A stretch of 51,243 nt of DNA, taken from positions 1-51,243 of IMG/VR virus record IMGVR_UViG_3300025853_000130, one strand, 5' to 3'. The DNA is from a virus. A model generated the notes under the pieces. The model did no database searches. It worked only from the letters and a program-made list of their open reading frames with translations, and had not been told where the DNA came from. Made by a program: the position numbers and the translations under genes. Shown here in pieces: positions 1-51,243 of this stretch. Position 1 is the first letter of the stretch, and each line of letters starts with the position of its first letter.

Positions 1-494
1 TAAATATCTTTTAACAAACGCCATGACATATCCATCGGCTCGCCTGTTTGTATTTGTGAACCTTGCTTGGCTTTCTCGGCCATCTGTTGATTGTTCTGTT
101 GTTGCATTTGTTGTTGCTGTGCAAAATGTTGGCCTACTGCCATCGCCGCCCCACCTGCTCGTTGAGCGGCTGATTGTTGAGCGGGTGATTGTTGAGAGGG
201 TGATAGTTGGGCGTTATCTTCTTGACCTGCTTCTGTATTATCCGACCCCGAAGTAGCCATTGATGATGATGCCATCGAATTTTGTGTGCTACTTGGGGCT
301 TGACCTCCGCCTCCAAGTAGTTTAGAACCTAACATTGAAATGCCTAAGTTTTTAGCCGCACCTTTAGCCGCACCCTTAATTCCTCCCTGTAGGGCTTTTG
401 TACCAACCATTCTCAAAGCATTCATAGCAAGTGGAGCAAGAAATGCAAATTTTTCGATGTCGTCGTTGCCTTTTTTGACAGCGATGCGACTCAT
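1..494 (-). CDS. Gln-rich protein with EPMD tag, 3'-truncated by window edge
   Basis: Reading the - strand from ATG at 494 gives 164 codons with no stop before base 1, so the C-terminus is missing. Residues about 10-65 are Ala/Gly/Leu-rich and could form hydrophobic helices (LAPLAMNALRMVG, then GIKGAAKGAAKNLG). Residues about 65-150 are low complexity, rich in Ser, Gln and Ala, including a 15-bp tandem repeat. The visible end carries the recurring tag GEPMDMSWRLLK (bases 44-9), so a cargo module probably follows outside the window, as in the gene at 546. There is no Shine-Dalgarno before the ATG; an AT-rich box about 26 bp upstream suggests a leaderless transcript. It diverges from the gene at 546. 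Function unknown; a minor virion protein is a guess from composition only. Confidence 0.7.
   Translation of the reverse strand, partial: MSRIAVKKGNDDIEKFAFLAPLAMNALRMVGTKALQGGIKGAAKGAAKNLGISMLGSKLLGGGGQAPSSTQNSMASSSMATSGSDNTEAGQEDNAQLSPSQQSPAQQSAAQRAGGAAMAVGQHFAQQQQMQQQNNQQMAEKAKQGSQIQTGEPMDMSWRLLKDI
9..44 (-). repeat. EPMD tag copy in the truncated - strand gene
   Basis: The - strand codes GEPMDMSWRLLK here, one of 11 copies of the tag in the window. It keeps the Glu-Pro-Met-Asp start, the Trp and the Leu-Leu-Lys end, and shares the nucleotide core CGAGCCGATGGAT with the copies at 8453 and 8816. Confidence 0.75.
160..204 (-). repeat. 15-bp tandem repeat, three copies, in Gln/Ser/Ala tract
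   Basis: Three 15-bp units (160-174, 175-189, 190-204) of the form TGTTGAGNGGGTGAT lie in tandem inside the - strand gene and code for a Gln-Gln-Ser-Pro/Ala-Ala type pentapeptide. The in-frame unit length means copy number can change without breaking the gene. Confidence 0.65.
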
Positions 495-545
495 GCATAT
501 CGCATGAGGCGATAATTCTTTAATTTATGGGCGTTTAGAAATACC
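495..545. promoter_or_regulatory. Divergent promoter region between the - strand gene and the gene at 546
   Basis: The 51 bp between the two divergent starts hold an AT-rich stretch at about 512-528 (AATTCTTTAATTTAT). It lies about 20-26 bp from both ATGs (494 on -, 546 on +). Neither ATG has a Shine-Dalgarno, which fits leaderless archaeal transcripts from a shared TATA-like centre. A small inverted repeat TCATGC-ATATC-GCATGA (491-507) overlaps the - strand start and could be an operator. This is by eye; no transcript data. Confidence 0.35.
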
Positions 546-2876
546 ATGCGGAAGGTGGCGATACGCAAAGCGTACATTTCGCCCCAAGAGTATCGGCAGT
601 ATCTTGAAGATGTGAACCCGTTAGGTGGAAGCATACATTCACTTAGAATGCAACCAGCAGAATACAAAACACCAGCAGAAGCAAGGTCGTTAATGAGTGG
701 AGAAAATGTATTTTTTAGAAATAACCTAAGATACGCTCGACACAAAAATATAGATAAATTACCTTTGGAATTAGACGGAGTACCTTTAGGTGGCCGTTTT
801 ACATATCCCGCAGAATTATTTTCATTCAATCCCGATTTTCAATCGCATTCAAAAGCAGATGTGCCTTCAAGTTACAAGCATGGAAATAGACCGTTGCATC
901 TTTATGGGTTTGAAGGTAAAAATACACCACAAAGATATGCAGAAGTCTTGCAACCCGAAGGTATAATTTATGGCGATGTACCAGAAAGTGATATTCAAAG
1001 AATTACAAACAGACCTATAGATTTTCATGCATTAAGAATGGCGGCAACTGCTTTAATGCCAACGAATAATTTATCTATTGATGAATTAAAAGAAAAGGAA
1101 ATTGAAGCCGCAAAACAATTGATAGCATATGGAATACCACCTGTTCTTAGTGAAGATGTTTCACCCGTTACTCTTGAGCGAACACCTCAATCATGGGAAT
1201 CTATTGAGGATTTTCACGACCCATTTCAACAATGGAGTAAAAATCAACAACTTTTAAATGAACCATTAACGGATTTTACATTTCCAAAAGGTGAACCAAT
1301 GGAAATCGCCTTCCAACTGCTCAAACAAAGCCTTGAATTGCAACCTCCAATGACTCAAAGTGTTGAAGAGCAAGCACCAATGCAAGAAGATACACCCATG
1401 ATAGATATGCAAACAATAGAAAATAATGACCCTTGCTCTTGTGCTGAAACTGTTAGAACAGAAATACTTTCAGATTACCAAAATTACCTAAATCAGATAA
1501 TTGAAGATGAAGATGAAGATGGGCCTAATTGGACTTTTGGTGAGGAAAATGACCCCGAATATGAAACTCCGCATAAGCACGAAGCGTTAAAATATATGGA
1601 ATCTTTGATAGAAGAAGTTGAAAACGCAAGTTGTGAAGAAATAATGGAATATGAATTATATGATGAAATGTGTGATAATGCTGGTTTTAGTGAAGCCGAC
1701 CAAATGAAATACACAGGCGAACCAATGGACATCGCTTTGCGGTTGCTCAAAAATGATTATAGTCAATTACTCCGCTACCGGTTATTCAGCCCCCGATTTA
1801 GATTGAATGAAAATATAGCACCAATGGAAAATTTACCCAATTATCCATTAGGTTTGGATAAACCGGATGATATGGATGTAAGATTTATTAACAATTTAAA
1901 AAATACTATGAGAGATACCGGCAGAAATCATTTAAATTTTAGAACAACTAATGAGTCATCGCCAGATTTCGTACCCTTAACCTATTGGGAAAAAAGAGCA
2001 GATGATAAGAAAAGAGGCGAAATGTTATGGCAAAATAGATTAGATGAATTACAGGCGGCAAATGAAGAAAGAAAAAGAATGGGAATTGCAAACCCTGTTA
2101 ATGTATATACAAACAGAAAACCATTAACTGTGCGGTTGCCTAAAAAGCAAGAGCCAGAAAATGAAGAAGCAGAAAATGAAGATGAAAAACTCGCCAGCGA
2201 ACCAATGAACATCGCCTTCCAACTGCTCAAGGAAGACATTGATTATCAAGACGAAGAGTACATTCATCCTCATGAACAAATATGGAATGATGAAGCAGAT
2301 GAACAACTTATTGCTACTACCAATTCTTTGTGGGATTATGTGGAAAACATGAGTGATGATGACAAGTTATCCTTTTTGAATAATCAAGGAAATTACTTCA
2401 TGAATATGGCTTTTCAAAATCATTTTCCTACTACAAAAGAGGAATTAGACCGAGCAGTAATGGAAATAATGTTTGACGCATGGCAAGACTCGCAAGCGGA
2501 AATGCCCGGTGGTATTGATTTTGGTGATACTAAACCCGATGGCCTCCTTGACCCCGTAAGAGCGCACGCAGTACACCCCTCTCAATGGAAGAAACTCGCC
2601 AGCGAACCTATGGAAATCGCCTTTCAACTGCTCAAAGAGCGTGTAAGCCCCGAAGCCAAGCGGCACAAGTTGGAGTACGACAAGAAGTATGAGTCCAGCC
2701 CCGAAAGAATAAAGTATAGAGAGCAACTTAACCAAGAACGAAGAAAGCGTGGCATATACGGTAGCCACGACCATAAAGACATCAGCCACACCGAAGGTGG
2801 CAAATTAACTCTTGAAGGAGAACATGAAAACAGGGCAAGACATTTCAAAGACAAGGGAACTCTTCGGGAGTTGTAA
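546..2876 (+). CDS. Modular polyprotein-like gene with four internal EPMD tags; HNH-like last module
   Basis: The 776-residue product is not one recognisable fold. It is cut into segments by four near-identical tags: GEPMEIAFQLLK (249-260), GEPMDIALRLLK (391-402), SEPMNIAFQLLK (551-562) and SEPMEIAFQLLK (686-697). Each tag starts a new, dissimilar segment of 85-160 residues, as if separate tagged genes had been joined in frame. Residues 1-248 are unrecognised. The second segment is acidic with a CSC pair and a run of Asp/Glu. The last segment (about 698-776) has the pattern SSPERIKYREQLNQERRKRG followed by a His-Asp-His and a late Asn-Arg; this resembles small HNH-like proteins of phages, a family match made by eye. 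Start ATG 546 has no Shine-Dalgarno. The next gene begins 2 bp after the stop with the same tag, so it reads as the fifth module, separated by a stop codon. Confidence 0.75.
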   Translation: MRKVAIRKAYISPQEYRQYLEDVNPLGGSIHSLRMQPAEYKTPAEARSLMSGENVFFRNNLRYARHKNIDKLPLELDGVPLGGRFTYPAELFSFNPDFQSHSKADVPSSYKHGNRPLHLYGFEGKNTPQRYAEVLQPEGIIYGDVPESDIQRITNRPIDFHALRMAATALMPTNNLSIDELKEKEIEAAKQLIAYGIPPVLSEDVSPVTLERTPQSWESIEDFHDPFQQWSKNQQLLNEPLTDFTFPKGEPMEIAFQLLKQSLELQPPMTQSVEEQAPMQEDTPMIDMQTIENNDPCSCAETVRTEILSDYQNYLNQIIEDEDEDGPNWTFGEENDPEYETPHKHEALKYMESLIEEVENASCEEIMEYELYDEMCDNAGFSEADQMKYTGEPMDIALRLLKNDYSQLLRYRLFSPRFRLNENIAPMENLPNYPLGLDKPDDMDVRFINNLKNTMRDTGRNHLNFRTTNESSPDFVPLTYWEKRADDKKRGEMLWQNRLDELQAANEERKRMGIANPVNVYTNRKPLTVRLPKKQEPENEEAENEDEKLASEPMNIAFQLLKEDIDYQDEEYIHPHEQIWNDEADEQLIATTNSLWDYVENMSDDDKLSFLNNQGNYFMNMAFQNHFPTTKEELDRAVMEIMFDAWQDSQAEMPGGIDFGDTKPDGLLDPVRAHAVHPSQWKKLASEPMEIAFQLLKERVSPEAKRHKLEYDKKYESSPERIKYREQLNQERRKRGIYGSHDHKDISHTEGGKLTLEGEHENRARHFKDKGTLREL
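1290..1325 (+). repeat. EPMD tag copy 1 of the polyprotein-like gene
   Basis: Codes GEPMEIAFQLLK. The nucleotide core GAACCAATGGAAATCGCC is nearly shared with the copies at 1716, 2196 and 2601, so the copies are related by descent rather than only by amino acid convergence. Confidence 0.8.
1716..1751 (+). repeat. EPMD tag copy 2 of the polyprotein-like gene
   Basis: Codes GEPMDIALRLLK, 426 bp (142 codons) after copy 1. It is the most diverged of the four at the Ala-x-x position (Leu-Arg instead of Phe-Gln). Confidence 0.8.
2196..2231 (+). repeat. EPMD tag copy 3 of the polyprotein-like gene
   Basis: Codes SEPMNIAFQLLK. It is preceded by Lys-Leu-Ala, as is copy 4, so the repeated unit extends about three codons upstream in these two copies. 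Confidence 0.8.
2601..2636 (+). repeat. EPMD tag copy 4 of the polyprotein-like gene
   Basis: Codes SEPMEIAFQLLK, again after Lys-Leu-Ala. It introduces the basic HNH-like last segment. Confidence 0.8.
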
Positions 2877-2878
2877 AA

Positions 2879-3340
2879 ATGACTCCGATGGACAAGGCTT
2901 GGTTGTTTTTGAAAATGCCGGTGTATGAAACAAATGTACCCGGTATTCGTTTTGTCACTCAAGGAGATAATGAAGATTGGACACAAGATAAAAGTCTTCA
3001 TGGGGGATTACCGGGTGTTTGGATAAAAGAAGGAAAAACATTTGATTCAACTGAAAGAGAAATACCGCATGAAAGTGATTTAGAAGATTTTGCGGAAATA
3101 ACCAACATGACTCCAAATCAATTCTTACAAGAAACAGGAACAGATGAAATGGTTGAAGATGATTACTACAAAAACCTCATGCAAAGAGCAATGCAAGGAG
3201 AAGATATGCGTTTTGTAATACCAAGAGCAGACTATGTATTTACCGATAGTCCTGTGGGTCATGATGGTCGCCATCGTATGAGAGCATTACAGCAATTAGG
3301 CTACGGAGATACTTCAGTACCTGTCTTTAGGCAATGGTAA
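2879..3340 (+). CDS. EPMD-tagged protein with ParB/sulfiredoxin-like C-terminus
   Basis: The 153-residue product begins directly with a tag variant, MTPMDKAWLFLK (1-12). Its C-terminus holds VGHDGRHRMRALQQLGYGD then Val-Pro-Val, the Gly-x-His-Arg-x-x-Ala signature of ParB-like nuclease/sulfiredoxin-fold domains. The region between is acidic. The ParB fold is known to bind nucleotides or cut DNA, but activity here is inferred from one motif. It lies 2 bp after the polyprotein-like gene and is probably translated with it. It marks the end of this module block; a noncoding repeat region follows. Confidence 0.7.
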   Translation: MTPMDKAWLFLKMPVYETNVPGIRFVTQGDNEDWTQDKSLHGGLPGVWIKEGKTFDSTEREIPHESDLEDFAEITNMTPNQFLQETGTDEMVEDDYYKNLMQRAMQGEDMRFVIPRADYVFTDSPVGHDGRHRMRALQQLGYGDTSVPVFRQW

Positions 3341-3347
3341 GCACTCA

Positions 3348-3378
3348 CTTTATTCACTTTATTCAAAACTTTATTCAC
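3348..3378 (+). repeat. Left arm of 31-bp perfect inverted repeat
   Basis: It matches the reverse complement of 3486-3516 at every base by eye. It contains three CTTTATTCA 9-mers with a four-base AAA-type spacer between the second and third. Confidence 0.85.
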
Positions 3379-3485
3379 CAAAATGACCAAAGCAAATATT
3401 CATTATTCATTATACCTCTATTATTTATTATATATTATTTTAAGACACTATGAATAAAGTGAATAAAGTAGGAATAGTCATTTGA

Positions 3486-3516
3486 GTGAATAAAGTTTTG
3501 AATAAAGTGAATAAAG
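3486..3516 (-). repeat. Right arm of 31-bp perfect inverted repeat
   Basis: It is the reverse complement of 3348-3378, with 107 bp between arms. A further tandem pair of the same 9-mer lies between the arms at 3451-3468. Confidence 0.85.
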
Positions 3517-3560
3517 CGAAACAGTTATAATGACCATATTTTTGACCAAGAGTGAGGACA

Positions 3561-4130
3561 ATGCAACCGAATAGTAACACAACCGAGGCTGAAATACGAC
3601 TAATGGGGCTAATTCTTGCCCAATCTGCACTTGTAGGATTGGCAATAGGTTTCTTTGATGCAGATATGTGGCTAAACAGTAATGACCCCGTAGTGAACGG
3701 GTTCACTTACGCTATGGCGGCATTTTTTGTACAAGGTATAGCGTATTATTTCTTCAAAATGTTCTTTGAACAAAACATGCAAGAAAAAGTACGCCTTCAA
3801 AACATTGAGAGAGAACGCAGTTTTCGATACCGTAACATGCAAAATCAATTTGATGCACGCAGGTCGGAAATGGAAATAAGAGTGCAAGAAGCACAACTTG
3901 AAGCAGAACTTAGATGGATGGAGTTAAATCCCGGTAAAATGCCGCCGTCTTGGGGTGTTATAGATGCACCATCCGCTTTTAAAGAAGAAAACAAACTTAT
4001 TGAAAATCCGCCAAAACATACTGCTGAAATTAAACAACCAATCAATTTAGGTTTGGGTATTGCAGATGAAGATGTTACATTAAAAAAAGATGGAACACCA
4101 GATAAGCGTTTTCAAAAGAAAGAAGAGTGA
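3561..4130 (+). CDS. Two-pass membrane protein with coiled coil, first gene of GTPase operon
   Basis: ATG 3561 is chosen because GTGAGG lies just upstream; a GTG at 3552 is in frame. The 189-residue product has two hydrophobic segments, about 14-32 (LMGLILAQSALVGLAIGFF) and 48-68 (FTYAMAAFFVQGIAYYFFKMF). A charged Glu/Arg-rich stretch at 70-125 is likely coiled coil, and the tail is hydrophilic and Lys-rich. The topology suggests a membrane anchor with a long cytoplasmic rod. It heads a run of closely spaced genes that includes the GTPase at 4395, so it may be the GTPase's membrane partner; this is inference from neighbourhood. No family recognised. Confidence 0.75.
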   Translation: MQPNSNTTEAEIRLMGLILAQSALVGLAIGFFDADMWLNSNDPVVNGFTYAMAAFFVQGIAYYFFKMFFEQNMQEKVRLQNIERERSFRYRNMQNQFDARRSEMEIRVQEAQLEAELRWMELNPGKMPPSWGVIDAPSAFKEENKLIENPPKHTAEIKQPINLGLGIADEDVTLKKDGTPDKRFQKKEE

Positions 4131-4141
4131 GGTGATACCTC
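4129..4141 (+). promoter_or_regulatory. Shine-Dalgarno inside a small hairpin before the gene at 4142
   Basis: GAGGTGATACCTC folds as GAGGU-GAU-ACCUC, with the ribosome-binding site in the stem and the ATG immediately after it. The identical 13-mer stands in the same place before the gene at 29343. The stem is only five pairs with a three-base loop, so its effect could be small. Confidence 0.5.
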
Positions 4142-4402
4142 ATGGGTCGAATCTTTAAAACTCCCGAAGATGATTCGACTGAGGCTACGCTACGAGCATT
4201 GCATACGCAAAACACACTTGATAATTATTACGAAAAAGGTATTGGATGGATAAGAACAATTCTTTTTACAATTTTAGGTATGATGTTTGTGAGTTTATGG
4301 GAAAACATAACAGGTGAATCGTTATGGGTAAATACAGTGGAATGGTTTTGGAACAAAGTCGAAGATTTTGGAAATTGGGTATTGGGGTGGTTAGATGGTT
4401 GA
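4142..4402 (+). CDS. Small single-pass membrane protein with Trp-rich tail
   Basis: The 86-residue product has a hydrophilic N-terminus, one transmembrane segment at about 34-53 (IGWIRTILFTILGMMFVSLW) and a Trp-rich amphipathic C-terminus (six Trp between 62 and 83). GAGGTGAT precedes the ATG. It overlaps the GTPase gene by 8 bp, so the two are translationally coupled. Role unknown; pairing with the GTPase at a membrane is the simplest idea. Confidence 0.75.
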   Translation: MGRIFKTPEDDSTEATLRALHTQNTLDNYYEKGIGWIRTILFTILGMMFVSLWENITGESLWVNTVEWFWNKVEDFGNWVLGWLDG

Positions 4403-5111
4403 ACCCGTTGGCTCGGCGGTTGTCGGTGCGGCAATATGGGGTCAAACCCTATACAACTCATGGAAGCCACGCAAGGTCGGTATTTACGGTGCGGGATTAG
4501 TTGGTAAAACTACACTTGACCGTTTTATGACAACACCCGGTGAAATGGAAGACATACCGTTAGAAGAGCGTACTGAACATATGCGAATTCTCGGTAGGTA
4601 TTTACTTCCAAAACCTACACGAAAGCGTATTTCATGGAAAGGTCAAAAGCGTGTTGTATTTTCATCCGATATAGGTGGTCAAGAGCGTTTTTGGAATCTA
4701 TGGATTGATGACATGGTAACTCGACAAGCCGAAGCAATTGTGTATATATTTGACGATAGAGTGTTGAAAGGCGGCGAAGAAGCATTACAACAAATTGCTG
4801 GTTTCAAATATTTAGTGGATGCTATCGTACATAGACAATACCGATATAGAAATTTAAAAAGCAGATGGAAAGGTAAAAAATATATTCCAAAGTTAATTAT
4901 GATTGTAGCAAACAAAGCGGATAGGTTTTTTGATGAAACTGCCGCAATGTTGTGGGGGCAAGACAGAATAGGAGAACACAAAATATTTGATGCTTTTCGT
5001 GATGATTTAATTCGTTTGCAAAAAGCAGGTGTACCAACAAGAAAATCATTCATGGCAACGAGAATAGGTTGGAATGTGGAAAATACAATGGTAAATTTAC
5101 TTACAGCATAG
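4395..5111 (+). CDS. Arf/Rab-like small GTPase
   Basis: The 238-residue product has the full set of Ras-superfamily motifs: P-loop GAGLVGKTT (32-40), switch II DIGGQERFW (92-100) with the catalytic-type Gln96, and the guanine-specificity motif NKAD (173-176). A late stretch ATRIGWNVENT (221-231) is placed like the G5/last helix. The DxGGQ form is typical of Arf-like proteins, while QERF recalls Rab. Known members switch between GDP and GTP states to control membrane or polarity processes. No lipidation site is seen; N-terminal residues 1-25 are mildly hydrophobic. The gene sits between small membrane proteins and an AbrB-like gene with overlapping or short junctions. A small GTPase of this kind in a tailed virus is unexpected. 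Biochemical role here is unknown. Confidence 0.85.
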   Translation: MVEPVGSAVVGAAIWGQTLYNSWKPRKVGIYGAGLVGKTTLDRFMTTPGEMEDIPLEERTEHMRILGRYLLPKPTRKRISWKGQKRVVFSSDIGGQERFWNLWIDDMVTRQAEAIVYIFDDRVLKGGEEALQQIAGFKYLVDAIVHRQYRYRNLKSRWKGKKYIPKLIMIVANKADRFFDETAAMLWGQDRIGEHKIFDAFRDDLIRLQKAGVPTRKSFMATRIGWNVENTMVNLLTA

Positions 5112-5119
5112 GTGATAAT

Positions 5120-5290
5120 ATGACAAAAACAACAGTAGCATCAGTAGGAAAAGATACAAAAAGTGTAAGAACTGTTATTCCAATGTGGATAGCAGAATTT
5201 CTAAATCTTAAAAAAGGAACAAAAATAGAATGGAGTATTGTACAAACCAGCAATGGTTTTACAGCACAAATAAAAGGTGATTCACAATGA
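5120..5290 (+). CDS. AbrB/SpoVT-like small DNA-binding protein
   Basis: GGTGAT at 5111-5116 is a strong ribosome-binding site for ATG 5120, giving 56 residues. The sequence VRTVIPMWIAEFLNLKKGTK followed by alternating hydrophobic strands fits a swapped-hairpin AbrB/SpoVT domain (the classical form is R-x-T-I-P-x-x-h-R-x-x-L-x-h-x-x-G-D). Such proteins are dimeric DNA-binding regulators or antitoxins. Here it could regulate its own operon or the repeats upstream at 3348-3516. Fold assignment is by motif only. Confidence 0.65.
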   Translation: MTKTTVASVGKDTKSVRTVIPMWIAEFLNLKKGTKIEWSIVQTSNGFTAQIKGDSQ

Positions 5291-6216
5291 TGAATTTTTA
5301 TCGAGAACCACAGTATCGTTTATCGGATGCAAATGAAGCACATTTGTACGCACTAAGCCAACAAGGAAATGCAGGGTTAAGTCATGCCGCTTTGTTAGAG
5401 CAAGCCACCGCTCAACAGTCTATGCAAAACATTGCAAATCAAGCAAACTTAGAAGTTCCAAAAGTCAATTTTTATCCAAGTCGCCATCCCGACCCAAACA
5501 AAGCAAGAAAAAAAGACATTAAACAAGCATACCGATTGCTCACTCCATCAAAAAGAAATTTGTTAAATCCTCTTCGATTGTTTTTTGGTCGTAAATATCG
5601 CTACGATAAACAATCAAGTATGTGCGTTGTTGATGGTTGCGATTGTGCTACACTCATTCAATATGATAATCTCTATGCCAAAATATGCGATGAAGATACA
5701 GGTAATACACTTTGGGAATTGTATTGGCAAAACCCTGTTACGGGGCAAGCCGAAGCATTTGTAGCAAAAGAAAAAGTTACGAATGGTCGAAAAATGAAAG
5801 GTACATATTGCCCCGAACACATGCATTTGTATCATCTTCTTTGCAAGTGGGAAGCAGAAGAAGATAAAATTAGAGAGGCTAATCCAAAAAGACTTCGTGA
5901 CCAAGTGAAAAAAGGAGTCAGCGTAGTTACTGTGCCGGTTTCTTCATTTAAGAAAAAAGACCCAACACCCGAAATGTTGCAAAAATATGAACCGTTCCTT
6001 GATGAGTTGATTCGAGATTCAAAGAAAACCAATGGAATTACAATTACTCATTATACAAATCCAATGACTAATCGCAATGACATCACTACAATTACATTTG
6101 ATTTGAGGATTTTTGAGCATGAATTATTTATGATGAACCAACCAACTGCCTCATTTCAAGATATGATAAATAACCAAAATGCTCTTGAACAAGAAATGTT
6201 TGGGGGTATCGAGTAA
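5287..6216 (+). CDS. Cys/His-rich protein of unknown function in GTPase operon
   Basis: The 309-residue product overlaps the AbrB-like gene by four bases (ATGA). The centre carries candidate metal ligands C113, C118, C120, C134, C175, H178, H180, H183 and C186, with the phrase YCPEHMHLYHLLC. This suggests one or two zinc sites, or an unusual metal site. The N-terminal 60 residues are Gln/Ala-rich and helical, and the C-terminal 50 residues are acidic and Asn/Gln-rich. No family recognised. The tight coupling with the GTPase genes suggests a common process. Confidence 0.7.
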   Translation: MMNFYREPQYRLSDANEAHLYALSQQGNAGLSHAALLEQATAQQSMQNIANQANLEVPKVNFYPSRHPDPNKARKKDIKQAYRLLTPSKRNLLNPLRLFFGRKYRYDKQSSMCVVDGCDCATLIQYDNLYAKICDEDTGNTLWELYWQNPVTGQAEAFVAKEKVTNGRKMKGTYCPEHMHLYHLLCKWEAEEDKIREANPKRLRDQVKKGVSVVTVPVSSFKKKDPTPEMLQKYEPFLDELIRDSKKTNGITITHYTNPMTNRNDITTITFDLRIFEHELFMMNQPTASFQDMINNQNALEQEMFGGIE

Positions 6217-6217
6217 G

Positions 6218-6853
6218 ATGTTAGGTTTGAGTAGCACACAATATACAAATAGCAATGGTGCGTTAAATTTAGGTGCATCAATGGGAAATTCTCCTATGCA
6301 AATGCAAAATCCGTGGGCAACACAACAACCAATGATGCAAGGTGGCACAGGGGCGTTCATGAACGGTATGACGGGAGGCCAAGCAAGTCAATGGGGTCAG
6401 CAACCAATTACTCCACCATCCGATATGGAATTGCAAATCATGTTGCTTCGTGGTATAGTGCCTATTGACAGGTTTATTGCAAGTAATCAAATGGGCTTAA
6501 TGATTGATATGTTATCTTCACTTATTTCGTTTTCAGTTCTTGAAATATTGCGAAATGCTACATTCAACATTGACGAAGATAATGGAACAATGACACTTGA
6601 TGTATCAAAATTACCACAACACTTGCAAACCATTAGCAGTGAAAATGTAAAATCTCATTTTTCATCTCTTCAAAGCACCGCACAACAAAACATTAATGCG
6701 GCTGAACAAAACCAACAACAATTAGCATATTTTGCACAACAATCAATGATGGGTGGTATGCTACATTCAGCACTTGCTGATGAGGGAATGATGCAAAAAG
6801 TTGGAGGCGGTGTTGGTTCATTTGCTCGTAGTATTATAACGGGAGGAAGATAA
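6218..6853 (+). CDS. Gln/Met/Gly-rich protein of unknown function
   Basis: Start ATG 6218 follows the previous stop by one base; a longer frame from TTG/ATG 6179 would overlap the previous gene. The 211-residue product has a low-complexity N-terminus (Met, Gln, Gly, Asn), a central folded-looking part around DMELQIMLLRGIVPIDRFIA and MIDMLSSLISFSVLEILRNA, and a Gln-rich then Gly-rich C-terminus. Composition resembles the - strand gene at 494 (both have Gln-Met runs). Function unknown. Confidence 0.7.
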   Translation: MLGLSSTQYTNSNGALNLGASMGNSPMQMQNPWATQQPMMQGGTGAFMNGMTGGQASQWGQQPITPPSDMELQIMLLRGIVPIDRFIASNQMGLMIDMLSSLISFSVLEILRNATFNIDEDNGTMTLDVSKLPQHLQTISSENVKSHFSSLQSTAQQNINAAEQNQQQLAYFAQQSMMGGMLHSALADEGMMQKVGGGVGSFARSIITGGR

Positions 6854-6854
6854 T

Positions 6855-7097
6855 ATGGATAAATACCTTCCATCTTCATTTGCCGCAACAACACTTGATG
6901 TTTTAAACCCAAATCGAAGCGTGATTATTGACATGATTATGGTACAAATTATTTCATTCATTGTGGCTCTTACAATGATTCTCTTGTTTAAAGGAGATAC
7001 ACTTGGCTCGGAAAAAGCATCATACCTTGTCATTGGAATCTTCGCCAGCACTATTTTCTTGAGTGCTGTCTATTCCCGCATCACGAGAGGGGCTTGA
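6855..7097 (+). CDS. Small two-pass membrane protein
   Basis: The 80-residue product starts one base after the previous stop. It has two transmembrane segments at about 23-46 (VIIDMIMVQIISFIVALTMI) and 56-73 (ASYLVIGIFASTIFLSAVYS). A holin could look like this, but a membrane partner of the GTPase operon is as likely because it closes that operon. Its last 78 bp are overlapped by the tail of the - strand frame at 7020. Confidence 0.7.
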   Translation: MDKYLPSSFAATTLDVLNPNRSVIIDMIMVQIISFIVALTMILLFKGDTLGSEKASYLVIGIFASTIFLSAVYSRITRGA

Positions 7098-7331
7098 CCA
7101 CTTTTCTATTGGGCATTTAGAATTCAATAGTGATACTTTTGTTTTGATAAAACAGCCACACAAATCACATCTTGTACCGCCGTAAGGACAAGTTGAACAA
7201 ATTCTTAAACGCTCGGCTACAATGTGTTTTGGAGCAAAACGACCATGACAAACATCGGATGCGGCGTTTGTTAGGCTTTGAAGCGTTTCTTTTGTGAGGG
7301 GTATTTTGGCTATTCGTTTTCGCCCCCACAT
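7020..7331 (-). CDS. Small zinc-ribbon protein on the - strand
   Basis: The - strand frame codes RICSTCPYGG, then CDLCGCFIKTK, then KCPIEKW. This Cys pattern (CxxCPY...CxxCGCxIxxK...CPxxKW) is a recurring small phage protein type with two Cys pairs. ATG 7331 (MWGRKRIAK) is chosen; an upstream in-frame ATG at 7358 is possible. The conserved part ends at the KW, near 7100; the remaining 25 or so residues run antisense into the membrane protein gene and look like unselected read-through. It is the only - strand gene in the late region, so it must have its own promoter. Function unknown; metal binding is inferred. Confidence 0.7.
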   Translation of the reverse strand: MWGRKRIAKIPLTKETLQSLTNAASDVCHGRFAPKHIVAERLRICSTCPYGGTRCDLCGCFIKTKVSLLNSKCPIEKWSSPSRDAGIDSTQENSAGEDSNDKV

Positions 7332-7391
7332 GGTATGTTGGAAGCACCTTTCATCCATAATTGTTTTGAACTTGAACTCTATAGAACGCTC

Positions 7392-8069
7392 ATGGCGGCG
7401 GAGCGTATAGTCAAGCGTTCCTGTGCTTTTTGCATTTCCGAAGAGCGTGATTCATTAGAAGAAGAGATGCTTCAAGGCCACATTTCTGCTCGTCAATTGG
7501 ATAAAGATATGGGGTGGAGGCAGAACACCGCAGACCGTCATTATCGAAATCATATGGGTGAATATTACGAAGCGGCAAATGAATCGTGTCCTGTGTGTAC
7601 TACACCAATGCGTGCTGAGTATGAAACCGCTTATTTCTCAAATGAAATTACATCCGATGAAATAGCAAATCAATTAGAGATAAAAGAAACTGTTGTATAT
7701 CGTCATATGAAGAGTCATTTTCAACCACTTGTCCAAAAATCTGCGGCTATGGAAGTGGCACTTGTTGCGGGTCAAGAAATTGCTTTACTCCGTTCAAATG
7801 CTGAGAAATTAAATCACAAACTAAGTGAACTACTTGATGAAGGAACTGTACATGAAGATGGGTTTGTACGAGATGCTGTCGCTCTTCATAAAGAAGTACG
7901 AGAAACTGTCAAAGACTTGTTGCGTTTCCAAGACCAATGGGGTGCAAAGAGTGATGGGCAACAAGTCAATCAAACATTTAACATTCTTCAAGTTGAGTTG
8001 GGTAAAGAAAGCCCCGAAACTTGGATGCGTATAAAACGCCAATTGCAAGAAAACATGGGGGTTGAATAA
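7392..8069 (+). CDS. DNA-binding protein with two tandem zinc-HTH repeats; terminase small-subunit candidate
   Basis: ATG 7392 is chosen over a longer frame from 7278 because the extra residues lie antisense to the - strand zinc gene and look unselected. The 225-residue product contains two aligned units of 55 residues: C11-x2-C14...H50-x3-H54 (HYRNH) and C66-x2-C69...H105-x3-H109 (HMKSH), each with 35 residues between the Cys and His pairs and an HTH-like centre (ISARQLDKDMGW, TSDEIANQLEIKETVVYRH). The second half is helical. Tandem DNA-binding modules upstream of a terminase large subunit suit a DNA-recognition subunit of the packaging motor, but three genes lie between. A transcription regulator is the alternative. 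Confidence 0.65.
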   Translation: MAAERIVKRSCAFCISEERDSLEEEMLQGHISARQLDKDMGWRQNTADRHYRNHMGEYYEAANESCPVCTTPMRAEYETAYFSNEITSDEIANQLEIKETVVYRHMKSHFQPLVQKSAAMEVALVAGQEIALLRSNAEKLNHKLSELLDEGTVHEDGFVRDAVALHKEVRETVKDLLRFQDQWGAKSDGQQVNQTFNILQVELGKESPETWMRIKRQLQENMGVE

Positions 8070-9718
8070 TGGTTATGGGAAGAGGTTCGGACACTCGCCT
8101 GTATAACCCTCGTAGTGAATCGGATAAGATGTATTCATCTGCAAATGAAGATGAAACAAAATACAATCCCGCTTCACCCGAATACAATGAGCAAAAGCGT
8201 GAAGAAAAGAAACTCAAAGAAGAAGAAAAGAAAGCAAATAAGGGTAAAATAAAACACATTAAAATTCGTGCTTCACAAGGATTGCGTGGTGAAGAAAGCC
8301 CTGTTGCTATGAATGATTCAAACAAAAGAGATGAAGAGCGTGAAATTGGACTTACAGGTGGACCGCCCGGTAGTCGAGGTAATTTACTTGACCTTGCTAC
8401 AGGTGCTAAAACAGGCACAGGTTCAGCAATGACAGGACCATTACCAATCGCAATGAGCGAGCCGATGGATGATGCTTGGAGTACATTGTTGAAGGAAGAA
8501 CCTACTGTACACCCCGGAGAAAATCAATACAAATACAGATATAATATGCCAAATCGTGATGATGTTCACCCCGAATGGTATAATTGGATTCAAGAATTGA
8601 TAGATAAACCGTGGGAATACGAAGGAATTGGGGATGATTTTACACAACCCGATATAGACCATTTAGCAGGTGCTACATCTCGTGAAGATTTTTTTGATAG
8701 ATTATATGATTTACATAATTTTATTGTTGATGATGCACGACCCCCGTTTGATGATATAGAAGGTGAATATCGTGATTTTACTGATGTACCGTTTAATGAA
8801 AAAACAGGTTTCACTATGAGCGAGCCGATGGATGATGCTTGGAGTAATTTGCTCAAAATAGAAACACCACGCACAATTGCACGACGCAGAAAACAAGAAG
8901 CCCGTCAAGAATTTCGACCATCAACAGGACAATTCAAGCGACCTCCCGGCGGCATGGACCCGGTAGGGGCAACAATGCGACGGTTTAAAGCCCGTATGCG
9001 TGGTATCAAAGGTGGTAAGAAAACAGGTTTGATGTTGCCTCACTTAGCCGTTGAAATGAGCCACAGGGGTATTGCGACTAAACAACCGATGAGTAAAGAC
9101 CCACAACGATACCGAGCCTATCAAGGTCAATCCGAGGCAAGAAAAATTCTTGGTAATGTGCGAACTACATTTTCACCACACGCTCGATTTGCACAACGAG
9201 GCAGTTATGCTGGTCCAACAGGAGCGGGTCGTCTTGGTGGATTGTTGCCACAACAAAAGGGAATGATGCGACAACCATCACTTCGACCACTACGAGTAAG
9301 AGCACCACGACCTCCACAACCACCAATGATGCCACCAATGATGCCACCACAATTACCACCTGTTCAATCATCTGTACCAAGTATGCCAGCACCACCATCA
9401 AGTATTATGATGAGTGAAGATAGAACTCAAAGCGACATTTTGAAAGCAAAAAATTTCGCAAGACATATGGAAATGCTTAATTTAATGCGTCGGCTTATTG
9501 CGGCAAAAGAAAGAGAAGCGAAATTAAAGAAAGCGATGCAAGGTGGAGGCTCGGCGTTTGAAAACGGTCATGTTCCCGACCACCCCGCAGGTGTTCAAAA
9601 CAATGAAGATGAAGATGAAAAGAATGATGGACCAACACAAAATCTTGAAACAAATTCAAGCAGAATGGGTCTTGACCCTGCTGGTATTCTTATTTCTCGT
9701 AGGGGGCATATGGGATGA
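8069..9718 (+). CDS. Basic, Pro/Met-rich protein with a cassette bounded by two EPMD tags
   Basis: ATG 8069 overlaps the previous stop (TAATG). The 549-residue product begins with a charged Lys/Glu-rich helix region (40-70). Tag copies MSEPMDDAWSTLLK (129-142) and MSEPMDDAWSNLLK (250-263) are separated by exactly 121 codons. The 107-residue acidic segment between them (Trp, Tyr and Asp-rich) differs strongly from the basic, Arg/Gly/Pro-rich sequence on both sides. After residue 263 the protein is basic, with a PP-MM-PP low-complexity stretch near 415-430 and a final acidic part. The layout looks like one tagged cargo inserted into an older basic protein. A minor head or DNA-associated protein is possible from its place before the terminase; not established. 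Confidence 0.7.
   Translation: MVMGRGSDTRLYNPRSESDKMYSSANEDETKYNPASPEYNEQKREEKKLKEEEKKANKGKIKHIKIRASQGLRGEESPVAMNDSNKRDEEREIGLTGGPPGSRGNLLDLATGAKTGTGSAMTGPLPIAMSEPMDDAWSTLLKEEPTVHPGENQYKYRYNMPNRDDVHPEWYNWIQELIDKPWEYEGIGDDFTQPDIDHLAGATSREDFFDRLYDLHNFIVDDARPPFDDIEGEYRDFTDVPFNEKTGFTMSEPMDDAWSNLLKIETPRTIARRRKQEARQEFRPSTGQFKRPPGGMDPVGATMRRFKARMRGIKGGKKTGLMLPHLAVEMSHRGIATKQPMSKDPQRYRAYQGQSEARKILGNVRTTFSPHARFAQRGSYAGPTGAGRLGGLLPQQKGMMRQPSLRPLRVRAPRPPQPPMMPPMMPPQLPPVQSSVPSMPAPPSSIMMSEDRTQSDILKAKNFARHMEMLNLMRRLIAAKEREAKLKKAMQGGGSAFENGHVPDHPAGVQNNEDEDEKNDGPTQNLETNSSRMGLDPAGILISRRGHMG
8453..8483 (+). repeat. 31-bp direct repeat, copy 1 (EPMD tag)
   Basis: Identical by eye to 8816-8846 over 31 bases, beginning ATGAGCGAGCCGATGGATGA. 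It encodes the start of the tag. Spacing to copy 2 is 363 bp (121 codons), so recombination between copies would delete the cassette in frame. Confidence 0.85.
8816..8846 (+). repeat. 31-bp direct repeat, copy 2 (EPMD tag)
   Basis: Second copy of the repeat at 8453-8483. Identity stops shortly after, where the two tags diverge in their Leu-Leu-Lys codons, so this is not a long duplication. Confidence 0.85.
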
Positions 9719-11673
9719 TACAGATTCGATACCCATTGCTCAAGGGGTGGAGTCTTATGGCTCACACACCAACAGGACCAGCAATTTTGAGAAATCCTCC
9801 ACCATCACATTTTCGTGCAGGTGAAAACCAATTCGATATTCCAGCATTCGCTCATGACGGTCAAGGTAATTCATACGATGGACAATGGGTTGAAGGAAAA
9901 CACGGAGAATTCGTATGGCAAACAGCAATGGGTGATTTTCGTCATGGAATTGATGCTGTTATTCATCATGTTGGTGAATTTTTAGCGGCACGAGGCCTCA
10001 ATATTGACCCTAAAGAGGTTGTACAACATGCAATTAACCAATTTAATGATACTCACACTAATGCAGACTCACATCAATTGTCAAATATTATGCATCCAGA
10101 ATGGCGTAAAATACTTGCTAATGCGTTACCACCCGGCGACGCTACACGATATATAACAAATAGACCATCAAGAACACATGGTGGAAGTAAAATTACTATG
10201 CTCACAAATAAAAATTATGACAAAACTCCTATTGGTCGTTTCCTTGAATCATATTATATTCCATTTCATCAACAATTATTACACGCTTTAGAAGATATAG
10301 GCATACCTCAAGCGGAAATTAAAAATGCAATGCAGTGGATAACAAAACCATATATTTATGCTAAAAATACTGCTCCCGAAAGATATATTCGTTCTCATGC
10401 TCAACAACACCCCGGAGAAGTTGATTCGGGTATGATGGGTCATGCTCCCGAAGGTTACTACGGCGACCAAACCCCTGTACATACATGGAGTGTTACACAT
10501 CATTTGCCCGATATTTTCTTTTATCCTAATTTAAAAGAAAACTTGCAAAAGAAAGGCAAACAAAAAGCCACAGACTTGCATCAAGCGGCTTACGCAATGA
10601 TTGATGAAGCCTTACAAGGAGGTATGGAACATATACCTAACATCAATGTAACAATCAATCAAGGTACAATGGCAAATCCCGATATGATTAACAGACCTCT
10701 TCATGAAATTCTTCAAACACCCGATTTACGCCAAGCACTTATTGAAGATATGTCACATGTACCTGCTATGATGTTTTTGTTTGGTCGTAATTGGCAAGGT
10801 ACTTTTAAAAAATTATACGATTACATGGCTCAAAAATATGGTGCTAATGAAGATGCACTTTCACTTGAACAACAAGCACAATATCTTACTGCTGGTGAAA
10901 AAGGTGGTAAAGGATTACACGAAACAGCCAAGCGTGTGCTTGCTCTTGCTCGTGCATCGGGTGCATCGGGAGAACAAGGCAGAAGTAATTTTGGCGACCA
11001 TCAAATAACTGCTGATGAATTAAAAGTTACAAATGCTCATTATAGTGACAAACTTATGGGGCAAGTTGATAGATTTAGAACAATTATTGAGGCTCTTGCA
11101 AACCATCAAGCAAGTTTTAGAGGTCATAATATACAAATGGGAGTTGGAGATATACCAACTGAGGCTATGAAGCCAAGAAATGTCATCAACTATCCAACAA
11201 TGAACACAGAAACGGGGCAATATGATGCGTATAGTCTTGAGCCTCACATGGATGCATATTTACACGAAATCAGTGACTATGCACCAACACAGGGCTTCGA
11301 CCCATCACTTACTGTCGCAGGGGATGCAAGGTTGCCTCCTTCACAACCTTCTCTCTCATCTTCGGTTATATCTCCGCCGAACGCATCCCCTGTGACACCC
11401 GTACCCTCAACTTATCCCGCTACACCTATGCAACAATTTCAACAAGTTCGACCACAAATCGGACAATATTCACCTGCTGACTTTAGGCAGTTGCTTGAAA
11501 TGGCAGGAAGGCGACGACCACAACCAATAAGTGATGCACCGCTAACTGAACTTGAGGCAAGAGCACAAGCGAGCATAGCCGACCCACGACAGCGAATGTT
11601 GGCCGAATATTACAAATCAAATGATGTTATGGATAGAGTTATGGCGGTGTTAAAAGGGAGGGGTGTACTTTGA
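9715..11673 (+). CDS. Large protein of unknown function upstream of terminase
   Basis: The frame opens at ATG 9715, overlapping the previous stop by four bases (ATGA). ATG 9757 (MAHTPTGPA) has a better ribosome site, GGGGTGGAG at 9744-9752, and may be the true start. The 652-residue product is His-, Asn- and Gln-rich in its first 500 residues, with no recognised catalytic motif. Residues about 545-610 are a Pro/Ser-rich linker, and the C-terminus is helical. Its style (many His, Asn, 'THAH'-like phrases) resembles the 1,910-residue protein at 20086. It is probably a virion protein; no family recognised. Confidence 0.7.
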   Translation: MIQIRYPLLKGWSLMAHTPTGPAILRNPPPSHFRAGENQFDIPAFAHDGQGNSYDGQWVEGKHGEFVWQTAMGDFRHGIDAVIHHVGEFLAARGLNIDPKEVVQHAINQFNDTHTNADSHQLSNIMHPEWRKILANALPPGDATRYITNRPSRTHGGSKITMLTNKNYDKTPIGRFLESYYIPFHQQLLHALEDIGIPQAEIKNAMQWITKPYIYAKNTAPERYIRSHAQQHPGEVDSGMMGHAPEGYYGDQTPVHTWSVTHHLPDIFFYPNLKENLQKKGKQKATDLHQAAYAMIDEALQGGMEHIPNINVTINQGTMANPDMINRPLHEILQTPDLRQALIEDMSHVPAMMFLFGRNWQGTFKKLYDYMAQKYGANEDALSLEQQAQYLTAGEKGGKGLHETAKRVLALARASGASGEQGRSNFGDHQITADELKVTNAHYSDKLMGQVDRFRTIIEALANHQASFRGHNIQMGVGDIPTEAMKPRNVINYPTMNTETGQYDAYSLEPHMDAYLHEISDYAPTQGFDPSLTVAGDARLPPSQPSLSSSVISPPNASPVTPVPSTYPATPMQQFQQVRPQIGQYSPADFRQLLEMAGRRRPQPISDAPLTELEARAQASIADPRQRMLAEYYKSNDVMDRVMAVLKGRGVL

Positions 11674-12839
11674 ATAATAAAGTATTGATTCGCAAACAAG
11701 CGGCTAATAGTAACATACAGTATCAAGTGACGCAACCGGGGTCTGCACCAAAGACTTCTTTTTTGGGTAATGTGGCCACTCTTTTTGGTGGGGCAAGAGG
11801 GCTTGTACAAAACCCAAATAATCCCAATGATGTTCGTCAAGGCTTCATTCCCGGTTCACAACTTGGTGTTAAACCCACTCGTGCTCAACGCTTTGCGGCT
11901 GGTGCTAATGTTGCTGGTACAGGCCTTGCCGCCGCTTTGACAGGCCTTCAAACAGCATACGGCTTACAAGGGGGTAATCTTAGTGCATTGACATCTGCCA
12001 AAGACCAATTTCGTGCAAATGTCGGCGGTTTAACCGGTGGTAGTCCTACCGAGGCACAGCAGACTCAAGACATGGCTACGAAAGAATACGAAGAGCGACA
12101 AAGAGAAATGGCTCGACTTGCTATGTTAAATCAAGCACAAGATACGCTATCACAAAGGCAAGACCCAACACAAGCACATCAAACTGCACAACAAACTGCC
12201 GCACCTCAAACTACCACACCACAACAAATAAGCGGTCCTGTAGCAGTTAGCCAACCTTTGCAGAACCCACAAGGACCATTTTCACCTCAAGCGATAGGCC
12301 AACAAATGATGCTACAACCTGCCGCATCTCAAACTCCTACAGGGGTTGATGCAAATATGCAACAACAAGCACGATTACTTGAAAGAATGAGTGTACCAAT
12401 AGACCCAAATGTTTCCTTTCAAATGCCACTAAATACTACTCAAACACCCTTACAATCAAATACTACTCAAACATCTTTAACTCAATTTCAACCAGAACAG
12501 TCACCTCCTCAATATTTAGGCTCTCAAATGCAACCAATGCGTACTTTTGCCACAACAACTCCTTTTAATATGCAACAAATGACACAATTGCAAGATATAC
12601 ATAACATGATGCAAAGAGGTGGAGCGGGTGCTCAAGGAACAATTGATACACAATTACAACAATTCAATCAAAATCTTAGAGAAGGGATGCCAAGTGTTAC
12701 TCGTGAAAATATTGGTCAATATATAAATAAATCATTTGTTGATTATGCTTACGAACTTCATGGTGATATTCTTCGTAAAGCAACTCCACACGAAGCAGGT
12801 TTGCTCGTTATGAACATGTATCTTGAGATGTTGAGATGA
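11670..12839 (+). CDS. Gln-rich protein of unknown function, TTG start
   Basis: The start is TTG 11670, overlapping the previous TGA by three bases, with GGGAGGGGTG just upstream as a strong ribosome site. The 389-residue product has an Ala/Gly-rich segment around 75-100 (AAGANVAGTGLAAALTGLQT), possibly membrane-active. A long Gln/Thr/Pro low-complexity region covers 150-320. A more ordered C-terminus ends in helices near YELHGDILRKATPHEAGLLV. The terminase gene starts four bases after it. A minor capsid or ejection protein is possible from composition and place only. Confidence 0.65.
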   Translation: MNNKVLIRKQAANSNIQYQVTQPGSAPKTSFLGNVATLFGGARGLVQNPNNPNDVRQGFIPGSQLGVKPTRAQRFAAGANVAGTGLAAALTGLQTAYGLQGGNLSALTSAKDQFRANVGGLTGGSPTEAQQTQDMATKEYEERQREMARLAMLNQAQDTLSQRQDPTQAHQTAQQTAAPQTTTPQQISGPVAVSQPLQNPQGPFSPQAIGQQMMLQPAASQTPTGVDANMQQQARLLERMSVPIDPNVSFQMPLNTTQTPLQSNTTQTSLTQFQPEQSPPQYLGSQMQPMRTFATTTPFNMQQMTQLQDIHNMMQRGGAGAQGTIDTQLQQFNQNLREGMPSVTRENIGQYINKSFVDYAYELHGDILRKATPHEAGLLVMNMYLEMLR

Positions 12840-12843
12840 TACT

Positions 12844-14328
12844 ATGTCGGACATGGAAGAATTCATTCTCGACATGGACCGCAAGATGTCGGCAAAGTCG
12901 TTTGAATATTTCTTTCGTGATATTCTTGGCTTCGATTATTCACGACACCACGAAGCGTGGGATGAGGGTTTAGCAAAAAACAGATACTACTGCGTAAAAG
13001 CATCTCGTGACCACGGTAAGTCCGTCTTTTTCATGTCATATGCTCTTTGGATTGCCGCTTTTCAACCCGGCACTCACATCATGATTTTCTCACATTCTCT
13101 TGAACAAACGCTTGAACACATGCGTTTTATTCGTAACAATATCGAAAGCACACCATCTATTCGACATCTTATTCCCGAAGGCAGACCGTGGCGAAAAACC
13201 TACTTTGAATTTTCAAACGGTAGCCGTATCATGGCAAAATCGGTTGGTGGTGGTACTCGTGGTTTCCACCCTAATGTTGTATTGTGTGATGACATTCTTT
13301 GGGGTACAACAGGTACAGAACTACAGCGTGCGGCTGATTGGTTCTATGGTGTATTGCTTCCTGTTCTCCACCACACAGGTCGTTTGATGATGGTCGGTAC
13401 GCCATTTAGTTACAACGACTTGTATTCGCAACTTGAAGAAACTGAAACATTTACTGTTGAAACATACCCTGCAATCAACAAAGAGGGCGTAGCATTATGG
13501 CCGGAGCGATGGAATATTCAAGCACTTGATGAGCGACGACTTACAATGCCAGCAATTCAATTTTCTCGTGAATATTTGTGCGAACCTATTCATGATGTAG
13601 CAAGTATGTTTCCTCACGACATTCTTGAAAAAGCACGAAATAAAGACCTTGTTTTACTTGACCGAGCGGAGTATGAATATGACGATGAGGGTGAAGTGTT
13701 AGGTGTTTTCGGGCAACACTTTATCGGATGGGATACTGCAATTGCATCGGACAAGAATGCCGACTTTACTGCTATGACTGTACTACGAACACCTCCCGGT
13801 GAAAATGTAAAGCAAATAGTAAGTATTGTGCATGAAAAAGGTATGAGTGGTGCGGCACAGAAAAATCATATTCTTTTACTGAATAATCGTTTTCAACCAG
13901 ATTTAATTGAACTTGAAGGAAATAATTTCCAAAGAATGTTTGCCGCAGAACTTCAAGACATGCGAAATGATATACCAATTCGTACTTTTATGACCACAAA
14001 AACACGAAAAGAAAGTTTGTTTATGTCGCTTTTAATGGCATTTGAACAAGGTCAAATTCAAACACCTTATGGTGATAAAAGAAGTCAAGAATTTACACAC
14101 AAGTTAGAAACTGAATTGAACAGATTTGGTATGCAGAAGAATGGCAAACTTGAGTCTGTGGGTACACATGATGACCTTGCTATGTCGCTTGCACTTGCAA
14201 ATTGGGCGACAAAAGAATTCAAAGGTTCAGTGGTCTTACTTGATGATGTACTACCCGGCTTTGATGAGTGGATTGGTGGGAAACCACATCGAAATCATAA
14301 TCCCGCAGATGGATGGATGATACCGTGA
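12844..14328 (+). CDS. terL: Terminase large subunit (packaging ATPase and nuclease)
   Basis: The 494-residue product, of normal family length, has an atypical Walker A ASRDHGKS (53-60), Walker B VVLCDD (145-150) and the coupling motif VGTPFSYND (184-192). The C-terminal RNase H-like nuclease shows Asp297 in FIGWDTA, a Glu/Asn cluster LIELEGNN (354-361) and the late acidic pair HDD (442-444). It drives ATP-dependent genome translocation into the procapsid through the portal at 16999 and cuts the concatemer. ATG 12844 follows the previous stop by four bases with GATGAT as a weak ribosome site. The order here, with five genes between terminase and portal, shows accessory insertions. Confidence 0.93.
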   Translation: MSDMEEFILDMDRKMSAKSFEYFFRDILGFDYSRHHEAWDEGLAKNRYYCVKASRDHGKSVFFMSYALWIAAFQPGTHIMIFSHSLEQTLEHMRFIRNNIESTPSIRHLIPEGRPWRKTYFEFSNGSRIMAKSVGGGTRGFHPNVVLCDDILWGTTGTELQRAADWFYGVLLPVLHHTGRLMMVGTPFSYNDLYSQLEETETFTVETYPAINKEGVALWPERWNIQALDERRLTMPAIQFSREYLCEPIHDVASMFPHDILEKARNKDLVLLDRAEYEYDDEGEVLGVFGQHFIGWDTAIASDKNADFTAMTVLRTPPGENVKQIVSIVHEKGMSGAAQKNHILLLNNRFQPDLIELEGNNFQRMFAAELQDMRNDIPIRTFMTTKTRKESLFMSLLMAFEQGQIQTPYGDKRSQEFTHKLETELNRFGMQKNGKLESVGTHDDLAMSLALANWATKEFKGSVVLLDDVLPGFDEWIGGKPHRNHNPADGWMIP

Positions 14329-14358
14329 TATATCCTTTTGATGAATGGGGGTTTTGAT

Positions 14359-14541
14359 ATGAGTTGTGAATGCGGTCATTGTGTAGGTATGGGTACTGCG
14401 TGGGATTCACTTGAAAAAAAACTATGCCCCGAAGGTAAAGCGGCGGCAAAAAGAAAATTCAAAGTTTATCCATCAGCCTATGCGAATGGTTGGGCTGTAC
14501 AATACTGCAAAGGTAAGTTTCGGGGGAAGAAAAAGAAATGA
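14359..14541 (+). CDS. Small Cys-containing protein with YPSAYAN motif
   Basis: ATG 14359 is preferred because GGGGG lies 8 bp before it; upstream in-frame starts lack a site. The 60-residue product begins MSCECGHC and contains VYPSAYANGWAVQYCKG followed by a Lys-rich end. The YPSAYAN phrase is common in small virion-associated proteins of marine phages and related viruses; its function is not known to me. It overlaps the next gene by four bases (ATGA), starting a chain of three such junctions. Confidence 0.65.
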   Translation: MSCECGHCVGMGTAWDSLEKKLCPEGKAAAKRKFKVYPSAYANGWAVQYCKGKFRGKKKK

Positions 14542-14966
14542 ATCCCTTTGAAATTGCTTGGTTCGTACTAAAAGCCCCTATAGATTGGGATTCATATACA
14601 GAAAATCAAGATGAAGGTCAAAAAATAATCAATGTGGATTATGTTAATCCAAAAGATAGTAACAAAATATACCCTATAACTGCTTGGGATTATGATGACC
14701 CATTTTCACCCGGAATAGATGCTGTTGTTTCTAATCCTAAAGGAGAAAATGTAGGACATGCTAATTTAAGATATGAAGATGACAAAATAACAGTTGATAG
14801 AGCAAATGTAAATCAAATCAACAGACGACAAGGAATCAATACGGCTATGTATCAGTTATTAGAACATCTTTTGCAAGAAAAATTCAATCGTCAAATTGAG
14901 CCTTCTATACATCAAAGTGAGGATGCAAAACAGTTTTGGGAAAGTGATTGGAGGAATAAAAAATGA
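14538..14966 (+). CDS. EPMD-tagged GNAT-like acetyltransferase
   Basis: The 142-residue product opens with the tag variant MNPFEIAWFVLK (1-12). The C-terminal half reads VGHANLRYEDDKITVDRANV then RRQGINTAMYQLLEHLL, which matches the strand plus Q/R-x-x-G-x-G/A acetyl-CoA loop (motif A) of the GNAT fold. A late Trp-containing helix (FWESDW) fits as well. GNAT enzymes transfer acetyl groups from acetyl-CoA to amines; the substrate here is unknown. It is the second example of a small enzyme-like domain directly behind the tag. ATGA overlaps on both sides couple it to its neighbours. Confidence 0.7.
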   Translation: MNPFEIAWFVLKAPIDWDSYTENQDEGQKIINVDYVNPKDSNKIYPITAWDYDDPFSPGIDAVVSNPKGENVGHANLRYEDDKITVDRANVNQINRRQGINTAMYQLLEHLLQEKFNRQIEPSIHQSEDAKQFWESDWRNKK

Positions 14967-15184
14967 CGGCGTTTGAGTATGTCATGGCTTTTCTCAAGGA
15001 AAAGCGTGATGCACCAAACTACCGTGAGGCTTCTCAAGAACAAAAGAAACTCAAAAAAACATGTGCGACATGTAAAGCATGGGATAATTCGGTTACAGAT
15101 GACCCAAAAACGGGATATTGTAATTGGTACGATTTCAATTGTCATGCTGATAATATCTGTGATGCGTGGGTGAAGAAAGAATGA
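14963..15184 (+). CDS. EPMD-tagged small zinc-ribbon protein
   Basis: The 73-residue product starts with a diverged tag, MTAFEYVMAFLKEK. The rest is Cys-rich: C34-x2-C37, then GYCNWYDFNC and ICDAW, six Cys in all. This is a small metal-binding or disulfide module often seen in marine phage genomes. The tag has lost the Pro and Trp but keeps Phe-Glu and the Phe-Leu-Lys end. It overlaps the next gene by four bases. Function unknown. Confidence 0.65.
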   Translation: MTAFEYVMAFLKEKRDAPNYREASQEQKKLKKTCATCKAWDNSVTDDPKTGYCNWYDFNCHADNICDAWVKKE

Positions 15185-15669
15185 CACGATGCACCTGCCA
15201 TGATGTTCTCATTGTAAAGGACTTGAACCGATGGTTTAAGGAAAAGTGGGTGGATGTAAGCCGTAAAGACAAAGATGGTAAGCACCCGCCATGTGGTCGA
15301 AGTAAGGCTAAATTATCGGGCAAGGGTTATCCTAAATGTCGCCCAAGTGTTAAGGTAAGTGATAAGACTCCACGCACAAGCGGTTCAATGTCCGAAGGTG
15401 AGAAACAAGCGGCTACAAAACGCAAGCGTGCCAAAAAACAAGGTGTCGGTGGCAAACCAACAATGGTGAAAGCAATGAAAGATAAAGAAAAGAAAGGAAT
15501 GGTTATGGTAATTGCTATTACGGCTAAACCGAAAGATAAGAACAAAGTAGCAGTAAAGAAAACTGACGATGCGTACAAAATGGGTCGTATGGAACAATGT
15601 TATGCCTGTGGTAATATGTTTCCTAATTGGCAAGCATTACAGGCACATCAACAGCAAACAGGCCATTAA
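15181..15669 (+). CDS. DUF5872-like protein fused to a C2H2 zinc finger
   Basis: ATG 15181 overlaps the previous TGA; GGGTGA lies about 8 bp upstream. Residues about 17-85 (DLNRWFKEKWVDVSRKDKDG, then PCGRSKA and YPKCRPS, then MSEGEKQAATKRKR) match the basic DUF5872 type known from viruses and phages. The C-terminus, CYACGNMFPNWQALQAHQQQ, is a C-x2-C-x12-H-x5-H zinc finger. The 162-residue protein is very basic between the two parts. DNA or RNA binding is inferred from charge and finger. Assignment of DUF5872 is from memory of the pattern. Confidence 0.7.
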   Translation: MTRCTCHDVLIVKDLNRWFKEKWVDVSRKDKDGKHPPCGRSKAKLSGKGYPKCRPSVKVSDKTPRTSGSMSEGEKQAATKRKRAKKQGVGGKPTMVKAMKDKEKKGMVMVIAITAKPKDKNKVAVKKTDDAYKMGRMEQCYACGNMFPNWQALQAHQQQTGH

Positions 15670-15688
15670 TAAGAAAAAGGTTAAATGA

Positions 15689-17002
15689 GTGGTCAATGGA
15701 GTGGTCAATATGTGGGGGAGTATGCTTATCGGAGATGAATACGACACCCCACTTTCTTTCGTTGATGAATTATCGAATGTTGTCATAAAATCAATATCTC
15801 AGCACCCTTTCTTTGAACCCGATAAAATTCCAATAGAAAAACACAAAGTTGTTCAAAAAATAAACAAAGAATATTCTTTTCCTTTAAACGGTGATGGTTG
15901 GTTAGAATCATATTATGGAAAAGATTCGGATTCAATTATTCGTATGTTTAAAAGAATGCGAAGACACGATAAAGTGAATAAAGCAGAATATGATACAATT
16001 ATTCAAGATATTCGTAAAATAAAAGCGTTGGAAGTTGATACGACGCTTAAATCACTTTCATGGGGTGAAGGGTTTATTGATACCATAAAACAATTAGGTA
16101 TTGATAATCGAGATTTAAAATCACTTCGTAAGTTTGGTGAAAGTCGAAGTACAAGTTTGCAAAAGGCTTGCCAACAATTTTTGAAAGCCTCAACTGTTCT
16201 TCAAGACTTAACTCAAAAGGAAGATTGGAATGATGATGATAAAATCCAATATGTTACGGCAATGGAAATGAGAAAAGATGCTCGTAAAGTATGGAAAAAC
16301 GCTCTTCATCAAATAGATAATCTCACAAAAGCAGAAAAAGATGCATTGTATTTTGCCTCAACTGAATTAGAAAAAGAAGATAATTTATCAGCAAGGGAAT
16401 TATTTCGTAGGGGTAAAGATGAGTTTGCTAAATCAATGACGGCAAACAAAATGAGTTCGCTACTCAATATGTATGGTGAAGAAGTGAATGTGTACAAAGG
16501 AACACAAACAGGCACTTTCATTAAAATGGGAAATAGTGGTTTTATTATTAAAGATATTTGGGCTTATACTGCTGGATTTATTGATGCTGATGGTAGTATT
16601 TTTATTTCCGAGCGTGGCGACCCTCGTGTTACTATTGTAGCGAGTGGCGATGGAGGTAAAGCCCATTGTGAAGAATTGCAAAAAATGCTTGGTTGTGGTC
16701 GTCTTGTTACTGATACAAAATTAGCAAAAAATACAGTTAAACCTGTTCATCGGCTTATTTTTTCATCAAAAGATATGATTCGTGATTTACTCAAAGGTGT
16801 TTTGCCTCATTTAAAATTAAAATCGTTGCAAGCAAAAGCAGTAATGAGTTTTATTGATGAAAAAGATTCCATGAGAAAAAATGAATTATATCAACTTGTA
16901 ACTTTCAATAATTGGAAAGATGATAAAAACAAAGCCGAATCACTCTTAAACAAGTGGGGCTTAGACGCTGATACGATAGGTGGATATGCGGAGGGATTAT
17001 GA
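15689..17002 (+). CDS. Helical protein with C-terminal LAGLIDADG endonuclease-like domain
   Basis: The frame opens at GTG 15689; ATG 15710 is an alternative. A 17-codon frame (15685-15738) with its own GGTTAA site overlaps the start and may modulate it. Residues 1-285 are mostly helical and charged, of no known family. From residue 289, IWAYTAGFIDADGSIFI is a clear LAGLIDADG motif with the two Asp. It is followed by strand-loop-helix elements and KLKSLQAKA near 390, the usual layout of a single-motif homing endonuclease domain. No intein splice blocks are seen. It overlaps the portal gene by four bases. Either a homing endonuclease fused to a host-virus gene or a domesticated DNA-binding domain in a packaging protein. 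Confidence 0.75.
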   Translation: MVNGVVNMWGSMLIGDEYDTPLSFVDELSNVVIKSISQHPFFEPDKIPIEKHKVVQKINKEYSFPLNGDGWLESYYGKDSDSIIRMFKRMRRHDKVNKAEYDTIIQDIRKIKALEVDTTLKSLSWGEGFIDTIKQLGIDNRDLKSLRKFGESRSTSLQKACQQFLKASTVLQDLTQKEDWNDDDKIQYVTAMEMRKDARKVWKNALHQIDNLTKAEKDALYFASTELEKEDNLSARELFRRGKDEFAKSMTANKMSSLLNMYGEEVNVYKGTQTGTFIKMGNSGFIIKDIWAYTAGFIDADGSIFISERGDPRVTIVASGDGGKAHCEELQKMLGCGRLVTDTKLAKNTVKPVHRLIFSSKDMIRDLLKGVLPHLKLKSLQAKAVMSFIDEKDSMRKNELYQLVTFNNWKDDKNKAESLLNKWGLDADTIGGYAEGL

Positions 17003-18756
17003 TGGCTGAGGAAGGAAGAATAAACCGGTTTTTATCAGCCCTTGGTAAGCCGTTTAGACGAAGAGAAACTCCTACCCCAACAATGCCTCTTTGGACAAGT
17101 GGTATTCAAGAACCTGTTATGGCTCAAGGAATTACTATACCTGCACTTTATGCGGTAAGTAATGAATCACTTATCTTGCGTACCGTTCTTTCTAAATTAA
17201 ATCAAGAAATGTTTCGCAGGGGTCATTATTGGGAAAAGAAATTTATTATGAAATGTACATCATGTGATGAAGAATATCAAAGCGAAGTTGAATCATGTAA
17301 AATATGTGGTGGAGAAGTTCGTAAGCCCGATAATGATGAACTTACATATTCTAAATGGTTGTTTAAACAACAAAACAGCATGGAACAATCATTTGTTCAT
17401 GTATTAAGTGAGATAGAAAGTGATTTGAATATTGTTGATGATGCGTTTTTAATTTTGGTTAAAGAATATTTTATTGACCCTAATACAAAAGAAGTTGCCT
17501 TTTTCCGAGTTAAAGAAATGATGAGAGGCGACCCTATTTTTATGCGAATCGTAGCAGATAAGCGAGGTGTTCGTGGAGGCCGATATAAAATATGTTTAAT
17601 TCATCGTGATGAGGCTAAAACACATGCGGAAGATGATGTTTGTGAAACATGCGGGGCTGAATTGCAAGAAGTACATTATGTTAATATGGCAGGTTCGGGT
17701 AAAACACAATACTTTGTTGAAGGCGAAGTTCTCCATGTGAGTAAATACAATCCATCAAAATTGTATGGTCGAAGTCCTGTTAATACAATGTGGCGACAAG
17801 CAATGACACTTACTGCAATGGACAATTATATTTACACTGCTTATCAAAAGCGACGAATGCCTAAAGGTATAGTTTCTGTTACTACAGATAATCTTGAATC
17901 AATGAAATCTTTCTGGAAAGCCGTTGATGAAAAAATGGAGCGTGACCCTCACTATGTGCCTAAAGTTGGTATAGAATCTGCTACGGGTCGAGGTGGAGTG
18001 AATTGGGTTAAATTCATGGACACCTTAGAAGAAATGCAGTATATCGCTGTAAGGGATGAAATACGAAATCGTATTGCCGCATTTTACGGTGTATCATCTA
18101 TCTTTATGGTTGATAATGGTAAATCGGGTGGATTAAACAATGAAGGTTTGCAAATTCTCGTAACAAATCGTGCTGTTGAATTTGGGCAAAAAGTGTACAC
18201 GGAAGTTTTGTTTCCTCGTTTATTAAAAGAATTTAACATTAATGATTGGAAATTGACACTTTATCCAAACGAAGAAGAAGATGAAATTACTCGACTACGC
18301 CGTGATGAACAAGAACTCAATGTTGCACAGCGAATGGCTCAATTAGGATATATGCCCGAACTTATTGAAGATTCAGCAAATAGAGATATACGATTTGTGT
18401 ATAAACGACCACCACCTCCACAACCTCAACAAGCACCTCCACCCGGAGGAGCACCACCTCCGATGGGTGGTGGAATGCCCCCCGGTGGTGGAATGCCACC
18501 TCCAATGATGGGAGGCGGAATGCCTCCTGCTGGACCACAAATACCTCCACAATTAGCACAACAAATTATGCCACCACCTCAACCCGGTGGACAGGGTATG
18601 GGCATACGAGATAGAGGACCGGCCGCACCCGAAAGAAGAACTACAATGGGTAGTGGTTCGCCGCTTTCAAGCGTACAACAACGAGGACCACAACCTTCAA
18701 TTCAACAAAATAATGTCAATGCACTACTAAACGCAAGGAGATTTCGTGGTGCATAA
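16999..18756 (+). CDS. Portal protein with zinc-ribbon insertions
   Basis: The 585-residue product follows the terminase block and shows portal-like content. The N-terminal half is mixed alpha/beta, with SKYNPSKLYGRSPVNTMWRQ (248-267), typical of portals, followed by helices (AMDNYIYTAYQKRRMPKG). A conserved clip/wing-like part ends near residue 455. Two Cys clusters, C86/C89/C100/C103 and C199/H202/C215/C218, look like zinc sites. Residues about 470-535 are Pro/Gly/Met-rich low complexity, then a basic tail. The portal is the dodecameric DNA channel at one capsid vertex and docks the terminase. GSGKT at 232-236 is not a true P-loop. ATGATG start at 16999 overlaps the previous stop, after GGAGGG. 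Confidence 0.82.
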   Translation: MMAEEGRINRFLSALGKPFRRRETPTPTMPLWTSGIQEPVMAQGITIPALYAVSNESLILRTVLSKLNQEMFRRGHYWEKKFIMKCTSCDEEYQSEVESCKICGGEVRKPDNDELTYSKWLFKQQNSMEQSFVHVLSEIESDLNIVDDAFLILVKEYFIDPNTKEVAFFRVKEMMRGDPIFMRIVADKRGVRGGRYKICLIHRDEAKTHAEDDVCETCGAELQEVHYVNMAGSGKTQYFVEGEVLHVSKYNPSKLYGRSPVNTMWRQAMTLTAMDNYIYTAYQKRRMPKGIVSVTTDNLESMKSFWKAVDEKMERDPHYVPKVGIESATGRGGVNWVKFMDTLEEMQYIAVRDEIRNRIAAFYGVSSIFMVDNGKSGGLNNEGLQILVTNRAVEFGQKVYTEVLFPRLLKEFNINDWKLTLYPNEEEDEITRLRRDEQELNVAQRMAQLGYMPELIEDSANRDIRFVYKRPPPPQPQQAPPPGGAPPPMGGGMPPGGGMPPPMMGGGMPPAGPQIPPQLAQQIMPPPQPGGQGMGIRDRGPAAPERRTTMGSGSPLSSVQQRGPQPSIQQNNVNALLNARRFRGA

Positions 18757-18803
18757 ATCTTCTTAAACAAGAATGGTATGAGATAACACAAGCAGGTGAT
18801 AAA

Positions 18804-19151
18804 ATGGACTTGTTAAAGATGCATCCAATGGCAAGAAAAATGGAACAAGCACAAAAAGCGTTTATTGAAGCGTTAGAAAATGGTGATGGTCGAATGGCAA
18901 AGCAATACCTTTCCGAAGTGCAAAAATTAAGTGATTTTCTTGCCGATGATTTAGATGGTGAAATTTCAAAATCCGATGTTGTTACACCATTAGGACCACG
19001 AGATATGTTTGCAGGTGGAGTACCTGTTATGAAATTTCAAGAGCCTTCACAACAAACTGTATTGAAAGGTGAGCGACTTGGCTTTGCATCATCAAAGCGA
19101 CATCAAACACAATACAGACGAAGTGCTGGAAGTTATGGTCGAAAAGTTTGA
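18804..19151 (+). CDS. Small helical protein downstream of portal
   Basis: GCAGGTGATAAA gives a strong ribosome site for ATG 18804. The 115-residue product has two amphipathic helices (about 8-50) and a Gly/Pro loop, then a basic C-terminus rich in Ser, Arg and Lys. No family recognised. The 47 bp before it, read in the same frame, code LLKQEWYEIT without a start codon, reminiscent of a tag end; see findings. Its place suggests a small head-assembly protein. Confidence 0.65.
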   Translation: MDLLKMHPMARKMEQAQKAFIEALENGDGRMAKQYLSEVQKLSDFLADDLDGEISKSDVVTPLGPRDMFAGGVPVMKFQEPSQQTVLKGERLGFASSKRHQTQYRRSAGSYGRKV

Positions 19152-19160
19152 GGTGGTTAA

Positions 19161-19502
19161 ATGAGTGAAGAAGCACCCAATGCTGAGTATCTTATGGGTG
19201 TACTCATTAACAAAATGGAAGTAATGGACACCAATTTAAACATTCTAAAGGCTGAAAATGAGGCTTTGAAAAAAATGATTAACAATCCTCAAGCATTGTT
19301 GCGTAAAATGGGTTTAGTTCATGTATCAACTCCACTTACTACAGACCTTTTAGCAGACCCGTTTAGAAATGATTTTGAAGATAATTCAATCCTCAAAACC
19401 GAAAAATCATATATTCCACAATCAAATGAAGAATTCCACAATATGTCGTGGGAAGATATTCATGATTTAGCAAACCAAGCAAAAGGAGTGAAAATTGAAT
19501 GA
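19161..19502 (+). CDS. Coiled-coil protein sharing the scaffold C-terminal motif
   Basis: GAGGTGGTTAA precedes ATG 19161. The 113-residue product has a likely coiled coil at 8-40 (heptad Leu/Met/Ile). Its C-terminus, SNEEFHNMSWEDIHDLANQA, strongly resembles the end of the protease-scaffold protein (STEDLGNMGWDEVHALARR, 27130-27185). Scaffold C-termini in tailed phages bind the coat or portal, so this small protein probably touches the same partner. It sits between portal and the large protein at 20086 and overlaps the next gene by four bases. Portal-scaffold adaptor is an inference. Confidence 0.65.
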   Translation: MSEEAPNAEYLMGVLINKMEVMDTNLNILKAENEALKKMINNPQALLRKMGLVHVSTPLTTDLLADPFRNDFEDNSILKTEKSYIPQSNEEFHNMSWEDIHDLANQAKGVKIE

Positions 19503-20071
19503 AGCCAAGATTTGAAGAATCGGAAATTATGAAAAAGGCTCGTGAGGTATCTTTGCGAATTGACGCATTAGAAAAAGCAAAGTGCGACTGTGGAAAAGAA
19601 CCATGTGAGTGTAAAAACTGTCCTAAGTGCGGCACTAAAATGAACAAGATGGGTTGCATGAAGATGGGTTGCGGTGGCAAAATGGAAAAAGCCGAACCCG
19701 GTTACAAGAGTGAAAAGATTACTGACATCAATCCTCACTTTGTAGCAGAATCGGGTGGTCAAACAAAGACGGGATATTTTACTACAAATGGTCGAACCAT
19801 TGAAGCAGAAGATGCTCCAAAGAAAAAGAAAGGTAAAGAAGCAACCGATATGGAAAATCTTGGCTCAAGAATGAATCCACATGAAGGCGGCGGTATTGAG
19901 CGTGAAGATTCACAAGGTGGTAAATCATCTGTGCAAAAAGCAAATCCAAGAGCAACCATGCGAGAAGCAGGTATGGGAATATGCGGTCTTTGTGGCGGTA
20001 CAGACCGCACAGGTTGTTTGTTGCACGAAGGAATGGATTTGCACGCTTGCCCTAAATTTAAACCGCTATGA
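19499..20071 (+). CDS. Cys-rich metal-binding protein of unknown function
   Basis: The 190-residue product has a dense Cys cluster at 29-58 (CDCGKEPCECKNCPKCGTKM, then GCMKMGC), eight Cys within 30 residues. A second Cys/His group near the C-terminus reads GICGLCGG...GCLLHEGMDLHAC. Between them is a polar Lys/Gly-rich linker. Zinc ribbons or a metallothionein-like site are both possible. It starts in the stop of the previous gene (ATGA) and its own stop overlaps an ATG at 20068. Function unknown. Confidence 0.65.
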   Translation: MKPRFEESEIMKKAREVSLRIDALEKAKCDCGKEPCECKNCPKCGTKMNKMGCMKMGCGGKMEKAEPGYKSEKITDINPHFVAESGGQTKTGYFTTNGRTIEAEDAPKKKKGKEATDMENLGSRMNPHEGGGIEREDSQGGKSSVQKANPRATMREAGMGICGLCGGTDRTGCLLHEGMDLHACPKFKPL

Positions 20072-20085
20072 AAGGCGGTGAAATC

Positions 20086-23000
20086 ATGGAGTCAAAGCGT
20101 TTTGACATCTCGACTAATGAGTTGTTAAAATCACTTCATGATGGTTATGACCTTCGTACATCTGCGGCGGAATACATACTTGCTTACGAAGCACTTGATG
20201 ACAAAAAACTCGATGCATTTCAAAAATCACTTTTGAATACTGCTGAAATGATTATTGCTAAAGAAGATGAAGAACAAAAAAGGCAAGAAGGTTATCTTTT
20301 TGGAAGGCATCATGCTGATAATGAACCCACAGACCATGTGTGGAGTGATGGGTTACAAACGCCCTTAAATCCAGAAAATGCTCATGCGGTGTGGCCGTAT
20401 TATCAACCATCTTCTCCAAATGCTCCGTACCGTAGCCATCATTTTCCATTTCATGAAGTAAATCATCCATTACTTAGAAAGAATGCTGTTACGGGTAATT
20501 CACAATATATTGAAAAGATACGAAAACATATTTTTAATGGACACGCTCAAGATGAAAAAGACTTTGAGAAAAAATTCATTGCTCATGAAAGTAAAGCGAA
20601 TAACCCGTTGATTAACGGTTACAATGCAGAAACATCTTATGGTAAAATAAAAAGAAAATTACTCGGAAGTACAATCACTAAACAAACAATGAACAATCAT
20701 CAAATTGATTTTTACCATCGTGATTACCAACGATGGTTAAGAGAAAATTCAGCAATTAAAGACGATTTATTGAGTCAAGGTCTAACTGACGATGAAGCAA
20801 ATAGAGAAATGCGTCATTTACATTTTGAAGATAGAGCAAGAGATTGGGATTCAAATGAACATGTTGAAGATGAAAATGGTGTTCGACACCCTAAAAATCT
20901 CGGTCATAACGGTTACATGTACGGTCTTGAATGGTTTAGCCCCGAAGAAAGAACGGCTATAATGAATCACATTAACGACCCCGAAAAGGGTCTTGATAAA
21001 CATGAAGTCATTACATTACCTAATGGAGAAAAAATACCATCAGCAAGAATAACTTACAACGCTCTTATGCGTATGACACCCGAAATGAATTGGTGGGTAA
21101 GACCTTCCCATCTTACAGGCCGAAACGCACATTATCGTCAAGAAGATAATGACATTGATTTTGAACAAGGTGGTGAGGCTCGCTTTTTACAGAAACAAAT
21201 TGGAGAACTTGCACATACACCACAAACATTTTTTGGTGAAAAATCAATTGCAGATTACATTATTGATAAAATAGATGAAAACTATGGTGCTGATAAAGAA
21301 GGGCAAAAAAGACTTAGATTTTTACCCCGTTTAGATGTTCATAAGAATCCACTTAAAGAATTGTCTTGGGATGACTTAAAAGATGCAACAAATTCCCACT
21401 TCAAGAAAAAAGGAAGAAAGGATTTGAGTCATGTAAGATTAACAGCCAAAGACTTGTATTACCTTGCAGGTTTTAATCCCGATACAAATGATTTGCTTGA
21501 AAATCACCCTATACATGGAAAATTGGATGAACCATTAGTACCTAAACAATGGATTGATGAACTTATCCAAGAAGCAAATCACAATGGTTCGTTAGAATCA
21601 AAAATGAAAGACATAAGAAACGCAAGAGCGTTTTTAACAAGTCCACATGGACCACATCCAAGCGAAGAAAAAGCACCATATTGGAAAGAACATAAAGATG
21701 GTTATACATATGGACCCGGAAAGTTTTGGGCGGAGGAATTTCAAAAAGTAGGTGGTGTAGGCTCAACAGTGACCACATGGCATGAAATTTTGAATGCAAC
21801 ACATGGAAATGATGGTGATTCACATTTGACCACTTTAAATCCAGAAAGTGAAAATTTCGTACAAATGAATGATAATAACAAATCGTTAGCCTATCACTTC
21901 ATGCCCGAACACACTACAAAAATAGGTGAATATGACCCTGTGAAATATATGAGTGGGGAAAAGGCAATTGGTGGATTTTCATACAATAATATACCATCTT
22001 CGATACAAAACATGCTTTCGCCTTTCGGCACATCAAAAGTAAAACCACATGGAAGTTATGCTTCGGGATTTAAGCAGGGTGCTACTGAAAAGAACAATCA
22101 CACTGAACATAAATCATCACTTATTCCATTGTATGAACACGCTATTAGAAATATGACAAAAAATGATTTACAAAGTTTTCTCGGTAGTTACATTGCACCT
22201 ATGACTCATCCATTTACGCATAATCCAACTGAACATATCGTAAGTTCAAGCGGTTATGGACCGGGTTCAAGTGACACTCATATTCACAAAAATGCCCAAA
22301 TTGCACACATGATGAATACACTTCTTGGTCGTCTTGACCATCCAAATCAACCAGCAGAAAAATCAGTAATGAACTACAAAGATTTTCTTCGTGGAGATGA
22401 AAAGTTTAGTGCTGGATTGACATTGGATGATTTTTTACAACTTATGGGTTGGGGTGGCATTGCTAAACCTACAGCAAATGCGTTGAAAAATCGTTATGTG
22501 CAAGATACAGAAACAAAAGATGCACTTAAAATTATTACATCAACAGCAAAAATGCTTCAAACCACAAATCCTAATCAAATTATGACCTATTTGAGTGGAG
22601 GCGACTATGAAGACTTGAAAGACCATATGGGTTATGGTCAATTCGATAATTTAGATATGTCGTCATTAGAATCTTTTTTCCCATCTATGATGAACATACT
22701 TAATGAAGAAAATAAAAAATCAAAAGAGAAGCAAAAGAGTAAATCACAATACAAAGCATCTGTAACCGATGCTATCGCCGCCGCATTACAATTTGGTGGT
22801 GCTTTACCAGCAATGGAAAAAGAAGAAGCAATAAATGATGAACTTGAAGATTTGTATGGGGTTTTGAATAACCCCGAATTAGTAGGAGAGCAACGCCAAC
22901 AAGTTCTTTCATCAGTAAAGGAATTAGAACAACAACTTGCTGTTGAGCAAAACAAAGCAACAAAAGCGGTGTTGGGTGGTGGTTCAACACACTATGAAAT

Positions 23001-25818
23001 TATGCAAAATCATTTAGATACAATTTTCAAAGGTCATCGTAATCTTGTTGCACAAGTGGCAAGAGATGTTATTATGCCTAAATTTCTTGAAGCAGACCCC
23101 ACTGCTTTTGACCCTAACGACCCACAAAAGTTCATAGATAATAATTCACGACTTTTCCGAGATGCACAACGATATATCAATACTGTACCTCATTCAGTTC
23201 ATGGACTTACTGCACCTAATTATGGAATAAAGCAGAACATTATTGAGCGTAAAAAATCACCTGTTGGAGAAGCACATGCACAAATTGCTCAACATCTATC
23301 CGACAAAGGTACAATGATTGATGGTAATATGTCGGTGAATGAGGTTCTTGATGCTCTTGGAATTGAGCGTAGCCCCCAAGCAAAAGAACATGCTCGTGAG
23401 TTAATTGAACAAAGTAACAAATTGAATACACCACTTATGGCTTCAACTATCAATCAATTGCTTACAAGTGGTGCAATTGATAAAGTTGGTAACACATCGT
23501 TTTCTAAATTATTACCCAATGAAGAAATAATGGGTAAAGAAATTGAAGATTTAGATGATAATGAAATGTTTCATCGAATACTTCATGAAAAAGGCTACCA
23601 CCAAGCAATTCAAAGTTTGCAATCTAAATATGGTGAAAGCCAATGGAAAGGACATGAACTGCATAGTTTTCCACGCACTATGAGCAGACTATTTGATGGT
23701 ACATTTGCTCATCAACAACAAGCCGCAGGTATCGGCTCAATATCTAATGATATACATGGTGCTGAAACTTTAGGTGCTAAGGGTAAGCAAAAGGCATCAT
23801 TTATGACAAGAAATCATTTAGATACAATCGTACATTTTAATCCGACTGTTAATTTAGAAGGTGAAGATGGTATATTTACACCAGAAATTTCACAAAGTTA
23901 TTCTGCTGGTATGCAAGAAGGCTTACCCGTTGGTGCTCCGTCACCTGTCAATAATTCAATTGCAGACACATTTGATTCTCATGCATATCATTCGGGCTAC
24001 GAAGCAACACCGAGTGTTGGTGTTGAAATTACAGAAGACGGGCAAGTGATACCCGGAACAAATATTGAAACAGGCTTGTATCATAGCGTGCCAAAAGAAT
24101 TATCGGAGATAGTGCATGGAAATGAAATGGTGAAACAAGTGTGGGATAACGCACCGCCTCCTCAATACAATGAATCCGCTCATCAAAGTATGGATTTAGA
24201 TACATACGAAACACCGAGCGAAGATGTATATGCAGTAGGTAAAAGTGAAATGAGTGAACTTATTACCTCACTGTTAAACCCCGATGTGCTTTTAGAAAAG
24301 AAAGATGAAAGCACTTGGACACCACCAATTCGACCAATGCATAGAATATTTTCTTTAGATGACCTTGAGCATTTGCGTGGCTTTAGTGGTTCATGGGTTG
24401 TAAGTAAGTGGTATAGTGGTAAGAGAATTGTTATTGTAAAGAATGACGAAGGCATTACTGTGTATGATGAAAACGGGAAGAAAAAAGGTGTCAATAAGAA
24501 AACTATGGAATCCATAGAAGAGTTGAATAAAAAGAACTACACTATTGATGCTATTCTTGGCGATGAAGAATTAAATATTATTGACATTATCAATTATGAC
24601 GATAATAATATATCCGACATGCAACTGTTTGAAAGGCTGAAAATTCTCCGTTCTCAATTTGACAGTCATGAAAGTGTCATTGTACCCGGTCCTCACGACA
24701 CTAAAATGACAGATGACGAGGGGCTTGAAGAAGCAGTTAATTCACTAAAAGAAGAACACGATGTTATTCTCCTTCGTGATAATAAATCAACATACATGAA
24801 AGGTGAAAGAAGGCATCCTAAGTGGTTGTTGTATAGAGATACAAAAGATTTCAATTTCATTGTGCTTGACCGTAGGGGTAAAGGTCCATTCACATATCAA
24901 TTAGGTGCTGGTCCTATACTCGACGGTGAAGGATTGGGTAACAGGGCAATAGAACATAAAGGACATTATTACATGGATGTAGGCACAGCCTTTAATCAAC
25001 AAAAAGCATTCAAAGTCGGAGATATAGTGCGTGCATCTATTACAGGTGTAACGAAAAAGAATCGAAAAGAGCGACCTGTGTATAATATACAATTCAAAGA
25101 AATAGAAGGAGAAGGTGAGGGAGAAGGTGCGGCAAGCGTTGAATCACTTGATTTGCTAACCAAATCTTTTACACCTATTATAATGCCACACGATTTAGAA
25201 ATAATAGATGATGAATTACTTATTCACATAAACGATGTTGATATTGTAAAATACAAGTTTGAGCAATTTGAGGATAATTGGTTTATTCATTCTCCCAAAA
25301 GTTCTCTTAGTGGTATTATGAAAAATGACTATCCTGTTGTACTATCTCAAAGTCTTATGCCGTTTTGGTCATCGGTAGCACCATTGATGATTAAAGGAAT
25401 AGTAACTAAGAAAACCGAACTTGACATGCCTAAAAAGCCAACAGAAGAGCAAATGGAAGAAGAAAGTGCGGGTCTTATTGATGAAGATGATGAAAATAGA
25501 TTGCTTAAACCCGAAACCAAAAAGAAAGCACTTGAACTCATTCTTCGTACTTTAGATACTATTAGTAAGGAAAAAATGACTTGGACAGGACCAAAGGGTT
25601 TGGGTATTGATGTAGGAACTCCGCAAGAATCTCCACGAGGACCGACCAAATTGACGGAAGAAGAAAATTTGCCCGATTTCGATGGTGAAAAAATAATTAC
25701 TGATGAAAAGAAAGAGAAGAAAAACGAGCGACTAAATCACATTAAACTTCGTACAGACGAAAATGAAGAGATTTCTATAGACTATGACAATGAACAGCCA
25801 ATTATTTCTCATTCATAA
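20086..25818 (+). CDS. 1,910-residue virion-region protein with degenerate DNA-ligase-like domain
   Basis: ATG 20086 is chosen because GGCGGTGA ends about 6 bp before it; ATG 20068 is an in-frame alternative. Residues 1-1400 are hydrophilic, His/Asn-rich and unrecognised. About 1405-1690 resembles an ATP-dependent DNA ligase/capping nucleotidyltransferase plus OB fold. A motif I-like SKWYSGKRIVIVK sits near K1441, a motif III-like ILGDEEL near 1492 with a following LFERLKILRSQF, a motif V-like HPKWLLYRD near 1580, and GHYYMDVGTAF...VGDIVRA as an OB strand set. Key residues are altered (no KxDG, no EG in motif IV), so catalysis is doubtful. The C-terminal 200 residues are acidic then charged. 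It lies between portal and protease, so an internal head or ejected protein is likely. Family otherwise unknown. Confidence 0.72.
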   Translation: MESKRFDISTNELLKSLHDGYDLRTSAAEYILAYEALDDKKLDAFQKSLLNTAEMIIAKEDEEQKRQEGYLFGRHHADNEPTDHVWSDGLQTPLNPENAHAVWPYYQPSSPNAPYRSHHFPFHEVNHPLLRKNAVTGNSQYIEKIRKHIFNGHAQDEKDFEKKFIAHESKANNPLINGYNAETSYGKIKRKLLGSTITKQTMNNHQIDFYHRDYQRWLRENSAIKDDLLSQGLTDDEANREMRHLHFEDRARDWDSNEHVEDENGVRHPKNLGHNGYMYGLEWFSPEERTAIMNHINDPEKGLDKHEVITLPNGEKIPSARITYNALMRMTPEMNWWVRPSHLTGRNAHYRQEDNDIDFEQGGEARFLQKQIGELAHTPQTFFGEKSIADYIIDKIDENYGADKEGQKRLRFLPRLDVHKNPLKELSWDDLKDATNSHFKKKGRKDLSHVRLTAKDLYYLAGFNPDTNDLLENHPIHGKLDEPLVPKQWIDELIQEANHNGSLESKMKDIRNARAFLTSPHGPHPSEEKAPYWKEHKDGYTYGPGKFWAEEFQKVGGVGSTVTTWHEILNATHGNDGDSHLTTLNPESENFVQMNDNNKSLAYHFMPEHTTKIGEYDPVKYMSGEKAIGGFSYNNIPSSIQNMLSPFGTSKVKPHGSYASGFKQGATEKNNHTEHKSSLIPLYEHAIRNMTKNDLQSFLGSYIAPMTHPFTHNPTEHIVSSSGYGPGSSDTHIHKNAQIAHMMNTLLGRLDHPNQPAEKSVMNYKDFLRGDEKFSAGLTLDDFLQLMGWGGIAKPTANALKNRYVQDTETKDALKIITSTAKMLQTTNPNQIMTYLSGGDYEDLKDHMGYGQFDNLDMSSLESFFPSMMNILNEENKKSKEKQKSKSQYKASVTDAIAAALQFGGALPAMEKEEAINDELEDLYGVLNNPELVGEQRQQVLSSVKELEQQLAVEQNKATKAVLGGGSTHYEIMQNHLDTIFKGHRNLVAQVARDVIMPKFLEADPTAFDPNDPQKFIDNNSRLFRDAQRYINTVPHSVHGLTAPNYGIKQNIIERKKSPVGEAHAQIAQHLSDKGTMIDGNMSVNEVLDALGIERSPQAKEHARELIEQSNKLNTPLMASTINQLLTSGAIDKVGNTSFSKLLPNEEIMGKEIEDLDDNEMFHRILHEKGYHQAIQSLQSKYGESQWKGHELHSFPRTMSRLFDGTFAHQQQAAGIGSISNDIHGAETLGAKGKQKASFMTRNHLDTIVHFNPTVNLEGEDGIFTPEISQSYSAGMQEGLPVGAPSPVNNSIADTFDSHAYHSGYEATPSVGVEITEDGQVIPGTNIETGLYHSVPKELSEIVHGNEMVKQVWDNAPPPQYNESAHQSMDLDTYETPSEDVYAVGKSEMSELITSLLNPDVLLEKKDESTWTPPIRPMHRIFSLDDLEHLRGFSGSWVVSKWYSGKRIVIVKNDEGITVYDENGKKKGVNKKTMESIEELNKKNYTIDAILGDEELNIIDIINYDDNNISDMQLFERLKILRSQFDSHESVIVPGPHDTKMTDDEGLEEAVNSLKEEHDVILLRDNKSTYMKGERRHPKWLLYRDTKDFNFIVLDRRGKGPFTYQLGAGPILDGEGLGNRAIEHKGHYYMDVGTAFNQQKAFKVGDIVRASITGVTKKNRKERPVYNIQFKEIEGEGEGEGAASVESLDLLTKSFTPIIMPHDLEIIDDELLIHINDVDIVKYKFEQFEDNWFIHSPKSSLSGIMKNDYPVVLSQSLMPFWSSVAPLMIKGIVTKKTELDMPKKPTEEQMEEESAGLIDEDDENRLLKPETKKKALELILRTLDTISKEKMTWTGPKGLGIDVGTPQESPRGPTKLTEEENLPDFDGEKIITDEKKEKKNERLNHIKLRTDENEEISIDYDNEQPIISHS

Positions 25819-25820
25819 GC

Positions 25821-25831
25821 AGATATAAATA
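25821..25831 (+). promoter_or_regulatory. TATA-like promoter of the capsid gene cluster
   Basis: AGATATAAATA lies with its centre about 28 bp before ATG 25856, the spacing expected for an archaeal TATA box driving a leaderless transcript. The upstream AAGC is purine-rich, compatible with a BRE. ATG 25856 has no Shine-Dalgarno, unlike almost all neighbouring genes, which supports a transcript start at or just before the ATG. Assigned by eye. Confidence 0.6.
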
Positions 25832-25855
25832 CAAAAAGAGGGAAAGACCCCTTCA

Positions 25856-27208
25856 ATGCTTTCTATAGAACAACCAGCATCGGGTATCACTCTCCTCAAG
25901 AGTGGCTCGGATTTGGTCGTTGCAGGTTATGCATCTGTTGAATTAGTTGATAAGCAAGGCGACCTTATTACTCGTAGTGCTTTGAATGATGCATTTAACA
26001 GTTTTATGAAAAGCGATAAATTCCGCAATGTACAATTGGCACACTCCAACATTCAAGTTGGAGAAGTAATTGACAATTACATTGATTCTAACGGCAGAAT
26101 GTGGAAATCCGAAGTGGATGACACAGGTATGTTTGTCGTTGTCCAACTCCGCAATGATATTGAGAAGGCTCGTGAAGTAGCCGCCGAAATCCGCAAAGGA
26201 AACCTTCGTGGATTCTCTATTGGAGGTCAAGCCTTCAAAAGAGTACGAAGGTCCGATATGGAAAAAGGCGATTACCAAGAGATTTCAAAAATGGAGTTGC
26301 ATGAGATAACGATTTGTGAAAAGGGAATTAACCCCGAAGCACAATTTCGTATTCTAAAGGAGGATAAAAGTATGACAGAAGAAACTGAACTAAACGATAT
26401 TATGTCACGCCTTGAAGCACGATTGGATGCAATGGAGAAGGGAATCCCCCCTCAACTCCGTGAAGCCATTGAAGAAAAGAAAGGCAAAGGCAAAGAACAA
26501 GAAGAAAAGAAAGAAATGAAAGAGGATGATGACATGGAAAAAGGCGACGAATATAGTGATGTTATCTCAGCAGAATACCTATCGTGGATGGAAGACACTC
26601 TAAAATCCGCAGGTGTTGATACTGTTGCGGCACGAACACACTTTGACAACTTGGAAAAAGCACAACTCGGTGGATTCGACAACCCTGACTCAGTGGATGG
26701 TGCAGACTATTTCGCTGGACAGGTACGAGGCCGAGGACAAGAAAACGGTAGCCCATCAACAGGTGCTATCAACGCCGTTTCATCATCGGGTGGTAAAACA
26801 CCTGCTGGTGCTCTCGGTCCTGTATCTATGTCAAAAGGCTACCTTAACGAAAGCAATGTAAGTGATGCTGATATTGAAGCCGCTTACGAAGTGTATAAGG
26901 CCGCCGCTATGGAACAGCATTTCCGAAACAACCTTGAATCTCAATTTGCAGGTCGTTTCAACAACGAAATGGAAATTGCAAAAGCACAACAAGCAAAGGC
27001 TCAATTTGACGCACGAGCACCACTCGCTGAGATTGTTAAGTCAATTGAAGCACTCTCGGAGCGTATTGACAACATTTCAACAGGTAGCACGACTATTCAA
27101 AAGTCTGCATCTGTTTCATCAATTAATGTTCCCTCCACTGAGGACTTAGGCAATATGGGTTGGGATGAAGTCCATGCCCTTGCAAGGAGGACTCTCCGAG
27201 GAGAATGA
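25856..27208 (+). CDS. Prohead protease (U35-like) fused to scaffold domain
   Basis: The 450-residue product has an HK97-type prohead protease in residues about 1-170. GYASVELVDKQGD marks the first strands, LAHSNIQVG holds the catalytic-type His63, LRGFSIGG holds Ser121, and ELHEITICEKGINPEA closes the fold. Residues about 175-450 are charged and helical, the scaffold part, with an acidic EKK-rich stretch near 200-230. The end, STEDLGNMGWDEVHALARR, matches the small protein at 19161. The protease removes scaffold and trims coat subunits during capsid maturation. A separate internal start at 26372 would give scaffold alone. The gene precedes the major capsid gene by 10 bp. Confidence 0.88.
   Translation: MLSIEQPASGITLLKSGSDLVVAGYASVELVDKQGDLITRSALNDAFNSFMKSDKFRNVQLAHSNIQVGEVIDNYIDSNGRMWKSEVDDTGMFVVVQLRNDIEKAREVAAEIRKGNLRGFSIGGQAFKRVRRSDMEKGDYQEISKMELHEITICEKGINPEAQFRILKEDKSMTEETELNDIMSRLEARLDAMEKGIPPQLREAIEEKKGKGKEQEEKKEMKEDDDMEKGDEYSDVISAEYLSWMEDTLKSAGVDTVAARTHFDNLEKAQLGGFDNPDSVDGADYFAGQVRGRGQENGSPSTGAINAVSSSGGKTPAGALGPVSMSKGYLNESNVSDADIEAAYEVYKAAAMEQHFRNNLESQFAGRFNNEMEIAKAQQAKAQFDARAPLAEIVKSIEALSERIDNISTGSTTIQKSASVSSINVPSTEDLGNMGWDEVHALARRTLRGE
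26372..27208 (+). CDS. Nested scaffold protein from an internal start
   Basis: Inside the protease gene, AAAGGAGGAT (26356-26365) stands 7-8 bp before an in-frame ATG at 26372, exactly at the border between protease and scaffold parts (Met173). This is the strongest AGGAGG-type site in the neighbourhood. It would make a 278-residue scaffold without the protease, as lambda does with Nu3 inside gene C. The protein would be mostly helical and end with the shared NMGWDEVH motif. The site is seen; use is inferred. Confidence 0.65.
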   Translation: MTEETELNDIMSRLEARLDAMEKGIPPQLREAIEEKKGKGKEQEEKKEMKEDDDMEKGDEYSDVISAEYLSWMEDTLKSAGVDTVAARTHFDNLEKAQLGGFDNPDSVDGADYFAGQVRGRGQENGSPSTGAINAVSSSGGKTPAGALGPVSMSKGYLNESNVSDADIEAAYEVYKAAAMEQHFRNNLESQFAGRFNNEMEIAKAQQAKAQFDARAPLAEIVKSIEALSERIDNISTGSTTIQKSASVSSINVPSTEDLGNMGWDEVHALARRTLRGE

Positions 27209-27218
27209 GGTGAATTAA

Positions 27219-28319
27219 ATGGCAAGAGATTACATTAGAAACATTACAGACATGGAGCGATACTACTACGGAGCCGGCAACGCTATGGGCTACTCCTACT
27301 CCGGTAGCGAACTTCTCAAAGCAGACGCACCAATGCTTTCAACCACTGCTGGTACATACCAAGCAATCTATGGTCGAAAGGTTTGGTCACAATTGAACCA
27401 AGAGTTCAACGCATTTTCAATCCTACCAAAGCGACCTTGGGAGCGAAGTGGTTGGAGAGTTATTACTGCAAAGCCATCCTTCTCAGTTGGTGGCGGTGTT
27501 GCAGAAAACGCAACTCTTCCAGAAACAACTAAGCCAACCTTCCAACACATTGCCGCAAAGCCAAAAACTGTTGTCCACACATTCGACATGAGTGAAACAG
27601 CAATGTTCCTTTCCGACAAAGATGACGGTCTTGGCGACATTCGTGCAATCCTTAAGGAAGAAATGGGTAAGCACCACGCAGAACACATCAACCAAATGCT
27701 CACAACTGACAAAGGAACTGCCGCAGGTAACGACTTTGAATCACTTGACCGAGTAACAACAGGTGCATCGGCGAGTGCTAACGAAGACATTTACTCAATT
27801 GACCGAAGTGCAAACACATGGTCACTTGCAGAACACAACGAAAACAGTGGTACAGACCGAAACCTTTCACTCGACCAACTTGACGACTTGTTCCAAAAGA
27901 TTTGGACTCGTGGTGGAAATCCAAAGGTCATGCTTACAGGTTACGACACATTGATGCGACTACAACAACTCCTCCAAAGCCAACAGCGATTTATGGAAGA
28001 GAAGAGAGTCACACCTACCTACAACGGTGTCAAGGGTGTTCCCGGTATTGAAGCAGGTTTTATCGTTGCAACATACAACGGTATTCCAATCATTCCATCA
28101 AAGGATGTTCAAACCGACACACTCAGCCGTATCTATTATCTTGATACTGATTACTTGTACTTTAGTACAGCAATTCCAACACAATACTTTGAAAGTGGTA
28201 TTGAAACAGGCGACCCATTCGCTATCAACCGTCTTGGACAAGAGGGTATGTACCGAACAATGGGCGAATTGTGGACAACTTTCTTCGGAGGTCATGGTTC
28301 AGTTCGTGACCTTAAGTGA
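27219..28319 (+). CDS. Major capsid protein, HK97 fold
   Basis: GAGGTGAATTAA precedes ATG 27219. The 366-residue product directly follows protease-scaffold and matches HK97-type coats: a helical N-terminal arm, then FNAFSILPKRPWERSGWRVI and repeated beta segments around PETTKPTFQHIAAKPKTVVH, and a long central helix (IRAILKEEMGKHHAEHINQM). The C-terminal part has P-domain-like strands and ends after LGQEGMYRTMGELWTTFFGG. Codons here are better adapted (more C-ending) than in neighbours, as expected for the most abundant virion protein. The N-terminal about 40 residues could be cleaved by the protease; not testable here. Confidence 0.85.
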   Translation: MARDYIRNITDMERYYYGAGNAMGYSYSGSELLKADAPMLSTTAGTYQAIYGRKVWSQLNQEFNAFSILPKRPWERSGWRVITAKPSFSVGGGVAENATLPETTKPTFQHIAAKPKTVVHTFDMSETAMFLSDKDDGLGDIRAILKEEMGKHHAEHINQMLTTDKGTAAGNDFESLDRVTTGASASANEDIYSIDRSANTWSLAEHNENSGTDRNLSLDQLDDLFQKIWTRGGNPKVMLTGYDTLMRLQQLLQSQQRFMEEKRVTPTYNGVKGVPGIEAGFIVATYNGIPIIPSKDVQTDTLSRIYYLDTDYLYFSTAIPTQYFESGIETGDPFAINRLGQEGMYRTMGELWTTFFGGHGSVRDLK

Positions 28320-28351
28320 GGTTGGAGAATTTAACATTGAGGTGAAAAATT

Positions 28352-28729
28352 ATGGCAAATGAATTAACAGTAAGCGGAACAGCAACACCAACATTAGTAG
28401 GTGCATGGGAACTTCGAGCAGGTTCTCACGACACAACAGAATGGCTCGACGGAGCAGCAGATGTAACATATCCGGGCGGTGGTCCGGGTACATTCAATGC
28501 TTCTAACAGCGATGGAGCAAACGGCTACGATGCCGCACCAAAGATGGCTCTTATTACCACAACAGGTGCAGGTACAGTCGTACTCGCAGGTGGAGTAACA
28601 AGCATTCTATTGGCTACAGGAAACCAAACAAGCGGTACACAAGCGGCTTTAAAAATTGCAGTAAGCAGTTTGACAATTACCATTACAGGTGCGGCAGAAG
28701 CACATAGCCTGTTAGTGATGTACAACTGA
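28352..28729 (+). CDS. Small beta-rich protein, head decoration candidate
   Basis: GAGGTGAAAAATT precedes ATG 28352. The 125-residue product is rich in Thr, Gly, Ala and Val with alternating hydrophobic strands and no Cys. Size, composition and position right after the major capsid gene fit a capsid decoration or stabilising protein. No family motif is recognised, so the role is from context. Confidence 0.6.
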   Translation: MANELTVSGTATPTLVGAWELRAGSHDTTEWLDGAADVTYPGGGPGTFNASNSDGANGYDAAPKMALITTTGAGTVVLAGGVTSILLATGNQTSGTQAALKIAVSSLTITITGAAEAHSLLVMYN

Positions 28730-28738
28730 GGGTTTTAA

Positions 28739-29083
28739 GTGCCTACAGTAACTTTCATCGGGCCTTTTTACTTGAGAAGGCGAGCCGATAGAGCGGGTCA
28801 ATGGATTCGTGGTGAAACCGAGGAAGTTACTCAAGAGTGGTTAAATGAGTGGCGACACAGACTACCAGCAAAACACTTTACCATTGAGGGCGATGAAGGA
28901 GTCACTACTGACGGTGGCAATGACGGCATCCCCGATAATGGTTGGGCAAGAAAAGACATTCTTCAATGGCTTGATGACAACGGTGTGGAGCGAGGTAGTG
29001 GCTATCTTACAAAGACAGCCGCACTCACACTCGTACAGGCACATTTAAATCCTACAGATGATACAGAAGAAATAACAGAATGA
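28739..29083 (+). CDS. Small head-region protein with HeH/SAP-like C-terminus, GTG start
   Basis: GTG 28739 follows GAGGG by six bases. The 114-residue product has a beta-type N-terminus (VTFIGPFYLRRRADRAGQWI) and an acidic Gly/Asp linker. A helix-loop-helix, ARKDILQWLDDNGVE with a following KTAALTLVQAHL, resembles the HeH/LEM/SAP fold used for nucleic acid or protein contact. In phages, small proteins next to the coat with this ending are often head-completion or connector components. Function inferred. Confidence 0.6.
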   Translation: MPTVTFIGPFYLRRRADRAGQWIRGETEEVTQEWLNEWRHRLPAKHFTIEGDEGVTTDGGNDGIPDNGWARKDILQWLDDNGVERGSGYLTKTAALTLVQAHLNPTDDTEEITE

Positions 29084-29094
29084 GGTGAAAAGAT

Positions 29095-29331
29095 ATGGCA
29101 ATAACAATTGACAACAGAACAACAGTGTTTGGTGACAGAATCGTAGTTACAGGTAGCACCGATGGTGCAGAAGCCGTTGATTTGAGTTCGTTTATGAGTT
29201 CAATAGACGGTGCAATGGTGAATAATATTGGTGCGGCTGCTCCAGCCCCGACATCTGGTATTAACAACACAACTATCGTACTAAATGTTGGTGCGGCTTG
29301 TACTTTCGTAGCAATTGGTCGTCGCTCGTGA
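29095..29331 (+). CDS. Small beta-rich structural protein
   Basis: GAGGTGAAAAGAT precedes ATG 29095. The 78-residue product is Thr/Ala/Val/Ile-rich with an Ala-Pro hinge (AAAPAPTSG) in the middle and no charged core. Similar in style to the decoration candidate at 28352. No family recognised. Confidence 0.55.
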   Translation: MAITIDNRTTVFGDRIVVTGSTDGAEAVDLSSFMSSIDGAMVNNIGAAAPAPTSGINNTTIVLNVGAACTFVAIGRRS

Positions 29332-29342
29332 GGTGATACCTC
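29330..29342 (+). promoter_or_regulatory. Shine-Dalgarno hairpin before the gene at 29343
   Basis: The same 13-mer GAGGTGATACCTC as at 4129-4141 abuts the ATG at 29343. The five-pair stem hides the ribosome-binding site. It starts inside the stop codon of the upstream gene, so ribosomes finishing that gene would melt it (translational coupling). Confidence 0.5.
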
Positions 29343-29546
29343 ATGGTTGCACTAAGCAAAGTTGCAGTGAAAGTGTTTGGACCTTACTCTCCAAAAGAGT
29401 TTAGCGACCTTACGACGCTCAACACTACCATCAGTACGGCAGTTCAAGCAATTGCTGATGCGAGTGCAAACAACTCAGTTATTGATACTGAGGTATTTTC
29501 CGTTTTGGGAAATATGTTTGTCATGGTCACTTACCAAATCGCTTGA
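29343..29546 (+). CDS. Small head-region protein of unknown function
   Basis: The 67-residue product starts directly after a GAGGTGAT hairpin. It has a short strand (VAVKVFGPYS), a Thr/Ala helix and a hydrophobic end (VFSVLGNMFVMVTYQI). No Cys and no known motif. It lies in a series of four small genes after the coat, each with its own strong ribosome site, suggesting virion components needed in amount. Confidence 0.55.
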   Translation: MVALSKVAVKVFGPYSPKEFSDLTTLNTTISTAVQAIADASANNSVIDTEVFSVLGNMFVMVTYQIA

Positions 29547-29560
29547 GGTGATTGGGTAAC

Positions 29561-29860
29561 ATGGGCTTCGATGTTCGCAACATTGACCTTAGCGATATTG
29601 TGCGTGGGTCAAAGCAAGGCACGAAGGCTGACTATCAGTACGGCGGCGATGTCGTCGCTAAACCCGAAAAGCCACTTGAGGGCGTAACAAGAGCACAACG
29701 AAGTCGCAACCGTGATATAGGTGATATACTTAACATCGGTGCAGGTACACGCTGTAAGCATTGTGGGTTTCTCCACTTCTTATGGCGTGCTACATGCGGT
29801 GCGTGCGAAAAACCTATGGATTACAATTTAGGACATCGAGATGAAAGCAAGAGGTTGTAG
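29561..29860 (+). CDS. Small protein with C-terminal zinc ribbon
   Basis: ATG 29561 is preferred over TTG 29552 because GAGGTGATT then has normal spacing. The 99-residue product is basic, with an Arg-rich middle (RAQRSRNRDIG) and a clear Cys4 ribbon at the end, CKHCGFLHFLW followed by CGACEKP. Metal binding is likely; nucleic acid binding is possible. It precedes the acidic tagged gene by two bases. Confidence 0.65.
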   Translation: MGFDVRNIDLSDIVRGSKQGTKADYQYGGDVVAKPEKPLEGVTRAQRSRNRDIGDILNIGAGTRCKHCGFLHFLWRATCGACEKPMDYNLGHRDESKRL

Positions 29861-29862
29861 GT

Positions 29863-30450
29863 ATGAAAATTTTAATTAAAGCAATGAAACCACATCGTCA
29901 AAAAATCTTGACCGAAAGCGGTGAAGAAATGAGATTACAACAATGGGCAAACAAAAAGGCCGCAGAAGCACTACGAGGAGCGGGTGGTGATGTACAGGGT
30001 GAGCAGTTTCAACAAGCAAGGGATGCACTCATGCGAGAAGCCGTAGCCAACCCCGATGCTCACGGCCTTAAATTTATGAATGAGCGTATGCCATTTGAGG
30101 GTCAATCCTTAGAAGAATCGTTGAGCGAACCCGATATTGAGAGCGAGCAAGGAGCAGTTAAAGGACCAGAAGAAGGACCGGATGAATGGATGGGGGATGA
30201 ATCTCCCGAACATTTTGAAAATGTAAGAGAAAAAGAAGGTGTCAAACAATTTTTACAACAAAGAGGAAAAGACCTTTTTGATGAGCAAGGCAAACTTCGC
30301 CAAACGCTTTCGCAAGAAAGTGATGAAGAAGAGGAAGATGATTTTGATGAAGATGCCGCCGCAGAACACATGCGGCGTATCATGACCTCTCGTGATATTG
30401 CTATGCGTGATGCTTGGAGTGTATTAAAGCAAGAGCCGTATGAACAGTGA
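29863..30450 (+). CDS. Acidic head-region protein ending in an EPMD-like tag
   Basis: The 195-residue product is strongly acidic, especially 95-175 (Glu/Asp runs), with a basic N-terminal 20 residues. It ends with MRDAWSVLK (181-189) and a short EPYEQ tail, the tag form placed at the C-terminus instead of the N-terminus. The DNA GATGCTTGGAGT is identical with the tag copies in the gene at 8069. Acidity suggests a scaffold-like or DNA-mimic role; not established. If tags recruit cargo to one partner, this gene shows that either end can be used. Confidence 0.65.
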   Translation: MKILIKAMKPHRQKILTESGEEMRLQQWANKKAAEALRGAGGDVQGEQFQQARDALMREAVANPDAHGLKFMNERMPFEGQSLEESLSEPDIESEQGAVKGPEEGPDEWMGDESPEHFENVREKEGVKQFLQQRGKDLFDEQGKLRQTLSQESDEEEEDDFDEDAAAEHMRRIMTSRDIAMRDAWSVLKQEPYEQ

Positions 30451-30464
30451 GGGGGGTTTGATGT

Positions 30465-32039
30465 ATGCCAATAGTGTTCAGCCCCGGTGAGCCGGAAACT
30501 CGACCACTATACCCCGACGAAGTAGTGTACACAACCGCACAAAAAGTTGCAGACCTTTTGGACATTGGACCGCAAGATGCAATTCTTATGAGTGCTGATG
30601 CTGACACAGATGCAGTGTACATTACAGGAAATGAATTTCGCCAAGTAGGTTTTAGCGTTGGCGACAAAATTAGAGTCTATAGCGACGCTGACCCGTTTGG
30701 TGAGGATGATTTAGAAATCACCGCTATCGGAAGGGGGGCTGGTGGCAAATCCGCTCATGTTAAACTCACCTTTAGTGGTGCAACACTTACTGCATCCGAT
30801 TATGAAGTGGCAGATAATGGATATGTACAGAATACTGCCTCTTTTACCAATGGGCGTGTTCGTGGAATAACAAAAGCCAAAGTGGACCATGTTATACTCA
30901 AGATGCAAGACCGTATTGACAATCTTACACGCAACGCTTGGCGACCATATCTTGTTGCCGCAGAATACATCAATTTCGATACTTACAAGCCGTACCGACG
31001 ACGATACTATACTGATTATGTAGGTACAAGCCCACTGCTATTCCGTAATGTACAACAAATGCTACGCATTGAACTTTGGCAGGGTGATGACTACCGTGAA
31101 ATTGCGGCGGCGGAGGCTCGACTTAAATTCAATGATGTATCGAATCTTTCTTCCGCAAGCGTGTACATTTCACCCGGAAATGGTAGCGTAGCCACACTTT
31201 CTCAAGGCACAGGCACAGGACAGTGGCGTGATGATTTTGATGCCACCACCGTCGCTCAAAACTTTGCAGACCTCATCAACAAAGAGGACAGGGTAAGTAA
31301 AGCGGCGGTTAATTTTAGTCCTACATTTACTCTTGAAGGCTCAACATCGAATGTAGCCGTGAACAATGAATTCCTTGCATCTGCCAATGCAGACTACGGC
31401 ACAGGTATAGTCAAACTTACATCTATGCGAGCCGTCAAAGCAGGTGAAGTTTGTAGCATTGTTTCAAGCACAAGTGACATTGAAATCTCACAAACTCAAT
31501 TAGCAACAACTACGGCATCAAGTGAAGATACCGGAACAATTACTGTAGCCGATACAACTAACTTTGTCAATGCGGGTGTTGCTACAGACGGTACGAATGT
31601 ATTTCGATATACGGGCAAAACGGCTACAACTTTTACAGGTTGCGTGGCTGTATCGGGTAGCCTCCCATCGAGCGGAACAATTACTCAGCATAGTTTTCTT
31701 GTTGATTTACAAGGAGGGTCAAGCAGTGGTGATAATGCTCGACTTCGTGATTGGTGGCTTGACCATGAGCAAGGTATTGTGTACTTCAATAACTCCTACC
31801 CGTTCTTTGAATGGAACGCTATCAAAGTTGCATACATTTACGGCGAGCGATATGTTGAGAAAGCCATCGAAGATATATGCACAAAGATGGTAGCGATTGA
31901 ATTACTTATGGCTGATGACCGTAGCGTACTTATTCCCGAAGGAACTCAAAACATTGACCTTGCAAGCAAGGTGCAACTATACCAAGCCGAGATTGAAAGA
32001 ACACTACCAAAGTATATTGAATTGGTGGTGTTTGAATGA
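30465..32039 (+). CDS. Head-tail connector (adaptor) protein, enlarged
   Basis: The 524-residue product combines an N-terminal adaptor-like helix set (TTAQKVADLLDIGP) and a helix KAKVDHVILKMQDRIDNLTR, typical of head-tail adaptors that sit under the portal. C-terminal helices (YVEKAIEDICTKMVAIELLM, then KVQLYQAEIERTL) close the same fold. Between them a beta-rich insertion of about 250 residues (about 200-440) contains a TTVAQNFADLIN phrase also found in modified form in the tail protein at 37040. The normal adaptor is much shorter, so decoration domains have been added. It overlaps the next gene by four bases. Confidence 0.68.
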   Translation: MPIVFSPGEPETRPLYPDEVVYTTAQKVADLLDIGPQDAILMSADADTDAVYITGNEFRQVGFSVGDKIRVYSDADPFGEDDLEITAIGRGAGGKSAHVKLTFSGATLTASDYEVADNGYVQNTASFTNGRVRGITKAKVDHVILKMQDRIDNLTRNAWRPYLVAAEYINFDTYKPYRRRYYTDYVGTSPLLFRNVQQMLRIELWQGDDYREIAAAEARLKFNDVSNLSSASVYISPGNGSVATLSQGTGTGQWRDDFDATTVAQNFADLINKEDRVSKAAVNFSPTFTLEGSTSNVAVNNEFLASANADYGTGIVKLTSMRAVKAGEVCSIVSSTSDIEISQTQLATTTASSEDTGTITVADTTNFVNAGVATDGTNVFRYTGKTATTFTGCVAVSGSLPSSGTITQHSFLVDLQGGSSSGDNARLRDWWLDHEQGIVYFNNSYPFFEWNAIKVAYIYGERYVEKAIEDICTKMVAIELLMADDRSVLIPEGTQNIDLASKVQLYQAEIERTLPKYIELVVFE

Positions 32040-32401
32040 ATGTTCGTGATTTTGAGCGTCAAGGTAAAGACATCAATTTTCGCATAGGCGAAGAGATTTT
32101 TAAAAAAGATAAGGTCATACAACAGGAATTTAAAGACCATTTTACCTCTTATCCCCCTGCTTTTCGTGAGCAAATGGAAAGAATTGAAGCGGGGGCTAAG
32201 GGTTTCACCATTCAAGACGGCTATCCTGTGAACAATCAATCGGGCGAGCCAGCGAGTGAAATGGAATATAATAGTATTCAACAGGCTACAGATAGAGCCA
32301 TGTTACGACAGAATCCCGAAATAGAGCGTAATAATTTACGCTACGAAGACGGTTTTTTCATACCTCTTGATTACAAGAAATTGATGGAGAAGGAGCGATA
32401 A
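32036..32401 (+). CDS. Small connector-region protein
   Basis: The 121-residue product starts in the stop of the connector gene (ATGA). It is charged and helical at first (FERQGKDINFRIGEEIFKKD), with a Pro/Gly middle and an Arg/Glu-rich end. Position between adaptor and tail-completion genes suggests a neck or head-closure component; no motif proves it. Confidence 0.6.
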   Translation: MNVRDFERQGKDINFRIGEEIFKKDKVIQQEFKDHFTSYPPAFREQMERIEAGAKGFTIQDGYPVNNQSGEPASEMEYNSIQQATDRAMLRQNPEIERNNLRYEDGFFIPLDYKKLMEKER

Positions 32402-32403
32402 TC

Positions 32404-32853
32404 ATGACGGCAACATGGACAGAAGGTTTGGATGTCATTATCGGCTTGTTCAAAGACGATTGGAACAGGGCTAACACAAGCAATTATCGCCCCGTTGTCA
32501 TTGATATTGCTGATACCACAGCCGAACAAGGTAAGCGTCTTGACCTCGATAAACACGACTATGTTCTTGTTTATGAAACGGCTCACAATGAAGAAGCACC
32601 CGAACTGTTTTACGACTTTGTAACGACACGCATAAATATTACAGTTGATGTCCGAACTACAAAGGGGCGTAAGCATTTACAGGCTCTTGAGAACGAAGTG
32701 CGGAGGGTGATACATACCAAGAGAAAAGGTGACGGTACAAACTTTGACCGCCTCGTATTCAAAACAAGAACGGATTTGAGTGACCGAAGCAAATTTCTTT
32801 TTCGTATGACATTCCAAATTGAAGTAGTAATATTAGCAGAACTAATTCCATAG
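32404..32853 (+). CDS. Tail completion/terminator-like protein
   Basis: The 149-residue product has the length and alpha/beta pattern of tail terminators: an N-terminal helix (GLDVIIGLFKDDW), strands (YVLVYETA, TRINITVDVRTTKG), a helix KHLQALENEVRRVIHTKRKG and a final strand pair (KFLFRMTFQIEVVIL). Such proteins cap the tail tube where it joins the head. It sits directly before the tail tube gene, in the usual order. Assigned by pattern and context. Confidence 0.65.
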   Translation: MTATWTEGLDVIIGLFKDDWNRANTSNYRPVVIDIADTTAEQGKRLDLDKHDYVLVYETAHNEEAPELFYDFVTTRINITVDVRTTKGRKHLQALENEVRRVIHTKRKGDGTNFDRLVFKTRTDLSDRSKFLFRMTFQIEVVILAELIP

Positions 32854-32863
32854 GTGAAAAAAC

Positions 32864-34732
32864 ATGCCATCAACAGTGTATAAGGGAGATTTAGCAGAAG
32901 TATCATTTGCTCCGGAGGTAGGCTTGACGATTGTTTCTTCAACAGATGCCTCATTTGCTCTTACTGCGGGTGACGACCATACTCAAATTGTTTTTACAGG
33001 TGCAAATTCTGTTATTTTTAATAGCGATGATTTGCGATACCCCGATGGAATGCTGGTTGGTTCTCAAGTCGTTTTTACAAGAAATAGTGGTACTGCTATC
33101 GCTGATGGAGATTTAGACCGTGTTTTTACTATTGTATATAATGTTGGTGATACTATAAAATTAGCACCTAAAATGTTATCATCGGGTACAATTAACGATA
33201 GTGCTGTTTCTCTCCATATCCTTCCTTACAAAACACCTCCTCTTAATTCAGCAATGTCGAGAGGTGCTAACAGTGAGTCTGTTTTGACTGACCAATTCCT
33301 CGGCATTACTAATGCTCTCACCGTACCCGAAACAAAAGTGGATTTGAAGCGATTCCATGTTGTCGGTCTTGGTCGAGATACATCGGTACAAGTTCCCGGT
33401 AAAATGATTACTGAGGGTGGGTCTTTTGAAGTCGCTATGCACAGTGCTCGCTGGCTCAAGTATTGCCTTGGTGGTGAAGTAGTCACCAATGGTACTGATT
33501 CCGATGTTGCACCCACATTAAGTGCCGCTACAAAAGCAGGTCAAAGTTTTATTACTGTTAGTGCGGCAACCGATTTTGACATAAACAAACATATCATCAT
33601 TAAAGAAACAGCAACATATACGCCCGTCACAACAACTCACGATGCTAACATTGCAGATGCGGCATTGCGATGGGATGGTAGTTTTACTGACACTCGATTC
33701 GATACGGCTCTTCGTAGTGAGGCTCGCCGTATCATCGGTGTTGATGGTACAACCATATATTTAGATGAACCACTTCAATACCCACATGCAAGTGGACTAA
33801 CTGTAAATTTAAGAGATTATGCAGATGCCACTAATAAAAAAGCACCCGCAGTTAATACTACAACAACACCACCAACAATCACAAACGCACAAACACATCT
33901 TCTTTTTACAAACACATATCAACCATCATTCAGTCTTGAAGTATCACAACGACGAAGAAATGTTGATACGGGAGAAGGTGCAACTGATGGTAGTGCTACA
34001 GACTCTAAGGAACTAACTCGTGTGTTTCGTGGATGTAAAGTTACTGATTTCACCCTTACAACTGACAATGATGCCGCTCTCCGTTTGGCTGTAAATTTCA
34101 ACGCCGCTTTATGTTACACCGATACGGGAAGATTAGAAGGAACACCAATTACTCGTTATGCTTCTCACCGTATGTTTGATGATACCGCAAACACAACCAC
34201 AAAGAGATTTATTTCTGGTATTGCACCTTGTACACAAAAACCGTTTATGTTTTACAATGGCACAATCAATATGGCAGGTGTGCAAGTAGCACAAGTGCTT
34301 AACTTTAATCTTACAGGACAACTTGGTATGCAAGGCTTCCATGTCATCAACGGACAAAACAGTGTAAGTTCTGCCACAGAACAAGTGCCTTTTGGTGGTT
34401 CACGAAACACATCTCTTATGGTTGAAGGACAAACAACATACGAAGCAACAATGGAAATTATTGTTGATGACCCATTGTTTTACCATAAAATGCGTTCTGC
34501 AACAGAATTTAGTGGAAAGAAAGACGGTAATACAAACAATCAAATTCGTATTGATTTTACAAAATCAACTTCTCAAAGTGATACAGAAAGATTGATGATT
34601 ATAATTGATGAGTATTATATTGTTGAAGCACCTCTTCAAATCCCCGAAGATAAAGGTGCTGTTAAATCAACTCTCAAAATCATGCCTAAAACAATCAAAG
34701 TTGTAGCACGAGATACTATTATCAAATACTAA
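32864..34732 (+). CDS. Major tail tube protein, large form
   Basis: TAGGTGAAAAAAC precedes ATG 32864. The 622-residue beta-rich product has a tube-like core: SFSLEVSQRR (about 354), the phrase RGCKVTDFTLTTDNDAALRL (about 386-405) and later strands ending with EAPLQIPEDKGAVKSTLKIM. This alternation is typical of tail tube proteins, in which hexamers stack around the tape measure. It is much longer than the usual 150-300 residues, so several surface domains are added (residues about 1-130 and 200-340). It lies between terminator and chaperones as expected. Confidence 0.72.
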   Translation: MPSTVYKGDLAEVSFAPEVGLTIVSSTDASFALTAGDDHTQIVFTGANSVIFNSDDLRYPDGMLVGSQVVFTRNSGTAIADGDLDRVFTIVYNVGDTIKLAPKMLSSGTINDSAVSLHILPYKTPPLNSAMSRGANSESVLTDQFLGITNALTVPETKVDLKRFHVVGLGRDTSVQVPGKMITEGGSFEVAMHSARWLKYCLGGEVVTNGTDSDVAPTLSAATKAGQSFITVSAATDFDINKHIIIKETATYTPVTTTHDANIADAALRWDGSFTDTRFDTALRSEARRIIGVDGTTIYLDEPLQYPHASGLTVNLRDYADATNKKAPAVNTTTTPPTITNAQTHLLFTNTYQPSFSLEVSQRRRNVDTGEGATDGSATDSKELTRVFRGCKVTDFTLTTDNDAALRLAVNFNAALCYTDTGRLEGTPITRYASHRMFDDTANTTTKRFISGIAPCTQKPFMFYNGTINMAGVQVAQVLNFNLTGQLGMQGFHVINGQNSVSSATEQVPFGGSRNTSLMVEGQTTYEATMEIIVDDPLFYHKMRSATEFSGKKDGNTNNQIRIDFTKSTSQSDTERLMIIIDEYYIVEAPLQIPEDKGAVKSTLKIMPKTIKVVARDTIIKY

Positions 34733-34741
34733 GGTGATAAT

Positions 34742-35230
34742 ATGGAAAAATCATTACAAAAATACCGCCGACTTGGAGTGGAAGGTTATGCTCGTTGGTT
34801 GTGCGACTCTAACGGTGTTGAATACACTGAGGATATGGCGAGCATGACTGATAACCACGCTTTGCACTTCCACATTGAAGCATTGTTAAAACCTAAAGAA
34901 GAGCCTAATCCACTTGTACAAGAAGAAGAGGTAAATCCATTCCCTGTTGAAATACAGCAATACGATTCACTTACAGTTGCAGAATTGCGAGAACTATGTA
35001 AAGAGCGAGGATTGCCTGTTTATGGCACAAAAGCAGAAATTGTTTTCCGCTTAAAGCAACATGATGATGGTATTATTCCCGAAGAAACACCCGAAAGCCC
35101 TGCCGAAGAGGTAGCCCTTGAAGGTGATTCGGAAGCCCCTGCCGAAGAGGTAGCCGCATCCATTGGAGAGGAAAATAATGACGAACAAGAAAGTAGTAAC
35201 GAACAAGAACCTGTTATTGAAAACGAATGA
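34742..35230 (+). CDS. SAP-domain protein with acidic repeat tail
   Basis: AAGGTGATAAT precedes ATG 34742. The 162-residue product has a helical N-terminus and a SAP motif (YDSLTVAELRELCKERGLPV then GTKAEIVFRLKQHD), a fold that in cells binds DNA. The C-terminus is acidic with a short repeat, PAEEVALEGDSEAPAEEVAA. Its last 53 bp overlap the next gene in another frame. SAP-like domains occur in tail and head proteins of phages, possibly as protein contacts. Role unknown. Confidence 0.65.
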   Translation: MEKSLQKYRRLGVEGYARWLCDSNGVEYTEDMASMTDNHALHFHIEALLKPKEEPNPLVQEEEVNPFPVEIQQYDSLTVAELRELCKERGLPVYGTKAEIVFRLKQHDDGIIPEETPESPAEEVALEGDSEAPAEEVAASIGEENNDEQESSNEQEPVIENE

Positions 35231-35552
35231 AACGACAATGCATCATGTTAGGGTGAACCCCGACGACGAAGATGAAGTCATGGAAGTATGGGTACGAGAT
35301 ATTTCATTTCTCGACATACAAGCCGCCGCACAACATATGATTCGCATAGAAAAAGGTGATGTGCAACTTGACTTGGCTGGCTATTGGAATTTCGCATTCT
35401 CCAATTGGATTACAAACACAAACCCAAAACTCACAACAAACGAACTCCTTGAACTTAAAGGATATGTAGGCGAGCAAATCTGTAAAGTGTTGCCTCAACC
35501 AACAGAATTGGCGGAGGCTATGCAAGGGGGGTTTATCAAGCAGAACGGGTGA
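35178..35552 (+). CDS. Tail assembly chaperone (G-like)
   Basis: ATG 35178 is chosen because GGAGAGG (35164-35170) is seven bases before it. The 124-residue product has strands at the start (HHVRVNPDD, VMEVWVRDISFLDI) and helices after (YWNFAFSNWITNTNPKLTTN, LKGYVGEQICKVL), the pattern of tail assembly chaperones. It lies between tube and tape measure, the canonical place. Its end holds a G6 run where a -1 shift would join it to the frame at 35549. The chaperone coats the tape measure during tail assembly and is not in the mature virion. Confidence 0.68.
   Translation: MTNKKVVTNKNLLLKTNETTMHHVRVNPDDEDEVMEVWVRDISFLDIQAAAQHMIRIEKGDVQLDLAGYWNFAFSNWITNTNPKLTTNELLELKGYVGEQICKVLPQPTELAEAMQGGFIKQNG
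35525..35531 (+). other. Candidate -1 ribosomal frameshift site
   Basis: AGGGGGG, read as A-GGG-GGG, lies seven codons before the G-like stop. The downstream frame (35549-35824) is exactly -1 to the upstream frame and is open back through the G run. A slip of one base on Gly codons would make a G-GT fusion, as in most long-tailed phages. Efficiency or a downstream structure was not assessed. Confidence 0.55.
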
Positions 35553-35824
35553 GGGTGGAGGAGTTTCTAAAGAAAGATAAATTCGATAGTGAGCAAGACT
35601 TGGCGACTCAAATAGAATTATGGGCGTACATTATAGCAAAACACTATGGAATATCTCTCGCAGAAACTTATTCAATGCCCCCTCATTTGTTCAAACAATC
35701 GCTCGTTTGGGCATTGACAATAACAGAAGAAAATAATAGAGAGATAGAGCGTAAGAAACAACAGGCGAAGGCAGGGGATAGAGAAACAGTATCGTTGGAT
35801 TATTCGTTTTTAGATTGGGAGTGA
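35549..35824 (+). CDS. Tail assembly chaperone extension (T-like), -1 frame
   Basis: The 91-residue frame opens at GTG 35549 inside the upstream stop (GTGA) and is in the -1 frame. It is helical and charged (QIELWAYIIAKHYGISLAET, then LFKQSLVWALTITEENNREI). In phages this T part is normally made only as an extension of G by frameshift; independent start at GTG is the alternative. It ends five bases before the tape measure start. Confidence 0.65.
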   Translation: MRVEEFLKKDKFDSEQDLATQIELWAYIIAKHYGISLAETYSMPPHLFKQSLVWALTITEENNREIERKKQQAKAGDRETVSLDYSFLDWE

Positions 35825-35828
35825 AAAT

Positions 35829-37040
35829 ATGTCATTATTAGCAATGCTCGGTAGTATGTCGGGTATGGTTTCAAACATTGGACCGAGTTTTAAAACCGCA
35901 GGTAAAATGGCTATTGATGCTTTCAAAAATTTATGGGAATGGATTGATAACAATTTAATCCAGCCATTTAGAGATTTTTTCGATTGGATGGGCGGTGCTT
36001 GGGATGGTGTAAAAGAAGCCGGCTCAACAAGTTTTCAAGCGATATGGGATTTCATTGACTCAGTTTTGATACAACCGTTTGTTTCTTTTATTGAATTGTT
36101 TTCTTGGGAAAACATCAAAACTGCGGGAGAAGTTACATTTGATGCCATTTGGACTGTGATAGATACATTATTGATACAACCTTTTGTATCTTTTATTGAA
36201 TTGTTTTCTTGGGAAAACATCAAAACGGCGGGAGAAGTTACATTTAACGCTTTATGGTCTGTAATTGATACTATTTTTATAAGTCCGTGGAAAACATTTT
36301 TTGGTTGGTTTGAAACTATATGGACTAACATATATGACGGAGCGGTATTTGCTTTTGAATCGGCTTGGAACTTTATTGATTTTATTTTCATATCACCGAT
36401 TAAAACAACATTAGATTGGTTGTCATCGGCTTGGGATTCTGTTTATGATGGAGTAACGGGAGCATTTTCGTCTGCATGGGGTTTTATTGATAATAATTTT
36501 ATTTCTCCTGTTCTTGGTTTTATTGACAATTTATCATTTGATAGTATTCTCGATGGCATAACAAGTGCTTTTACTTCGGCTTGGGATTTTATTTCGGGCA
36601 TAGGTACAGACATAAAAGACATGTTTGTATCATTGGGTACAGATTTAGCAGGTGTATTAAAATCGCCAATCAACGGTTTTATCGGGGCTGTGAATAGTTT
36701 ATTTGCATCATTTAAATTTTCTAAGACAATTGATTTGCCGGGTCTTGACCCATTTACCGTAGGATTTGATTTATCGGATTGGAATATACCTATGCTTGCC
36801 AAAGGTGGTATAGTAACAAAACCTACACTTGCTATGATAGGTGAAGGTGGAGGTCCGGAAGCAGTTATACCATTAGATAAAGCGGGAGGTATGGGTACTC
36901 AAAATTTCAACATTACTGTAAATGCGAGCGGTATAACAGACCGTACTGATAAGCGTACACTTGCTCGTGAAATCGGCAATATGATTCAACAAGAGATGGC
37001 TCGTAACATCGGCGGTACTACAATGCGAGGTAGGTACTGA
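35829..37040 (+). CDS. Tape measure protein, short, with 35-residue repeats
   Basis: The 403-residue product is built of Trp/Phe-rich repeats of about 35 residues with the recurring phrase W-x-x-I-D-x-x-(L/F)-I-x-P, six or so units between residues 35 and 230. Two neighbours are almost identical at DNA level. The end, AKGGIVTKPTLAMIGEGG with PEAVIPL, is the common C-terminal signature of tape measure proteins. Tape measures set tail length and reach the membrane during ejection; 403 residues would give a short tail. Strong hydrophobic periodicity fits a helical rod inside the tube. Context (after chaperones) agrees. Confidence 0.8.
   Translation: MSLLAMLGSMSGMVSNIGPSFKTAGKMAIDAFKNLWEWIDNNLIQPFRDFFDWMGGAWDGVKEAGSTSFQAIWDFIDSVLIQPFVSFIELFSWENIKTAGEVTFDAIWTVIDTLLIQPFVSFIELFSWENIKTAGEVTFNALWSVIDTIFISPWKTFFGWFETIWTNIYDGAVFAFESAWNFIDFIFISPIKTTLDWLSSAWDSVYDGVTGAFSSAWGFIDNNFISPVLGFIDNLSFDSILDGITSAFTSAWDFISGIGTDIKDMFVSLGTDLAGVLKSPINGFIGAVNSLFASFKFSKTIDLPGLDPFTVGFDLSDWNIPMLAKGGIVTKPTLAMIGEGGGPEAVIPLDKAGGMGTQNFNITVNASGITDRTDKRTLAREIGNMIQQEMARNIGGTTMRGRY
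36066..36245 (+). repeat. Tandem 105-bp repeat in tape measure gene
   Basis: 36066-36140 and 36171-36245 match at 72 of 75 positions by eye, period 105 bp (35 codons). More diverged units continue on both sides at protein level. Recent duplication of one unit would lengthen the tail by a fixed step. Confidence 0.75.
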
Positions 37041-38206
37041 TGGGAACACCAATATTTCTTTTACGCAACGATGGTGGCAAAATACCACTCATGGCGACAA
37101 CACTTACAATGAATGTTGATAGAAATGTTGTAGCGTTGCCTATGCCTACGGCTGGTGGCTCTCGATTTGCATTTGACCTCAATCTGCCGAAATCTCTTAT
37201 TACAATTGAAGGAGTAATGACTGATGATGATTTGTTAAGTATAGGTGATTTACAAAGAGAAGCAAATGCTATAATAGACTTTAGCCGAATACAAGGAGAA
37301 AGTGCTGATTCAGCATTTAGATGGAATTTTTATGTATCAACTTTTACAAATGGTGTTACACTTGATAACCCTTCAACTGCTAAATATGCTATTAAAATAA
37401 ATAATACTTATGAAATTTGGTTAGCGAAGCAAACATCATCTTTTTTTGGATATGATAGTGGAAGTAGTCGTTACTATTTAGCGACAGAAAGTGCGTCGGC
37501 ATACCGTACTGTAACACAAATTGCATCGGATTTTGCAGGTTTGATTAACGCTAACAGTGGCACTTTCAATATGACGGCTAATGTTATCAATTCTCCAACA
37601 GATAATACTGCAAATGTAGCAGTTGAATTAACACAAACAAATCAAGGAAAGGCTGGTAATATGTCGCATCCTTCATTTTCCACTTGGCCTGTAAATGCGT
37701 TATTACCGAATTATAAACCATATCATACACAATTTTTTGGAGGAACTAATTCTGTAAGTGCTGAAAATAAAAGTGCAGGTGATAAAGTCGCTGAATTATT
37801 TGGAGTGCTAAACAACAGTAACAATGGGGGTGGAGGAGCAATTCTAAATCCCGATGCATGGTTGAGAAGTTTAAACGATTTGGCAGATAAGACGAGCATA
37901 ATAAGTGGAAATGAAAGACAAAATTTGGATGCAAAGTATGGAGATTATATCATCGGTATTCAAATTCCATTTAAATCGAATGTAAATAATAATTCATCGT
38001 TATTTTATATGCCAACAGGTGGTCTTATGGAAATTTTTGATAAAACAGCAGATAATGCAAAGCCCGTTGGTACAAAATATCAAGGAATAGGTGATGAATA
38101 CGGGGCGATAAAAGGAGCGATAGCAAACGCTACATTTGTTCAACTTGGTGGAGAACCGCTTTACAGTTACACGATTAACTTCATACCGATTGATTGGATA
38201 TTCTGA
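37040..38206 (+). CDS. Distal tail/baseplate protein candidate
   Basis: The 388-residue product starts in the stop of the tape measure gene (TGATG). N-terminal strands (SRFAFDLNLPKSLITIEGVM) and the end (EPLYSYTINFIPIDWIF) form a core split by insertions, as in distal tail proteins that hold fibres. The insertion at about 110-215 contains TVTQIASDFAGLIN and later TQTNQGKAGN, a small beta module similar to one in the connector. Place after the tape measure supports a baseplate role; enzyme activity is not evident. Confidence 0.65.
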   Translation: MGTPIFLLRNDGGKIPLMATTLTMNVDRNVVALPMPTAGGSRFAFDLNLPKSLITIEGVMTDDDLLSIGDLQREANAIIDFSRIQGESADSAFRWNFYVSTFTNGVTLDNPSTAKYAIKINNTYEIWLAKQTSSFFGYDSGSSRYYLATESASAYRTVTQIASDFAGLINANSGTFNMTANVINSPTDNTANVAVELTQTNQGKAGNMSHPSFSTWPVNALLPNYKPYHTQFFGGTNSVSAENKSAGDKVAELFGVLNNSNNGGGGAILNPDAWLRSLNDLADKTSIISGNERQNLDAKYGDYIIGIQIPFKSNVNNNSSLFYMPTGGLMEIFDKTADNAKPVGTKYQGIGDEYGAIKGAIANATFVQLGGEPLYSYTINFIPIDWIF

Positions 38207-38215
38207 GGTGATACA

Positions 38216-41200
38216 ATGGTTGCAATCGGAAGAAGCAGTAACGCCATGTTTTTTGATGGTGTAAGTGATTCCGTCATTATTCCTCAAGGGCGTTTTACAA
38301 GTACAGGTGTTGAAAACAATAATGGTCATAAGTTAATGACAAAAACACTACAAGGAAGCGGTGATATTGCTTCAATTAACGATAAAAGCATGAGCGATTT
38401 TATCATTGAAACTTGGGTTGTACCCGATTGCGGGGGCGTTGTAGCACATCGTGATGGTCAATTTACTCTTGAATTTGGTACTGTTGATACACCCGGCCCT
38501 GCTGTATTTACTTTGTATATTGAATCAACACAAGGTCCATCGTATGTACGACTTGCAACTGCGTATGATGAAACAACTCGATGGAATGGAATAATTTATC
38601 CTCAACAAAATCACGGCGGAATACACGACTCATACAACCGTTATGACACAGGTACATACGGTGAGGCTACAAATCTTAATTTTAAGAACAGACCACTTTA
38701 TCATATTGTTGCAGGTATCAATAAAAGAAAAGTATTTCTTGCAGTAAATGGTGAAATTGTATCACAACAAGATATTGCCGAAGGAGTGCGTATGGCACGC
38801 TCCACAAGCCCTGTATATCTCGGTGGGAAGGGCGGAGAGTTTCGTGGGGCTATAGAATCAATTCACTTTTCTAATGAATTTGATGAAAACATGCTCCAAC
38901 CGAGTATGCCCGTAAAAGGCGAAACAACATCAGCACTATTTCGATTTGAAGAGCCTCTTGACATAGTGGAAAACACCTACGATTTTACAGCGTATGGGTC
39001 TGCTGGTGGAACAACTATTACGGTTTCAACAACCATTGCACAATCTCTTATTGAGCGTTTAACGGGCAAATCTTATGACTCAGCCAATCCAACAACAAAC
39101 TTTCTCGCATCGCCTTACAGTATGGGTAATTACAAAGTTGTGGATTATTATACTACACCCGCTACTCCAACAACTTTAGCAATTGCTCACACACCATACA
39201 ATTTGCTTATCAATCCGGGTGCTATCAATCGCAACACACAAAAACCAAATCAAAAACCTCCCGAAAGAGTTCGATTACACAGTATCAACGGTAGTACAGG
39301 CGTTATTACGGTTTCAAGCATACATGTTGATTTTGTTAATGGAACGGGTGGATTAAGAGGGGTATTGCACCCAAGAACAACAGATGTTGATAATTACTTT
39401 GTTGTCGTAGGTGCAGATTTACTTATTGATAATGGTACAGGTAAGCCATACCAACCGCCTCACTACGGCACTCAAATATTTGACAAAACAGGACAAATGA
39501 TTATTGATGAAAGTATTCGCACAAATCACGGTTTGGTGTATTCATCACGCATGGCTACAACGACAAACGACCCTAACAATCCGTTTGCAGTAGTATGGGA
39601 TTCTTCTATTGATGAATTATTTCAAGTCGGGCATAGCGGAAGGCATACTTTTTCTCACATCGTAGGCCATGAATACATGAGAAAATATCCAAAACCAACA
39701 GAACTTACAATTGACCAACAAGTTGATGGTTCTGCTGATATTGTACAAATGGCTTATGATTCAAACACTCGCAACTTAGATGAAATGTTTGTGATGAATT
39801 CACTGATTGATTTTTATGCTGAAACTGCTGATATGCCAATCAATCGCATTGAAAATTCATCAAGCGTTGCATCAATCAAGCATAATGGACTTCCAACAAG
39901 TGTAAGAGAACTTATTGCAATCGGTGGAAGTGGTTTTAATTACTCACCATTTATGTTGAAAGGGCCTGTTCCCGAAGCGGGAAATATCAATGAAGATTCA
40001 AGGTTGTATCACCTTGTACCCGAAAATGAAAGTCGCATTGCGTTGCTTCATGTACCCGATTTGAAAACAAGTCACAACCTTGCACCGTTTGTTGAAATAC
40101 ATTACAATGCTATTGACTTAACAGGAGCAAGCATGGGTCTTTCAGTACCTATGCTAATGGTCGAAAAAACTGTACCTGCTGGCTCTTTTGACTTAGGTGG
40201 AGGTACAACTGTCCTTGATGTCATCACATCCGACCTTGCTAACACAACTTTGTATTCTGCTGGTGGTGTCATATATTTAGCAAACGCAGTAAGCGGTTAC
40301 GCAAGTCTAATGCAAGAATCACACTCCTTGCTTGGTGATAATACAGGAGGCCAAGACAACGATGTTGAACTTGATTACAGTCGAACCCCCGCTCTTTACA
40401 CACCTGTAAGTGATGTCAATGCCGACCCTGCTTCGCCGCCAAAAGCAATCAAGCGTTCCCATAACACAAACTCTCACGAGTCGGTGTATCACCGAGTTTG
40501 TATAGAAGCACTATCAAGCAAAATAAACAATACATACACTACATCGGGTCAAAAAATAATACTTAACCCTAATGAAGAAAAAACAGGTACAGGTGTATTT
40601 GACATTGGGCCTACATCATCTTCTTCAAGAAACTTTGAAATGTTTAACATTATTGACAACATAAACATTACAGACGAAGCGGGTGTTTTTGGGAAAATTT
40701 TCGTACAGCCTTCAAATAAATTAAGGAGTAATCAACTTTCAAACATACGGGTTTTGGGCGACGGCGATGAGCCAAACATCGCAAGCATTCTGTTTTTGAT
40801 GAGCAGGGCAAGGGTACGGGGTGTAGGGAAACAAGAAAACCCCGAATCAAACACAAGCACCGTAGTCGTTACAGCCACAGGCATTGCCGACAGTTTCGTA
40901 AATGAGAATGTATCAGTCGTAGGCAGTGGTTCGCCCGACTCTCACATTGTAAAAGAAATAGAGCCAAACTCACCTGTTGTAACAGTCACACTTGGCGGAG
41001 CAGGGCAGGGGGCAATCAACACCAAGCCCACTTTCGACCCAAGCCCGTTGATGCGATTACCCGGCTCGACAAGGCGTAACTGCGTAACGCAAGCCGTAGG
41101 CGTAACAGCCACATCACTTAGCGTGAAACCATTGAACAACGGTAGCCCCGACCTCAAATCTTGGGGTACAATTTGTTTTCCTAAAGTTGGCCGTATCTAT

Positions 41201-44200
41201 CTTGAAGATGGGTCAAGTGCAGAATACAGCGATAAAATTGGAGCAGGTTTCTTCTTCGACAACACTGATGCAATCAAAGATAGAAAATACTTAGATGCTA
41301 ACGGTGTAGCCTATTCCACATTTTTTGATTGGTGCAACGCCACGACTATCATCAATCAATCGTCAAGCGGCGATTATCCAACTTCTGTTTTCATATCGAA
41401 TGATGGCGATTTTGGTAATGAAAACATGGCTCAAGATGGTAGTACCGTCAATGACCGAATGTTTCAAGCGATGGACACCGTATCACATGATTACCAACTT
41501 GGCACGCAGTTCGCAAGCACTCGTGCTATGGTTGAGATACCTGTATTTCCGCAACAATTTTTCGACCATACAGAAGAGGGTATTTTTCCGGGTCCAGATA
41601 ACAGTATGAAATTGCATGTTGATGCTACATACACCGCTCATACTTGGAACGCTTCGCCTGTAGGAAGGCGTGCTGATGATAAAGAGGCGGCGGATAAATT
41701 AGTCAATTCAGCCTATACTTACATCAAAGAGAACAAAAATTACATACAATCCGCAACTATTACTCGTGTCGAATATGTAAGTGGAAGTAATGAGTGGCGT
41801 GTTTATGTGTCACATCCATCCATGTTTCCTTCTGCTTTGACAGGTTCAACATACGGAAATATGACACTATTTAGAAAATTAGTAAGAGTATTTTTAGATT
41901 CGGGTGATTGGACTGTATATGACAATGACCCTACAACAGATGGTTACATTGCTATACCCGATGAATCTGGAAGTAGTACATATCATGGTGGCATGAGTGC
42001 AGATTTTTTGATTAACGCTACAGTTGGGGCAAAAATACATATGGGAGTCGGTATTCTAAACGAAACACTTGTTCCTTTATCATCGGATTCGGGTACGCCT
42101 TCTTCGGATTATGAGGCTCGCTCACCGTTTTACTATGATACGGCTGATGTTAAAACACAAGGCGGAAATCTTGACTACGGCCTTCGACAATATGTAAGTG
42201 CTGTTGAATTCAAAGCAGGGCCATTAGTCAATCCTCACGCACCAAGAACAGTAACAGGTCGTGCTAAATCTAAGATTGTTGATGCTCCTACCGATAGTAG
42301 TCGAACCGTCACGCTTGTACTTGAAGATGGCTCATTGTTCCCCGATGTACCCCATTCAAGAGATAGTTCTTACAACATAGTGTATGAGGAAGGCGACCTT
42401 GTATTTGTCGGTGAAATACTTCTCGATACGCCTATTGAAGTGTATTATTTGGGCAACGAATATGGTAATGATGCTGATGAAAATACAGTAAAAGTGTATA
42501 TTCCAACAGGAACATCTTATACGATTAACGATTTTATTGGAGCAGAATTTGTTCTCAAGCGTGCTGGTCATGCCCTTAATGTCATTTCCGACCCTGCCAA
42601 TGCTTCTGCTAACGAAAAAAGCGTAGCAACATTCCGACCTTCCGCTACAGAAGATTGGACATATACATCATCACCCGGTGCCGGTACTACGACTACATTA
42701 ACAATATCACCTGCTACCGCTAACCGTTTAGCCCATGCAAATACAATTGGACTGAATATACGAAAAGGCGATAAAATATTTGTTGATACAGGTAGTGCGA
42801 TAAATTATGTCGGTGAAGTATCTGCTTTAGAATCGGATATTATTACAGGTGGTAATCATGAAATTACTCTCACTGCTAACAATGTATCAGCGATTACAAG
42901 TGGACAACATATACGAATAGGAGCAGGTAGTGTTGTACAAGACGATACAGAAGCATTACTCAACCGTTCATGGTATTATCCATACGCTCAAGGTGGATTG
43001 CGAAATGGTGATACTGTATGGATGAACATGACACTCAATAATCCTCATGCAGTTGAGGGGTTGTTTGCAAAAAGTCGTGGCGTGTTTAACGAAGCACATG
43101 TTTGGAAAGGATTCAATGGAGGGCGGGGTACACTTACTCAACGACCAAGAGATTCTATACCACTTGAGAATTTTCTCATTGGTAATTCTTGTCTTGAAAC
43201 AGCACAAAATTTTGCACAACATGTCAATAAAACGGTGGAAATGAATTACGAATCAATGGGTCTTGATGCTTCTCAAGCCCCAACTGTAGCCTACATAGAC
43301 CCGTATCTTTCAACCGATGGTCATGCTCGTGTTCTTTTGTACGATGTAGCACATGACCGTGAGTTCATTGCATTCCATGACTTGCATATGCAAGTGCAAT
43401 CGAGTGCTGAAACACCGGGTGTTGGGTATGGTCGTTACATTACTTACGATGGTGGCACAACCAAACTTGACAAATTTTTAATCGGTACAAATGGTGGTGC
43501 TCCACATTATTTCACAACTCAAATAGATGTAGCAAATGGTTTTCCAACAGAAAACAAATTTATGCGTGCCACTCAACAATCAAAGTTTATTGAAAGTGCG
43601 TATGCACATAATATCGCTAATACAATATCAAATGACCTTAGAGATTATTCAACAAGTTCTCAAACAAAATACACAACGAGTAATCCCTTTACGGGTTACA
43701 ATCCTCATTTGATGGGTAAAGGACATGGACACTTTGTTCACACAGGGTTGTTCCATGAAGAAACTTCATACACACATACGATAGGAGATAGTGTACTACC
43801 ACGAGTACAACCTGCCGTAGCGTCGCTATATTGGGCAAATCAATCACATAAATTAACGAGAAAAGAAAACATAGGTAATCCTTTGAGTAAAGCATTAAAG
43901 AGAGAGCGATTAAAAATCAGTGGTGCTACAATAAAAGACTCAAGCACACTATTCGATACACCCGATGGTACTCGTGTTATTTCAGCGTTTCTTTGTTTGA
44001 AAGGTAAAAGAACTGTCGAACTTGATTTAACTGACCACGAAGAATCAAGACTCAATCATTTAGACCATTGGACTCAAATGGACTTTGTAAGAAGAATGAC
44101 GGTTGATTTGGGTGAGGTAGGAGTCAAAGAAGGTGTTACTGATATTGAAGCGGCGGCAAGAGAAATTGTTCGTCTTATCAATCAAGGTGGTGCTCCAAAT

Positions 44201-47200
44201 GGTCGCACACATGCTCGTCGCCCATCTCAACAATATCCCGGTGAAAGTGAAAGACTCGACCTTACAAGAATCGGTGTTCGTCAAGACATTGCAGACGAAA
44301 ACAAAGACCCAACATCATCTCATATCAATGCTGATTTTGCCGCTACGGGTTCAACGCACGACCCCGCACCATTTTGGTACACTGATATAGCATTTGATAC
44401 ACACGATAGAGGTAGCCACATGGGTTACATTAGAGCACATATTGGCCGTGTTGTTGAAGATATTAACGGGGTTGAGGGTTATTCCATTATTATTCACTCC
44501 ACTATTCCCGGTGCTTCGGGTCGTAATTTCTGCGTTTGGCTTGATAACAGTAAAGGTCAATCGGAATATCAACCTCAATTTTTGATTGGACATGGTGGCC
44601 GATTTCGTAACTTTTGGGCTTTCCAAGATGAAGTGCTTGGAGAAAATATGCACCCCGCACCTCTCCCTTTAAACAAACACGGCAGACCGTTTGCACCAAT
44701 AACAACTCTTCGTGAGTATGTTTTGCAAGAAAATCCCGATGAAGATTTCACAAGTAATCACGATGTCGGTGTAAGAAGAGATGATGTATCAAATCCAAAG
44801 CAAAGAAATATTTCTGCTCACATTGGCGGCATATCAAACAACACCGTGAACGATGAATCGTTTGAAACGCAAAGCCCATCTGTATCACTTGTAAAAGGAT
44901 TGAGAGCAGGTAAGCGTGCTACTGCACGAATAAACTTTGGTGGATTGGTCGCAAGCGGTGTACCCGGTTTTTCACCCGTTGCTGGCAAATACGGTATGGG
45001 AAGAAAAGGAAGTACAGAATTCGATAAAAGATATGGTGAAGCAATTAAGAAAGGCGATGTAACTCCAACCGCACTAACATCATATAGTGGTCATGTGAAA
45101 TCGGGTGAAGTGGTTGAAGATGCCATAGGTGCTACACCTTTGTACGGGTTTAGATTTACCGACCATCGAGGGCAAGGTTACGGTGTTCGATATATTTACA
45201 GACAAATGGATGTCAATTTTGCTAATGAATTGACAACCATTCCATCAACTTTAGACGAAGAAGTGTGCATATTTTTTGATGACAAAGATGTGGCACAAGG
45301 TGGTTTTACTATTGGACAACATATGCTTGGATTTGGAGATGCTACAGGCCGTTTAGACATTGGTAATTTGATGAATGAAAATTCATGGCGTGGCAATCAA
45401 TGGAACGGTGTATATGCACCAGATAGCGGAAATGATTGTTCGATAAGTTGGGATGCTTCCGAATCCACCTTAACAGTTCAATTAGGTGCTCCATTTGATA
45501 CAGGAAGTTTTTTTACAAGACACCCCGATATTTTAGGATATTTAGGTTTCCCTAAAAATAACGGAGTTATACAAATTACAGACCCGTTTAATAATGCTTC
45601 TCCCGCACCTGTATTATACGGTTCAGTTGGTAATGTTGTTTCTTATGAAGGAAGAAGCCAAAATAATGTTACAGGCACACACATCTTCTATGGAGTACAA
45701 GGAACTCCATTCACGGTTTCACATACTCTCGCAAGCCTTGGTGCTACAACATTAACTGCGGGAACGGGTAGTCAAACTATCTTCGGGGGTATAGACCGCA
45801 TTATCAAAGCCCTTATTTCTCCAAGAATAAATTGGACAACTTTAGTTACTGATGAATTGATTGCGGCAGTAACGGCTGAGGCAATTAATCTTGCTAATCC
45901 AAATGTCGAGGAAGGTGTATCATTTGATTGTCGAAGTATGTACGCCGCAGATGGTCGAACATTTGGAGAATGGGGTGTATCGGCAGACGCTATCAAGATA
46001 AGAGCACATAATACTGAGCGTAAGGCAAGACCTTTATCCAAAATGTTTCGTGCTACATTGCACAAAGATTTAGGCATTGAAGCCGCTCACACAGAATTTG
46101 GCATTTATATAAATTTAGACACTAAAAATAATAAATTTTCAACTTCTCTTTTGACTCCTTTGGAATACAGACCATCAACTGATGCTAAAATAGAAAATAG
46201 TTACAAAATAGATTGCGGTTATGTACCCAAAACTGTATTACAAATTCAAACAATAGGGCGTGGTTATCACACAAATACACCTACGCCAATTCTTGTTGAT
46301 TCATACAATGACCCTGTAAATACTACAAAGTGGAAAAATAATCTCACAGGATATAATTTTACGAAAACAATGGGCGACCACATTTTACCATCAATTGATA
46401 ATCGAATGTTTATTTTTGATTCATATGCTCACGGCACTGAAACATTTACCATATTGGGAACAAACAGGTTACATCAAATGTTTGTTTTGGCTGGACAAGA
46501 AAGTGCTACATTTGATGGTGCAACAAAATTACTTTCATTTGGTGAATCGGTACTTATGTGGCATGGTAATGGCACTGAAAAATATGCAATTATGACTTCA
46601 AAACAGGGAAGTACATCAGACACGGATGCTATTGTGTTGGATAGTAAAGCAAACGATGAATGGGATGATGAATTTGGTTCATATAATGGTAATGAAGATG
46701 GGTTGTTAATGACTCATGCTGATAAAATGTTTAGTGGATTTAGAGTGTATGGAAGCATAGATAGCGAACCAATTACATATTTCAAGGGAGGTCGAGATAG
46801 TATAGACCATAGCGTTCCTCTTTACTTCGGCGGTGGGTTTAGTGGTGTTGTCCTCGATGTCAATGATGGCTCACAAAACGATTACTCATCATTTTATACA
46901 CACCCGTATTCGACAGGCCCGACAGGAACGGCAGGTATTCAAAACGCCAATGAAATTAGCACATCATTTGCTATGCTTGATTGTAATGCGTTGCTTGCAT
47001 TCTTCCCCGGAACTGCTTTGCTCAATCAACATCGTGGCTCAATCAACCCACCTGTCAATAATCAAGACAATATTTTGTCGCACGATTTAGATGTAGGCTC
47101 GTACTCTCGCAGAAGTGATACCCCTGCTCATGTTGTCGCTCGATATACTGCGGGTATTGTACAACAACGACCTTCGCCTCTCATTGTGCGTATGCCACAT

Positions 47201-50200
47201 CAAACTGCTCGTTACGATGACCATAAAACGAGCACTGACTATTTCACTTCATATGTCATATACGGACCCGGACAAGCATTCCCATTCACAGAAACCACTG
47301 CCGCCAATGCTGTTGTTGAACCACATCCCGGCCATGTGGTTACTACGGGTAACACATGGAGTAAAGTGCCAGCGAATTTGAATTTGCCAAACGAAATCAC
47401 CAATGACAATGGAGATTACGGTCCACCAACATCAACATATCAATCAAGGCGACAACGCTTCCATTGGGAAACAAAAATCAATTGGTCGCCACCTCAAGGC
47501 ATACCAAACATAGGTGATTCGGGTTCATACGGACTATTACAACGACCCGAACACGGCTCGCATTACGGTGAGCATTTCATCAATCCACAATCGGGCAAAG
47601 TCAATATAAACAGCGATGAAGATTATGCGAAAGCACACCCATATCGTCATAACTCAATTATGTACTACGGTATTGCTATGTCTGCCGATATGACATTCCA
47701 CATGGATGGTGGGCATCACCCCGGCGGTTCGTGGCTCGATAATCAAATTTCATTTAACCCACCAATGCAAAAAGTCAATTACAAAATCTCAAAAATAAAC
47801 AACGCAGTTAATCCTACGGCATTTCGTGTATCGGGTGTAATGGCTTCAACTATGATATTAGGTTCAAATGCTGAAACATCAAGCGATTTCGATAGAGAAT
47901 ATATTGTTGTTGATGCTACACGCTGTCAAAACGGTGAAGAATTAGCCACCATACTTGGTCAAGCCATCAATGAAAATCCGGGCAAAGGAGCACTCAAAGC
48001 AATGGGTGGAACATTTATGCCAAGCATGGGCAACGCTATGCGACAAGACCGATACGGTTGGGTTGAAATGACATTTTCTGCATCGGACTATGAAGTTGAT
48101 GTAGCATCGGGTACTTTTGTTCCGGGTACATCAAACGGTACAATTACTACACTTTCTAATTCTAAATCATACCTTGATGCAATTATATCGGGTGCATCTC
48201 AAGATACTCTTGAGCAAATACCAGCGTGCGGTTGGCTTCGTACAGATATATCGAATAGGCCCTTTTTATATCCTTCTCCACCTTCATCATCTGAGTTTGG
48301 AACATTTGCACCATATCATTCTCGTGAAGTATATGATAATTTAGGTACATGGACTGTACGATTTTATTTAGCCCCTAATCGAATAAGTGGATTCCCTGTA
48401 TTTGAAGATGCACAAACATGGAAAGATAAATGTCAAGGTACATCTCTTACATTCCCTTCATTAAGTGGCGTTACGGCATTGTATGTATGGTCGAAGTCGG
48501 GTGTTCACTATTATACGAACACTAACGACAGTACAAGAGAACACATGGCTCGTGTTCATTTTAGTGGTCTTGTTGATGCAATAGATAGAACACGACCTGC
48601 TGGTGCAGTAGGTTGGGCGGGAGAGCGATATTCGTATTTGAATTCATTAAAAGTAGGAAGTGAAGGCTACGGAGCGGGTCTTGGGGCATGGCATCCAATG
48701 TTAGGATTCAGCCCATACGGACCTGCATCGAGTGTCATGAATACATTTGGACATCTGCCTCACATTTACCCATACAAATACACTCCCGAATCAGCAAGTC
48801 CATTAAACAATTTGGGTGTTGCTGATACGATAATTACTACACCTTACACATGGAATATATCAGCAACCGCCGCAAACGGTACATTTGAAGATGCTGAGGA
48901 CAACATACATGGTCAAGACCCATTGCACATCAATGACCCTACAGTAGTGCCTCGCTCACTGCATCACCCTCAAGGTGTATTTTCTCGTGGCTTCCTTGTT
49001 ATCTCATACGAAGGTGAGTTACCTCTTGTAGCAAAGTATGACCGAGATGGTATTACTGCAACAGGCGATTGGCTTTCTGTTACATCGAAAACAAGCGACC
49101 CATTGGTTACGGCGGCTACAGCAATTACTTTTGCAGGTACAACACAATGGGATGAAAGAATACACGGTGTGGACAGATTCGTAGCACCAGCACACGGTGG
49201 TCCAAACATTGAGGCACTTATCGCTACAGGCACTACAACACCTACGGCTGATTTGCCGACCTCAACATTCACTCTTCATAGTGCTCCATCGGATGACAAT
49301 GATTTGTTTAATGCCGAACCTTGTTTTGCTATGACGGGTGATTTATTCTTCGATTTAGATGAAAACCCCGCAGGTTTCTTCTTAGACGACAACACTAATG
49401 TTGAACGCAATTTAATTACTGACTATGTAACATTTAGTGGAAGTGCAGAAATGACAAGTCGTTATGGTGTTGATGCGTATTGGCTTGGTGATACAAATGC
49501 ATACAAAATGAATCAACGCTCACCTGCAAGGAATTTCTCAGTTGAGCATGTTGTATGGAAGCGTATGGATGGTGGTAATCTTTCACTCCCTGCCGTCAAT
49601 GCTCGTGGTCTTGGTGCTGTGCCTTTCATAACAAGAGTAAGTGGAGCAACGGCCTATACAATGGGTGAAAAGTTGTATGGTATCAACAGATTCTCATTTG
49701 AAACAACAAACAGTGCAATGTTCCCAATCATACAAGCCCAAGAATTAGCACACCCACAAATCGCTTCTCGACACCCCGATGAACTAAGAAATGTACTCGC
49801 CATACCAAATGAAGAAATACAATTTGCTGAAATACAAGTTCAAGATGATACAGGTCAAATTCACATTATAGAAGGTGGTTCACCATTCGGTACAATCATA
49901 CGAACATTCAATCAAATATCCGATAGAAGTGCAGAAGGATTAGCACCATCAATAGCGAATAGCGGTGTTGAACCGAACTTGAAGGTAAGGCTACCTCACC
50001 CAGATGCAATTCCCGGCAACATTATCGTGAGGTCTGGATTCGATAGACTACAAGCCTATCAAACAGAATCAATGGGTAGCGGAGGTATGATTCGACCATT
50101 ATCCGCCGACAGCCTCAAGCATTTATTTACTGATGAAACAAAAGGGCCACGCATCGGTGGAACATTCAGTGACCACAATTGGGAACACATTAGTCAAGCG

Positions 50201-51243
50201 GCGACAGGCGAAGCGTTTCCCGATTCGACCTACAAAGGTTGGACTACTGCTACAAACAACGCACCATTAGAATCGTCATACGAATTACATGACCGCACTT
50301 TATTCTTCCATGTTACAAAGTGTGGTAACACGCACACGCACCGCTATCCATCATACTATACACATTCGGCAGGTGTAACTACAAACGATTTGACAGCAAC
50401 ATCGTATAGCGGTACAACACTTACAGTCAATACGACAATTGATGCTTCTCTATATAGCGAAAACATACAAGATGGTCGTAAATTCTTGAGGCTGTATGAC
50501 CCCGCAACTGACAGGGGCGGCGTGGCAACATTCACAGGAATCAGTACAAATACATTTACAGGTTGCGTAGGTGATGCTACATTTACAGATTTAGTAGCAG
50601 GTAATATTAGCACTTACAAAGTTGTTCCATCGTATTATGTTCCCGCAGGTTCAACAAGATTCTTTGCCGCAAGAAGAATGCGTGACCATGCAGAAGTAAG
50701 TGGAAACAGCCCCGACATGCATCATACTCATTATTTCAATCTTGCAACACCACTTGCTCATACGGTATTCTCGACACCGAAAATGACACCATTGGCATTG
50801 CCAAGAATGGGTCATCACTTTGTCAATCCAACAATGGCCGTCTTACCCGGTCATCTTGCACACCCTGCATATCAAGGACTGTACAACAAACACCGAGCAA
50901 TCCGTTCAGCAACATTAGAAGCAGAAGAAACTAAATTGCTCAAAGAACAAAGTCTTGGTGATTTGAAAGCAGATATATCAACCACACTTACAAACAAATT
51001 ACACGGCTACGATACACTCATGACTTTCGGAGCATTGACAGGTACACCAAGTGGTCCAAGTGATATTCACGGCGGGGCGTTTTCATTGCTGTTTGAAACA
51101 AAACTGCGTAGCGACGGCTACGGTGTATTGGCATCCGAAGGGCAAGCAGGTGTTGTCAATTCAGCAGGTGGGCATACTATTGTTTTAGAAGCCGCCGCTA
51201 CATACACGCTGAAACACCACTTCCCCGACCCATCCGAAGTAGG
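38216..51243 (+). CDS. Giant tail adhesin/fibre-like protein, 3' end beyond window
   Basis: GAGGTGAT precedes ATG 38216, and the frame stays open to the last base: 4,342 codons without stop, so the true protein is longer. Residues about 1-240 look like a LamG/concanavalin-like jellyroll (AMFFDGVSDSVIIPQG, FIIETWVV, HIVAGINKRKVFLAVNGEIV, PVYLGGKGGEFRGAIESIHF), a fold known to bind glycans. The rest is Thr/Ser/Gly/Asn-rich and beta-type, with many short decoration modules, e.g. NGEELATILGQAINENPGKG (near residue 3240). No transmembrane segment or enzyme motif was seen. Position after the distal tail protein suggests host recognition. A local rise in GC occurs at about 40,860-41,160. No other gene is supported on either strand here. 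Confidence 0.82.
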   Translation, partial: MVAIGRSSNAMFFDGVSDSVIIPQGRFTSTGVENNNGHKLMTKTLQGSGDIASINDKSMSDFIIETWVVPDCGGVVAHRDGQFTLEFGTVDTPGPAVFTLYIESTQGPSYVRLATAYDETTRWNGIIYPQQNHGGIHDSYNRYDTGTYGEATNLNFKNRPLYHIVAGINKRKVFLAVNGEIVSQQDIAEGVRMARSTSPVYLGGKGGEFRGAIESIHFSNEFDENMLQPSMPVKGETTSALFRFEEPLDIVENTYDFTAYGSAGGTTITVSTTIAQSLIERLTGKSYDSANPTTNFLASPYSMGNYKVVDYYTTPATPTTLAIAHTPYNLLINPGAINRNTQKPNQKPPERVRLHSINGSTGVITVSSIHVDFVNGTGGLRGVLHPRTTDVDNYFVVVGADLLIDNGTGKPYQPPHYGTQIFDKTGQMIIDESIRTNHGLVYSSRMATTTNDPNNPFAVVWDSSIDELFQVGHSGRHTFSHIVGHEYMRKYPKPTELTIDQQVDGSADIVQMAYDSNTRNLDEMFVMNSLIDFYAETADMPINRIENSSSVASIKHNGLPTSVRELIAIGGSGFNYSPFMLKGPVPEAGNINEDSRLYHLVPENESRIALLHVPDLKTSHNLAPFVEIHYNAIDLTGASMGLSVPMLMVEKTVPAGSFDLGGGTTVLDVITSDLANTTLYSAGGVIYLANAVSGYASLMQESHSLLGDNTGGQDNDVELDYSRTPALYTPVSDVNADPASPPKAIKRSHNTNSHESVYHRVCIEALSSKINNTYTTSGQKIILNPNEEKTGTGVFDIGPTSSSSRNFEMFNIIDNINITDEAGVFGKIFVQPSNKLRSNQLSNIRVLGDGDEPNIASILFLMSRARVRGVGKQENPESNTSTVVVTATGIADSFVNENVSVVGSGSPDSHIVKEIEPNSPVVTVTLGGAGQGAINTKPTFDPSPLMRLPGSTRRNCVTQAVGVTATSLSVKPLNNGSPDLKSWGTICFPKVGRIYLEDGSSAEYSDKIGAGFFFDNTDAIKDRKYLDANGVAYSTFFDWCNATTIINQSSSGDYPTSVFISNDGDFGNENMAQDGSTVNDRMFQAMDTVSHDYQLGTQFASTRAMVEIPVFPQQFFDHTEEGIFPGPDNSMKLHVDATYTAHTWNASPVGRRADDKEAADKLVNSAYTYIKENKNYIQSATITRVEYVSGSNEWRVYVSHPSMFPSALTGSTYGNMTLFRKLVRVFLDSGDWTVYDNDPTTDGYIAIPDESGSSTYHGGMSADFLINATVGAKIHMGVGILNETLVPLSSDSGTPSSDYEARSPFYYDTADVKTQGGNLDYGLRQYVSAVEFKAGPLVNPHAPRTVTGRAKSKIVDAPTDSSRTVTLVLEDGSLFPDVPHSRDSSYNIVYEEGDLVFVGEILLDTPIEVYYLGNEYGNDADENTVKVYIPTGTSYTINDFIGAEFVLKRAGHALNVISDPANASANEKSVATFRPSATEDWTYTSSPGAGTTTTLTISPATANRLAHANTIGLNIRKGDKIFVDTGSAINYVGEVSALESDIITGGNHEITLTANNVSAITSGQHIRIGAGSVVQDDTEALLNRSWYYPYAQGGLRNGDTVWMNMTLNNPHAVEGLFAKSRGVFNEAHVWKGFNGGRGTLTQRPRDSIPLENFLIGNSCLETAQNFAQHVNKTVEMNYESMGLDASQAPTVAYIDPYLSTDGHARVLLYDVAHDREFIAFHDLHMQVQSSAETPGVGYGRYITYDGGTTKLDKFLIGTNGGAPHYFTTQIDVANGFPTENKFMRATQQSKFIESAYAHNIANTISNDLRDYSTSSQTKYTTSNPFTGYNPHLMGKGHGHFVHTGLFHEETSYTHTIGDSVLPRVQPAVASLYWANQSHKLTRKENIGNPLSKALKRERLKISGATIKDSSTLFDTPDGTRVISAFLCLKGKRTVELDLTDHEESRLNHLDHWTQMDFVRRMTVDLGEVGVKEGVTDIEAAAREIVRLINQGGAPNGRTHARRPSQQYPGESERLDLTRIGVRQDIADENKDPTSSHINADFAATGSTHDPAPFWYTDIAFDTHDRGSHMGYIRAHIGRVVEDINGVEGYSIIIHSTIPGASGRNFCVWLDNSKGQSEYQPQFLIGHGGRFRNFWAFQDEVLGENMHPAPLPLNKHGRPFAPITTLREYVLQENPDEDFTSNHDVGVRRDDVSNPKQRNISAHIGGISNNTVNDESFETQSPSVSLVKGLRAGKRATARINFGGLVASGVPGFSPVAGKYGMGRKGSTEFDKRYGEAIKKGDVTPTALTSYSGHVKSGEVVEDAIGATPLYGFRFTDHRGQGYGVRYIYRQMDVNFANELTTIPSTLDEEVCIFFDDKDVAQGGFTIGQHMLGFGDATGRLDIGNLMNENSWRGNQWNGVYAPDSGNDCSISWDASESTLTVQLGAPFDTGSFFTRHPDILGYLGFPKNNGVIQITDPFNNASPAPVLYGSVGNVVSYEGRSQNNVTGTHIFYGVQGTPFTVSHTLASLGATTLTAGTGSQTIFGGIDRIIKALISPRINWTTLVTDELIAAVTAEAINLANPNVEEGVSFDCRSMYAADGRTFGEWGVSADAIKIRAHNTERKARPLSKMFRATLHKDLGIEAAHTEFGIYINLDTKNNKFSTSLLTPLEYRPSTDAKIENSYKIDCGYVPKTVLQIQTIGRGYHTNTPTPILVDSYNDPVNTTKWKNNLTGYNFTKTMGDHILPSIDNRMFIFDSYAHGTETFTILGTNRLHQMFVLAGQESATFDGATKLLSFGESVLMWHGNGTEKYAIMTSKQGSTSDTDAIVLDSKANDEWDDEFGSYNGNEDGLLMTHADKMFSGFRVYGSIDSEPITYFKGGRDSIDHSVPLYFGGGFSGVVLDVNDGSQNDYSSFYTHPYSTGPTGTAGIQNANEISTSFAMLDCNALLAFFPGTALLNQHRGSINPPVNNQDNILSHDLDVGSYSRRSDTPAHVVARYTAGIVQQRPSPLIVRMPHQTARYDDHKTSTDYFTSYVIYGPGQAFPFTETTAANAVVEPHPGHVVTTGNTWSKVPANLNLPNEITNDNGDYGPPTSTYQSRRQRFHWETKINWSPPQGIPNIGDSGSYGLLQRPEHGSHYGEHFINPQSGKVNINSDEDYAKAHPYRHNSIMYYGIAMSADMTFHMDGGHHPGGSWLDNQISFNPPMQKVNYKISKINNAVNPTAFRVSGVMASTMILGSNAETSSDFDREYIVVDATRCQNGEELATILGQAINENPGKGALKAMGGTFMPSMGNAMRQDRYGWVEMTFSASDYEVDVASGTFVPGTSNGTITTLSNSKSYLDAIISGASQDTLEQIPACGWLRTDISNRPFLYPSPPSSSEFGTFAPYHSREVYDNLGTWTVRFYLAPNRISGFPVFEDAQTWKDKCQGTSLTFPSLSGVTALYVWSKSGVHYYTNTNDSTREHMARVHFSGLVDAIDRTRPAGAVGWAGERYSYLNSLKVGSEGYGAGLGAWHPMLGFSPYGPASSVMNTFGHLPHIYPYKYTPESASPLNNLGVADTIITTPYTWNISATAANGTFEDAEDNIHGQDPLHINDPTVVPRSLHHPQGVFSRGFLVISYEGELPLVAKYDRDGITATGDWLSVTSKTSDPLVTAATAITFAGTTQWDERIHGVDRFVAPAHGGPNIEALIATGTTTPTADLPTSTFTLHSAPSDDNDLFNAEPCFAMTGDLFFDLDENPAGFFLDDNTNVERNLITDYVTFSGSAEMTSRYGVDAYWLGDTNAYKMNQRSPARNFSVEHVVWKRMDGGNLSLPAVNARGLGAVPFITRVSGATAYTMGEKLYGINRFSFETTNSAMFPIIQAQELAHPQIASRHPDELRNVLAIPNEEIQFAEIQVQDDTGQIHIIEGGSPFGTIIRTFNQISDRSAEGLAPSIANSGVEPNLKVRLPHPDAIPGNIIVRSGFDRLQAYQTESMGSGGMIRPLSADSLKHLFTDETKGPRIGGTFSDHNWEHISQAATGEAFPDSTYKGWTTATNNAPLESSYELHDRTLFFHVTKCGNTHTHRYPSYYTHSAGVTTNDLTATSYSGTTLTVNTTIDASLYSENIQDGRKFLRLYDPATDRGGVATFTGISTNTFTGCVGDATFTDLVAGNISTYKVVPSYYVPAGSTRFFAARRMRDHAEVSGNSPDMHHTHYFNLATPLAHTVFSTPKMTPLALPRMGHHFVNPTMAVLPGHLAHPAYQGLYNKHRAIRSATLEAEETKLLKEQSLGDLKADISTTLTNKLHGYDTLMTFGALTGTPSGPSDIHGGAFSLLFETKLRSDGYGVLASEGQAGVVNSAGGHTIVLEAAATYTLKHHFPDPSEV

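Follow-up and report, generated by a model that had tools for sequence, protein, structure and literature searches.

The window analysed here, the whole 51,243 bases of IMGVR_UViG_3300025853_000130, shows a tailed-virus gene order, and close to its start lies a polyprotein-like gene in which a 12-residue peptide with the consensus (G/S)-E-P-M-(D/E)-x-A-W-x-L-L-K recurs ahead of one dissimilar module after another (Table 1). The four tags of this gene have the positions and residues that the original prediction gave them, and the further copies it listed are present as well, at 9-44 on the minus strand and at 2879, 8456, 8819, 14538 and 14963. The copy at 14963 and that near 30403 are weak, and both are backed by orthologues, which have good tags in the first case and, in the second, C-terminal tags at the same place that score 14.5 and 21.9 bits. 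A clearer tag is likewise seen in orthologues of the gene at 9715-11673 (17.8 bits in relative G002; in G020 it is also C-terminal), and the gene truncated at 3-494 exists in full in G018, as a protein of 635 residues with two tags.

Table 1. Tags, tag-bearing genes and landmark genes of the window, with one module of HVTV-1.
Position	Strand	Feature	Sequence	Remarks
9-44	-	tag	GEPMDMSWRLLK	in gene 3-494 (-), cut by contig end
546-2876	+	polyprotein-like gene, 776 aa		four internal tags, different module after each
1290-1325	+	tag	GEPMEIAFQLLK	residue 249 of 546-2876 product; following module found in 5 genomes
1716-1751	+	tag	GEPMDIALRLLK	residue 391 of 546-2876 product
2196-2231	+	tag	SEPMNIAFQLLK	residue 551 of 546-2876 product
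2601-2636	+	tag	SEPMEIAFQLLK	residue 686 of 546-2876 product; PHROG 6437 module follows
2879-3340	+	stand-alone gene, N-terminal tag (2879-2914)	MTPMDKAWLFLK	ParB/sulfiredoxin-like cargo (weak)
8069-9718	+	conserved head-region protein		basic, low-complexity, disordered-looking; cassette insertion site
8456-8494	+	tag variant	SEPMDDAWSTLLK	one extra residue (AWxxLLK)
8819-8857	+	tag variant	SEPMDDAWSNLLK	one extra residue (AWxxLLK)
9715-11673	+	conserved head-region gene	NDVMDRVMAVLKGRGVL	sequence at C-terminus, degenerate tag (6.7 bits)
12844-14328		terminase (TerL)
14538-14966	+	gene, N-terminal tag (14538-14573)	MNPFEIAWFVLK	GNAT cargo
14963-15184	+	gene, weak N-terminal tag (14963-14998)	MTAFEYVMAFLK	17 bits; Cys-rich cargo
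16999-18756		portal
25856-27208		head maturation protease
27219-28319		major capsid protein (MCP)
29863-30450	+	gene downstream of MCP	DIAMRDAWSVLK	degenerate C-terminal tag (~30394-30429), 10.7 bits
~4230-4330, 8680-8760, 12900-12985		module of HVTV-1 (L172)	VYVxSPxEAPExxxVxxGxxGGxYY	positions in HVTV-1

Against named phage records, matches to the window's MCP were limited to viruses of haloarchaea (34-37% identity) and of methanogens, with no named magrovirus among them. HVTV-1 and HCTV-1 of the Druskaviridae, whose MCPs are 34-37% identical to that of the window, also resemble it in head gene order. Several relatives measure 90-110 kb. Traits of the Magrovirales type are present (an archaeal tailed virus, relatives of 90-110 kb, a Druskaviridae-like MCP), and the MCP matches, the size of the relatives and the magrovirus literature (PMC10160649, PMC12999244) together point to Poseidoniales (marine group II archaea) as the host. 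The tag-bearing lineage as a whole probably consists of tailed viruses of ocean archaea. Among the best 80 loci of each search, MCP relatives were either at least 75% or about 35% identical and no intermediate lineage was found; among GTDB genomes, neither a close MCP relative nor the exact tag pattern was found. The words "motif" and "repeat" do not occur in the text of PMC10160649.

Some neighbouring genes have features of their own. At the border of the head module, 4395-5111 encodes a small GTPase-like protein found in 17 of 17 genomes, with G1, DxGGQ and NKAD motifs recognised by eye and a weak Pfam Roc match, for which phmmer finds no sequence relative in the PDB. Between terminase and portal, the gene at 15689-17002, conserved in 17 of 17 genomes, contains a LAGLIDADG-like stretch (AYTAGFIDADGSIFI, by eye), and between portal and protease a giant protein (20068-25818; 17 of 17 genomes) appears by eye to end in a ligase-type nucleotidyltransferase-like part; the giant protein at the matching position of HVTV-1 is annotated as a zeta-toxin. 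A frame that runs off the contig end (38216-51241; over 4,342 residues) is probably a tail or adhesin gene.

In IMG/VR, a degenerate DNA pattern for PM(D/E)xAWxLLK matched 90 stretches with 100 motif copies, and the window's MCP was present in 27 of 30 and 27 of 50 tag-bearing records (two sets), the near-complete matches having at least 73% identity; many of the other records are fragments. The profile search that had been proposed as a check carries the motif well beyond the window: across 17 related viral genomes, a 12-column profile yields 251 matches scoring at least 12 bits, where column-permuted profiles give 3.2 on average and never more than 7; with the cut-off raised to 16 bits, the figures are 230 and 0.4. 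Homologues of the protein encoded at 19161 (MESMDxxLxxLK-AEN) were rejected as tag copies, being a coiled coil that the profile matched falsely, and their removal by a sequence filter left 236 copies, with one member (in G024) still in the set. The same coiled-coil protein (19161-19502) and the protease(-scaffold) end, in many of the 17 genomes, in a second common peptide, MSWDEVHxLA (19443-19502 and 27155-27208 in the window), which may be a coat-binding scaffold tail. The 236 tags, 5-22 per genome, are distributed over 164 genes, in which 98 are N-terminal, 120 internal and 18 C-terminal; 116 of the genes (~70%) have a single tag, and polyproteins hold up to eight. N-terminal tags typically read M-[STNRG]-[PA]-[FMIL]-[DE]-x-A-W-x-[LVI]-L-K, and internal or C-terminal ones [GS]-E-P-M-[DE]-[ILM]-A-[WFM]-[RQS]-L-L-K.

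The proteins so marked have almost nothing else in common. Their cargo falls into ~146 sequence clusters, and an alignment of 116 tagged proteins gives a mean column identity of 4%, with PxDxAWxxLK as the sole contiguous consensus motif. Given the ~146 clusters, and with no family in Pfam or PHROG extending across the tag, we reject the view that it belongs to a single ordinary domain; that reading, or that of a chance amphipathic helix, is refuted by the unrelated contexts together with the permutation control and keeps virtually no probability. PHROG 9713 (23 residues) touches the tag, the isolated peptide scoring E 0.32. From the tag onward, small stand-alone tagged genes have a median length of ~142 residues. 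Recognisable cargo includes an ADP-ribosyltransferase (ART)-like domain, for which the structure model has matches among archaeal structures of KptA/Tpt1 (E 3.2e-5), an HD hydrolase of the RelA/SpoT type (E 3e-13), GNAT, the basic domains DUF5872 and DUF6321, PHROG 6437 and, weakly, a ParB/sulfiredoxin-like domain. In ART-like and other, apparently unrelated cargo, a linker RQTxLGEFHPDLPSxxGPV follows the tag (L043:1198-1300, L041, L061, L095, L091) and shows stronger conservation than the cargo does.

How cargo and tag come together can be read from the gene at 8069-9718, whose orthologues are tagged in 17 of 17 genomes. In G010 the orthologue has a single tag, that is, an empty site; in the window the order is tag, 109 residues, tag, with an insert that is absent from G010; in G002 a different insert of 255 residues stands between two tags; and in G020 tag and insert alternate (tag-insert-tag-insert-tag), one insert being the module that in the window lies behind the tag at 2196 (2232-2600), in a different protein. 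Cargo that one virus encodes as a separate N-tagged gene can also recur in another as a module inside a polyprotein, as with the PHROG 6437 module of the 546-2876 gene, which stands alone in G001. Cargo thus moves as tag-bounded cassettes. With the same tag on unrelated cargo, in three protein positions and throughout the lineage, this movement between tags strongly supports the earlier description of a portable address label on cargo modules.

Swaps at tag borders would also be expected if the tag were a recombination repeat only, a short DNA element for cassette exchange that has no role as protein, and the tags of one gene are indeed near-copies in DNA, with a codon identity of 0.67 where 0.37 would be expected. 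In tags of unrelated genes, however, codon identity is 0.42 within and 0.44 between genomes, so that the DNA similarity originally taken to indicate copying does so within a gene and recent genome-wide copying is rejected: unrelated genes carry the tag without it. Conservation lies at the protein rather than the DNA level, as the mixture of synonymous codons shows: position 11 uses each of the six Leu codons, and position 7 uses four for Ala. Where cargo is 90-99% identical between genomes (most such pairs belonging to one cargo family, DUF6321), tag similarity is 0.52 compared with 0.57 for random tag pairs, and these divergent tags still retain the helix pattern. Because the tags of unrelated genes are not DNA copies, and those within a genome are no closer than those between genomes, selection on the peptide appears more likely than recent copying, and we consider a DNA element without protein function extremely improbable. 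A conservation of the tag exceeding that of its cargo was rejected as a signal of selection; tags are no better conserved than cargo, and the pattern alone is kept.

This pattern is that of a short amphipathic helix. The hydrophobic moment of the tag, 0.49, exceeds the 0.30 of random windows drawn from the proteins that carry it, and two single-chain models of modest confidence (mean pLDDT 75 and 66) predict a separate helix (residues 3-14 or 3-11) followed by a low-confidence linker. Such a helix, with Trp, Phe and Met on its hydrophobic face, could conceivably act by binding the host membrane at entry or exit. Its short length, near-neutral charge, acidic position 5 and proline at 3, its internal copies between other modules, and preferences for A7, L11 and K12 that suggest a protein pocket would nevertheless make this very improbable. 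The original prediction had further raised a cleavage site for the prohead protease. As a processing site, the tag would be cut by this protease after LLK and the polyprotein modules would be freed, and the separation of dissimilar modules by tags, the retention of K12 in 198 of 236 copies and the presence of a head maturation protease gene agree with it. Yet different residues follow the lysine (A, K, E, Q, S, G, M), a 10-residue helical pattern exceeds the needs of a cut site, and many tags sit at an extreme N- or C-terminus, where a cut would release little. Moreover, fused ART-HD proteins stay joined through LLK/VLK remnants, and the fused genes L026 and L059 keep at least one intact tag while their downstream tags have decayed to such remnants with the modules persisting; the tag therefore looks like an address per polypeptide, not a cut site per module, and cleavage becomes quite improbable.

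The genomic distribution of tagged genes bears on where such an address might lead. They lie on the TerL strand in 151 of 164 cases and within 20 kb upstream of TerL in 122, a stretch comprising a cargo island and the first part of the head module; tagged ORFs make up ~47% of the cargo island, 11% of the head module and 1% of the tail region, and the replication half and the tail genes are nearly free of tags. With tagged genes in the late head region and effector-like cargo, recruitment into the prohead is the simplest reading. Packaging into the capsid is likewise the best supported of the roles initially suggested, given late head-proximal genes, effector-type cargo and a head-region gene that is always tagged, and packaging itself is what we infer from these.

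The main rival to a packaging label is a hub outside the virion, on which the tag would gather late viral proteins in the course of infection, whether on a viral scaffold, in a condensate or at a single host factor. Multivalent proteins with up to eight tags would suit such a role, short linker-borne helices are able to bring about condensation in microcompartment systems (PMC12339742), and internal tags have the same consensus similarity within as between genomes (0.50 in both), which fits one conserved partner, viral or host. The same equality leads us to reject genome-specific co-evolution of tag and partner; N-terminal tags are slightly more alike within a genome (0.479) than between genomes (0.448). 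Against the hub stand the preponderance of single-tag genes, the clustering with the head module, and the absence of any exact tag of the internal form from 84,980 bacterial and archaeal species genomes (exact pattern only); the tag is accordingly no obvious imitation of a widespread host motif. On balance we regard the hub as unlikely.

Known systems offer partial precedents for a packaging label. The T4 capsid-targeting sequence (CTS) is N-terminal, found on a small number of proteins and cut off by the prohead protease. The tag described here differs in occupying N-terminal, internal or C-terminal positions, in its copy number and breadth of cargo, in its occurrence in polyproteins and in its sequence. 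What the two share is a short peptide on otherwise unrelated proteins, since the T4 internal proteins (IPI-III, Alt) are diverse injected proteins with nothing in common but a short peptide that takes them into the prohead core (PMC3012670). The earlier statement that no system of this form has been described is fair, with the T4 arrangement as a close functional parallel, and by analogy the best explanation we can offer is that the tag works like a capsid-targeting sequence, but one that is movable and multi-copy. Alt is itself an ART packaged in the head and then injected, as noted in the part of Iyer et al. 2017 used here (PMC5512222), which also lists ART, GNAT, ParB and RelA/SpoT among the domains of polyvalent proteins delivered with phage or plasmid DNA. 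Like these predicted co-travellers of DNA, the tagged set comprises shuffled effector domains in multidomain late proteins encoded near packaging genes (its ParB-like member being weak). Polyvalent proteins, in contrast, are joined by domain fusion with no common short tag described in that part of the source, whereas the lineage studied here places the same 12 residues on single-domain genes and polyproteins alike. The encapsulation peptides of bacterial microcompartments, similar by description, are short helices on linkers that bring unrelated cargo into a protein shell (as described in the parts of PMC11157265 and PMC12339742 drawn on here), but they belong to a cellular organelle and not to a virus.

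We therefore lean, by slightly more than an even balance and partly by analogy, towards a tag that serves as a docking helix for recruiting cargo into the prohead. The helix, N-capped by S/T/G-E-P, with an acidic position 5 and a hydrophobic face of M/F4-A7-W8-L11, would bind a conserved component of the assembling head, be it coat, scaffold or portal, a single partner being suggested by the tag consensus common to the genomes, and this binding would bring any tag-carrying protein into the prohead. The cargo would then consist of fast-exchanged effectors and DNA-binding proteins, ejected together with the genome. Since the helix would function at either end of a protein as well as between domains, recombination beside an existing tag could bring in new cargo, giving rise to arrays of small N-tagged genes and to multi-tag polyproteins. 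Several observations count against the packaging label: MCP, portal and protease carry no tag; eight intact tags in one protein exceed the needs of a simple address; the sampled Druskaviridae have a homologous MCP yet lack the tag (in the late region of HVTV-1 and, for three records, in a 21 kb region about the MCP); and we found neither a binding partner of the tag nor, in the literature searched, a virion proteome of the lineage. Virion proteomics of HVTV-1 was not found in that literature either. HVTV-1 has a recurring module of its own (Table 1); it lies N-terminally in gp115 and C-terminally in gp116, with a degenerate version N-terminal in gp113, and is possibly an analogous label in this sister group.

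More tentatively, at somewhat less than even likelihood, the lineage may possess an open cargo-loading system, in which one capsid-side receptor accepts a universal 12-residue helix at any position and effectors are traded as tag-bounded cassettes, a proposed gain and loss of protein cassettes that we liken to the trade in gene cassettes by integrons. If this is true, effectors could be exchanged without any redesign of packaging, and the tag would provide a ready-made peptide to load foreign proteins into an archaeal virus capsid. It would also mark at a glance the injected-effector repertoire, most of it without annotation, of what are probably very abundant uncultured viruses of ocean archaea.

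Follow-up and report, generated by a model that had tools for sequence, protein, structure and literature searches.

A membrane-linked small GTPase module in the virion-gene cluster of tailed viruses that resemble magroviruses of marine archaea

Small GTPases with membrane partners organize membranes in eukaryotes and in some archaea and bacteria. In haloarchaea, a small GTPase with neighbor genes drives vesicle formation: the archaeal vesiculating GTPase system ArvA/ArvB/ArvC (OapA/B/C) of Haloferax volcanii comprises a GTPase with an N-terminal helix and partner genes in one operon, including one for a Zn-finger protein, although the Arv partners are not transmembrane (TM) proteins and the system is cellular (PMC10927574). 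The Arf/Arl family of eukaryotes, with its Asgard ArfR relatives, and the MglA-type GTPases of bacteria and archaea provide further points of comparison. Among viruses, mimivirus encodes a Rab GTPase proposed to act in membrane biogenesis (PDB 5xc5; PMC4569851), but this is a Rab homolog from a eukaryotic giant virus and is not known as a fixed cassette with membrane genes. The exit mechanism of archaeal tailed viruses is essentially unknown, and a 2016 study stated that no archaeal virus gene resembles known phage exit genes (PMC4810249).

Here, we analyzed a window of 51,243 nucleotides comprising positions 1 to 51,243 of the IMG/VR virus record IMGVR_UViG_3300025853_000130. An initial annotation made from the sequence alone had described an Arf/Rab-like GTPase with intact G1, DxGGQ, and NKxD motifs, encoded in an operon with three membrane proteins and an AbrB-like gene. 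That observation is confirmed by our analysis, as all of the parts named are present. The GTPase (238 aa) carries GIYGAGLVGKTT at G1, SDIGGQ at G3, ANKAD at G4, and ATR at G5, and its gene is overlapped by 8 nt by that of the Trp-rich membrane protein (86 aa). The second TM stretch of the upstream membrane protein is the weaker one, being rich in Tyr and Gln, so a simple hydropathy scan counts only one. We refer to the genes of the block as g2 to g9, to the group of viruses that includes the window as clade A, and to a second, divergent group as clade B.

Table 1. Features of the GTPase block and its flanks, in window coordinates, with supporting observations.
Feature	Position	Strand	Description	Supporting observations
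Intergenic	3345..3519		AT-rich stretch upstream of the module with a 43-nt inverted repeat built of TGAATAAAG iterations; possible promoter/operator region	Repeat search; sequence not conserved in relatives
g2	3561..4130	+	Two-pass membrane protein with a conserved charged helical stalk (RYRxMQxxFDxRRxDMELRMQEAQLExELRWME); alternative GTG start at 3552	80/81 loci; counterpart of 127-139 aa in clade B by order and make-up
g3	4142..4402	+	Single-TM Trp-rich protein with an invariant N-terminal stretch (F..D...E.TLR..H..N..D..YE)	80/81 loci; gap to the GTPase gene <=20 nt in 80/80
g4	4395..5111	+	Ras-superfamily small GTPase; N-terminal Gly/Ala-rich helix, then G domain	Motifs; AlphaFold2 model; VIA-align Z 15.7 to Arl8b, 15.4 to ARL6, 15.3 to Asgard ArfR1, 15.2 to Arf1
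g5	5120..5290	+	AbrB/MazE-like 56-aa protein, accessory	Pfam MazE E 0.079, below cut-off; 59/81 loci; no hit in 49 subclade-C loci; not in the clade B gene order
g6	5287..6216	+	Soluble protein with a Zn-knuckle-type C-x2-4-C ... GTYC-x2-H site	38/38 TerL-sampled loci; clade B counterpart, hmmsearch E 1.4e-4
g7	6218..6853	+	Helical protein with a hydrophobic C-terminal end	38/38 TerL-sampled loci; clade B counterpart, hmmsearch E 2.5e-4
g8	6855..7097	+	Two-TM 80-aa protein	Two TM in 77/80 homologs; 38/38 TerL-sampled loci
g9	7278..8069	+	HTH protein, probable terminase small subunit (function inferred from position); marks the start of the packaging genes	PHROG DNA-binding E 0.0016; 38/38 TerL-sampled loci

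To determine whether the GTPase motifs are maintained, which had been set beforehand as a test of the initial reading together with the linkage of the neighboring genes, we examined 57 clade A and 24 clade B proteins. The G1 P-loop (G[IV]YGxxx[VTA]GKTT) is present in both sets, the D and second G of DxGG are invariant, and G4 reads ANKAD in 57/57 clade A and ANKxD in 24/24 clade B proteins. In contrast, the catalytic Gln implied by the DxGGQ motif is not conserved, the position being occupied by Q in 24, E in 27, D in 5, and H in 1 of the 57 clade A proteins and by E in 18 and Q in 6 of clade B. The AlphaFold2 model (pLDDT 78, pTM 0.79) has a small-GTPase fold, and 999 of 1000 Foldseek-ranked chains gave VIA Z scores of 8 or more. 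Together, these data place the protein in the Ras-like small GTPase superfamily.

We next asked how the viral protein compares with individual subfamilies. The highest structural matches of the predicted fold are Arf/Arl proteins, including Arf1 on membrane tubules (Z 15.2), with Z of 15-16 over ≈162 residues but only 15-20% identity, and the mimivirus Rab also appears among the matches (Z 13.1). As in Arf, an N-terminal helix is predicted and G3 is of the DxGG type, and the viral profile aligns to Asgard Arf over 125 columns (hhalign E 1.2e-7). The helix is predicted at residues 4-23 but is only weakly hydrophobic, with a low hydrophobic moment and low pLDDT at its very start, and its likeness to the amphipathic helix before the G domain of Arf is uncertain. 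The viral protein differs from Arf in an insert around residues 60-78 and in its variable catalytic Gln, and the Pfam Arf cut-off (PF00025) is not reached by any member: 1 of 57 gave E 0.046, and the window protein has no match. With ArvA, the P-loop and switch I stretch are alike (IYG...GKTTL...GE..IP.E.RT; hhalign over 36-65 columns, E about 1.6e-5). ArvA membership was nevertheless rejected, because eight Asgard ArvA-type proteins encoded beside OapB have DMPG at G3 where the viral proteins have DxGG (DIGG[QE]), and a Pfam scan of the eight block proteins shows neither ArvB (DUF2073/OapB) nor ArvC (DUF2072). ArvA also has an extra helix region. The profile also aligns over 146 columns with one MglA-like Asgard GTPase (hhalign E 6e-8), with which it shares a ..RT in the switch-I region, but the MglA-like G3 is of the TTPGQ type and the same Pfam scan found no roadblock (MglB) partner in the block. 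Because several Asgard families score alike (E 1e-7 to 5e-10), we make no assignment to Arf, Rag, or MglA, and membership in Arf, Rab, MglA, or ArvA is not shown. Sequence searches of the PDB gave nothing significant, with no solved relative of g2 or g6, and the predicted structure of g6 (pLDDT 66) was too poor for a fold search.

To understand whether the block is a peculiarity of one virus, we sampled related loci in several ways. Module order is kept in 80/81 loci sampled by the GTPase. When sampling by terminase (TerL), 37 of 38 related contigs carry the GTPase at the same place, and the 38th carries it just past the stored flank. The GTPase is the most conserved member of the block, near portal/TerL level (75% against 73% and 80%). 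Clade B, in which the GTPase is only ≈30% identical yet homologous (hhalign E 1.2e-32 between the clades), keeps the order two-TM stalk protein, single-TM protein, GTPase, Zn-knuckle protein, and helical protein directly behind the protease and major capsid protein (MCP) genes in 50/50 MCP-sampled loci, and order is likewise kept in 47/49 loci of a subclade C. In clade A, the module instead lies directly before the terminase genes. The cassette therefore stays together at two different sites in the virion-gene cluster, indicating that selection acts on the unit. Given motifs that are invariant or nearly so and a block order kept in hundreds of loci, chance is excluded. The AbrB-like gene, by contrast, does not belong to the conserved core.

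A cellular origin was considered and rejected: the only hits in genome collections were small contigs binned into Maricaulis, Cytophagaceae, and Asgard MAGs. These carry the viral block and were treated as mis-binned virus contigs, although one of these bins led us to clade B. Annotated phage records gave no match for either GTPase clade. The viruses themselves look like Magrovirales (Aoguangviridae, Apasviridae; PMC10768690, PMC12999244), with which they share PolB (in 11/12 long contigs), RFC small subunit-like and thermosome-like chaperonin proteins (in the record that contains the first part of the window), two divergent gene clusters, genomes of ≈100 kb, and tailed-virus head genes (TerL, portal, protease) with an MCP nearest to Druskaviridae (37% to the HVTV-1 MCP, E 1e-52). 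This placement rests on gene content and not on a phylogeny with the reference records ON649702, OR863078, and PP497039, and no GTPase is mentioned in the published profiles of these families. In the druskavirid HVTV-1, considered as a possible cultured carrier, we found the protease and MCP but not the module genes. We found no paper combining magroviruses with a GTPase, in a literature search that did not cover the founding magrovirus paper or the 2025 Poseidoniales virus paper.

The interpretation offered in the initial annotation is thus only partly supported. A motif-intact small GTPase with an Arf-like predicted fold is indeed tightly linked to membrane proteins in a tailed virus, and both the conservation of its motifs and the linkage of its neighbors held in relatives. 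The set had been called unusual for a tailed virus, however, whereas within its family it is a core module next to the virion genes of at least two deep clades. The proposed functions (a change in host membrane or cell polarity, exit, or superinfection exclusion) remain inferences; the late-gene position and near-universal presence favor an assembly or exit role over superinfection exclusion, but only as inference.

Our preferred reading, held tentatively, is that the block is a membrane-anchored GTP-switch module forming a core part of the late (virion) gene cluster of a large group of marine archaeal tailed viruses. Such a switch would remodel or mark the host membrane, most likely for virion exit or membrane-linked assembly. 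The sequences themselves establish a Ras-superfamily GTPase tightly linked in gene order to g2 and g3 and followed by g6 and g7, with g8 in clade A; what follows is inferred, without support from experiment, expression timing, or complex prediction. In this view, g2 and g3 would sit in the host cytoplasmic membrane with their conserved N-terminal or stalk parts in the cytoplasm, the GTPase would be recruited to them in the GTP state through its N-terminal helix and switch regions, and g6 and g7 would be regulators or effectors. Late in infection, the cycle would drive local membrane deformation or opening where virions gather, giving release of progeny in a host without a murein wall. The module would work like the ArvA or Arf systems but as a separate viral family. 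The weakly hydrophobic helix, the nonconserved catalytic Gln, and the absence of ArvB/ArvC weigh against this reading, and the absence of the module from the related HVTV-1 indicates that it is not a general need of this MCP lineage. In its boldest form, which the evidence leaves possible but which we consider doubtful, a hallmark module of a major oceanic archaeal virus lineage would be a dedicated Arf-like GTPase machine that deforms or opens the host membrane for virion release, a GTP-driven exit system in prokaryotic tailed viruses independent of holins, endolysins, and ESCRT. A GTPase with membrane partners that is fixed in the virion-gene cluster of an abundant ocean virus group gives a concrete, testable candidate for exit and places Ras/Arf-type membrane switches as a core gene in prokaryotic viruses, which is relevant to how widely such switches are used outside eukaryotes.

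A late position is equally compatible with a role in virion assembly. The best surviving alternative, although less likely, is that the GTPase marks a membrane site or pole, as MglA does, where heads are assembled or packaged, with g2 and g3 as membrane receptors and no membrane deformation involved. The location of the cassette beside the capsid or terminase genes and the alignment with the MglA-like Asgard protein are consistent with this idea, but the block contains no MglB-type partner, tailed viruses generally assemble heads without such a device, and HVTV-1 lacks it. Less likely still, g2, g3, g7, and g8 could be packaged proteins that form a membrane channel at genome delivery, the GTPase being a regulator or a structural nucleotide-binding part. 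The module does lie inside the structural gene cluster in both clades, and small membrane proteins with helical stalks resemble parts ejected by some phages; however, conserved GTPase motifs imply cycling, for which a virion has no GTP supply, and a search of PHROGs showed no similarity to known ejection proteins.

Of similarly low likelihood is host takeover or superinfection exclusion, as the initial annotation suggested, in which the module would interfere with a host GTPase or membrane pathway or close the envelope to further infection. Membrane proteins combined with a eukaryote-like switch would fit, but exclusion genes are usually patchy and fast-changing, whereas this set is in essentially every member and the GTPase is among the slower-evolving genes, and a PADLOC search for antiphage defense returned no match. 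Finally, a GTPase-fold protein without a signaling role, such as a structural or RNA/ribosome-linked nucleotide-binding factor that merely sits next to membrane genes, would accord with the nonconserved catalytic Gln and the distance from every named subfamily but is the least likely reading, as gene order with the two membrane genes survives between clades of ≈30% identity and at two different sites.

To characterize the organization of the block surrounding the viral GTPase, we first examined the record itself, which is 51,243 bases long and whose first 29 kb overlap an 82.8-kb contig (L002/L293, G001) with identical sequences for the genes compared. Downstream of an AT-rich gap, the genes designated g2 to g9 run on the + strand, with the GTPase encoded by g4, and these are followed further downstream by the genes for the large terminase, portal, prohead protease, and major capsid protein (MCP). 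Transmembrane (TM) segments were assigned by a simple hydropathy scan. The initial annotation described an Arf/Rab-like GTPase in an operon with three membrane proteins and an AbrB-like gene, and this description is correct in every part for the window. Its interpretation, that such a set could alter the host membrane or drive a virus-specific membrane process such as exit, is partly supported, in that the GTPase is conserved and linked to its membrane-protein neighbors while its function remains inferred. The gap that precedes the module contains an array of TGAATAAAG iterations forming an inverted repeat, the sequence of which is private to this virus among the relatives examined.

Coordinates and features of the GTPase block and of other genes and elements discussed in the text
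Feature	Position	Strand	Description
AT-rich gap	3341-3551		Gap upstream of the module
Repeat array	3345-3519		43-nt, 93% inverted repeat
g2	3561-4130	+	Two-pass stalk protein
g3	4142-4402	+	Single-pass Trp-rich protein
g4	4395-5111	+	GTPase
g5	5120-5290	+	AbrB/MazE-like 56-aa protein
g6	5287-6216	+	Zn-knuckle protein
g7	6218-6853	+	Helical protein
g8	6855-7097	+	Two-pass protein
g9		+	Probable terminase small subunit
HNH endonuclease-like gene	15689-16999	+	Between the terminase and portal genes
Long open frame	38207-51241	+	Behind the tail genes; runs off the window
Short repeated motif	1296, 1722, 2202, 2607, 2885, 8462, 8825	+	In three different proteins (546-2876, 2879-3340, 8069-9718)
Chaperonin gene, locus L170	5445-6950		Thermosome-like (group II)
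~850-aa protein gene, clade B contig L172	6871-9399		Directly before the prohead protease
HVTV-1 gp124, locus L449	14406-14738		One-TM protein with a helical tail

To understand how the GTPase compares to known small GTPases, we aligned 57 orthologues from the group that includes the window (clade A). The P-loop, the ..RT of switch I, the DxGG of G3, and the ANKAD motif are invariant or nearly so across these sequences. The glutamine that follows DxGG, however, is replaced by glutamate in about half of them, so the intact DxGGQ motif recorded in the initial annotation holds for the window but not for the family. An AlphaFold2 model built with the 57-sequence alignment predicts a small-GTPase fold after an N-terminal helix at residues 4 to 23 (pLDDT 78, pTM 0.79), although confidence is low at the P-loop and switch I. 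Structural comparison of this model with VIA-align ranked Arl8b (Z 15.7), ARL6 (15.4), an Asgard ArfR1 (15.3), and membrane-bound Arf1 (15.2) first, with Rab and Ras structures following at Z of about 13. By sequence, the protein is far from all named families: the window protein matches Pfam Roc at E 0.008, below the curated cut-off, and no PDB sequence is significant. Profile comparison with Asgard proteins gave similar scores for Arf-like, Rag-like, and MglA-like proteins. We therefore describe it as a divergent viral family of the Ras superfamily with a predicted Arf-like fold.

We next sought to determine whether the block is conserved in related viruses. GTPase-based scanning of IMG/VR identified 219 confirmed clade A relatives and 89 relatives in a second group, clade B. 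In 81 clade A loci, the block order is the same wherever the contig is long enough. Because sampling by the GTPase is biased, we also sampled by the large terminase; of 38 loci with 9.5 kb upstream, the GTPase is present in 37, and g6 to g9 are present in all 38. The one exception, locus L352, is a truncated view of the contig of locus L108, which has the GTPase just beyond the flank sampled. A 56%-identical subclade shows the order g2-g3-GTPase-g6-g7-g8-g9 in 47 of 49 loci and never g5. Together, these data show that the block is a core module of these viruses.

Clade B was recognized through two contigs inside a "Maricaulis" MAG that encode GTPases about 30% identical to that of the window, and hhalign between the two clade profiles gives E 1.2e-32. 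Virus contigs were found binned into Asgard, Maricaulis, and Cytophagaceae MAGs (contigs L162, L163, L164, L171, and L172), and the Maricaulis bin IN14 holds at least three different viruses of this kind. In the loci of clade B, and in 50 of 50 loci sampled by the capsid gene with enough flank, the order is protease, MCP, and small genes, followed by g2-like, g3-like, GTPase, g6-like, and g7-like genes. The g6 and g7 counterparts are recognizable by profile (E 1.4e-4 and 2.5e-4, respectively), and g6 keeps a C-x2-4-C and GTYC-x2-H site in both clades, whereas the g2 and g3 counterparts are judged by order, length, and TM/stalk make-up rather than by significant sequence match. The same cassette thus sits before the terminase genes in clade A and behind the MCP in clade B, and a unit that keeps its order at two different sites is good evidence that its genes work together. 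Clade B viruses also carry, directly before the prohead protease in the head-gene cluster in 68 of 80 loci, an ~850-aa protein that, judged from its sequence alone, we take for an ATP-dependent DNA ligase.

To investigate which viruses carry the module, we examined the remaining gene content. The same genome encodes PolB, an RFC small-subunit-like clamp loader, a thermosome-like (archaeal group II) chaperonin, and a PD-(D/E)XK nuclease in a cluster of opposite direction. The chaperonin scores above the NCBIfam thermosome_beta cut-off, and PolB is present in 11 of 12 long relatives. The nearest annotated MCPs for both clades are those of haloarchaeal Druskaviridae, at 37% and 27%. This is the profile of magroviruses of marine group II archaea (PMC10768690, PMC12999244), and Druskaviridae have been placed among marine archaeal viruses (PMC8651126); our placement rests on gene content, and the host is inferred. 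The cultured druskavirid HVTV-1 has no recognizable module gene. It does encode a one-TM protein with a helical tail (gp124) four genes behind its MCP, about where clade B has g2, but no sequence similarity was found.

Because conserved soluble parts of g2 (the stalk) and g3 (the N terminus) lie next to a switch GTPase, these proteins may serve as membrane receptors or anchors for it. The g3-GTPase junction is ≤20 nt in 80 of 80 loci, suggesting translational coupling, and the position among virion genes suggests late expression. The nearest functional parallel is ArvA, whose deletion in Haloferax abolishes RNA-associated vesicles and which also has a Zn-finger partner (PMC10927574). ArvA-type proteins that we obtained beside OapB in Asgard genomes share the P-loop/switch I stretch but have DMPG at G3, and no ArvB/ArvC homologue is found in the viral block. 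The viral system may work like ArvA but is not a member. Since a 2016 study states that no archaeal virus gene resembles phage exit genes (PMC4810249), an exit or membrane-assembly role is the most economical reading. Whereas the gene content, motifs, and conserved order are shown by the sequences, the membrane anchoring, coupling, late expression, and any role in exit or assembly are inferred, and we hold this reading only tentatively, with a positioning/assembly role as its main rival.

Examination of the rest of the window revealed further features. The gene between those for the terminase and portal resembles HNH endonucleases (PHROG E 1e-8) and possibly encodes a homing endonuclease. Behind the tail genes, a single open frame continues for more than 4345 codons without a stop, occupying about a quarter of the window, and its first 1261 residues have no Pfam match. 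In addition, a short motif, mostly [SG]EPM[DEN]xA[FWL]xxLLK (with the variant TPMDKAWLFLK at the fifth of its seven positions), repeats on the + strand only; in clade A loci it has 116 hits on the + strand against 2 on the − strand, with none in clade B, and it could be a targeting or maturation tag.

Follow-up and report, generated by a model that had tools for sequence, protein, structure and literature searches.

Tag-bounded cassette exchange within a gene of a magrovirus-type virus of marine archaea and a possible capsid-targeting role of the tag

The gene at 8069-9718 of a 51-kb IMG/VR virus record (51,243 nucleotides, in the following called the window) is best explained as a cargo-exchange locus, in which modules bounded by a 12-residue tag are swapped by recombination and the tag serves as a capsid-targeting and protease sequence. 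For this reading as a whole we estimate a probability of about 0.6. That modules are shuffled at the tags can hardly be doubted after the comparison of related sequences, while the odds for a packaging role of the tag, judged from motifs and analogy, are roughly even. The tag occupies a fixed place in the gene, where modules of tag plus cargo enter, leave and are swapped in frame. The likely mechanism is recombination, homologous or over short homology, in which co-infecting genomes pair through matching tag DNA. More tentatively, the tag may be amphipathic and target the capsid, with its last residues, SxLLK, forming a site for the prohead protease. Modules inserted in this way would enter the head, be released by cleavage at maturation and be delivered with the DNA. 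Such packing and cutting would explain why a gene can accommodate a module in its middle without damage, and why the tag is found on unrelated proteins at the N-terminus, at the C-terminus or between modules.

The major capsid protein of the window is 37% identical to that of HVTV-1 (34-37% to HVTV-1 and its relatives), and the protein preceding the capsid gene matched Peptidase_S78 (PF04586) with E 1.2e-9, above the gathering score. Contig G001, which like all compared contigs is metagenomic and showed no difference from the window at the points sampled in its left 28 kb, was used as a proxy. It carries genes for an archaeal B-family polymerase, the chaperonin Cpn60, an ERCC4 nuclease and clamp-loader proteins, which we take to be a typical magrovirus (Poseidoniales) gene set. 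Judged by the presence of both the HVTV-1-like capsid protein and this archaeal gene set in window and proxy, we assign the virus to the magrovirus-type tailed viruses of marine archaea, with the host deduced from that kinship.

Table 1 Tagged genes, tags, cassettes and head genes of the window
Feature	Position	Strand	Remark
Second tagged gene	546-2876	+	Tag array in another dialect (EPMxIAFQLLK), with cargo modules
Array tag 1	1293-1325	+	EPMEIAFQLLK
Array tag 2	1719-1751	+	EPMDIALRLLK
Array tag 3	2199-2231	+	EPMNIAFQLLK
Array cassette (third)	2232-2603	+	60% identical to cassette 1 of the 8069-type gene of L030
Array tag 4	2604-2636	+	EPMEIAFQLLK
Free-standing ORF	2879-3340	+	N-terminal tag TPMDKAWLFLK (2882-2914); homologues swap cargo at tag end
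Tagged gene, 549 aa	8069-9718	+	Conserved N part, tag 1, cassette A, tag 2, basic conserved C part
31-bp direct repeat, copy 1	8453-8483	+	Start of tag 1
Tag 1	8459-8494	+	EPMDDAWSTLLK
Cassette A cargo	8495-8815	+	Acidic, 107 aa; stops just before second repeat
31-bp direct repeat, copy 2	8816-8846	+	Start of tag 2
Tag 2	8822-8857	+	EPMDDAWSNLLK
Free-standing ORF	14538-14966	+	N-terminal tag NPFEIAWFVLK (14541-14573); weak GNAT acetyltransferase match
Prohead protease (S78) fused to scaffold-like part	25856-27208	+	ITLLK-SG and FRILK-ED at two domain borders
Major capsid protein, HVTV-1-type	27219-28319	+	SELLK-ADAP near N-terminus, like end of tag
ORF ending in a tag-like sequence	29863-30450	+	AMRDAWSVLK (about 30400-30429); DNA core GATGCTTGGAGT common with the 8069 tags

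The two tag copies in the gene at 8069 had been described as identical over 31 bp and in frame. This was confirmed: the identity covers exactly 31 bp, and the copies lie 363 bp or 121 codons apart within one ORF. Such an exact repeat is far above chance in 51 kb, and the agreement of all seven degenerate codons, given the amino acids, has a chance of about 4e-4 with background same-codon rates. The tag consensus in this gene is SEPMDDAWSxLLK. The segment between the tags is acidic and rich in Trp and Tyr, as previously noted (net charge -18 over 107 aa, W+Y 9.3%, GC 36%). The flanks had been called basic; this holds for the C-terminal one (net +26 over 286 aa, W+Y 1.0%, GC 46%), whereas the N-terminal one is weakly basic (+2). 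The protein had no match in Pfam or PHROG and no relative among 50,697 phage records. AlphaFold, run on cassette A with three sequences, reached a mean pLDDT of 39 and the model was not used.

Relatives were collected from IMG/VR by protein search and with a degenerate DNA pattern of the tag. Altogether 92 distinct 8069-type genes were found in related viral contigs, 57 with one tag, 30 with two and five with three, a count that homologues without tag would escape, as the relatives were partly gathered by the tag pattern. The first tag lies mostly near residue 130-150, and the peptide is highly conserved across all these relatives. No cassette is carried by the 57 one-tag genes, and one or two are present in the 35 multi-tag genes. 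Other segments between the tags, as anticipated for exchangeable cargo, were encountered in abundance: about 20 unrelated cassettes occur in the 35 genes. These inserts of 48-367 aa, 36/40 of them acidic, were sorted by manual count into about 20 families with no detectable mutual similarity. In this set, cassette A is restricted to the window lineage, L004 and L005. Pairs of genes with C parts 82-98% identical often have different cassettes. On a quick backbone tree of 67 genes, with architectures scored from cassette length and gain and loss not distinguished, at least 15 presence/absence changes and at least 27 architecture changes are required.

The tag pattern is virus-specific, with 108 stretches in IMG/VR versus one match in 257 Gb of prokaryote genomes. 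A host origin of the tag was rejected, since one match in genome contigs of this total length is about the number expected by chance. This lone match, at chance level, comes from an Asgard group archaeon MAG (L121:7286-7321, in a contig of 8 kb).

Whole cassettes distinguish near-identical viruses (about 92-97% nucleotide identity), and the breakpoints fall on the tags. A version without the 363-bp segment does exist: contig G026 (L032) is devoid of the cassette A type present in its near relative G002 (L005). Over 861 nt of the downstream part, the two genes are 97.9% identical, and in the whole-contig comparison the homologous block begins at the first base of the tag. Left of the tag the identity is 97.1% over 69 nt; this side of the comparison is so short because G026 has just 69 bp upstream. 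Two contigs (G026:C1:1-105 and G029:C1:1-97) stop about 60-70 bp short of the tag, which would fit a break of assembly at a site polymorphic in the sampled population. Further pairs differ in other ways. Contigs G027 and G028 (93-96% identical) have unrelated cassettes between their tags. Between G011 and G012 (92-98% identical) a 510-bp insertion corresponds to one tag-to-tag distance, the tag being aligned twice, and G030 and G031 (about 90-93% identical) are distinguished by a tag-duplicating insertion whose 510-bp unit is related to that of G011/G012. Cassette D of L106 and L059 forms a block from tag to tag with 87-100% nucleotide identity in 20-codon windows, although the backbones are mostly 35-60% identical. 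In this way a 510-bp unit has moved between backbones of only 35-60% identity.

The position of the joints was narrowed down in 20 comparisons of empty and filled alleles, which are not all independent as several have a common member. Codons before the tag matched the first tag at 102 of the 110 informative sites (102 vs 8), and codons after the tag matched the last tag at 145/158 (145 vs 13); the switch falls inside the tag. The exchanged unit is usually tag plus cargo, joined inside the tag. An assembly artefact was considered and is unlikely, as the identical filled junction was present in separate contigs (window, L002 and L003) and cassettes occur in diverged copies. Moreover, a repeat of 31-36 bp is shorter than the usual assembly k-mers, which counts against such an artefact. 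The first-pass annotation had read the repeats as traces of insertion or exchange of cargo by recombination at the tag. With cassettes absent, replaced or moved and their boundaries inside the tag, this reading is well supported.

The strong form of a purely protein-level explanation, in which selection on the peptide makes the tags alike, the cassette is a fixed part and DNA homology plays no role, is refuted by these near-identical genomes, which gain or lose whole cassettes with breakpoints in the tag. The high conservation of the peptide across relatives and the near-background variation of most tag codons would fit this explanation. Yet the tags of one gene agree in synonymous codons beyond permutation: first and last tag of a multi-tag gene are alike in 30.3 of 39 nt, compared with 28.4 when tags are dealt between genes (0/5000 permutations). 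The repeats are therefore more alike than codon constraint predicts, as had been supposed, and most clearly so at the core GCT-TGG. The Ala codon of the tag is GCT in 123/128 tags compared with a background of 36%, and GCT is used by A-W pairs far more often inside tags (91/97) than outside (94/192). The associated p of 9e-16 overstates the case because related sequences are not independent. Apart from GCT and GAT, most tag codons are hardly more conserved than the background, which places the constraint mainly in the core. Word avoidance was examined as a source of the GCT bias, CCTGG being absent; it explains part of the bias, since GCC before TGG never occurs, but the pairs outside tags still have GCT at no more than the above frequency. 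Taken together, a purely protein-level origin has next to no chance of being correct, and exchange also seems to occur in the conserved core of the tag.

A conserved core in the middle of the exchange zone could also be the target of a site-specific recombinase or a homing-type nuclease. The cassettes would then be mobile in the manner of integrons, with GATGCTTGG as the recognised core, and the exact duplication of the tag by the 510-bp insertions would agree with such a mechanism. However, no integrase, transposase or site-specific recombinase was present among 25 of the 28 Pfam families listed for G001, and the cassettes themselves encode no recognisable recombinase. Genes with other tag dialects carry cassettes without this core, and one junction lies at the last codon of the tag. 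We regard integron-like mobility as highly unlikely. RecA, RecT and ERF were likewise absent from these 25 families, which weighs against the cargo-exchange reading. For an intein or homing element, no splicing-motif or homing-nuclease Pfam match was found in the cassette-bearing proteins.

The tag is not confined to the 8069-type gene. The window and seven related contigs have 2-11 tags each, and shuffled proteins almost none. The tagged proteins form 69 clusters, a few of which are 8069-type genes, with the tag at N-terminal, internal or C-terminal position. The dialect is gene-specific, with 12 residues in 8069-type and 11 in 546-type genes. It had been proposed that shuffling at the tag would account for the fused array at 546-2876. 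The relationship of its third cassette to one in the 8069-type gene of L030 is relevant to this, each of the two being framed by the tag dialect of its own gene. The C-terminal module of the array gene corresponds to phrog_6437 and is fused to many different tags in relatives. For the ORF at 2879-3340, the homologues in G027 and G028 are identical in 85/89 nt through the N-terminal tag and in 17/62 after it: the leader is kept and the cargo replaced. At a third locus G012 is about 330 bp longer than G011, the extra stretch ending in a tag. Its left junction lies after a VK codon pair, at the last codon of the tag, with a homology of only a few bases; long DNA homology is thus not always needed. 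A module ending in KRKRSKKQGVGGKPTIVK (DUF5872-like), encoded at 15166-15669 and also in L075, L099, L067 and G011/G012, is followed by different cargo or tags from virus to virus, and its final VK is itself a junction. Two further repeats of the window were recorded. A 43-nt inverted repeat (3345-3387 / 3477-3519, 93% complementary, with TTTATTCAC-type repeats) lies in the intergenic region before 3552 and may serve in replication or regulation. A gene for a tail-type protein contains two 105-nt repeats in tandem (36033-36242, 85% identical).

Regarding the function of the tag, its general pattern xP[MF][DE]xAWx(x)LLK fits a short amphipathic helix. Motifs similar to its end SxLLK occur at three places: SELLK-ADAP close to the capsid protein N-terminus, ITLLK-SG where the protease domain starts and [RS]ILK-ED where protease and scaffold meet. 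For the first and the last of these, HVTV-1 has MSK-AD and VSK-AD at the aligned positions. Outside the tags, [ST]x[LI][LMI]K was rare, with 31 cases in 183,510 aa. Asp or Glu stands two residues after the tag in 64/128 cases versus 13% in the background; the residues after the Lys vary, unlike those at a strict protease site. The SxLLK-like motifs at capsid and protease sites suggest that this type of sequence is a maturation-protease motif. The tag found no match in the 50-kb head half of HVTV-1, and a literature search on capsid cleavage in HVTV-1 gave nothing useful. The C-terminus of the protease-scaffold protein, LGNMGWDEVHALA (27140-27208), resembles the C-terminus FHNMSWEDIHDLA (19440-19502) of the ORF at 19161-19502. 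This common ending is a second terminal motif in head genes and is kept in relatives of the protease-scaffold protein.

The same tag could instead be a structural or protein-binding repeat that attaches to a component of the virion or of the infected cell, such as a scaffold, portal or replication protein. Domains would then be shuffled at this repeat by ordinary recombination, and the cassettes would be accessory domains that are neither cleaved nor packed as free cargo. The tag evidently works without cargo, since 57/92 genes have it without a cassette, and both its N-terminal, internal and C-terminal positions and the dialect of each gene would suit a binding motif. Against this stand the resemblance of the tag end to motifs at three expected maturation-protease sites and the fact that one gene tolerates about 20 kinds of unrelated and mostly acidic insert in its middle, which is easier to understand if they are cut out. 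We consider a binding repeat possible but rather unlikely. A capsid-targeting sequence ending in a site of the capsid protease is the most likely role of the tag, because the motifs concur and T4 offers a precedent.

In T4 a 10-residue capsid-targeting sequence (CTS) directs internal proteins to the head and is then cleaved (PMC9026906), and Ip1-3 are injected inhibitors of restriction (PMC12373910). The internal-protein (IP) loci of T-even phages (Repoila et al. 1994 EMBO J, as cited in PMC12373910 and PMC3012670) are the closest comparison. They too combine a conserved leader of about 10-11 residues on unrelated small proteins with highly variable cargo, differ between close relatives and belong to viruses encoding a prohead protease. 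In the viruses studied here, a short leader on unrelated proteins and cargo varying between close relatives, with junctions at conserved sequence, were observed; packaging and leader cleavage are suggested by the resemblance of the motif to likely cleavage sites. However, each IP is a gene of its own with an N-terminal leader, whereas here a single gene takes up modules in frame with the tag itself as junction, C-terminal tags occur as well and the host is archaeal. Shuffling at the IP loci has reportedly been ascribed to gene-flanking sequences of about 70 bp. No homology to the T4 CTS or the IP proteins was found in 50,697 phage records, Pfam or PHROG, so the locus would work like an IP locus and is not a member of that group.

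Other systems share single properties. In the T-even adhesin loci, to judge by the title of Tetart 1998 cited in PMC3012670, exchange within a gene also takes place between short, conserved stretches of coding sequence, which provide the DNA homology. There, receptor-binding segments of a tail protein are concerned, whereas here whole modules, several genes and a genome-wide tag are involved; homology was again not detected by Pfam, PHROG or the 50,697 phage records. DarA and Hdf of phage P1 are head-associated anti-restriction proteins, comparable in this counter-defence during DNA delivery to the role proposed here for the cargo, but the abstract of PMC12810830 does not describe tag-bounded cassette exchange. 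A word search of the magrovirus paper PMC10160649 gave no mention of repeats, modularity, cassettes, mosaicism or recombination. If the tag packages, the locus would be an archaeal, within-gene counterpart of the T-even internal-protein loci. Encapsulins likewise load unrelated cargo into an HK97-fold shell by means of a short terminal peptide; they are, however, cellular compartments without cassette arrays or maturation protease.

The cargo is probably a counter-defence or host-takeover protein. With Pfam almost no cargo domains were recognised in 30 tagged proteins and the proteins of the window. Tagged cargo at L127:4133-4642 and L135:7235-9964 has the motifs FRGIHGG and YHGTT, which recall ADP-ribosyltransferases, with no Pfam support. 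Alt of T4 is a head-packed ADP-ribosyltransferase. Several short words are strongly avoided in the window, as the observed/expected numbers indicate: GATC 0/161, AGCT 0/150, ACGT 0/103, CTAG 0/64, CGCG 0/59, GCGC 1/71 and GTAGA 0/59. Avoidance was also seen in G001, G002, G003, G010, G013, G016 and most loci; CCWGG is absent from six contigs, and GATC, AGCT and CCWGG from 151/156 loci (1.8 Mb, partly overlapping). The words depend on the lineage, with CCAG avoided in G010 and G016 and TCGA in G003. Such extreme, lineage-dependent avoidance points to heavy restriction pressure, and since the words are of restriction type, counter-restriction cargo is plausible, no more.

A further step would be a polyprotein system for injected effectors, in which in-frame arrays of tag plus cargo would be brought into the procapsid by their tags and be split at each tag by the capsid protease. 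The 36-bp tag would then be packaging signal, protease site and recombination site at once. This triple role is a speculative extension that we hold to be doubtful; if it were true, archaeal viruses would build new sets of effectors by homologous exchange during co-infection.

In general, the cargo-exchange reading offers a testable account, at the level of sequence, of a possible source of diversity in the proteins that abundant viruses of marine archaea deliver to their hosts. The tag can be used as a search key for candidate effector genes, its 69 clusters being nearly all without annotation. Should it direct packaging, archaeal HK97-fold capsids could be loaded with cargo through a short, portable peptide, and the T4 CTS would have an independent analogue.
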